From contig JAGVPT010000172.1 in the NCBI GenBank assembly GCA_020052095.1, positions 1 to 39,439 of the forward strand: 39,439 nucleotides of DNA. The letters are read 5' to 3'. Position numbers and translations under genes: made by a program. The DNA is from Bacteroidota bacterium (GTDB lineage Bacteria; Bacteroidota; Ignavibacteria; UBA10030; UBA8401). Positions 1-39,439 of this stretch are shown here, one piece after another. The notes below the pieces were generated by a model that did not search any database, was not told the origin of the DNA, and saw only the letters and a list, made by a program, of their open reading frames with translations. Every line of letters starts with the position of its first letter. Position 1 is the stretch's first letter.

Positions 1-54
1 CATGTGCCTTTATGAGATAACGCGATGAAAGCTGTGCATCGTCGTAAAAGCGAT

Positions 55-129
55 CCGCCCCCTCCTCTTTTGAGGAGGGGAAGACGCGACCTGTCCGCCT
101 TCATTTTGGCGGAAGCGTCAGGGGTGGTG
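55..129. repeat. Intergenic double-hairpin element (REP/MITE-like)
   Basis: CCCCTCCTC(59-67)-TTTT-GAGGAGGGG(72-80), perfect 9-bp stem; then GACGC(83-87)...TCCGCC(94-99)-ttcatttt-GGCGGA(108-113)-a-GCGTC(115-119); followed by AGGGGTGGTG, which partly complements the left flank CCGCCCCCT. Confidence 0.6.
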
Positions 130-192
130 TCCTCAGGGCTTTCTGGCAAATCATGTCCTATATTTCGCTGAGCAGTTACTAGGTAGTATTCT

Positions 193-1086
193 ATGGGAAA
201 AATCGTCAAAGCAATTATTTTTGGTTCAAACGGCCAGGATGGATATTATTTAAGTAAAATACTCGAACGAGAAAATATTGAATTCATTTGTATCTCGAGA
301 AAAGGTAACGCTGTGCATGGTGATGTCAGTGATTATGGATTTGTCGAGCGACAAATAAAGGAACATCAACCATCGCATATTTTTCATTTTGCTGCAACAT
401 CTACCACACAACACCATGCATTATTCGAAAACCATCAAACGATATGCACCGGGACACTTAATATTCTTGAATGCGTTAAATTATATTGTCCGAGTGCAAA
501 GGTTTTTATTTCTGGCAGCGCGATGCAGTTTAAGAACAACGGATTGCCAATCGATGAACAAACACCTTTTGAAGGCTCTAGTCCTTATGCAGTCGCTCGT
601 ATTCAGTCAGTCTATTCAGCTAGATATTATCGAGATAAATTTGGGTTACATGCATACGTCGGCTATTTCTTTAATCATGATAGTCCTCTAAGGACGGAAC
701 AACATGTAAATCAAAAAATCGTTAAAGCTGTTAAGAGAATTTATGCAGGAAGCACGGAAAAATTAGAATTAGGAAATATTGATGTAAAAAAAGAGTTTAA
801 CTATGCTGGTGATATAGTTGAGGCAGTATGGATGCTTGTAAATCAAAATATCGTTTTTGAAGCGATCATAGGAAGCGGCAAGGCGTATAGTATAAAGGAT
901 TGGGTGGAGTATTGTTTCAATAAATTAAACAAAAATTGGCGGGAATATGTAATCGTGAGAAGTGATTTTGCCGCCGACTATGATGTCTTAGTTAGCAATC
1001 CTAAAGTAATCAAAAGTCTTGGGTGGAAACAAAAAGTAAATTTTCACCAGCTAGCGGATGTTATGATGAGCGATAGTAACTTTTAG
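193..1086 (+). CDS. NAD-dependent epimerase/dehydratase (GDP-mannose 4,6-dehydratase-like SDR)
   Basis: ORF; N-terminal FGSNGQDGYYLSKIL nucleotide-binding motif, SSPYAVARIQS with YxxxR/K-like active-site region, sugar epimerase layout. Confidence 0.8.
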   Translation: MGKIVKAIIFGSNGQDGYYLSKILERENIEFICISRKGNAVHGDVSDYGFVERQIKEHQPSHIFHFAATSTTQHHALFENHQTICTGTLNILECVKLYCPSAKVFISGSAMQFKNNGLPIDEQTPFEGSSPYAVARIQSVYSARYYRDKFGLHAYVGYFFNHDSPLRTEQHVNQKIVKAVKRIYAGSTEKLELGNIDVKKEFNYAGDIVEAVWMLVNQNIVFEAIIGSGKAYSIKDWVEYCFNKLNKNWREYVIVRSDFAADYDVLVSNPKVIKSLGWKQKVNFHQLADVMMSDSNF

Positions 1087-1187
1087 CAGCGCTCCGGGAT
1101 GAGTATCCAATTACGGGAAAGGAATACTTTCTCAGGGTGTGAGTTCAAGAATTATGTTGCTGAATATTTGTTCGTACAGGGATTTGC

Positions 1188-2732
1188 ATGATAGATGAAA
1201 AACCTAAATCTTCCCAACGTTCTTCAATTTCTTTAAAGAAAAATATCGCCGCCAATTTTGCCGGATCATTTTGGCAGGCTCTCATGGGATTGATCTTTAT
1301 ACCTCTGTATATTAGATACATAGGAATAGAATCGTATGGTTTAATAGCCATTTTTGCTACACTTCAGATCATATTTGGTCTTTTAGACGCAGGGTTGGGT
1401 AATACTTTAACCCGTGAAATGGCAAGACTTTCAGTATTGCCGAATAAAGAACAAGAAACGCGTAATCTTGTAAGAACCCTGGAGACGCTTTATTGGGGCA
1501 TCGCTGTTCTTGTCGGAATTGCTGTTGTGTCATTATCATCAAGTATTGCACATTACTGGCTTAAAGCTGGGCAGTTATCTCCCACAACCATCGAACAATC
1601 GTTTTTAATCATGGGCTTCATTATGGTTTTCCAGATGCCCATCGGATTTTACTCTGGTGGGTTGATGGGGTTACAGAAACAAGTCCTTCTTAACGTTATC
1701 AATGTTTGCATGGGCACATTACGCGGTGCCGGTGCTGTCTTTATTCTGTGGTTGGTTTCACCAACAATACAGGCTTTTTTATTCTGGCAATTCGGAATCA
1801 GCATAATAAATGCGTTTTTATTTGCACTTTTCCTTTGGCGCAGCCTGCCTCGTAGTAAGAATAAAGCTGTATTTCAAACGCAACTCCTTAGAGGTATTTG
1901 GAGGTTTACTGCCGGGATGAGCGGGATATCTATCCTCGCAGTAATTCTCACTCAACTAGATAAGATAATATTAAGCAAGTTACTTTCGCTCGATATGTTT
2001 GGTTATTACTCGCTTGCAAGTTTGGTAGCGATGAGCCTTGGACGTATTTTTACCCCCGTATTTTTTAGTATTTATCCAAGATTTACTCAATTAGTCTCTA
2101 TCAATGACCTGGATGAATTAAAACGTCTTTATCATAAAAGCTGCCAATTTATTGCAGTCTTAATCCTGCCGGTCGCAGTTGTTATCGCTTTATTTTCCTA
2201 TGAAGTTATTCTTCTCTGGACACAGAATCCGATAACTGCCGAAAAAACTCATCTCATCGTAAGCATTATGATTTGTGGAACTGCACTGAACGGTCTAATT
2301 AATCCTCCATATGCATTGCAACTGGCATTTGGCTGGACAAAATTATCTGTTATTAAAAATATTATTGCAGTGATCATCTTAGTCCCGCTTATTATTGTTT
2401 TGACATTGCATTATGGTTCTATAGGCGCATCAAGTGCTTGGCTAATTTTGAACATCGGATATGTTGTTTTTGAAATTCCAATAATGCATAGCAAAGTATT
2501 ACGGCAAGAAATGTGGCGTTGGTATTGGAACGATGTAAGTGTTCCAATCATAGCTGGCCTATCTTTAGCAGGTTTAGGACGATTACTTTTTAATGGTACG
2601 ACATCTCAATCCATGATGTTACTCCATTTGATGGTCATTTCAGTTTTAACACTAGGGGTAACATTAGTTGCTGTCCCGACAATCAGATCAATTGTATATG
2701 ACCAGTTCTTAAGAATAAAATTACATTTCTAA
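1188..2732 (+). CDS. Polysaccharide flippase (Wzx/MATE-like)
   Basis: ORF of 514 aa; many TM helices; N-terminal NIAANFAGSFWQALMGLIFIPLYIRYIGIESYGLIAIFATLQ typical of polysaccharide biosynthesis flippases. Confidence 0.85.
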   Translation: MIDEKPKSSQRSSISLKKNIAANFAGSFWQALMGLIFIPLYIRYIGIESYGLIAIFATLQIIFGLLDAGLGNTLTREMARLSVLPNKEQETRNLVRTLETLYWGIAVLVGIAVVSLSSSIAHYWLKAGQLSPTTIEQSFLIMGFIMVFQMPIGFYSGGLMGLQKQVLLNVINVCMGTLRGAGAVFILWLVSPTIQAFLFWQFGISIINAFLFALFLWRSLPRSKNKAVFQTQLLRGIWRFTAGMSGISILAVILTQLDKIILSKLLSLDMFGYYSLASLVAMSLGRIFTPVFFSIYPRFTQLVSINDLDELKRLYHKSCQFIAVLILPVAVVIALFSYEVILLWTQNPITAEKTHLIVSIMICGTALNGLINPPYALQLAFGWTKLSVIKNIIAVIILVPLIIVLTLHYGSIGASSAWLILNIGYVVFEIPIMHSKVLRQEMWRWYWNDVSVPIIAGLSLAGLGRLLFNGTTSQSMMLLHLMVISVLTLGVTLVAVPTIRSIVYDQFLRIKLHF

Positions 2733-2777
2733 TTGAACGAAGGGAAAAACGAAAGTTCTGCCAAAAAGGTGTCATGA

Positions 2778-4640
2778 TTGAATAAAACAGTATTATTTGT
2801 TTCTCATAAGAAAGCGAAGTGCGGCGTGTATGAATTTGGAAAAAGCGTCACTGATGTTTTACAAGTCTCAAAGAACTACCAATTCATACGCGTTGAATGT
2901 TCGTCATTAGATGACTTACAGAAGGCGATTGCTATAAATGTACCCGCTGCCATTATTTATAATTATTATCCATCGGTATTGCCATGGGTGGCAACCAGAA
3001 TTGGCCCCAAACTTTACCGAAATAATATTGCTTCCATTCAAATTCCCCAAATTGGGATAATACACGAAATAACACAACATATTGCTGATACGGCTACTAA
3101 TTACAAAAAGAAATTCATTCTCGGCGGTGTTTCCGATTTAAGTAATTCATTGTTTGACTTTTACATCACGCCTGATCCAACTTTATTGTTGCGAAATCCG
3201 TTTGTTTATAAAACAGGAAGATTGATACCATCGTATCAGAATGACTTTCCGCTTCCTTCAAAGCCTGTTATTGGTAGTTTTGGTTTTGCTACTCCTAAAA
3301 AGGGATTCGAAAACATTGTGCGGTTAGTTCAGCAAGAATTTGATGAAGCTGTTATCCGGTTTAATATTCCCGCTGCCGATTTTGGTGAAGATAAAGATGG
3401 TGCTAAAGCAAGGGGTATTGCTGAAAAGTGCAAAGCTCTGATTGTTAAGCCTGGGGTTCAAATAATTCTTACCCACGATTTTCTGGACGCTAGAACCATG
3501 TTGGACTTTCTGGCGAAAAATACCGTCAATATATTTTTATATGAACATGATGCGACAAGCGGCAAAGGGCTATCCAGTGCGGTGGATAATGCCATGGCGG
3601 TTCAAAGGCCTGTCGCTGTTTCAGATGCTGTAATGTTCAGGCATATATTTGATATTGATCCTTCTATATGCGTTACAAAAAACAATCTGAAGACAATTAT
3701 TCAAAATGGTTTTGCGCCGCTAGAAAAACACTATAATGAGTGGAATGCAGAAAACCTTTTATGGGAATATGAAAGGATTATGAATGCGGTTTTTGTGAAA
3801 CAGAGAAATAAGAAGTTGCACAGAATGGGTATTATCAGAACAGTGGAATCAAAATTGAAGCGCCTATTGAATACGCCGGATAAATCATTCACCTGGTTAA
3901 GAGACGCCGACAACGTTACATACGATGATATGCACGTTGGTGGTTCTCTGCAATATCGACCGATACGCATTCCCCCAAATGTTTCTTTGAACCGTATTCT
4001 GGACAACAACGCAAGGAAATTATACGCACCTGCCATTGATAAAATAACCGAGTTAGTACCGAAATCAGTGTCCATAAAAATTGCAGAAGCCAACGTACAA
4101 CAGGCTTTTGTATTTGACACCGTGTATCGCTATCTATGTAAATATCTGAATCCTAAACTATTATGTGTAGGAAGTTATGAGGATACTGCCTCAATGAGTT
4201 TGATAAAAATGGGGTATTCGGTTGAGGAAATAGATCCAATGATTAACTATTCCTTACAGGAGTATTTTACGAAACCAACCACCGTTAAAAATTCATACGA
4301 TATTATTTTTTCAACTTCTGTGATTGAACATGATCCAAACGACGAGTCATTTATAAAGTGCATTTCTGATTTATTGGCACCGAGCGGCGTGGCTGTAATT
4401 ACTTGTGACTATAAAGACGGATGGAAGCCGGATGAAGCTAAACCGGATATTGATGCAAGATTTTATACACAACATGATCTCAGAGATCGTTTGTTACCAC
4501 TGATGAGTAATTGCTATTTGGTAGATGAACCGCAATGGGATTGCCCCAATCCTGAGTTTAACTATTTGGGAAGATATCAATACACTTTTGCTACTTTTGT
4601 CGTAAAAAAAGGTGATAAAGAAAAGACGCGAATTAAGTAA
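2778..4640 (+). CDS. Glycosyltransferase fused to a C-terminal SAM-dependent methyltransferase
   Basis: TTG start; GT-like N-terminal half (PVIGSFGFATPKKGFENIVRLVQ), C-terminal class I methyltransferase-like half (LLCVGSYEDTASMSL...YDIIFSTSVIEHDPNDESFIKCISDLLAPSGVAVITCDY). Confidence 0.7.
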   Translation: MNKTVLFVSHKKAKCGVYEFGKSVTDVLQVSKNYQFIRVECSSLDDLQKAIAINVPAAIIYNYYPSVLPWVATRIGPKLYRNNIASIQIPQIGIIHEITQHIADTATNYKKKFILGGVSDLSNSLFDFYITPDPTLLLRNPFVYKTGRLIPSYQNDFPLPSKPVIGSFGFATPKKGFENIVRLVQQEFDEAVIRFNIPAADFGEDKDGAKARGIAEKCKALIVKPGVQIILTHDFLDARTMLDFLAKNTVNIFLYEHDATSGKGLSSAVDNAMAVQRPVAVSDAVMFRHIFDIDPSICVTKNNLKTIIQNGFAPLEKHYNEWNAENLLWEYERIMNAVFVKQRNKKLHRMGIIRTVESKLKRLLNTPDKSFTWLRDADNVTYDDMHVGGSLQYRPIRIPPNVSLNRILDNNARKLYAPAIDKITELVPKSVSIKIAEANVQQAFVFDTVYRYLCKYLNPKLLCVGSYEDTASMSLIKMGYSVEEIDPMINYSLQEYFTKPTTVKNSYDIIFSTSVIEHDPNDESFIKCISDLLAPSGVAVITCDYKDGWKPDEAKPDIDARFYTQHDLRDRLLPLMSNCYLVDEPQWDCPNPEFNYLGRYQYTFATFVVKKGDKEKTRIK

Positions 4641-4643
4641 ACC

Positions 4644-5684
4644 ATGACCAAGCTCCATTTATCTATTTGCATCCCTACATACAATTTTGGGAAGTTCATC
4701 GGGCAAACTCTGGATAGCATTCTCCGCAATCTTACAGAGGGTGTGGAGGTTGTTGTTTTGGATGGCGGATCAACAGATGATACTGGGCATGTTGTGGCGC
4801 AAAGGCAACATGACTTTCCGCAAATAAAATACCATCGACAGGAATTCCGAGGGGGCATTGACAGGGACATCGCGAAAGTTATCAGCTTGTCACATGGTGA
4901 TTATTGTTGGTTGTTTTCAGCCGACGACATCATGAAGACTGGTGCCGTGGATAAGGTGCTTAATCACATACAGTCTCATTGCGATATCTATTTGTGTGAA
5001 CAAACGATATGTGATTATGAAATGCACGCTATCAAAGAACATCCGATTTTTAATCATATTACTGCTCCGGAAATCTTTCATCTTGGCGATGCATTACAAC
5101 GGCAAAGATATTTTAGTGAAGCAAAAACGAGTGAGGCGTTTTTTAGTTTCTTATCCGGCCCAATTTTTAGAAGAGATATATGGGACAGATCCAAAGGAAT
5201 TCCAGAATCGTTCCATGAGACGTGCTGGGCGTTGGCCGGACGGCTTCTCAGTCTGATACCTGATGGGTTGATAATCCACTATTTAAGAGAAAGTTTAATT
5301 TATAAGCGTAGTGGAAATGATTCATTCCTTGAGGATGGAGTAGTCAATCGATTGCGAATTACTGTGGAAGGGTTTACGCATATATCAGAAACAATCTTTG
5401 GCAAAGATTCCTTTGAAAATTACCATATACGAAGAGTGTTAAGAAATGAAAGGACGTTGCCCCATTTATTGGGGATTAAGCTAATAGTCGCAACATCTAC
5501 CCAAAAAGAGAAGATGGCGGCATTAAACGAAATTGTGTGTAAACATTATTCTAATGTTGGCATTGTTAATAGGTATAAATATGAAATTTTTAAATTGATG
5601 CCCATAACATTTTTAAGACTGGGACTATTGTTAAAAACGATATTCACACGAAAGTATGTTGTTCCGAAGATCGTCAAAATTTAG
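4644..5684 (+). CDS. Family 2 glycosyltransferase
   Basis: LSICIPTYNFGKFIGQTLDSIL...VVVLDGGSTDDT...FSADDIM: GT-A fold with ADD motif. Confidence 0.88.
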   Translation: MTKLHLSICIPTYNFGKFIGQTLDSILRNLTEGVEVVVLDGGSTDDTGHVVAQRQHDFPQIKYHRQEFRGGIDRDIAKVISLSHGDYCWLFSADDIMKTGAVDKVLNHIQSHCDIYLCEQTICDYEMHAIKEHPIFNHITAPEIFHLGDALQRQRYFSEAKTSEAFFSFLSGPIFRRDIWDRSKGIPESFHETCWALAGRLLSLIPDGLIIHYLRESLIYKRSGNDSFLEDGVVNRLRITVEGFTHISETIFGKDSFENYHIRRVLRNERTLPHLLGIKLIVATSTQKEKMAALNEIVCKHYSNVGIVNRYKYEIFKLMPITFLRLGLLLKTIFTRKYVVPKIVKI

Positions 5685-5780
5685 GAGTTGAAAAAACAAT
5701 GGCGATGTTTATTCCGAAAACAAATGAAGACTCAATTGACGCGAAAACACTCTTTCGTTACTATTTCTGCGAACGAAATA

Positions 5781-6875
5781 ATGATTGGAATTGATGCCAG
5801 AAAATTTTTTGATTTCGGGATTGGTACATACATCCGCCATTTGATTCACGAGTATGCGGCGCAACAGCCATCCAGGGAGTTTCTGTTGTTTGTGGCGCCC
5901 GAGGATGCAAAGACAATCATAATCCCAAATGGGTGGAAGTCGACTGTTGTGAGATATGGGAAATACTCCTTGAGCGAAATGTTCTTGCTGGGCCGGAAGG
6001 TTAGGGCGAACAATGTTTCCGTGTTTCATTCGCCCCATTATACGCTCCCTTTCGGGCTTGCATCACGGTCGGTCGTGACAATCCACGATCTGATTCATCT
6101 TCGCTTTCCGCAATTTTTTTCTCCTCTGCATCGGGCGTACTCCTATGTGATGATCAGGCACGCTATTCAAGACTCTCAGCTAGTTATTACAGACTCAGAA
6201 TTTACCAAATTCGATATTCTACGGTCTTTCCGAATTAAGGAAGAGAAGATCATTCCGATTCATCTTGGAGTTTCGAAAAGATTCAAAGTAATGGACGATC
6301 GGGCTGAAATAGCACAATTCCGGTCACGGTTCGGTCTTTCGCGACAATACATTTTGTTCGTGGGAAATACCAAACCTCATAAAGGTCTGGAAGTCCTCTT
6401 GCGTGCATTTAAAAGTATTATCCCGGCCTTTCCAGAACTAGAACTCGTGTTTGTTGGGGGATTACTGAGCATGGACAAACGCCTGGGAACAATTGTCAGC
6501 CGATCCGAATTTACCGGGAAGGTGAGAGCCCTGGGATCTCTCAGCGATGAAGATCTGGTCCTTGCGTACAATGCCGCCGAGATGCTCGTTCTGCCATCAT
6601 TATATGAGGGATTCGGATTGCCTGCGTTGGAAGCGATGGCGTGCGGAATTCCCGTGATCGTGTCCAACGCCGGCTCGCTTCCTGAAATCGTCGGCGACGC
6701 TGCGATTGTGTGCGAGACCGGAAATCATGGGTCATTCGCCGAAGCGATGACCTCGCTTTTGCGAGACGCACAATTGAGAAATGGTTTGATTGAGTTGGGG
6801 GAAAAACACGTAGTCAATTTTTCGTGGCAACTAACCGCCCAAAAAACCATGAATGTGTACGACAGGATAGGATAA
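5781..6875 (+). CDS. Glycosyltransferase, GT4 family
   Basis: ORF track starts at 5688, but homology-like sequence begins at ATG 5781 ([21 protein letters not shown]). C-terminal [20 protein letters not shown] ... [37 protein letters not shown] is a classic GT4 motif. Confidence 0.88.
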
Positions 6876-6881
6876 CCGACT

Positions 6882-7475
6882 GTGGAAAATAAACGTAAGA
6901 GAATCGGTATTTTTGGCGGAACGTTTAATCCTCCTCATCTGGGACATTTGATTGTCGCGGAGCACGTTCAGTCAATGCTTTCGCTGGATACGATCTATTT
7001 CGTTCCTTCCTTCATCTCACCACACAAAAGAAGGGGAGAAGAAACTCTCGCCGCTCACCGGTTAAAGATGGTTCGATTGGCGGTCGGGAATCGTAAGGAG
7101 TTCAATGCGAGCGACATCGAGATTCTCGCGAAAGGGACGTCATTCACATATGCTACTGTCGAAGCGTTTCGGCGGCGCTTTAAAGGAGCAAAGCTCTTCC
7201 TTCTGATCGGGGCTGATAACTTCGTCGAATTTCAGGAGTGGAAATTCCCTGAACGAATAGTCCGGCAGGCTACGCTTGTGGTCATGACAAGACCCGACTA
7301 CGACCCAAGGGCATCCAAGTCGGTTTTCTCGAGCTCGGCTAAATTCTTAAGAGTTCCGCACATAGAGATATCATCGACGGACATTCGACGGAGGATCAAG
7401 CAAGGGAAAACGATTGATCATCTCGTCCCCGAAAAAGTTCGCAAATACATTGCTCAACATAGGCTATACCAATAG
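6882..7475 (+). CDS. nadD: Nicotinate-nucleotide adenylyltransferase
   Basis: RIGIFGGTFNPPHLGHLIVAEHV and C-terminal ISSTDIRRRIKQGK...VPEKVRKYIAQHRLY, diagnostic NadD motifs. Confidence 0.93.
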   Translation: MENKRKRIGIFGGTFNPPHLGHLIVAEHVQSMLSLDTIYFVPSFISPHKRRGEETLAAHRLKMVRLAVGNRKEFNASDIEILAKGTSFTYATVEAFRRRFKGAKLFLLIGADNFVEFQEWKFPERIVRQATLVVMTRPDYDPRASKSVFSSSAKFLRVPHIEISSTDIRRRIKQGKTIDHLVPEKVRKYIAQHRLYQ

Positions 7476-7486
7476 CTCCGAATTTG

Positions 7487-7515
7487 TTGACATTTTCTCT
7501 TTTTAGTACTATATT
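7487..7515 (+). promoter_or_regulatory. Putative sigma70-type promoter for the envelope locus
   Basis: TTGACA (7487-7492), 17-bp spacer, TATATT (7510-7515), in the nadD/7569 intergenic gap. Confidence 0.55.
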
Positions 7516-7568
7516 GCTTACAATTAGTTAAGATAATGAACAAACTTTGACCCCAAAACTTCTATGAC

Positions 7569-9323
7569 ATGAGAAAATTAATATTCCTTCTCCTGGTAAC
7601 CTCAGCGATATTCCCTCTATTTTCTGAAACACATTCTCTTAACACACTAGGTTCCGCTGATTCACTAGTTTACTCTGTATCAAATTTCTCCGACCCGGCC
7701 CGTAGAGACACTCTTCAATCCGTAGACGTCGATGTCACGGCATTTCCTGGCAGCATAGTTCTTGCGCGGGGCGATCAGAAGAACTTTGCCTCCTCGGCGA
7801 GGGTTACTATTGTCTACTACGGCCCATTTCCCCAGAAGGCTAATCCGCAAGTGCCGAACACTTTCATCCCCGACACCGCAAAAATGAACCCTGCGAAGCT
7901 CCAGGATGGAGATGTCTTCTCCTACGTGGAGATACCTCCAGGCAATGTCGGGACGTACATCATGATCGATCTGCAAGCCATTCGCCGTGTGAATCGCCTC
8001 CAGGTTTCTACACTGGGCGAGCTAGGTGTCTCGAGAAACCTGCGACCGCAGGCATTCTCATATTATGCCGGCGTCGATTCGCTTATCATGACGAAGGTAT
8101 ACCAAGAGCTTGATAATCAGGACTCGGTTCACACCGCATTTCTCTCCGAGCCGGTTGTTGCCAGGTATATTGCATTTGTTCTTGACAAGCAGGCCCAAAC
8201 GACCTCAACGGTCATCGCCGAGATGAGAATTTTTGGAAACGGCTATCTTTCGGACGGTCAGTTTGTGTCCCAGGTTGATTCCTCTGGGGCAGGGACCGCA
8301 AATTTCGGGAGGGTCTATCTTAATGCAGATTTCGATGTGGCCACTACTGTCACCTTCCAATTGAGGACCGGCAACACGTATACAGTCGACAGTATATGGT
8401 CTCCCTGGTCAGACCCGAAGACTTTCTCAAATTCGGCCGACGCTGCCACAGGAATATTCGCGAACGTGTATGAGCCCAGGAAGTACTTTCAATACCGTCT
8501 CAAGCTCTATACCGGTGACCTCGGAACTCCAAAAGTCAAGAATCTGAAGATTATCTACCAGACCACCCCCGTGGCCGATTCCACGCTCAGTTTTATCTAT
8601 CCGAATGATGTTGCGGTTCTCAGCCCGGTAACGCTCGTCGATTCAATCAATGCGTATTTTTCTTCATCATCTCTCGGTATTGACACCATCATCATTCATA
8701 CCCAAAGCCCTTGCCTGGTTCGTACGGTAACAATCGGAGGTCAACCGGTTGAATACGCGTTCATTTCTTCGCCGGAAGAAATGACGATTGGGTTTCCGCA
8801 GACGCTGAAACCTGCTTCTGCAATAGCGGTATCCTTCTCGACAAAATTGATCCAGGCTGCGTCGTTCCCCGTGGAGATCATCAGCAAGATCTCGCCGTGG
8901 AATCCTCAATTTGTCGATCCCAAGAGAAGTGCGGCGGGCGTACGCTGGACGGTCACGACATCCGGCGTTCCGTTGACCCCGATCGTCGACCTCCATGTCG
9001 ACCCAAATCCATTCACGCCGAACGGCGACGGGAAAAATGATGTAACGATCATCGATTTTTCGATTGCAAATGTGGAAGTACCGAAAGCACTCTCCATCAG
9101 TGTATTTGATCTGACGGGAAAAAAAGTCAGAACGATCGCTTCTCTTATGACGGCGACGCACCCGTTTTTTGGGAATCCGCTGTTCGGCGGCAGGGGGATT
9201 CTTTGGGACGGGAAAAACGACGCTGGAAGGTTGGTCCTTCCGGGGGTCTATATAATCCAAGTATCGTATGATGTGGACAACGGTGGCAGTTTCGTTAATA
9301 AGCCGGTCGTCGTCGCGTACTAA
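7569..9323 (+). CDS. Secreted protein with FlgD-Ig-like C-terminal domain
   Basis: Signal peptide MRKLIFLLLVTSAIFPLFS; C-terminal DPNPFTPNGDGKNDVTIIDFSI...LSISVFDLTGKKVRTI...ILWDGKNDAGRLVLPGVYIIQV. Confidence 0.7.
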   Translation: MRKLIFLLLVTSAIFPLFSETHSLNTLGSADSLVYSVSNFSDPARRDTLQSVDVDVTAFPGSIVLARGDQKNFASSARVTIVYYGPFPQKANPQVPNTFIPDTAKMNPAKLQDGDVFSYVEIPPGNVGTYIMIDLQAIRRVNRLQVSTLGELGVSRNLRPQAFSYYAGVDSLIMTKVYQELDNQDSVHTAFLSEPVVARYIAFVLDKQAQTTSTVIAEMRIFGNGYLSDGQFVSQVDSSGAGTANFGRVYLNADFDVATTVTFQLRTGNTYTVDSIWSPWSDPKTFSNSADAATGIFANVYEPRKYFQYRLKLYTGDLGTPKVKNLKIIYQTTPVADSTLSFIYPNDVAVLSPVTLVDSINAYFSSSSLGIDTIIIHTQSPCLVRTVTIGGQPVEYAFISSPEEMTIGFPQTLKPASAIAVSFSTKLIQAASFPVEIISKISPWNPQFVDPKRSAAGVRWTVTTSGVPLTPIVDLHVDPNPFTPNGDGKNDVTIIDFSIANVEVPKALSISVFDLTGKKVRTIASLMTATHPFFGNPLFGGRGILWDGKNDAGRLVLPGVYIIQVSYDVDNGGSFVNKPVVVAY

Positions 9324-9343
9324 TTCGATTTCAGGATACTGAT

Positions 9344-10351
9344 GTGAATATCATGGGAGTAAAACTCATCACGCTTGTTTTGCTTCTCACCGCAGCGCCA
9401 AACGCATTCAGTCAAGCGTTCGGCGATAAGGGACACAGCGCCAGAGCAAGCGCGCTCGGCCGTTCAGTCGTTTCGTTGACCAACGACCCGGTTCTGGTAT
9501 TCTACAATTCGGCAGCGAACGGTGGATCAGATCGTCCCTCAGTCCTCACTTCGTACACAAACCTCTATCCAAGTATCGCCGATGCAAACTTCAATTTCAT
9601 CACGCTGTCCGGGATCTACCCTCTATCGAATCTGGGAGTAGTGGGCCTTGGGGTCACGCAGTTTTCGCCCACGGGCTGGGCCGAGAATGTAATCGTCGGC
9701 AATTTCTCCTCGAAAATGCTGACCGATGACCTGCTGGTAGGAGGGAGCGTGAAGTACTTGCATTGGAAATCGGATGCCCCCAAGGGCGAGAATGCGGTTC
9801 CTGAGCCCGGGCTTGCCTACAACGGCATCTCATTCGACCTTGGCGCTTCCTACATCTTGCGGGGAGTCATGAAAGAAAATGATATTCGGTTCGGGCTCTC
9901 TCTCCAGGACATCAATCAGCCCTCGGTGGCGGCGAACGGGTCAGCAGACGCCCGGCTTCCGTTCCGGATTTCCGCCGGTGCATCGTATATTTCCCGGACG
10001 TACAACTACGTTATCACGGCCCAGATTTCGAAAGTGGACAACGAGCTTCTCTTCAGCGGTGGCGTCGAGCTGCTTGGTCTGCAATCGACGGTGTTGGGAG
10101 TTGACGGCAAGTTTCTTGTTCGATTAGGGGGCAGCACAGGCGTTGCCAACTTCAACTTTGTGCGGCTTGCAAAGACAGGGGGTGGAGCCAAAAGAATTGA
10201 GTTTTTCAACGGGGATCAGCTTCAGGGGGATTACAACGCCGGATTCGGGGTTCAGGCCGGTAATCTGGTGGTCGACTATGCCTATGTGATGCAGGCGCTC
10301 GCAGCGAACATCGGCGGGATCAATACTATTTCAGTTGGATACACCTTCTAA
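9344..10351 (+). CDS. PorV/PorQ-like outer-membrane protein
   Basis: Signal peptide then AFGDKGHSARASALGRSVVSLTNDPVLVFYNSAANG...VGLGVTQFSPTGWAE: PorV/PorQ family pattern; terminal aromatic ISVGYTF. Confidence 0.72.
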   Translation: MNIMGVKLITLVLLLTAAPNAFSQAFGDKGHSARASALGRSVVSLTNDPVLVFYNSAANGGSDRPSVLTSYTNLYPSIADANFNFITLSGIYPLSNLGVVGLGVTQFSPTGWAENVIVGNFSSKMLTDDLLVGGSVKYLHWKSDAPKGENAVPEPGLAYNGISFDLGASYILRGVMKENDIRFGLSLQDINQPSVAANGSADARLPFRISAGASYISRTYNYVITAQISKVDNELLFSGGVELLGLQSTVLGVDGKFLVRLGGSTGVANFNFVRLAKTGGGAKRIEFFNGDQLQGDYNAGFGVQAGNLVVDYAYVMQALAANIGGINTISVGYTF

Positions 10352-10357
10352 TATGAT

Positions 10358-13300
10358 GTGGAGTCGGTGGTGAAGTTCAGACTATTATCATTTGTCATAC
10401 TCCTTCTCATCTGTGCAGGGTCACTTCGTTCTCAGTTCATCGACCGAGACGAATTCAAAGGCAACACGGGATATATGAATTATTCGGGACGGAATTACGA
10501 GAACTACAGTATCCAGTTCTTGAAAAGAAAGATCTACGACAACTTCGGAAATTTTCTTGTCGACGGATTGTCGGTCTATGAGTTGGGGGAGGCGCAAAGC
10601 CAATTTGTCGATCCCCGACTCGGCGGGAGCGATGTGCAGAAATCGAAGTACTACAATCTCTGGTTCAATAACCTCGTCATCGGAAACGATGCATATGGCG
10701 GTTTCACTTCCCGCGTCATGCTGGGCGACGCCATTCGGACGAAGTTCACTTCTCTGACATTCGACAAGGCGCGATTCAACGGCATCCGATGGGACGGCTC
10801 GTCGTCCAAATATCGTGGTTCGTTGATCGCTTCCCGTGTTTCAGACCCCATCCGCATCCGGTTTGATGCATCGTTGACGGCAAATTCCATTGCCCGTCCG
10901 CAGACATGGTCCGCATACTTGCTGGGAGGCCATTTCGAAACCGACGTCGGCGACGTTTTGACGGTCGGTGCGACATACGTCAATCAAAATCAGCGCAGGA
11001 GCAACCTCGACAGTAAAAAGCAGTCGCTGAAGGGAGTGCCGGCCAATACTATTCCCAGGGTTATCTTCGTTCGCGTTCGAGATGATTCCCCCAATGACAA
11101 TTCCGGACCGATTATTTACCGGGAGCCGGAAGTGTACATAAACGGTGTCCAGCGGCCTCTCCTGAACATCAACTACAGAGTACCCGACCAGTCGACCCGG
11201 CAAACTGATATGACCAAACCTGTGCAGTACTGGGTGTTCAGGGACTTCGGGTTCAATAAAAGTGTTTTCGTGCCGGGCGTAGGAGTCCAGACGTCTCAGA
11301 TCGATCCGTCGACGGGAAAATTCATTTTTAAGAATTTCACCAATTACGATAACTACCGATCGCAGTTTGGCAGTAGTGCGCCCCCGACGTATCCGGTCGA
11401 GGTCAGGGGGAATACGAATATTGTCTTTGCCTTCGTCGTTCCGTACGGGACTGAATCTGCCTCCTTCAATCTTCTCCTGGCGAATGATTACTGTCTCGAT
11501 GCTGCACACGATTGGATCATGGCGGCGGACCAATACGGGACTGCCATCGACCCGAAAATTCCGTCCAGCACAGATAGTACACTCGTGGGCACGCCAACCC
11601 CTTTCTTCACCGCCGAACGCGCAAACGGCAATGTCCGGGATGCATCGAACAAACGGTGGGTGCGGTACGATTACGGATTGAATACCGGCATGGCAGTGTA
11701 TGGAATGAACTTCAAGTTCCGCTGGCTGGGTTTCGAACTCGAGGGAGAGTATGCGCAAAGTGTTTCCTACCGCAAATACCCGGTCATGCACGATTGGGAC
11801 GGATTATCCACGTCCATCCCGAGCCTTCTGACATCCAACGAATTCCAGAGGGAGGGGGAATCGTTTTTCATCCGCGGCTCCAAGAAGATAGGACGGCTTG
11901 TCCTTGGCGGAGAACGATACCGCATAGACCCCTGGTATAAGACCGCACTCGACGTTTATACACTCGAGAACAGTTACTATACGCATCAGGACGCCAATGG
12001 CGCGTACATCTATGATCCGCCTGATTACTACGGCTATTTCGACTCAGACCCGAACAGGACGACGCCGAACCAGGGTCTTAATGGGGGCGCTTACTACTCT
12101 CTCGTGGACGACAACGACGACAATGATCGTTGGGAAGACGGTTTCTATTTCTATAATGCCTCGCCGAGCGCGGGAGCGTCAGGCTTCCCCAATTTTCCAA
12201 GGAATTCAAATGTGCTCTTTGTTCCAAAAGGGGATGCCAACGGGACAGAGGTGGCCGATCCATTCCTCCTCGGATACAGACAGAACGTGAACGAGCTCAG
12301 CGGTCTGAACGACATCGTCCGGAAGCCCGATGCCGGAATTTTCCCCGGCAGAGACAAGAACAACGACGGCATTCCAGACGATGACCAGAACTCGAACGGG
12401 GTTCCGGATTACGCGGAGGATTTTCTCACCTACTACAGCGATCCTCCTTCGTTCCAAGCGGGCGATGATTGGAATAACAACGGTATCATCGACCAACAGG
12501 AGAACGACATCTATCCCGACTATCCGTACAATCCTGATCTGGACGGGTATCATGGCTTTGCTGCTTTCGCAGCGGCAAAGAACCTGACGATGGGCGTCGG
12601 ACTGTTGCGTGAGACAGCGATTGCGCGGGGAGGTTTCAACGCGACCAACTACTTTAAGACAACCTACAATACGTCAAGCCCAAGGTTCGGGGAGCTTGAT
12701 CTTTACTACACACTGAAGCGCTTGCACGACAATATTCCTAATGATGAGTATGTTTTCAGCGGGCTTATTTCTTCGGACCCTACTCCGACGTATGTGCGTG
12801 ATGGGCTAGCCTACAGAAACAGCGTTGACCACACCCTCTATATCGGGACACGATATAGACAGATCCCGAATCTCAACATCGAGAACAATGTGCGCTACGA
12901 GTTTAACAAGCAGGACATCGTCGGATTTCCTTCATTGGCGAAATTGCAGCTCGGCCCGCTCGTTGACGAACAATTCGGGGGAGACCTCACTTCCATCGGG
13001 TTGGTGAACAAGGTAGACTACGTGTACCCGTTTTTGAACAACAAGGTTCAGCTGCGTCCTCAATTTAAGATCAGGACATTGAAGGTCGTGACCACCACGG
13101 TCTATGACGACGGCACGCGCGCAACTTCAATTCTTACGAACTACCAACAGATGATCCCGATCTTCCGCGTTGACTATCGATTGACGGATAACACCGATCT
13201 GCATTTCGGTTTGCAGGGAGTCGATCCGCTCACGTATCTTGATCGGATCAGCAACGGCTATCTCAAAGCGGGTTCTGCCGATTTTCTACTCTTACGCAGC

Positions 13301-13501
13301 AGAAACCTACGAGATGGATCGTTTGATAATAATTCGTCTACAACGGCCATTTCCTTAACGAACAAGACACAGTACAGCGGCTACAACATCGTGATCGATT
13401 TTGGTTTTAAATTAACGACAGTAGAGTACATACGAGCGCAGGACAAAAGGTACGATATGCAAAACTCTCTGATGTTTTTCTCGATTTTTGCAGGGTACTG
13501 A
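10358..13501 (+). CDS. Large putative outer-membrane beta-barrel protein with acidic Ca-binding-type loops
   Basis: GTG start; signal peptide LLSFVILLLICAGSLRS; amphipathic beta-rich C-terminal half; DKNNDGIPDDDQNSNGVPD and DWNNNGIIDQQEND segments. Confidence 0.6.
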   Translation: MESVVKFRLLSFVILLLICAGSLRSQFIDRDEFKGNTGYMNYSGRNYENYSIQFLKRKIYDNFGNFLVDGLSVYELGEAQSQFVDPRLGGSDVQKSKYYNLWFNNLVIGNDAYGGFTSRVMLGDAIRTKFTSLTFDKARFNGIRWDGSSSKYRGSLIASRVSDPIRIRFDASLTANSIARPQTWSAYLLGGHFETDVGDVLTVGATYVNQNQRRSNLDSKKQSLKGVPANTIPRVIFVRVRDDSPNDNSGPIIYREPEVYINGVQRPLLNINYRVPDQSTRQTDMTKPVQYWVFRDFGFNKSVFVPGVGVQTSQIDPSTGKFIFKNFTNYDNYRSQFGSSAPPTYPVEVRGNTNIVFAFVVPYGTESASFNLLLANDYCLDAAHDWIMAADQYGTAIDPKIPSSTDSTLVGTPTPFFTAERANGNVRDASNKRWVRYDYGLNTGMAVYGMNFKFRWLGFELEGEYAQSVSYRKYPVMHDWDGLSTSIPSLLTSNEFQREGESFFIRGSKKIGRLVLGGERYRIDPWYKTALDVYTLENSYYTHQDANGAYIYDPPDYYGYFDSDPNRTTPNQGLNGGAYYSLVDDNDDNDRWEDGFYFYNASPSAGASGFPNFPRNSNVLFVPKGDANGTEVADPFLLGYRQNVNELSGLNDIVRKPDAGIFPGRDKNNDGIPDDDQNSNGVPDYAEDFLTYYSDPPSFQAGDDWNNNGIIDQQENDIYPDYPYNPDLDGYHGFAAFAAAKNLTMGVGLLRETAIARGGFNATNYFKTTYNTSSPRFGELDLYYTLKRLHDNIPNDEYVFSGLISSDPTPTYVRDGLAYRNSVDHTLYIGTRYRQIPNLNIENNVRYEFNKQDIVGFPSLAKLQLGPLVDEQFGGDLTSIGLVNKVDYVYPFLNNKVQLRPQFKIRTLKVVTTTVYDDGTRATSILTNYQQMIPIFRVDYRLTDNTDLHFGLQGVDPLTYLDRISNGYLKAGSADFLLLRSRNLRDGSFDNNSSTTAISLTNKTQYSGYNIVIDFGFKLTTVEYIRAQDKRYDMQNSLMFFSIFAGY

Positions 13502-15069
13502 TGGCGACTGCAACCATGCTTCGGAGAAGGTCCTTTCTTCCCAGTCTCATTGGCGTGTCACGCATATGGTGCCTTGCGGTGACGATTATCTTCATGGAAG
13601 GATGCGATGCGGTATATCACTACGTTGTGTATCCGCCGCAACGGATCGAATATACGCTGGTTCCCGATGAAGATCTCATCGGGGGTCTCCACGACAGCCT
13701 CTATTCCGTGAGCGAGGACAAACGGACAGCGATTTTTGACAAGAAAGACTTCAAGGTGGAGATCAAATACTTGTCCGATTACCATCTTAACAACGTGGAG
13801 TTTCCCGAGCAGTCTCAGTCCGGATTGTTATCGACAAACCCTTTCACGTACGCAAATTGGATTGACCCTCAAACGGGGTACACTCCTCAGCGATTCTCGG
13901 TGTTTAAGGTCACGATCTATAATTACGCAGGGGGTAAATTGAATCTTGATCCGGAGAACAGCTTCTTGATCACGGACCGCGGGGATTTTCTTAACAGCTA
14001 CGGCCGGGAAGAGAAGAATAGCCGGTACGAAAGTCTCGAGGCGTACTTCAAGAAACGCAAAGGGACCTCGGGCGTTGAGGACGATATTTTTGAAAGCAGG
14101 ATGGGCATCGTGCGGCGTACGCTCCTGTATCTCGCGAAGCCGGTCTTTCGCGGGGATGTACGGGACGGGCTCCTCGTCTTCGACCCCCTCGCAGATGGCG
14201 TCGAACATATCAAAATCGACATCCGGGATTTCATCACCGAGTATGACGAAAACAATCAGCCGTCAAGCTTCACATCGCTCGCTTTCTATTTCAAGAGAGT
14301 TCCCTACATTGCGCCTGATTCGAAGGGGGGCTTCGTTGCCGGACGGGATGATACCAGCGGGGAGCTTCGAAAACGCCAAATCAGGCGCATCAACCCTGAC
14401 GCGCGGCCGGCGGGAGACGCGGCGATCGCGGTAAAGACAACCAACGTCACGCCCGTCGCCGACCTGATGAAGCCCCTTGACGCGTACCTTGCTGAATTTA
14501 CGAATTTCAAGATATCCTACACGAAAACTTCGTTGTCTATGCGGGACCTGAAATCATCAAATATCCTTTTGATCATTGGCGATGAAGGTAAGCTTTCGTT
14601 CACTCTTGATCAGGCGAAAAGTACGGCAGAGTTTGTACGCGACGGCGGCTTCATCATTGCCGATGAGCGCTCATCCACGGCGCAGAGCGAGAACTGGCAG
14701 ACGATCAATAATTTCCTAACCGAAATCGGCGGCCTGCTCGGCCCCAATGTGACATACGGCAGAATCCCCATGGACCATCCCATCTACTCGGTATGGAAAC
14801 GATTCGACGTCGTGCCACCGTGCGATATCGAACTCTTGAATGTCCATAATCGAATCGTGAATGATTTTCTCGGGGGCATTTTTTACCAGGACAGACTCGT
14901 TGCTGTGATATCGAACCGCGGATATTCCACAGCATGGGGGAAATTCGGCCCGCCGGAATTCCGTGAAGGGAAGGATTACACGCGGCATCGCGAGTTGCTC
15001 TCGAATATTCTCTATTATGCTATTGAGTCAAAGAGACAGCTCAAGGTGGACGACACTACATCTAAATAA
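13501..15069 (+). CDS. DUF4159-domain lipoprotein
   Basis: ATG overlaps preceding TGA by 1 nt; lipobox-like IIFMEGC-D; C-terminal LLIIGDEGKLSF...FVRDGGFIIADE...HPIYSVWKRFD...LVAVISNRGYSTAWGK typical of DUF4159. Confidence 0.72.
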   Translation: MATATMLRRRSFLPSLIGVSRIWCLAVTIIFMEGCDAVYHYVVYPPQRIEYTLVPDEDLIGGLHDSLYSVSEDKRTAIFDKKDFKVEIKYLSDYHLNNVEFPEQSQSGLLSTNPFTYANWIDPQTGYTPQRFSVFKVTIYNYAGGKLNLDPENSFLITDRGDFLNSYGREEKNSRYESLEAYFKKRKGTSGVEDDIFESRMGIVRRTLLYLAKPVFRGDVRDGLLVFDPLADGVEHIKIDIRDFITEYDENNQPSSFTSLAFYFKRVPYIAPDSKGGFVAGRDDTSGELRKRQIRRINPDARPAGDAAIAVKTTNVTPVADLMKPLDAYLAEFTNFKISYTKTSLSMRDLKSSNILLIIGDEGKLSFTLDQAKSTAEFVRDGGFIIADERSSTAQSENWQTINNFLTEIGGLLGPNVTYGRIPMDHPIYSVWKRFDVVPPCDIELLNVHNRIVNDFLGGIFYQDRLVAVISNRGYSTAWGKFGPPEFREGKDYTRHRELLSNILYYAIESKRQLKVDDTTSK

Positions 15070-15087
15070 TACGAAGTAAAAAGCACG

Positions 15088-15780
15088 ATGCGACGATTAA
15101 TCATTGTCATTGTTTTCAGTTTGTCCGCGTTTGCCTTTCCGGCAGAGGCCGGGAATAAAGGCCCCATGCATCAATCGGCTCAGGGAATACCAGTCCACAG
15201 CTATGTCACGAGTTCTGCGAGTCAGCGCTTTCTGCTCGAGACGAGAGAGATTGAGTGTACGGATACTGCGCTCGTGGTCGATGAAGTCGGGAAGAAAGAA
15301 CACGAGATGACTCCGCGGCGTGTGAACGCTCTTCTTCTGTCTGTCGTTGTTCCAGGCGCCGGGCAAACGATGCTGGGCGATCCATACAAGGGTGTCGGAT
15401 TCACGCTCGCGTATTTCGGTTCCGCATTGACGGCTCTGATTTCTCAAAACAATTTTGTGGCTCGGGGTGAGCGTCTTGATGCCCTGGAATTTCAGTATGC
15501 CACTTCGACCAATTGGGCGTCGTCGAATCTCATTTACGGCCAAATGAAGGAGTCATACGATCTGTGGAAACAAGATCGAAACCGACGCAATGTTTTTCTC
15601 GTCGTATCGGCGGTGATTTGGATTGCTAATATTGCAGATCTTTTCTATAATACCGATGACAAAGGTGAGAAGATCTTCTCTCAAAACGCGGCCACTGGAA
15701 CACCCCCTTCGCTTTCGAAGGCTCCACCATTCCTGCAGGGTGCGACACTGTTGACCATAGCGCTACCTATAGGGAGATAG
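15088..15780 (+). CDS. DUF5683-domain protein
   Basis: RRVNALLLSVVVPGAGQTMLGDPYKGVGFTLAYFG...RNRRNVFLVVSAVIWIANIADLFY. Confidence 0.75.
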   Translation: MRRLIIVIVFSLSAFAFPAEAGNKGPMHQSAQGIPVHSYVTSSASQRFLLETREIECTDTALVVDEVGKKEHEMTPRRVNALLLSVVVPGAGQTMLGDPYKGVGFTLAYFGSALTALISQNNFVARGERLDALEFQYATSTNWASSNLIYGQMKESYDLWKQDRNRRNVFLVVSAVIWIANIADLFYNTDDKGEKIFSQNAATGTPPSLSKAPPFLQGATLLTIALPIGR

Positions 15781-15782
15781 AA

Positions 15783-16280
15783 ATGAATAACCTCCGCAGA
15801 AGATCCGAAGGACGCCTATTTGCTATGTGCACACGAAGTCTCACAGTTGCGCTCGTCCTCCTTACTGCTTCGTGGTGGGGCTGCGAACCGGACCGCCAGT
15901 TTGTTCCCGATACGCACAACGGCAAGGTTCCGGAAGTCATCAACCTTACGGTCAGGATCGACACCACCGCGACAAGGAAAACTGTTGTCAAGCTCGCATG
16001 GGCTTATGACACGGCGAGGTATGGGTCAGACCGGGATAAAGCAAACCTGAAGGATTGGGATGTGCATCGAAGCGTCGGAGATACGACCTTTTATCAGTCG
16101 CGCGGGAGAACGCTGTTTCCCTTTTTCTCCGACTCTTCAAACGAAGTACAGCCGCTAAGCAAAGACGTGCTCCTGTTCTATCAGATCAACGCCAGCGGCG
16201 TTGCCGATGTATTCGGGAGAAAAGTTCAATACGACGGCATGCCGTCCGATCTCATTCAAGTTGTCATTAAGAAAAAGTGA
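15783..16280 (+). CDS. Small predicted lipoprotein
   Basis: Signal sequence with lipobox-like TASWWGC-E; 165 aa; closely follows the DUF5683 gene. Confidence 0.6.
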   Translation: MNNLRRRSEGRLFAMCTRSLTVALVLLTASWWGCEPDRQFVPDTHNGKVPEVINLTVRIDTTATRKTVVKLAWAYDTARYGSDRDKANLKDWDVHRSVGDTTFYQSRGRTLFPFFSDSSNEVQPLSKDVLLFYQINASGVADVFGRKVQYDGMPSDLIQVVIKKK

Positions 16281-16338
16281 CGTAAGCGATGTATGGCTTG
16301 TTCAACAGACCGATATGACTTTAGCACTTGAACTCGTG

Positions 16339-16370
16339 CAACAGTTCTTGTCTTTCACCTTGAACTGTTG
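16339..16370. repeat. Perfect 9-bp inverted repeat upstream of T9SS cargo gene
   Basis: CAACAGTTC (16339-16347), 14-nt loop, GAACTGTTG (16362-16370). Confidence 0.6.
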
Positions 16371-16397
16371 TCGCTATTAATTACAATGGAGGAAGAT

Positions 16398-19127
16398 ATG
16401 AGAGCATCTTTACAGATTATCCTGATATTTTTAATTCTTGCGTTTGGAATGGGTATATCGAGCTCGATCATCGTCGCGCAACAGGTAATTGATCCTGCAA
16501 ACTACATCACGTCCGACAACGCCCCAAATCAAACAGCTGGCGGGACAGCCGATACACCAGAATACAAAGAAATCGGGCCGTGGTACACAGGAACTACCGG
16601 TCTGGCGTGGGGAAGCGACTATCGGCAAACATCCCAGGCGGGTGGGGAAAGCATAATAGGCAGGTCCGCGAAATGGATAACGAACATACCTGCCGGGAAA
16701 TCGGGCAACTTCGTTCTCTACGTGTATGTTATTCAGTCGCCGAACAATGCATCCAATGTTTATTATACTGTGCAGAGAGAGTTTGAGACAGTGGTGTTGG
16801 ATTCCCTCCGCCATGACCAACGCCGCACGACCGTTAATCCGAATACCGCGGTCGGCAACGGCGCGTGGGTTCCCCTTACAATCCAGCCCCTGACAGTCGG
16901 GAACGTGTTCACAACGCTTGGAGCAGATTCTGCTTCGGGAACAACAATTATGCGTGCTGACGGGATTCGATGGCTTCGGAGCACCGCAACCGGTTCCGAT
17001 CTAGAATTTGGCCGCCGGAACAAGACCCTTTTTGATAACACTCGTATCGGAGAAAACTGGCTTGACTCCCCGTTAGGATCGATCACCTACAAAGAGATGC
17101 CTTTCTTCAATTTGGGGGCTCAGGATCTTATTGTGAGCAGTGTTCATGCGGTAAAGAGCCCGGGACGATGGGACTTTAAGCCGACGATAGGTAGTTTTCC
17201 TCTGACCATTCATCCAGGGCAGAAGGTGATAGTGCAAGTCGGATTCCGTCCGTTCCAGGAAGAATCGGTGACAGATACAATGGTTGTGGAAAGCAACGAC
17301 TCACTCGAGGCCAAAGCCACAATTCCATTATCGGGAAACGGAATCAACTATAACTTTATCCTGAATGCAAGCTTGAGTAACGAGCCGCATTACAATGCGC
17401 CATTTAACAACCTGGGAAACCCGAAGCGGCCAGTGATCTCATTGATCGGTCCTGGATGGACTGAGAGCGGGACAGGTTATGCTGCCTTCCCTTACCCAAT
17501 TGCCGCCGGCAACACACACGGGATCTACACATTCGATACGGCTCCGACAACCGGAGTCGAACATGATTTCCAGTTGCCCGACAGCTTGAATGGGAAACCA
17601 GGATCGTCGGGATATTACTTCATAGAATGGGGCGTTATTGCCTTCACTTCCAACTCTGAGTCCAACACACAGGCGACAATTATTCCGCCGTTTTCGACGG
17701 ACACCATTCGAACGACATTTACTCAAAATGACGCCGTTGGCACGCCGCCCTTCTGGAAATCGATCGCACCTTCCGCAGTATTTCTCACGCAAGGAGATTT
17801 TGTGAAAGTCCTCTACAACCGGCCCGCAGCGCCACCCTACGGCCCAGTTCTTCGAGCCGACCTGCTGCGCATAAGGAAAATTCCGACCGGTCCAGCGATC
17901 GTGGCATCGGATAACGTGAATTTCCAAAATGTGTCAATTTTTCCTGGAATTCGAGCGGCGGAAGATAATTACCGATTGGATGTTCAGATCAATAGCGGAG
18001 GAGAGAGCCTGCTTCGAATTGACAGCCTGAAATTTAGAACGGGAAAGTACTATTCGATAGTCAATCTTCCCTCGTTCCCGTTTGAGTTGCCGGCTATCAA
18101 CGGGAGTGTGAACCTGACGATAAAATTCACCCCCGACACCATCGCGAATGGACTCACGGACTTAGTGTCAATTTATTCGAACGACACCACCAAGAATCCT
18201 TACCACATCAACATAACTGGAAATGGAGTCGGCACCAACTTGACTGTTGAGGAAAATGATCCTACTTCATTCATTTATCCGCCAAGTCCCGTTGTGTATC
18301 CCGACCTTGCCAATATGAGCAAGTGGCAGACGATCACCGATCCCAATGCCAGCGCCGGTTCCCGACTGATCGGTTATGTGTACTGGCTGGCTACAGATCC
18401 GCAGCGGAACAAAACATCCTACGTCGAGTACTTCCCAAAAATTCCGCGACGAATCGGAATGCCAGTAGAAATTGACACCTTCCGAATCTATGCGCAAGTC
18501 CCCCCGGGGTCGGGCAACTCCTCGCCCAGAGTAAGGTACATCATTTTTCCGCAAGGAGGAGGAACGCCAATCATCGACACCATCTCTCAGAATGGTCAAT
18601 CCAGCAGTGTTTTCCTGGGGCAAGCTGCATTCCTGCGATCGGATGATAGAGACGCCCACTCGGCAGGCGGCGGTCCCGGCATCAACGGATACATTCGCAT
18701 AGAGAATGACACGACCCTCGTGAGCGACTACTACAAAGATTCGACTGTAAACAGGGCACGCCGTGACACCTTCGTCATTCGCGCCGATGCAATTATTCTC
18801 CGGCAGAAGACATCCGATGTTGAGTACTACGTGTATCCCACGCTCCCGGGCGAGTATGAACTAGCCCAAAATTATCCGAATCCGTTTAATCCGACGACAG
18901 AAGTCCGATTCTCGCTGAAGGTACGCGGGACCGTCGATCTTCGCATCTACGACATCCTCGGCCGCGAAGTGAGAACTCTGACGTCAGAGCGGATGGGGGC
19001 CGGTACTTACAGGGTCATGTGGGACGGAAGAACCAATCTCGGAAGTGCGGCTGCCACCGGGGTCTATTTCTACAGACTCATTGTGAACGACTATGTGGCG
19101 ACGAAGAAGATGCTTTTATTGAAGTAA
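16398..19127 (+). CDS. T9SS-type sorted surface protein with choice-of-anchor/golvesin-like domains
   Basis: ORF track starts at 16368; ATG 16398 is preceded by GGAGGA. C-terminal YPNPFNPTTEVRFSLKVRGTVDLRIYDILGREVRTL...GVYFYRLIVNDYVATKKMLLLK; internal repeats ending IPLSGNG and NITGNG. Confidence 0.8.
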   Translation: MRASLQIILIFLILAFGMGISSSIIVAQQVIDPANYITSDNAPNQTAGGTADTPEYKEIGPWYTGTTGLAWGSDYRQTSQAGGESIIGRSAKWITNIPAGKSGNFVLYVYVIQSPNNASNVYYTVQREFETVVLDSLRHDQRRTTVNPNTAVGNGAWVPLTIQPLTVGNVFTTLGADSASGTTIMRADGIRWLRSTATGSDLEFGRRNKTLFDNTRIGENWLDSPLGSITYKEMPFFNLGAQDLIVSSVHAVKSPGRWDFKPTIGSFPLTIHPGQKVIVQVGFRPFQEESVTDTMVVESNDSLEAKATIPLSGNGINYNFILNASLSNEPHYNAPFNNLGNPKRPVISLIGPGWTESGTGYAAFPYPIAAGNTHGIYTFDTAPTTGVEHDFQLPDSLNGKPGSSGYYFIEWGVIAFTSNSESNTQATIIPPFSTDTIRTTFTQNDAVGTPPFWKSIAPSAVFLTQGDFVKVLYNRPAAPPYGPVLRADLLRIRKIPTGPAIVASDNVNFQNVSIFPGIRAAEDNYRLDVQINSGGESLLRIDSLKFRTGKYYSIVNLPSFPFELPAINGSVNLTIKFTPDTIANGLTDLVSIYSNDTTKNPYHINITGNGVGTNLTVEENDPTSFIYPPSPVVYPDLANMSKWQTITDPNASAGSRLIGYVYWLATDPQRNKTSYVEYFPKIPRRIGMPVEIDTFRIYAQVPPGSGNSSPRVRYIIFPQGGGTPIIDTISQNGQSSSVFLGQAAFLRSDDRDAHSAGGGPGINGYIRIENDTTLVSDYYKDSTVNRARRDTFVIRADAIILRQKTSDVEYYVYPTLPGEYELAQNYPNPFNPTTEVRFSLKVRGTVDLRIYDILGREVRTLTSERMGAGTYRVMWDGRTNLGSAAATGVYFYRLIVNDYVATKKMLLLK

Positions 19128-19244
19128 TAAAGAACGACAGCACGGCTGCCATGAAAAGTGACGGTCGTATATGCCTACAGATGAGCGACAATCCACACTG
19201 CCGCGTGGGGTCGTCCTCACGTTGGGTTGGATGGGCGGAGTTCC

Positions 19245-22200
19245 ATGACTCTCAAAACTATCATTCTCTTCTTACTGGCCGCCGGCGGCGTCAGCTACTT
19301 TGTCCCGACGCCGCAGGAGGTTCGTGATTCCTTCACCGCGGGTCAGAATTTTTACGCATCGAAAGACTATCGAAAAGCGATCGATCAATACAACAAGATT
19401 CTCGCAACCGAAAGCAATCTGCTGACGGCTGACAGCGTACGGGTTTCCCTCCTCAATGGCGAGCTTGACGCCGGCGTTCGGACTGCCGCCATCTATCAGA
19501 AAGCAAATGCATACCGCAACCTCGGCAGGAATGATTCGGCGACTGCTCTCTTCCGCCTTGTCCAGACGCGTTTCGATACCCCCAAGCTCCTCGTCCTCGC
19601 TCAGTATCAAATCTATGACATTTTCTACCAGCAGAAGGAGTACGACAGCGTCGTCGTTGCGGCTCGTGATCTCGTTACAAGGTATCCTTTTGACGAGAAA
19701 GTTGAACAGGCCTACTACGACATCGGCTGGGCGTTTCGGCTGAAGAAGGAGTACGATAGCTCCACCGTTGCTTTTAAGTACCTGGTTGACATGTACAAGA
19801 GTAGTCCCTTGCGGGTGCGGGCTATGTACCAGATCGGCCAGAATGATCTCGACGATTCGAACTGGCGCAACGCTCTGAAAAGCTTTCAGACCCTGATCAA
19901 TGAGTACCAACTGGAATCGTTCGCAAAAACCGAGTTTGAGAAGATGGAGTTACGAACGAACAAGGAGAGACAGATTTTCGATGCGGCCTCCAACCGCGAG
20001 TCCGACAACACGAGCTTGGAACTAGTGTCGAAATCCGAATTCAAGATCGCAGAGGCGTACCAGCGGATGGACATGTATGATTCCTCGATGCAGCGGTACC
20101 GGTCCATTATTAAGCGCTATACGCTGCTTCCTACGCTTGCGGAGATTTCATACATCAAGATGGCGGAATTAACGCTCCAGGTGAAAGGGACAGAAGCGGC
20201 GATTGCGGTGTACAAGGGTGCCATCGACGAAAACTTTCAGAACAAGGTGTTCCAGGCCCGGATGCAGTACAAAGTGGCGCGGACGTATCAGGATAAAGAT
20301 GTGTTCACGCGGGCGGCGGACGAGTATGCATTCTATGTGAAAGCGTATGGAGAGTTCGCACTCCAGTCAGATTTTTCGGTCGAGAATGCACGCTTTTTTG
20401 TGGTCCTTAACAGAAATGCGGCAATGGAGTACGAGGAGGTAATTGCATCGAGCGATTCCTTCCTCGTGAACCATCCGGAGAGTGAATATACTCCAAAGGC
20501 TCTTCTTCTCCGCGGGCTATCGTTTCAGAGCCTCGGAAAGCTTGACCAGGCACGGCAAACGTATGAAGACCTGATCGCGAGGTTCTCCGCTTCGACGGAA
20601 GCGTACCAGGCACGAACGCAGAATGCGAAATCGTATTATGATGAGAAAGACTACGCCCAGGCGGTAAAATATTATGAGGCCTTGCTTCGTGAAGATCTCT
20701 CAAAAATCGACGTCAACGCTGCAAACTACTATCTTGGGGTCTGTTATTTTGCCCTTGCGCGGTATGACGACGCCATTCGAACGCTTAACACCGTCGCTTC
20801 TCAATCGGCGTTCTATCCCTTTGCGTTTGCGCGCCTAGTGAAGACGCTCATAGCTCAGACAAAGTACGAAGAGGGAGAAAAATACATTACCGACGTTATC
20901 GAACGGGGAACGAAAGATACCGCAAGCTATACCGCCTATTCGCATCTTGCTCACGGAGACTTGCTGGCAGCATGGGGAAAATATGACAAGGCGATCGACG
21001 AGATGTCGACTGTGCTCAAGGATTCGTCAATCAATGAGAACGCGAGATTCCAGGCAACGTACGCACGCGGGGCACTCTATCAGCAAACGAAGAGATTTGG
21101 TGATGCCATCAAAGAGCTGGAGTTTTGCCTCAGCCAGCCGAATTTCAGGAAGAACTTTTTCGGTTTAATCGCTGCTGCGAATGAGAAACTCGCCTTGAGT
21201 TACGTTGGCGTTGGCCGGAAGAAAGAAGCAGTCGCGACGATGTCCCAACTTCTCGCAAATGCCCTCACTGCGGCGGAAAAGATCCGCTATCTTTCCGGGC
21301 TCACCGAGGTGTATGCACAGCTCAACGAATTCCAGAAGGTAGTAGAATACGGAAGTCAAATCGTCGCCGCCGATAGCGCAGACGACAATTCGCGGGCAAA
21401 GGCGTATGCGACACTTTCGAACGCTTACGGGAATCTTAATGACCTTGCGAAGTCGACCGCCGCGCTCTTCGAGGCGGCTGAACGACTTCCTGCGCATCCC
21501 TACATCCGAGATTTGATCTTTGAAACCGCAATGCTCCATTACGACTCGCAGGATTTCGTCGGGGCAGGAGAATTGTTCCGGAAATATATTGAAAAATACC
21601 AGACGGGGGACAAGTATGAGGACGCCTTCTATTATGAATCGGAGTGTCTGACACACTCGGGGAAGACCGAGGAAGGGATCGCTTCACTTCAGAAATACAT
21701 GATCCAATATCCCTCGAGTTCGCGGTTGGCAGATGCGCAATACGAGATTGCCGAAACATACTACAATACGAACCGGTTCGAAGAAGCAGCCCGCGAATAT
21801 GCCCGCACTGCCCGACTTTTTCCAAAGTCTGACTTCGCCGTGTCATCCCTCTACAATCAAGGGTGGTGCTACTACCGGATGACAGACACCCTGAAAATGG
21901 TTTCGGCTTTCCGCCAGCTTGTCGATGTCTATCCCGAGAGCAAAGAAGCCTCAGACGCGCAGTTCAGCATTGGGGACTTCTACTATAATGCACAATCGTA
22001 TGACAGCGCAAGGATTGCGTACCAGAAGATTCTGGACAAGTATCCGGCCTATGCTAGGGTTGAAGAGGCAAAGGAGCTCGTCCGCGAATTAAGCCAGATC
22101 ACCTCGTACAGGGAGTACGAGGCAGGGATGAGGAGCTTCGACGACAAAGATTACGCGACGGCAATTACAAAGCTTGAAAGTGTTGTGCATAAATACCCGG

Positions 22201-22388
22201 ATGCCGATGTCGTGTCCGCATGTGAGGTGAATATCGCCTCCGCATACGAACAGATCGGAGAAAGGGAAAGGGCGTTGAAGTTATTCGAAGAGATCATCAA
22301 TAAGTATTCTCCCGTATCAACAGCGCAGACGATCGTCTTTTTTGCTGAACTGCACAGGCGGTGGATCGAAAGCGGCAGGACTGAATGA
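19245..22388 (+). CDS. Large TPR-repeat protein
   Basis: ORF track gives TTG 19227; ATG 19245 (MTLKTIILFLLAAGGVSYF) looks like a signal/anchor start. Many TPR units, e.g. YDSARIAYQKILDKYPAYARVEEA, FEEAAREYARTARLFPKSDFA. Confidence 0.82.
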   Translation: MTLKTIILFLLAAGGVSYFVPTPQEVRDSFTAGQNFYASKDYRKAIDQYNKILATESNLLTADSVRVSLLNGELDAGVRTAAIYQKANAYRNLGRNDSATALFRLVQTRFDTPKLLVLAQYQIYDIFYQQKEYDSVVVAARDLVTRYPFDEKVEQAYYDIGWAFRLKKEYDSSTVAFKYLVDMYKSSPLRVRAMYQIGQNDLDDSNWRNALKSFQTLINEYQLESFAKTEFEKMELRTNKERQIFDAASNRESDNTSLELVSKSEFKIAEAYQRMDMYDSSMQRYRSIIKRYTLLPTLAEISYIKMAELTLQVKGTEAAIAVYKGAIDENFQNKVFQARMQYKVARTYQDKDVFTRAADEYAFYVKAYGEFALQSDFSVENARFFVVLNRNAAMEYEEVIASSDSFLVNHPESEYTPKALLLRGLSFQSLGKLDQARQTYEDLIARFSASTEAYQARTQNAKSYYDEKDYAQAVKYYEALLREDLSKIDVNAANYYLGVCYFALARYDDAIRTLNTVASQSAFYPFAFARLVKTLIAQTKYEEGEKYITDVIERGTKDTASYTAYSHLAHGDLLAAWGKYDKAIDEMSTVLKDSSINENARFQATYARGALYQQTKRFGDAIKELEFCLSQPNFRKNFFGLIAAANEKLALSYVGVGRKKEAVATMSQLLANALTAAEKIRYLSGLTEVYAQLNEFQKVVEYGSQIVAADSADDNSRAKAYATLSNAYGNLNDLAKSTAALFEAAERLPAHPYIRDLIFETAMLHYDSQDFVGAGELFRKYIEKYQTGDKYEDAFYYESECLTHSGKTEEGIASLQKYMIQYPSSSRLADAQYEIAETYYNTNRFEEAAREYARTARLFPKSDFAVSSLYNQGWCYYRMTDTLKMVSAFRQLVDVYPESKEASDAQFSIGDFYYNAQSYDSARIAYQKILDKYPAYARVEEAKELVRELSQITSYREYEAGMRSFDDKDYATAITKLESVVHKYPDADVVSACEVNIASAYEQIGERERALKLFEEIINKYSPVSTAQTIVFFAELHRRWIESGRTE

Positions 22389-23806
22389 CGCAGAAGTGGT
22401 GGCTCGACAAATATCGGCGGTATCTGCTTATCGCGATCGTCGGGTCGTCAATGATTCATTTGATCGTGGGAGGTGTTATTCGTATCATCCAAGGGCCTGA
22501 GGAGAAGGTCCTCACTGTGAGGCTGAGAACGTACGACGTTATCAAGCCGCCGATTCGGTACGATGCCCAGCCTCCCCGCTTTATAAAGTCCTTCACACTT
22601 GCGAAAGAGGTTGCCTACACACCGCAGACGATGGCGCGAGAAATCAAGTTTACACGCTCAGAAATTCCGCGCTCGACGGCGCCTGCGAATTCCCGCTCGA
22701 GCGCACCTCCATCGGGGGGGCGTGGCCGGGGAGAGGGGAGCGTGTTTTTCGGCGCATTGACAGCAGGTGCCGGCGCAAGCGAGCTTGGCTGGGGAATCCC
22801 GGGGGGCGCGCAGAGTTACGGGAGAAGCTTCGGGGTGGGCGGGAGCGGAGGGTGGGGAGCCGGTCCGGGTGACGGGAAAGACTGGGGACCGCAGTTCGCT
22901 TCCGACGTAGAGAACACCCGATCAACCGGCGGCGGAGGGTTGTCCGCGATGAAAGACGAGTTGATAAGCTATGAAAATTTCAGCGATCGATTTGACGGCT
23001 GGTTTGAAGTAAACCCGCGGAACAAGAAGGACATCAAAGGATTCTTGAATATTTATCAGTTGCAGTACAACTCGACCCGGCTGGAAAAGGCGCCGACGGA
23101 CAACAAGGGAGTTCAGATCCAGGGATGGATCGTCGTCGACAATCAACCGTCGTGGAACTGCGTTCCCCAGGCACTCCAGTCGCTCGCGCAGTACGCAAAC
23201 GACAGCACCAAGCTGAGCGTTCAAATTCGGGGGACGGTGCGCCTCGATTCGAAAGAGTTAAATACGATTCCGTTTCTCTTCATGATGGGATTTCAAGCCG
23301 CCATCAAATATTCGAAGGAGGAAGCGAGGGCGCTCGGCCATTATTTGAAGAATGGGGGGTTTCTCCTTATCGATGACGGCAATGCATACCAACCCGGCGC
23401 TTTTAACCAGTCGGTGCGGCAAATGCTCCGCGATGCTCTCGGGTACGAAGCCGTCTTTGAACGCGTTTCCGCATCGCATCAATTATTTCATTCGTTCGAA
23501 GATTTCAGCGCGCCGCCGTCGGGCGATGACATGGTCCGTTACGACCCGAATGTCCGCGCAGTGAAGGAGATCTATCCATTCGTTGACGCAATATTCATTA
23601 ACGGAAGGATGGTGGCTCTCGTGTCGAATCGCGGCTATTGCTTCGCCTGGGGATACTGGAAATATATTCCCCCTTCGGCGGGGGGACCATACGACAATCA
23701 ACGCCAACTCCAGTTCGGTCTCAACGTGATCGTCTACGCCCTCGGACAGAGAGGGGGTATTGTGGATCAGAACCGAACACGGGTTGCGTCGGAACAACGG
23801 CATTGA
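22385..23806 (+). CDS. TonB-like N-terminal TM plus Gly-rich linker plus DUF4159 domain
   Basis: ATGA overlap with TPR gene; TM helix LLIAIVGSSMIHLIVGGVI carries SxxxH (S21/H25); C-terminal NGGFLLIDDG...MVALVSNRGYCFAWGYW resembles the DUF4159 domain of ORF 13501. Confidence 0.72.
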   Translation: MTQKWWLDKYRRYLLIAIVGSSMIHLIVGGVIRIIQGPEEKVLTVRLRTYDVIKPPIRYDAQPPRFIKSFTLAKEVAYTPQTMAREIKFTRSEIPRSTAPANSRSSAPPSGGRGRGEGSVFFGALTAGAGASELGWGIPGGAQSYGRSFGVGGSGGWGAGPGDGKDWGPQFASDVENTRSTGGGGLSAMKDELISYENFSDRFDGWFEVNPRNKKDIKGFLNIYQLQYNSTRLEKAPTDNKGVQIQGWIVVDNQPSWNCVPQALQSLAQYANDSTKLSVQIRGTVRLDSKELNTIPFLFMMGFQAAIKYSKEEARALGHYLKNGGFLLIDDGNAYQPGAFNQSVRQMLRDALGYEAVFERVSASHQLFHSFEDFSAPPSGDDMVRYDPNVRAVKEIYPFVDAIFINGRMVALVSNRGYCFAWGYWKYIPPSAGGPYDNQRQLQFGLNVIVYALGQRGGIVDQNRTRVASEQRH

Positions 23807-23817
23807 GTGAAAAAGAA

Positions 23818-23938
23818 GATTGCAAGATTACAAGGATTGCAAGATTACAAGATTGCAAGATTACAAGGATTGCAAAATTACAAGATTGCAGGATTACAAG
23901 ATTGGAAGATTAAAGGATTGTGAGAGTTTGAGATTGTA
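23818..23938. repeat. Degenerate 16-17-bp tandem repeat (GATTGCAAGATTACAA), about 7 units
   Basis: Units at 23818, 23835, 23851, 23868, 23884, 23900, 23916; each splits into two 8-mers GATTGCAA/GATTACAA; decays toward the 3' end. Confidence 0.85.
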
Positions 23939-23987
23939 GGCTAGAGCGGATTTAGGAAACTAGGACCGAGAAGTCAAGGAGGAAGGG

Positions 23988-26639
23988 ATGAAAGTAGCAC
24001 GTATTGTGGCGGTGTTTGCTCTGGCACTCATCGTGCACAGTAATGTAGCTGCAGAGGAAGACCGTTCGCGCTATAGGGACTATTTCGAGAAGGCGGCTGC
24101 GGAGTTCAATGTCCCCTCCGATGTGCTCAAAGGCATTTCCTTCGCAGAGACCCGCTGGTCGCATTTAACATGGGCAGTTGGCGACACTGCGTCCGCGTGC
24201 AATGGGATGCCCCGGCCATATGGAATTATGTCGCTGTGGGATAATAACTATTTTGGACACAGCCTCCGCGACGCGGCGGCACTTCTCGGGAAGAGCCCGG
24301 ACGAATTGAAGAATGACCCATTCGAAAATATTCGAGGTGCAGCCGCGCTATTGAGAAAATTCTATAATGAACTTCCCAAGCCGGAAGGGACGGACCCGGG
24401 CGATATTGCTATCTGGCGTAACGCAATTGCCGCGTTTTCCGGCCTGCCACAGTTAGAATTATCTCAACAGCACGCGCTCGACATCTATACGCAAATGACG
24501 CGGGGTTACCGTCAATTCGGTATTGAGTGGGAAGCGCGCCCGGTCAGTCTTGGACCGATGCGGGCCGCTGTGGCAAAGATACAAGAAGGAGCAAAGACAA
24601 AGACTCCGCCGCCACTGCGTAAAACCGCAGATCAACCCGATTATCCGCTCGCGAAATGGGCACAGGCTGCTGAGGGGCATTGGTACACTAGCGGCTTTGG
24701 TGATTATTTTGTTGTTATCCATGACATGGAAGGATATTATTTATCGGTGATATCGTACTTTCAGAATCCGGCTACGCAAGCAAGTGCCCATTTTTGCATC
24801 AACAGTCTACAGAACGGCCCGGGCGAAAACAGGCCAAGTGATCCGCCGGCTGGAGAGATCACGCAAATGGTCGAACTGAAGTATTGGGCCTGGCACGTTG
24901 TGTGTTGGAACAGATACATGCTAGGAATAGAGCATGAAGGATTCGTCAATACGGCAGCGTGGTACTCACCCGAAATGTACAACGCATCGGCGAAATTGAC
25001 GGCGTGGCTGTGCGACCGCTTCAGCATTCCAAAAGATCGCAACCACATCATTGCGCATGGCGAATGGCAAAATGTAACATGGAAGGGTTGGATGGCCACA
25101 AATTTCCCGGGAATCGACGTAACCTGCAACAACCACACCGACCCGGGCCCATTCTGGAATTGGACGTTGTATATGGGTTTGATTACAAGCGACACCCTCG
25201 CGCCGAAGATCGCCTCAGTCGTCCCAGCACAAAGCGCTACGAACGTCCCAGCCTATAAAGATGTGGCGATCAGTTTTACTTCTCCCATGGACATTGCTTC
25301 CACAAACAGTGCCTTTTCTATTGCTCCGAGCGTTGCGGGCGCCGTCGCTTGGAACGCAGATTCAAAAATGCTGACATTTCATCCGACGAATTTTTTTGCT
25401 TTCAGCACAACCTACACAGTGAAAATAGATGGTACAGCCAAAGGTGCGATTTCGGGGAAAGGGCTTGATGGCAACGGCGATGGTGTCGGCGGAGACTCGT
25501 ACCAATTCTCGTTCACCACGGCTCCCGTCGACACGACCGGTGCGGTCATGGTTCAAAGCTACCCGCGCGATGGCGAGACAAATGTCAGCCTTTTTGCGGA
25601 TGTCAAGGTCACATTGAATGAGCCAATCACGCAAGCCTCGTTAGCGGGACGTGTGTTTATAGAGGACAGCACCGGAACATCCGTTCCGTTCAGCAACGGA
25701 AAGTATGAAACGATAGCGGACCGCGGAGTAATTTCATTCACTCCAACGAAGCTTCAGAGAAATAAGTTGTTCCGGATAAAATTGCTGGCTGGTCTGAAGG
25801 ATTTGTACAATAACGATTCGAAATCGGATGTGATTATTCAGTTCAGGACAACACAGGATACAGTACTGCAAGGAAGCGTCGCAGATAATTTTGAAACCAA
25901 TGCGAGAGGATGGCTTCAGCCCGGATCCGCCACTGGCTCTTCTTTTATCGATTCAACAGCCACCTCGTTTTTGATTTCAACGGATAAGAAAAAGAGCGGA
26001 TCCAATTCTGGAAAATTGTCCTATGCCTTTTCGCAGAACCAAAATGGTGTTGTCGTACTCAAGCCGACAACGTCCCCATTCCTTGACGCGGTTTCTACTC
26101 TTGGGCTCTGGGTCTACGGCGACGATGGAAAAGACACTCTGGCGGCAACTTTTCAGCCGCTCAATCAGACTATCTCTTTCGGTCCCGTGAATTGGTACGG
26201 TTGGAGATTCCTCACTCTGCAAACCGGTCAACTAACGGGGAGCGGAAAGAAACTGAGTAGTCTTCTTCTCAGTCAAACTGTCTCGGGCGCCAAACAGGGT
26301 GTACTTTATTTTGACGACATGCAGACCGACCCGACAGTCACTTCCGGGATTTCGGAGAGAGACGGTGTGAGACCGGATCACTTTTCTCTCGATCAAAATT
26401 ATCCAAATCCGTTTAACCCGAAGACTGACATACAATTTGGCCTGCCTCGCTCCTCGCACACGACGTTGAAGATTTATGATATCTTGGGGAGAGAAGTCAC
26501 GACGTTGATCAATGATAATCTTGGGGCAGGCCGCTATAAGGTTTCGTTTGACGCGTCGTCGCTTCCCGGCGGCGTGTATTTCTACCGGATCGTTGCGTCG
26601 GAGTTCAGCGCGGTTAAAAAGATGATGCTGACGAAGTAA
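23988..26639 (+). CDS. Secreted bifunctional peptidoglycan hydrolase (SLT-like plus N-acetylmuramoyl-L-alanine amidase) with Ig-like domains and T9SS CTD
   Basis: Signal peptide; FNVPSDVLKGISFAETRWSHL...YGIMSLWDNN (SLT-like); FVVIHDMEG...HIIAHGEWQ...HTDPGPFWNW (amidase_2-like); two SbsA/Big_5-like repeats; YPNPFNPKTDIQFGLP...GVYFYRIVASEFSAVKKMMLTK. Confidence 0.82.
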   Translation: MKVARIVAVFALALIVHSNVAAEEDRSRYRDYFEKAAAEFNVPSDVLKGISFAETRWSHLTWAVGDTASACNGMPRPYGIMSLWDNNYFGHSLRDAAALLGKSPDELKNDPFENIRGAAALLRKFYNELPKPEGTDPGDIAIWRNAIAAFSGLPQLELSQQHALDIYTQMTRGYRQFGIEWEARPVSLGPMRAAVAKIQEGAKTKTPPPLRKTADQPDYPLAKWAQAAEGHWYTSGFGDYFVVIHDMEGYYLSVISYFQNPATQASAHFCINSLQNGPGENRPSDPPAGEITQMVELKYWAWHVVCWNRYMLGIEHEGFVNTAAWYSPEMYNASAKLTAWLCDRFSIPKDRNHIIAHGEWQNVTWKGWMATNFPGIDVTCNNHTDPGPFWNWTLYMGLITSDTLAPKIASVVPAQSATNVPAYKDVAISFTSPMDIASTNSAFSIAPSVAGAVAWNADSKMLTFHPTNFFAFSTTYTVKIDGTAKGAISGKGLDGNGDGVGGDSYQFSFTTAPVDTTGAVMVQSYPRDGETNVSLFADVKVTLNEPITQASLAGRVFIEDSTGTSVPFSNGKYETIADRGVISFTPTKLQRNKLFRIKLLAGLKDLYNNDSKSDVIIQFRTTQDTVLQGSVADNFETNARGWLQPGSATGSSFIDSTATSFLISTDKKKSGSNSGKLSYAFSQNQNGVVVLKPTTSPFLDAVSTLGLWVYGDDGKDTLAATFQPLNQTISFGPVNWYGWRFLTLQTGQLTGSGKKLSSLLLSQTVSGAKQGVLYFDDMQTDPTVTSGISERDGVRPDHFSLDQNYPNPFNPKTDIQFGLPRSSHTTLKIYDILGREVTTLINDNLGAGRYKVSFDASSLPGGVYFYRIVASEFSAVKKMMLTK

Positions 26640-26669
26640 GCAAACCATGAGGAATGAAGGATGTTTGAG

Positions 26670-26705
26670 CGACCGCCGGAATTGCCTGGCGGCCGTTTTT
26701 ATATT
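26670..26705 (+). terminator. Rho-independent terminator after hydrolase gene
   Basis: CGACCGCCGG-aattg-CCTGGCGGCCG stem (one A/C mismatch, one G-T) followed by TTTTTAT. Confidence 0.75.
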
Positions 26706-26733
26706 TGAGACTTTCCGCAAAATTGCTTAACTT
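26705..26733 (+). promoter_or_regulatory. Possible promoter for response regulator
   Basis: TTGAGA (26705-26710), 17-bp spacer, TAACTT (26728-26733), just after the terminator. Confidence 0.35.
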
Positions 26734-26794
26734 CCTAACACTTTGATCGTGCCATTTACTCACGCAGTTGAAATATTTCCCGGGAGTCGAACTT

Positions 26795-27520
26795 ATGACA
26801 CAATCGCCTTTGCCGCATGTCCTATTGGTAGATGACGAAGACTCATTTCGTCTCAGCATCGAGATGGCGCTCAAGATGTCCAACGAGTTCATTGTGGAGT
26901 CGTGCGATTCGGGCGAGAGCGCTGTCGAGATTCTAAAAGAGAAAGCCTTTGACGTCATCCTGCTTGATTACAGGATGAGCGAAATGTCGGGGTTGGACGT
27001 GCTGGAATGGATGCATTCCCAAAAGATTCTGACCCCCGTTATCTTGGTAACGGCCGCGGGGTCCGAGACGGTAGCTGTCGAAGCAATGAAACTCGGGGCA
27101 TACGATTATTTACGAAAGGATCAGCTTGACATCGACCGCCTCTCGCTTGCGGTCAAGAGCGCCCATGAACGCTACCTCTACCGGAAACAGTTGCTCGAGC
27201 GGCAGGCAGAAGAACACATGCTCCAGGAGAAACAACAAGAACTTGATTCGCTCCAGATGTTTCACTCGACGGTGAATTCTGTCGGACAACTGGTTGAAAA
27301 GAGCCTGGCTGACCTTTCTGCCAGCCTGGCGAGATTTGAAAAAGAGTTGTTGAAAGTAGTGAAAGAAGGAAATGAAGCCCAGTGTACAATGGTTTTCAAG
27401 GAATTGACACAGGGGATCGATATCGTCACATCGGGAGTTGGCTCGATGCGTAATCTATCAACAATGGTCACCCGCAAGCTGGACGATATTCACATCGCTC
27501 CAGGTCAGCATCGCGATTGA
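26795..27520 (+). CDS. Response regulator (REC domain plus C-terminal coiled coil, no recognised output domain)
   Basis: ORF track starts at 26768; ATG 26795 has GGGAG upstream. VLLVDDEDSF, VILLDYRM, VILVTAAG, YDYLRKDQ give the conserved DD/D/T/K. Confidence 0.85.
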   Translation: MTQSPLPHVLLVDDEDSFRLSIEMALKMSNEFIVESCDSGESAVEILKEKAFDVILLDYRMSEMSGLDVLEWMHSQKILTPVILVTAAGSETVAVEAMKLGAYDYLRKDQLDIDRLSLAVKSAHERYLYRKQLLERQAEEHMLQEKQQELDSLQMFHSTVNSVGQLVEKSLADLSASLARFEKELLKVVKEGNEAQCTMVFKELTQGIDIVTSGVGSMRNLSTMVTRKLDDIHIAPGQHRD

Positions 27521-27675
27521 TATTCTTTTCGACTTTCCTCCGGGCTTCCTGTTCACAACTCGCTTGGGAAGCTCAACCCGCCTCAGCCCAAGTGAAAAGT
27601 TATTCTCTCACGAAGGAGCTCCGTTCTTGGAAACGAACTGCAACTTTCGTGCAATTTCAAACACAATAATGAACG

Positions 27676-28920
27676 GTGGCAGTGCACCAGATACACGATC
27701 CCTACGCAGCGTTACGTTTTCATGAATTTCGCAACCTCGTTATAGCGTCGTTCCTTCTCACGATCGCTCTCATGATTCAGGAAGTTGCTATTGGGTATGA
27801 ACTTTACAGAATTACTCATGATCCTCTCTCCCTTGGTCTGATTGGACTTGTCGAGGCTATTCCGTTCATTTCATTTTCCCTTTTTGGCGGGCACATCGCG
27901 GACCGCTACAGCAAGCGAAAAATACTTTTGTGGAGTGTTGGATGCATCGCATTGTGCTCGGCCGTGCTCGTGTTCTTTTCGCGACGGCACGATGATCTTG
28001 CTCCTACCGGCTTGCTCTTGACGATTTACTCGACAATTTTTGTGATCGGTCTGTGCCGCGCGTTCCAATCCCCTACTGCTACCTCTCTCCGCGCATTTCT
28101 CGTTCCGTTCGAGCATTATGAGAACGCCGCCACGTGGAGCAGCTCGGCTTGGCAAGTGGGAGCTGTTGTTGGTCCGGTGATATCCGGATTCTCTTACGCG
28201 TGGATTGGTTTTTCCAATACCCTGCTGGTTGTCGTAGGACTTGTAGTTGTCGTTTTCGCTTTCTATTCCCGCATCGGCGACAAGCCCGTGGCTGGAGTTA
28301 AACCCGCTGAAAATGTGCTTGCAAGTATCAAGGAGGGGATAGGTTTTGTCTTCAATACGAAAATAATTCTCTATTCCATATCGCTTGATCTGTTCTCCGT
28401 TCTCTTCGGCGGAGTAATGGCGATTCTTCCCGTTTATGCCCAGGATATACTGCAGGTTGGTCCGCAAGGCCTTGGCATTCTTCGGGCCGCCCCGTCGCTT
28501 GGGGCAGTGCTCCTGCTTATGGTGCTCGCAAGGGTATCTCCGATGGAACATGCGTGGAGGAACTTGCTCGTGGCGGTAACTGGTTTCGGTATCTCGATTC
28601 TGGTGTTTGCTGTTTCACATTGGATGTTGCTCTCGCTGGTAGCGCTGTTTCTTAGCGGCGCATTCGACAGCGTAAGTGTCGTGATTCGCTCGACCATTCT
28701 GGAAATGATGACCCCCGCAGCATTGCGCGGACGCGTCATGGCCGTGAACGGAATATTTCTGGCAGCGTCGAATGAACTGGGCGCGTTTGAATCCGGGCTC
28801 GCCGCAAAATTAATGGGCACTATCCCTTCCACGATCTTCGGCGGTATCATGACCCTTGCCATCGTGACTTGGGTATACACAAAGTCGAAGGGGCTTCTTG
28901 CGCTACGGCTCAAAAGCTAA
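27676..28920 (+). CDS. MFS transporter (EntS-like)
   Basis: GTG start; FGGHIADRYSKRKILLW MFS signature, about 12 TM helices, C-terminal RGRVMAVNGIFLAASNELGAFESGLAA. Confidence 0.82.
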   Translation: MAVHQIHDPYAALRFHEFRNLVIASFLLTIALMIQEVAIGYELYRITHDPLSLGLIGLVEAIPFISFSLFGGHIADRYSKRKILLWSVGCIALCSAVLVFFSRRHDDLAPTGLLLTIYSTIFVIGLCRAFQSPTATSLRAFLVPFEHYENAATWSSSAWQVGAVVGPVISGFSYAWIGFSNTLLVVVGLVVVVFAFYSRIGDKPVAGVKPAENVLASIKEGIGFVFNTKIILYSISLDLFSVLFGGVMAILPVYAQDILQVGPQGLGILRAAPSLGAVLLLMVLARVSPMEHAWRNLLVAVTGFGISILVFAVSHWMLLSLVALFLSGAFDSVSVVIRSTILEMMTPAALRGRVMAVNGIFLAASNELGAFESGLAAKLMGTIPSTIFGGIMTLAIVTWVYTKSKGLLALRLKS

Positions 28921-28996
28921 TACACCTTCAGGTAATCACGACGCGCAACTTGCGCCCTCGTACACGAAACGCTCCACGCGCATCGCTTATCATTTA

Positions 28997-29027
28997 TTGA
29001 AAATTCACCCTGAATTGTTTATCTTTG
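28997..29027 (+). promoter_or_regulatory. Promoter for tRNA-Arg, Bacteroidota-type -10
   Basis: TTGAAA (28997-29002), 17-bp spacer, TATCTTTG (29020-29027) matching TAnnTTTG; tRNA begins at 29043. Confidence 0.65.
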
Positions 29028-29042
29028 TCCTGGAAGCGATTG

Positions 29043-29115
29043 GCCCTTGTAGTTCAACAGGATAGAACGGGAGTTTCCTAAACTTCTAATCGCAGTTCGA
29101 GTCTGCGCGAGGGCA
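29043..29115 (+). tRNA. tRNA-Arg (anticodon CCT)
   Basis: Cloverleaf folded by hand: acceptor GCCCTTG/CGAGGGC, D-stem GTTC/GAAC, anticodon arm GGAGT-TTCCTAA-ACTTC, T-arm CGCAG-TTCGAGT-CTGCG, discriminator A; CCA not encoded. Confidence 0.92.
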
Positions 29116-29124
29116 CGGGTTTTT

Positions 29125-29152
29125 AATGAGCAATGAGTAATGACCAATGAAA
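29125..29152. repeat. Heptanucleotide repeat AATGANN x4
   Basis: AATGAGC|AATGAGT|AATGACC|AATGAAA. Confidence 0.75.
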
Positions 29153-29221
29153 AGAGGGCCCCTCGTTATTAACGAATAAATGATTGATTGACTGACTTAC
29201 GCTCTTCACCCTTTTTTCTAC

Positions 29222-29249
29222 TTACTGTTCACAGTTTACTGTTCTCTGA
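29222..29249. repeat. 14-bp tandem duplication
   Basis: TTACTGTTCACAGT|TTACTGTTCTCTGA. Confidence 0.65.
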
Positions 29250-29257
29250 CACAAAAT

Positions 29258-29776
29258 ATGGTGCAGAAAGGAATGCATATATTTGCCCAACCTTCCGATT
29301 CCAATCAGGAATCATGGCGTGATGCGATTGCCAAATATCAACACTCCAAGCTTCGCCGGAGCGTGTGGCAAATCATCAATTCATTCGGTCCCTATTTCAT
29401 TCTGTCGTATCTGATGTACCGAAGCCTTGACGTCTCTTACTGGATCACGCTCGCGCTTGCTTTGTTGGCTGCAGGATTTCAGGTAAGGACGTTCATTATT
29501 TCCCACGATTGCTGCCACGGATCCTTTTTCAAATCCCAGCGTGCAAACGACATCGTGGGCATCGTGAAGTGGTTTAGCGGCAACATCGGTTTTCACCTTA
29601 TTCGCCATTTGAATCCCTGCATTCCTAATTACACTCTTATCGAATGTCAGAAGGAAGTCCCGATCTTCCGGTCAGTGAAGCCCATTACGTTGCTTTCGAG
29701 CATGCGCACACTCACGTTACGCCTTTGGGATGAGGAGCGGCGAGTGCCCGTCGGTTTCGATTATTTAAAAACATAG
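29258..29776 (+). pseudogene. Internally deleted fatty acid desaturase
   Basis: FIISHDCCHGSFFKSQRANDIVG (N-terminal region with HDxxH box) joins directly to VKWFSGNIGFHLIRHLNPCIPNYTLIECQ (C-terminal region); the central segment with the second His box is absent and the third box is degenerate (HLIRH). Confidence 0.8.
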
Positions 29777-29920
29777 CAACGATCAACGTGAAGGATCTAT
29801 TGAGAGAATTCAGCTTTCTGATATACAATAAGCGTTTTGCACCCGGCAAAGAGTCTCGTCTAACGCCGAGCATCGTTTCACGAATCCACCCCTCATCAGA
29901 ATTCATCGCCCTTCTTCTCT

Positions 29921-31285
29921 ATGCTAACTCTTAATGAATTTTCGCTTGACCGTGTCCTTGGCGCAACGCTCATGGCGGTCGCCGCTATGGTGTCCCTGAT
30001 TATCGGCGCGGCAATTGGCATTTACTCCAAACCGTCGCAAAAAATCCATGCGGCGATCATGGCCTTTGGTACTGGCGCGCTTATTCAGGCTGTCGTGCTT
30101 GAACTTGCCTATGAGTCAGCGGAGCGATTGATCAGAGAAACACATGTCGCCGGTATCACAAGCTGGATGTGGGTATCAGCGGGTTTTATCGTTGGCGGCA
30201 TCATTTACTATGTCGGCAACAAAGTCATCGAAACACGCGGTGGAGCGCTGCGACACCCCGCTACCACGAAGTTATACTTGTTGGAGAAAAAAAGGGAAGA
30301 ATATGCGGAGTTACTAAAGAGCCTGTCCAAAGTTGAGCTCCTTCGTTCGCTTCCTCCTGAAGAAATGGAAGAGTTGCTACGGTATGTTTCCCCCGTTAAA
30401 GTCCAAGCTCGAGAAGTGATTTTTCGCGAGGGCGACAAAGGTGATGCGCTTTATTTGATAGATTCGGGTGAGATTGATATCATCGTTGCCGACGGAAAGC
30501 GGCGACCGAAGGCCAAAGGTTCTACCGGTTCTTCAAACAAACTGGCGCGGCTCGGACAGGGTAAATCATTTGGCGAGATGGCCTTACTCATCGCAGAACC
30601 GAGATCAGCGACAGCAGTTGCAGTGACAGACTGCACTTTGCTGAAGATCAGTAAGGAAGACTTTGATGAGTTGATTCAAAAATCGCACAGGCTGCGTGCT
30701 GCCGTGGAGGATTTGAATTCACAACGGTTGCTCCAGAATGTGCGTTCTGCGGCAGATCAAATTGATTCGGAGCGTTGGCAAAAAGTTGCGTTGGCAAACA
30801 TCCAACGGATTTCTCGAAGCGAAGAGCGTGCCTTGATAAAGGAGCATGTTGCATCGGGAGCGCCCCTTGCGATATTCATGGGGGCGATGCTCGACGGCAT
30901 TCCGGAATCAATCGTGATAGGCGCGAGCTTTGTCTCGCTGGCGACGTTCAAGTTCACTTTTCTTGCCGCAGTATTTCTCTCCAATCTGCCCGAGGCGATG
31001 GCGAGCGCCGCCGGTATGATGGACGCGGGTTTCAGCACCTTTCGAATTTTCAGGTTATGGCTTAGCTTAGTTATTGCGGGAGCCGTCGCCGCAGCCGTGG
31101 GAAACATTTTTCTTACCACTGCGCCGCCGGCATTGTTAACACTCGTCGAAGCGGTTGCCGGAGGGGGAATTCTTGCAATGGTTGCCTCAGTGATGATGCC
31201 TGAAGCGTATGAACACGGGGGAGCGTCGGTTGGGCTGTCGACAATCGCCGGATTTCTTACGGCATTATTGTTTACCTTCCTTTAA
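29921..31285 (+). CDS. ZIP-like membrane protein interrupted by a cyclic-nucleotide-binding domain
   Basis: N-terminal TM segment; central REVIFREGDKGDALYLIDSGEIDII...GKSFGEMALLIAEPRSATAVAVTD (CNB phosphate-binding cassette); C-terminal TM segment with GAMLDGIPESIVIGASF and FLSNLPEAMASAAG. Confidence 0.78.
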   Translation: MLTLNEFSLDRVLGATLMAVAAMVSLIIGAAIGIYSKPSQKIHAAIMAFGTGALIQAVVLELAYESAERLIRETHVAGITSWMWVSAGFIVGGIIYYVGNKVIETRGGALRHPATTKLYLLEKKREEYAELLKSLSKVELLRSLPPEEMEELLRYVSPVKVQAREVIFREGDKGDALYLIDSGEIDIIVADGKRRPKAKGSTGSSNKLARLGQGKSFGEMALLIAEPRSATAVAVTDCTLLKISKEDFDELIQKSHRLRAAVEDLNSQRLLQNVRSAADQIDSERWQKVALANIQRISRSEERALIKEHVASGAPLAIFMGAMLDGIPESIVIGASFVSLATFKFTFLAAVFLSNLPEAMASAAGMMDAGFSTFRIFRLWLSLVIAGAVAAAVGNIFLTTAPPALLTLVEAVAGGGILAMVASVMMPEAYEHGGASVGLSTIAGFLTALLFTFL

Positions 31286-31402
31286 TCATCTTCCATACGG
31301 GACTTCTTTCAATCTTGTGTTGCGAATGTGCCGAGATAGAAAAGTAGTTTACCTTCTTCCGTGCTTGCCTCACCCGCCAAGTGGCAATCAACGCGTGTGC
31401 CG

Positions 31403-31453
31403 CATCCTTGATTCGCGCCGTTGACTTTCGTATCTTTGCACTAATCAAGGATG
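31403..31453. promoter_or_regulatory. proS promoter bracketed by an 11-bp perfect inverted repeat
   Basis: CATCCTTGATT (31403-31413) and AATCAAGGATG (31443-31453); TTGATT -35 (31408-31413), 17-bp spacer, TATCTTTG -10 (31431-31438). Confidence 0.65.
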
Positions 31454-31531
31454 TAGGGCCGGCATATCGTTGTTCGTCCTGCTGTATCCTGAATTCTCTT
31501 TCCTGCACTAAAAAGAAGTTACTCAAGTACG

Positions 31532-33232
31532 ATGCGATTTTCTAAAGGCTTTTTTCCGACAGTAAAAGAAGTTCCAAGCGACGCCATCATTCCTAGTCAT
31601 CAATTGATGATTCGTGCCGGATTGATACGGCCGTTGGGAGCGGGGATATTTTCTTTCCTCCCGATCGGGTATGCGGTCATGAAGAACGTCATGCAGATCA
31701 TTCGGGAAGAGATGGACGCGATCGGTGGTCAGGAATTTTGCCTCCCTGCCTTAAATCCCGTTGAATTGTGGGAAGAGAGCGATCGTGTGAGGTCGTTTGG
31801 CGATACAATGTTCCACGTAAAAAATCGTGCGCTTGTTCTTGCGCCTACGCATGAAGAAGTAATTACCTCCATAGCGCGCAACCATATCAGATCATACAAA
31901 GACCTTCCTCAGATCTGGTACCAGATTCAAACAAAATTCCGCAACGAGCCGAGGCCAAAATCGGGCGTGCTCCGCGGCCGGCAGTTCAATATGAAGGATT
32001 CGTACAGTCTGGATGCCTCGCAGGAAGGATTGGATAATAGTTACGACCTTCACGCCGAGGCTTATAAGAAAATCTATTCGAGGTGCGGCTTGCACTTTTT
32101 TATCGTCGGTGCCTCGAGCGGGGCAATGGGCGGAAGTGGTTCGCAAGAGTTCATGGTTGAATCTGAAGCGGGCGAAGACACTGTTGCTCTCTGCGATAGC
32201 TGTCATTACGCTGCGAATGTCGAGGTGGCATCATCGGGAGTTGCACCTGCGATTCGAACGAAAGAGAGCCATGCGATTGAAGAGATTTTCACACCAAATA
32301 TCAAGACGATCGATCAGCTTGCGGAATTCTTAAAGGTTGGAACGGATCGATGCGCAAAATCTCTTGTATATATCGGCGATGGGAAGCCGGTCCTTATTTT
32401 TATGATGGGAAATGATCAGCTTAATGAAACAAAGCTACGGACGGCACTAGGAACTGATGCGCGCGCAGCGGAACCGGAAGAACTCTCGTCTCTAACTGGT
32501 GCCGATGCCGGATCCATAGGTCCAATCGGCCTGAAGGCTAACTTCACAATTATTGCGGACAAGAGACTAGAAGGGGCAAACGGGCTAATTAGCGGCGCTA
32601 ACAAAAATGATTACCACATCAGAAACATCGATTTCAATCGAGACGTGAAGATCGGGAGCTATTATGATCTTCGAACGGTGGAACAGGGTGAACCGTGCCT
32701 CAAATGTTCGAAACCCCTTCGTATCGTTAAAGGGATCGAATTGGGTCATATCTTCAAGCTGGGAACAAAGTATTCGGTCAGCATGAAAGCAAACTTCCTC
32801 GATGACCAGGGAAAAGAGCAGCCCATCATCATGGGAAGCTATGGGATCGGCCTCGAACGGATTATCGCGTGTTTCATCGAGCAGCATCATGACGCCAGCG
32901 GGATCATCTGGAGCAAATCGATAGCCCCGTATGACATTCACCTCATTTGCGTAAACGCCAACTCGGAAACGGTTGTCGCGAAGTCCGAAGAACTATACCG
33001 GATGCTGACGGAGACGCACATTTCTGTTCTTTACGATGACAGAACAAACGTCACCCCTGGCTTTAAATTCAACGATGCGGACCTGCTTGGTATGCCCCTG
33101 CAAGTAATCGTCGGCGAAAAAAATCTAAAGAACAATCAAATCGAGCTGAAAGAACGGCTTACGGGAAAAAGATGGACCGTGGCCGTTGATCAGCTTGTGG
33201 GCGAAGTAAAGAATAGAGTCTTCGGTTCCTAG
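31532..33232 (+). CDS. proS: Prolyl-tRNA synthetase
   Basis: MRFSKGFFPTVKEVPSDAIIPSHQLMIRAGLIRPLGAGIFSFLPIGYAVMKN; LVLAPTHEEVIT; FRNEPRPKSGVLRGRQFNMKDSYSLD; IMGSYGIGLERI; internal editing-like insertion. Confidence 0.95.
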   Translation: MRFSKGFFPTVKEVPSDAIIPSHQLMIRAGLIRPLGAGIFSFLPIGYAVMKNVMQIIREEMDAIGGQEFCLPALNPVELWEESDRVRSFGDTMFHVKNRALVLAPTHEEVITSIARNHIRSYKDLPQIWYQIQTKFRNEPRPKSGVLRGRQFNMKDSYSLDASQEGLDNSYDLHAEAYKKIYSRCGLHFFIVGASSGAMGGSGSQEFMVESEAGEDTVALCDSCHYAANVEVASSGVAPAIRTKESHAIEEIFTPNIKTIDQLAEFLKVGTDRCAKSLVYIGDGKPVLIFMMGNDQLNETKLRTALGTDARAAEPEELSSLTGADAGSIGPIGLKANFTIIADKRLEGANGLISGANKNDYHIRNIDFNRDVKIGSYYDLRTVEQGEPCLKCSKPLRIVKGIELGHIFKLGTKYSVSMKANFLDDQGKEQPIIMGSYGIGLERIIACFIEQHHDASGIIWSKSIAPYDIHLICVNANSETVVAKSEELYRMLTETHISVLYDDRTNVTPGFKFNDADLLGMPLQVIVGEKNLKNNQIELKERLTGKRWTVAVDQLVGEVKNRVFGS

Positions 33233-33338
33233 TCCTGGGTCCAAAGTCCGAGGTCCTGGGTCCGTGGTCCTGAGTTCGTGGTCCTGAGTTCGTGGTCCTG
33301 AGTTCTAAGTTCTAGGTTCTAAGTTCTTGATTCGTAGG
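33227..33338. repeat. 14-bp tandem array (CCTGAGTTCGTGGT), 8 units, left arm
   Basis: Units in strict 14-bp register: tcctagtcctgggt, ccaaagtccgaggt, cctgggtccgtggt, cctgagttcgtggt x2, cctgagttctaagt, tctaggttctaagt, tcttgattcgtagg. Confidence 0.88.
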
Positions 33339-33350
33339 TCCGTCCATTAT

Positions 33351-33391
33351 TCATTGTTGATTGTTCATTAATCATTCCTCATTGATCATTG
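33351..33391. repeat. Heptanucleotide module (reverse complement of AATGANN), left arm
   Basis: tcattgttgattgttcattaatcattcctcattgatcattg; reverse complement matches 34818-34858 at 38 of 41 positions. Confidence 0.88.
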
Positions 33392-34810
33392 TCAAAACAG
33401 TATAAATATCTTGTCGGCGGCGAGTGGCGCTCTTCCGATGAAAAAGTCTACATCGCCAATCCGTATAACGGGAGCGCTGTGGGAGTCTTATCCTTGGCGC
33501 ACGAGGAGGACATTGATGAGGGAATTCAATACGCGGTCAATGCTTTTTCTGCGCTTCGCTTACTGTCCGCGTACGAGCGATCGAAAATTCTTTCCCGGAT
33601 TGCTCACTCCCTGGAAAAACGCCGCGATGAATTCGCTGAGATGATCAGCAACGAATCGGGAAAGCCCATTCGTTTTTCGAGCGCGGAGGTCGACCGTGCG
33701 ATCTCGACGTTTCAGCTTGCATCGGAAGAATCAACGCGCATTGACGGTGAAGTTATCCCTCTCGATGTTACCAGCACGGTGAAGAATCGTAAAGGAATTG
33801 TCACACGCTTTCCCATCGGAGTGATTGCGTGTATTTCACCCTTTAATTTTCCTTTGAACCTCATCGCGCATAAAATTGCACCCGCAATCGCGAGCGGAAA
33901 CAGTTTCATCATCAAGCCGCCGCCTCAAGCACCATTGACGTCGCTTTTGCTCGGCGATTGCCTCCTCGACTCGGGACTTCCGAAAAGCGCAGTGAACATT
34001 CTTCCTTGTGCAAATGAGACGGCTGAAATGCTTGTGACAGATCCGCGGATCGCGATGGTAAGTTTTACCGGCAGCGCCGCGGTTGGGTGGGAGTTGAAGC
34101 GGAAAGCCGGAAAGAAAAAAGTCATCCTTGAATTGGGTGGGAACTCCGCAGTTATTGTAGACAAGCATGCCGATGTGGGTCTCGCCGTGGAGAGGTGCGT
34201 TCTTGGTGCTTTTGCCTACGCCGGGCAGGTATGTATAAAGGTTCAAAGAATCTACGTCCATAAGAGTCTGTACAAGCAATTCGAAATGAAGTTTCTCGAG
34301 GCAGCCTCCGAAGTAAAAGTCGGGAACCCGCTGGAAAATAATACGATTGTCGGACCTATGATAAGCCTTGCCGAAGCTGAACGCGTCGAGAAGTGGGTAA
34401 AAGAAGCAGTCGCGGAAGGAGCAAATATTGCCTGGGGGGGGAAAAGGCGGGGATCGATGATTGAGCCCACGGTATTGGACGGAGTGAAGCCATCCATGAA
34501 GGTATGCAGTGAAGAAATCTTCGGTCCGGTTGCGACGCTACACAAAACGGATTCCATCGAAAGCGCTGTGGAGGAGGTCAACGATTCGCGCTACGGTCTG
34601 CAGGCTGGTATTTTTTCAAGCGATATGAACTCAATTATGTATGCCTACAAACATCTCGACGTCGGGGGTGTCATCGCGAACGATTATCCTACATTTAGGG
34701 TCGATAACATGCCCTATGGCGGTATCAAAGATTCAGGATTCGGCAGAGAAGGCGTACGGTATGCAATTCAAGAAATGACGGAACCGAAGCTATTGGTGAT
34801 GGAATTTTGA
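33389..34810 (+). CDS. Aldehyde dehydrogenase family protein
   Basis: TTG start; FPIGVIACISPFNFPLNLIAHKIAPAIASGNSFIIKP, FTGSAAVGWELKRKAGKKKVILELGGNSAVIV, AYAGQVCIKVQRIYVH, EEIFGPVATL. Confidence 0.93.
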   Translation: MSKQYKYLVGGEWRSSDEKVYIANPYNGSAVGVLSLAHEEDIDEGIQYAVNAFSALRLLSAYERSKILSRIAHSLEKRRDEFAEMISNESGKPIRFSSAEVDRAISTFQLASEESTRIDGEVIPLDVTSTVKNRKGIVTRFPIGVIACISPFNFPLNLIAHKIAPAIASGNSFIIKPPPQAPLTSLLLGDCLLDSGLPKSAVNILPCANETAEMLVTDPRIAMVSFTGSAAVGWELKRKAGKKKVILELGGNSAVIVDKHADVGLAVERCVLGAFAYAGQVCIKVQRIYVHKSLYKQFEMKFLEAASEVKVGNPLENNTIVGPMISLAEAERVEKWVKEAVAEGANIAWGGKRRGSMIEPTVLDGVKPSMKVCSEEIFGPVATLHKTDSIESAVEEVNDSRYGLQAGIFSSDMNSIMYAYKHLDVGGVIANDYPTFRVDNMPYGGIKDSGFGREGVRYAIQEMTEPKLLVMEF

Positions 34811-34817
34811 TAATGGG

Positions 34818-34860
34818 CAATGATGAATGAGTAATGATCAATGAACAATCAACAATGAGC
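34818..34860. repeat. Heptanucleotide module AATGANN, right arm
   Basis: c|aatgatg|aatgagt|aatgatc|aatgaac|aatcaac|aatgagc. Confidence 0.88.
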
Positions 34861-34891
34861 GATTAACATTGGATAGACGGGAGAATGAATA

Positions 34892-35003
34892 ACTCAGAAC
34901 ATATGACTTAGAACTCAGAACTACGAACTTAAGACTACGGACTCAGGACTACGGACTCAGGACCTCGGACTCCGGACCACGAACTCAGAACCACGAACTT
35001 AAG
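34892..35003. repeat. 14-bp tandem array (ACCACGAACTCAGG), 8 units, right arm
   Basis: actcagaacatatg, acttagaactcaga, actacgaacttaag, actacggactcagg x2, acctcggactccgg, accacgaactcaga, accacgaacttaag; strict 14-bp register, inverted relative to 33227-33338. Confidence 0.88.
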
Positions 35004-35005
35004 AA

Positions 35006-38000
35006 GTGTCTCAATTTATCCACCTACATAACCACACTCACTACAGCCTGCTCGACGGAGCAACCACGGTCGATTCGTTGCTGAACGCGGCGTTGGAGCA
35101 CAATATGCCCGCCGTTGCGCTCACGGACCACGGTGTCATGTCGGGTGCTATTGAATTCTACAAGAAGGCGAAGAAAAAGGGTATTAAGCCCATTATAGGT
35201 TCGGAGTTTTACATCGTCACGAAAGGGAGCCGATTCGATAAGGGTCAAATGGCTCAACCCGATACACTCCGCGGGGAAGGGAAGACGAAGGGCCGTGGAG
35301 TGTACCATCATCTCGTACTGTTGGCGAAGAATGAGAAGGGCTACCGCAATCTCTTGAAGCTCTCCACCTTGGGACACACGGAAGGATTCTACTACAAACC
35401 GAGAATTGATTTCGAGCTTCTCTCGCAACATCATGAAGACATCGTAGCGCTGTCTGCATGCGCAAACGGAGTGGTTGCGGCTCATCTCGTAAACAATAAT
35501 TACGATGAAGCTCGGGACGTTGCTACGATGTACAAAAAGCTTTTTGGTGATGATTTTTACCTCGAACTTCAGAACCACAACTATGAGATAGAGCGAAATG
35601 TGCTTGAGGGGATGCCGCGCCTTGCAAAGGAACTCGGCATAAAGCTCATCGCGACGAACGATGTCCATTATATCAAACCGGAACATGCGGTCGCACACAA
35701 CATCATGCTGCTTATCCCGGACGCGAGCAGCACCAATTCGCCCGACATTTCTAAACTCCGCTACGGCACCGACCAGATCTATTTCAAGTCCGCCGATGAG
35801 ATGGTCGCCCTCTTCAAGGATCATCCGGATGCTATCGAGAATACGCTCGAAGTCGCGGACAAGTGCAACCTCGAGCTGGATCTCAAGACGAACCACATGC
35901 CGAAATTTCCGATTCCTGCCGACGCAGGCGTCTCGACACTTGAAGATTATCTCGACAAACTTTCTTGGGACGGATTGCGACGACGATTTCCGGAAATAAC
36001 GCCGGCTATCGAATCGCGCATGAATCACGAACTCTCCGTCATTCGGAAGATGGGATACGCCGGCTATTTTCTAATTGTGGCGGACTTCATTCGCACCGCG
36101 CGGGAGATGGGAGTAATGGTTGGTCCCGGGCGGGGGAGCGCTGCCGGAAGCATCGTCTCCTATTCACTTGGTATCACCAATGTCGATCCGCTGAAATACG
36201 ATTTGCTTTTTGAACGTTTCCTCAATCCGGACCGTATCAGCATGCCTGACATCGACGTCGACTTCTCAGATCAGAAACGTGAGAAGGTAATAGACTACGT
36301 CCGAAAAAAATACGGCGAAGACTCAGTTTCACAGATTATTACGTTCGGCACACTCTCTTCCCGCGCTGTATTAAAAGATGTCGCACGTGTGCTCGGCATT
36401 CCTCTTTCTATCGTCGAACCCATTACGAAGCAAATACCCGTCAGTCAAGGGAAAGTAATGCCGATCGCCGAAGCGCTGGACACCGTTCCAGAACTTAAGC
36501 CATTCCGGGACAGCAAAGACCCGAAGATTCAGATGCTTATCGAAGTGTCAAAAGTGTTGGAAGGAATGAACAGGAACGCATCGACCCACGCAGCCGGAGT
36601 CGTCATCGCTCCCGCGGCAATCAGCAATTTTGTGCCAATGTTCAAATCTCCTTCAACAGAGCTGATGACCCAGTACACAATGAAGGATCTGGAAGACGCA
36701 GGCCTGCTGAAAATGGATTTCCTGGGTCTCCGGACGCTGACGGTATTGGAGAATGCCCTCGATCTCATCAAGAAGAATCACGGTATTGCAGTCGATCTCG
36801 ACGCGTTGCCGGAGAACGATCAGAAGACATTCGAGCTTTTCCACAAAGGCCAGACGGTTGCGGTGTTTCAATTCGAAAGCTCCGGAATGCAGGATTGGCT
36901 CCGAAAACTCCGCCCAACGTCTATCAGCGACCTCGTTGCGATGAACGCTTTGTATCGCCCCGGGCCGATGGAAAATATCGGCGACTTCATCAAACGAAAA
37001 CACGGGCAGCAGAAAATCGAATATCTCCATCCGAAATTGGAAGAGACGCTCAAAGAGACCTATGGCGTTATCGTCTATCAGGAACAAGTGATGCGTATTG
37101 CGAGTGACATCGCCGGTTACACGCTGGCAGAAGCAGACTTAATGCGCAGGGCGATGGGGAAGAAAGATAAAGCCGCGATGACGTCGCAGAAAAGCAAATT
37201 TGTCGATGGGGCGAAGAAAGCGAACAACATCTCTCAGAAGCCTGCGGAAGAAATCTACGATTTAATAGAAAAATTCGCGTCCTATGGCTTCAATAAATCG
37301 CACAGCGTCGCGTATTCTGTCGTGGCATATCAAACAGCATACTTGAAAGCCCACTACCCTTCAGAGTATATGGCTGCCACGCTGACCTCGGAAATCGGGA
37401 ACACAGACAAGATTGTCTTATTGATCGACGACTGCCGCAAAATTGGGATCGAAGTCCTTCCGCCTGATGTCAACGAAAGCGAAGCTAACTTCTCTGTTGC
37501 AAAGGGGGGAATCCGGTTTGGGATGGCGGGAATCAAGAATGTCGGCGTGAACGCAGTGGAAGCGATCATCCTAGCACGCTCAAACGGGGCACGGCTGACT
37601 TCCTTATTTGACTTCTGCAAAAGCGTCGATTTGAGAGTCGTCAACAAGAAGACAATCGAGAGTCTGATCCTCGCAGGCGCATTTGATTCCTTGAACAAGA
37701 ACCGGGCTCAATTGCTGAAAGGGGCCGAGCTAACGATGAGTGCGGCTCAGAGTGCCCAGTCGCACTCCGAACGTGGACAATCGAGCCTTTTCGACGGCAG
37801 CAGTTCGAAGGATTCACCGCTGTTTGCTCCCTCGTTCCCTAGCGTTGCAGAGTGGTCTGAGTCAGAAAAACTGTCAAACGAAAAAGCAGTGCTCGGCTTT
37901 TACGTCTCCGGTCATCCGCTGCTGAAGTATGAAAACGAAATCAATTCGTTTGCAACTCTTCATCTTGGGGACGTTGAAGGTGTAAAGAGCGGATCGGTGC

Positions 38001-38491
38001 GCGCGGGCGGAGTCATAGCATCGGTGAAGAAGAAGATAGACAAGAATAACAGGACAATGGCATTTATTACACTGGAAGATTTCACTGGGAAGGCAGAATG
38101 CGTGGTGTTCTCGAGCCTCTACAAAAAGCACGAAGATTTGCTTCAGCCGGAGTCCATGATTTTTGTGGAAGGAAACGGGGAAGTGAGCGGCGATGTGATA
38201 AAGATCGTGGTCAACGATATTATTGCGATGGACAAAGTGCGAGAGAAATTCGCGAAGAGAATTTTTCTCCTGCTCAATGCCGATGAGGTCGACGATACTA
38301 AAATGACACACTTGCGGCTGGCGATGGAAAAATTCAAAGGGAACTGCAACTGTTACTTCAATGTTGTAGGCAGCAACTTCCCGGGTCAACAAGTGTTTCT
38401 GTCGCGGAAATTCAGTGTAACACCCAGTAACGATTTCATAGAGAGTGTTAGAACGATCCTTGGGAAGAATTCAATCAAAGTATCAGCGTAA
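35006..38491 (+). CDS. dnaE: DNA polymerase III alpha subunit
   Basis: GTG start; PHP domain FIHLHNHTHYSLLDGATTVDSLL; VGPGRGSAAGSIVSYSLGITNVDPLKYDLLFERFLNPDRISMPDIDVDFSD; ALYRPGPMENIGDFIKRKHG. Confidence 0.95.
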   Translation: MSQFIHLHNHTHYSLLDGATTVDSLLNAALEHNMPAVALTDHGVMSGAIEFYKKAKKKGIKPIIGSEFYIVTKGSRFDKGQMAQPDTLRGEGKTKGRGVYHHLVLLAKNEKGYRNLLKLSTLGHTEGFYYKPRIDFELLSQHHEDIVALSACANGVVAAHLVNNNYDEARDVATMYKKLFGDDFYLELQNHNYEIERNVLEGMPRLAKELGIKLIATNDVHYIKPEHAVAHNIMLLIPDASSTNSPDISKLRYGTDQIYFKSADEMVALFKDHPDAIENTLEVADKCNLELDLKTNHMPKFPIPADAGVSTLEDYLDKLSWDGLRRRFPEITPAIESRMNHELSVIRKMGYAGYFLIVADFIRTAREMGVMVGPGRGSAAGSIVSYSLGITNVDPLKYDLLFERFLNPDRISMPDIDVDFSDQKREKVIDYVRKKYGEDSVSQIITFGTLSSRAVLKDVARVLGIPLSIVEPITKQIPVSQGKVMPIAEALDTVPELKPFRDSKDPKIQMLIEVSKVLEGMNRNASTHAAGVVIAPAAISNFVPMFKSPSTELMTQYTMKDLEDAGLLKMDFLGLRTLTVLENALDLIKKNHGIAVDLDALPENDQKTFELFHKGQTVAVFQFESSGMQDWLRKLRPTSISDLVAMNALYRPGPMENIGDFIKRKHGQQKIEYLHPKLEETLKETYGVIVYQEQVMRIASDIAGYTLAEADLMRRAMGKKDKAAMTSQKSKFVDGAKKANNISQKPAEEIYDLIEKFASYGFNKSHSVAYSVVAYQTAYLKAHYPSEYMAATLTSEIGNTDKIVLLIDDCRKIGIEVLPPDVNESEANFSVAKGGIRFGMAGIKNVGVNAVEAIILARSNGARLTSLFDFCKSVDLRVVNKKTIESLILAGAFDSLNKNRAQLLKGAELTMSAAQSAQSHSERGQSSLFDGSSSKDSPLFAPSFPSVAEWSESEKLSNEKAVLGFYVSGHPLLKYENEINSFATLHLGDVEGVKSGSVRAGGVIASVKKKIDKNNRTMAFITLEDFTGKAECVVFSSLYKKHEDLLQPESMIFVEGNGEVSGDVIKIVVNDIIAMDKVREKFAKRIFLLLNADEVDDTKMTHLRLAMEKFKGNCNCYFNVVGSNFPGQQVFLSRKFSVTPSNDFIESVRTILGKNSIKVSA

Positions 38492-38512
38492 ATACACACA
38501 AAGGAGAAGTAC

Positions 38513-38836
38513 ATGAGGCCAGTTGAAGTAAACGATGCAAATTTTCAAACAGAAGTTGTTAACTCGACAATCCCCGTGCTGGTGGACTTTTGGGCGACCT
38601 GGTGCGGTCCATGCAAAATGATCGCACCCGTGGTTGAAGAGCTCGCGAAGGAATATGACGGGAGGTTGAAGGTCGGAAAGCTTGACGTTGATGCCAATCC
38701 CGCAGTCTCGATGCAGTATGGAATCCGCAGCATCCCGACGCTGTTGGTGTTTAAGGGTGGAAGGGTAGTCGAACAGATTGTTGGTGCAGTTCCGAAAAGA
38801 AATCTCGTCGACAAAGTGAATCTCCACTTGTCGTAA
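38513..38836 (+). CDS. trxA: Thioredoxin
   Basis: VLVDFWATWCGPCKMIAPVVEELAKEY...YGIRSIPTLLVFKGG. Confidence 0.95.
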   Translation: MRPVEVNDANFQTEVVNSTIPVLVDFWATWCGPCKMIAPVVEELAKEYDGRLKVGKLDVDANPAVSMQYGIRSIPTLLVFKGGRVVEQIVGAVPKRNLVDKVNLHLS

Positions 38837-38861
38837 GACCGAGTCCGTCGATGAAGATTAA

Positions 38862-38898
38862 AGCCTGTCGGCTCGCGCCGATGGGCTTTTTAATTTTT
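38862..38898 (+). terminator. Rho-independent terminator after trxA
   Basis: AGCCTGTCGGC-TCGC-GCCGATGGGCT 11-bp stem (with G-T pairs), then TTTTTAATTTTT. Confidence 0.88.
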
Positions 38899-38922
38899 AC
38901 CGGCATCAAGGTGAGATTCGCC

Positions 38923-39324
38923 TCAGGGCTGCCCTTGCTTCTCTTTTGATACGGATCTCTGCGGTAACAGACCTTTCATCCACACGAAAAGTACGACGCT
39001 TAATCCAACCCCGACGAGCCATAGCCAGCGATTCCAGCCGCCGACCATCATGATCATCAATCCTGCAAAGCGGAGCCAGTCGAGCGCCTTGGACGACATA
39101 TGTTTTCTGACATAGACACCTAATGCGGAATTCTTGTACTTCTCCAGGTCGACCTTTGCTATCAACACCATCGAGAGCACTGTCGAGGGTATGAAAGCGA
39201 CACAGACTCCGACGATGAGGTAATGTTCCCAAAGAAGATAGACAGCGCCGAACGCAGAGACGGCATCGGTTAGCATTTGGAGGGGATGAATTTGATGATA
39301 AAGCTTCTTCTCTTGTATTGTCAC
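38923..39324 (-). CDS. Small membrane protein of unknown function
   Basis: 133-aa ORF with about 4 hydrophobic segments; convergent with trxA across a terminator. Confidence 0.55.
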   Translation of the reverse strand: MTIQEKKLYHQIHPLQMLTDAVSAFGAVYLLWEHYLIVGVCVAFIPSTVLSMVLIAKVDLEKYKNSALGVYVRKHMSSKALDWLRFAGLMIMMVGGWNRWLWLVGVGLSVVLFVWMKGLLPQRSVSKEKQGQP

Positions 39325-39439
39325 CTATTGTACCTGGTAGTTACTTAAAACCTGCGTGAAATGTGCCTGTGTTTTGAGTGATGATGTTGTTGCAAAGGCT
39401 GTCGATAAGGCTCACGGGAAGTTCAGAACAATGGGGAGA

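Follow-up and report, generated by a model that had tools for sequence, protein, structure and literature searches.

Introduction

TonB and TolA are known to deliver the energy for processes at the outer membrane, and in E. coli TonB the histidine of the N-terminal helix is essential; according to Larsen et al., it is reportedly the only member of the Ser/His pair in that helix that E. coli TonB needs. In cryo-EM structures, Ser16 and His20 of TonB touch Ser34 and Trp38 of ExbB (PMC12215075). The vWA-type force transducers combine a SHLS-type helix carrying a conserved histidine with a disordered linker and a non-TonB end, and are encoded beside TolQ/TolR-like and TPR genes, but their function is not known (Williams-Jones et al. 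2025, PMC12204202). The gliding apparatus of Myxococcus, which includes GltG and AglRQS, brings together a TonB-like transducer, a TolQR-like motor, TPR proteins, barrels and a lipoprotein (PMC3169522).

Here, we describe a protein of a Bacteroidota bacterium (GTDB lineage Ignavibacteria; UBA10030; UBA8401) which is encoded at 22385-23806 on the forward strand of a 39,439-nucleotide contig (JAGVPT010000172.1, assembly GCA_020052095.1). The whole of this stretch is referred to as the window. We interpret the protein, with a probability of about 0.82, as a TonB/TolA-like force transducer anchored in the inner membrane, with DUF4159 as its effector domain, serving an outer-membrane machine encoded in the same cassette. 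Motor genes adjoin this gene in related genomes, and therefore the protein probably drives an outer-membrane machine that has not been described. The nearest published precedent is the vWA type, with which the window protein shares the histidine-bearing helix, the linker, a non-TonB end domain, and motor and TPR genes as neighbors. The vWA transducers, however, end in a vWA domain, which the window protein lacks; its end domain is DUF4159, with the fold of PDB 4I66 and of ThuA-like proteins. The cassette also adds, unlike the vWA loci, a large barrel, a PorV-like barrel, lipoproteins and a type IX secretion system (T9SS)-type surface protein. The text of Williams-Jones et al. 2025 (PMC12204202) makes no mention of any DUF. 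Searching the literature for DUF4159 yielded no paper, and in the literature covered the DUF4159 transducer type appears to be undescribed. GltG differs from the window protein in carrying an FHA domain and a TonB C-terminal match, and no homology between its system and the cassette has been shown.

Domain Layout of the Proposed DUF4159 Transducer

The gene is an intact open reading frame of 473 codons with an ATG start, whose first 4 bases overlap the stop of the TPR gene upstream. Its N-terminal transmembrane helix (residues 14-35; 22424-22489; hydrophobic over residues 13-33), with the sequence LLIAIVGSSMIHLIVGGVI, contains S21-x3-H25, the codon of H25 lying at 22457-22459. A disordered linker of about 150 residues, rich in Pro, Gly and Ser, follows (residues 39-185; 22499-22939). 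The only Pfam domain is DUF4159 (PF13709) at residues 253-453 (23141-23743), which scores 94.7 bits against a cut-off of 25.9. An AlphaFold2 model built with 17 orthologs places a helix at residues 3-35, a low-confidence region with pLDDT below 50 at 39-185, and a folded C-terminal part at approximately 200-470. The three-part arrangement of the predicted protein is TonB-like. The transmembrane helix with its S-x-x-x-H spacing, the linker and the C-terminal DUF4159 domain had all been named in a preliminary description made from the DNA letters alone, and each of them was recovered in the sequence, the Pfam match and the model.

The end domain is where the protein departs from TonB. No match to TonB_C (PF03544) was found in it at E 0.1, and it is not filed as a TonB because this domain is absent. 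In a Foldseek search, the closest structure to the end domain was Hoch_4089 (PDB 4I66; E 2.4e-11), which was also recovered by a profile search with the same domain, and ThuA-like proteins and IFT52 followed with weaker matches. Hoch_4089 and the stand-alone DUF4159 proteins thus have an end domain of the same family and fold as the window protein, in which, unlike in them, the domain is fused to a TonB-like N-terminus. Proteins of about 230 residues with DUF4159 and no such N-terminus are common in the relatives.

Conservation of the N-Terminal Helix and Its Relation to TonB

His25 was kept in all 27 orthologs of a first alignment and in all 26 of a second, drawn from five families of the same class. 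Across residues 1-92 of the 26 orthologs, only H25, P55, P56, P64, K68 and K74 are invariant, and H25 is the sole invariant residue of the first 54 positions, while the rest of the helix varies. Ser21, on the other hand, is replaced by Ala in all sequences of two families (f6 and f20). The preliminary description had taken the spacing of both residues to be essential for coupling in TonB; in the orthologs, only the histidine of the pair is conserved. The idea of the whole S-x3-H as a conserved signature was accordingly dropped, and a variable serine beside a fixed histidine is in line with what Larsen et al. are said to have found for E. coli TonB. Orthologs lacking the helix would have spoken against a TonB-like anchor, but the helix is present in every full-length one. 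The called genes of the fetched loci have 253 hydrophobic N-terminal segments, of which 16 contain SxxxH: 14 belong to orthologs of the window gene, one to the TolA/TonB-like protein beside TolQR in the window's genome, and one is an unrelated edge match. Judged from these counts, the motif exceeds its chance occurrence in the orthologs.

The N-terminus exists in two types, A and B, and a profile of type B (families f1 and f6) was run blind against all 6,953 open reading frames of at least 60 aa in the fetched DNA. Ranks 1-47 were all type B orthologs. Ranks 48-78 held only canonical TonBs and type A orthologs (loci overlap, and hence genes recur), including the TonBs encoded on contigs C22 and C15 of the window's own genome, and the first unrelated frame appeared at rank 79. 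Homology of the N-terminus to TonB, including TonBs of the same genome, is in our view established computationally by this retrieval. After the helix, the segment TVRLRTYDVIKPP aligns with TVRIMKYSDLGPP of the genome's own TonB, at the position of the ExbD-binding D-box of E. coli. The alignment is plausible, and this candidate D-box or motor box (L43-TVRLRT-YDVIK-PP56; 22511-22552), as a proline-flanked strand, would be a further likeness to TonB, but the pattern is weakly specific. A simple count finds matches at several places and is weak alone; since the count is unspecific, the pattern was not used as separate evidence.

Motor Genes in the Window's Genome and Its Relatives

No ExbB or ExbD is encoded within the window, as the preliminary description had correctly stated, yet motor genes adjoin the orthologs in related genomes. 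They were sought family by family, and as the genomes are mostly drafts, absences are less sure than presences. The genome of the window encodes three MotA/ExbB proteins (an ExbB on C22, a TolQ on C135 and a MotA-like protein on C21) and three ExbD/TolR proteins (two on C22 and one on C135), none of them near the 22385-23806 gene. Elsewhere in the genome, an ExbB-ExbD-ExbD set is present on C22, where the gene order is STAS, ExbB, ExbD, ExbD, TonB, PBP and TPR. The same order was seen as a conserved operon, STAS-ExbB-ExbD-ExbD-TonB-PBP_like_2-TPR, at 7462-11494 of locus L056 and at orthologous loci, so that STAS-type and phosphate-binding-like proteins travel with the Ton motor. In some ExbB-ExbD-ExbD operons of the class, the canonical TonB has no helix histidine (L100 3105-3848, L103 3459-3857, L111 2587-3402 and L112 4571-5383), yet these genomes retain it in their DUF4159 transducer.

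Four of the five families (f6, f16, f20 and f22) encode a motor within the cassette, in three arrangements. In f16 and f20, ExbB (96-105 bits) and ExbD (109-119 bits) sit directly between the TPR gene and the transducer gene. One form of f22 (f22A; G339 and G612) has ExbB-ExbD in this same place. The other form (f22B; G418 and G588) has ExbB-ExbD-ExbD-PBP directly downstream of the transducer gene, and the start of this order is visible in a further f22 genome (G655) before the contig ends. In f6, ExbB-ExbD-ExbD stands at the head of the cassette, and most f6 genomes (G044, G056, G082, G087 and G090) have a second such set elsewhere, with a canonical TonB. By eye, the transmembrane Asp of ExbD and the channel Thr positions of ExbB are kept in the cassette motors, in favor of our reading; against it, the position of E. 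coli ExbB Trp38, a TonB contact, is by eye not Trp in these ExbBs. Genetic linkage of the transducer to ExbB and ExbD is thus a computed observation. With a helix, linker and end domain, and with motor genes linked to its orthologs, the window protein has the features of the periplasmic force transducers driven by the proton motive force (PMF), that is, of TonB, TolA and the vWA type.

It counts against our reading that the cassette of family f1, to which the window belongs, includes no motor. The sampled f1 genomes encode two or three ExbD/TolR proteins, namely an ExbD pair beside TonB and, in most genomes, one TolR-like protein of a TolQR set. Since these genomes have only the ExbBDD-TonB set, mostly with TolQR, the window protein must share a motor if it is motor-driven. 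In the window organism, the protein most likely relies on the single ExbB-ExbD-ExbD set of C22 and shares it with TonB, although the sharing is inferred. As the only Exb set of f1 also carries a canonical TonB, competition with TonB is unavoidable there, and this is what would favor a protein that uses ExbB/ExbD merely as an auxiliary or inhibitor competing with TonB, regulating the motor supply without a machine of its own. We give this possibility very little weight, for three reasons: outside f1 the cassette brings a motor of its own, without a canonical TonB next to it; the length and disorder of the linker, together with the folded end domain, suit an arm; and the linkage with the barrel, the TPR protein and the lipoprotein is constant.

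Joint Exchange of N-Terminus and Motor

The type of N-terminus follows the type of motor. Type A (f16, f20 and f22A) pairs with a cassette ExbB-ExbD, and type B (f6 and f22B) with ExbB-ExbD-ExbD; f1 is also of type B, without a cassette motor. Within f22, identity between the two forms is 66.8% in the DUF4159 part but falls to 25.6% in the N-terminus, where f22A has 57.5% identity with f16. An N-terminal profile of f16 and f20 gives f22A 102-109 bits and f22B 3-7 bits, and one of f1 and f6 gives f22B 60-70 bits and f22A 11-13 bits. In a tree of the TPR and barrel proteins, f22B is nested in the clade of f16, f20 and f22A (SH-aLRT 100), beside f22A (86), and in a tree of ExbB its protein clusters with the cassette ExbBs of f6 (98/96). 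The simplest account of these sequence comparisons would be one replacement, in f22, of the motor together with the N-terminus of the arm, the remaining cassette being retained. On the present sample this is a single event, and it is strong but unrepeated evidence.

This joint exchange also bears on the plainest alternative, in which an ordinary helix anchors a DUF4159 protein, SxxxH is coincidental or serves helix packing, and ExbB/ExbD are unrelated neighbors. The motorless cassette of f1 and the common DUF4159 proteins of about 230 aa that have no such N-terminus would suit it. However, an ordinary anchor accounts poorly for a histidine that stays invariant while the remaining helix varies, for three different ExbB/ExbD arrangements, for an N-terminus and a motor that are exchanged together, or for an N-terminal profile that recovers TonBs, and we regard it as very unlikely. 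The notion of a PMF-coupled periplasmic arm with a non-TonB effector, as put forward in the preliminary description, draws support from the cassette motors, the exchange and the blind retrieval of TonBs.

The Cassette and Its Possible Task

In the window, the cassette genes upstream of the transducer lie on the forward strand. The first encodes an exported protein of 584 aa (7569-9323) with F5/8C-like and CHU_C-like segments, both below cut-off, which was found upstream wherever that stretch was fetched (the f22 stretch not included). It is followed by a barrel of 335 aa resembling the PorV/PorQ family (9344-10351; NCBIfam match below cut-off, 56 vs. 90 bits) and by a large outer-membrane beta-barrel protein of 1047 aa (10358-13501), which served as the cassette marker. 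The low-confidence model of the latter has a mean pLDDT of 48.5, and its top Foldseek matches are outer-membrane barrels and nothing more specific; when the barrel profile and the PorV-like protein were searched against solved structures, no useful match emerged. Next come a lipoprotein of 522 aa with a second, divergent DUF4159 identified by domain match (13501-15069), a DUF5683-like protein of 230 aa just under the Pfam cut-off (15088-15780), a conserved small lipoprotein of 165 aa present in most cassettes (15783-16280), and a secreted surface protein of 919 aa with a matched T9SS type A C-terminal sorting domain (16368-19127). A TPR protein of about 1047 aa with an N-terminal membrane anchor (19245-22388) stands upstream of the transducer in every cassette seen. 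The N-termini of the cassette proteins are consistent with signal peptides, lipoboxes or an anchor. All five families share the transducer, the PorV-like barrel, the 1047-aa barrel, the TPR protein and the second-DUF4159 lipoprotein, and most also carry the DUF5683-like protein, the small lipoprotein and the surface protein with the T9SS sorting domain. No TonB-dependent receptor was identified in the cassette, a further difference from TonB.

We found the cassette in 39 of the 391 genomes sampled from the class, spread over five families. Among 396 genomes sampled across the phylum, no carrier lay outside the class; the search was confined to whole genomes of that phylum, and one scan of genome contigs gave close relatives only. 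The cassette was not found either in a genome of the window's own genus that is estimated to be complete (G001), and with so patchy a distribution the idea of a housekeeping system was dropped.

The most likely task of the machine, which is inferred, is the assembly, export or movement of a T9SS-secreted surface protein. Two variants of our preferred reading specify this task further. The machine may be a T9SS accessory for secreting or placing a particular cargo, in which the PMF-driven arm would work on either the barrel or the PorV-like protein; a PorV-family-like barrel and a T9SS sorting domain are present in the cassette, and SprA is encoded elsewhere in the window's genome. The T9SS, however, has a proton motor of its own, GldL/GldM, and the PorV match remains below cut-off, so that this variant is possible but doubtful. 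We consider it unlikely that the machine is a gliding or surface-motility apparatus like Agl-Glt of Myxococcus, with the window protein in the role of GltG. The same types of parts are present (an ExbB/TolQ- and ExbD/TolR-like motor, a TonB-like transducer, TPR proteins, barrels and a lipoprotein; PMC3169522), and T9SS-type surface proteins belong to the cassette, but the likeness to Glt is by part type only, without demonstrated sequence homology or motility data, and such parts would suit secretion or envelope assembly equally well.

Several other features of the window were observed. At 23988-26639, and adjoining the transducer gene in the examined f1 genomes, is a protein with Amidase_2 (peptidoglycan amidase), Big_5 and a T9SS sorting tail, by virtue of which it is apparently T9SS-secreted. 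Just past the stop of the transducer gene (23816-23920) lies a short tandem array of an 8-base unit, AAGATTGC/AAGATTAC; similar stretches are scattered over many contigs at about 20 other places in the genome, which makes this a dispersed repeat. Repeat arrays of 7 and 14 bases, at 33227-33327 and 34891-34999, flank an aldehyde dehydrogenase gene. A fatty-acid desaturase at 29258-29776 matches only the first 42 of 253 model positions and is probably truncated or frameshifted. A ZIP-like metal transporter at 29921-31285 has a cyclic-nucleotide-binding domain inserted mid-protein (cNMP 82 bits; Zip 24.8 bits, below cut-off).

Proposed Mechanism and Significance

In the mechanism that we propose for the transducer, the N-terminal helix would bind the side of the ExbB pentamer through His25, and the proline-containing beta-strand segment after it would probably bind ExbD. 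The disordered linker would cross the periplasm. At its far end, where TonB has its C-terminal domain, DUF4159 would engage a component that is encoded in the cassette and sits at, or close to, the outer membrane. The arm would be driven by protons flowing through ExbB/ExbD, and its DUF4159 end would pull on or remodel its outer-membrane partner. Both the physical coupling and the transduction of force are inferred, as is the target of DUF4159. Candidate partners are the 1047-aa barrel, the TPR protein and the second-DUF4159 lipoprotein, for none of which are there binding data; the lipoprotein is the most attractive because like domains often pair, which is a guess. Put together, these parts suggest a machine with an ExbB/ExbD motor, a DUF4159 arm docking on the second-DUF4159 lipoprotein, a TPR scaffold and a giant barrel, which places or moves a T9SS-secreted surface protein. 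It would be restricted to one class of Bacteroidota (Ignavibacteria-related), be previously undescribed, and have an exchangeable motor module made up of the arm N-terminus and ExbB/ExbD. This fuller picture is tentative, and we hold it at somewhat less than even odds.

The natural joint exchange of arm N-terminus and motor type supplies matched and mismatched pairs for tests of motor specificity. If our reading is true, the class of force transducers would gain a further end domain, after the vWA domain proposed in 2025, through a DUF4159 protein that comes with motor genes of its own. Such a protein would also offer the first way into the function of DUF4159 and draw attention to a trans-envelope machine that has not been studied.
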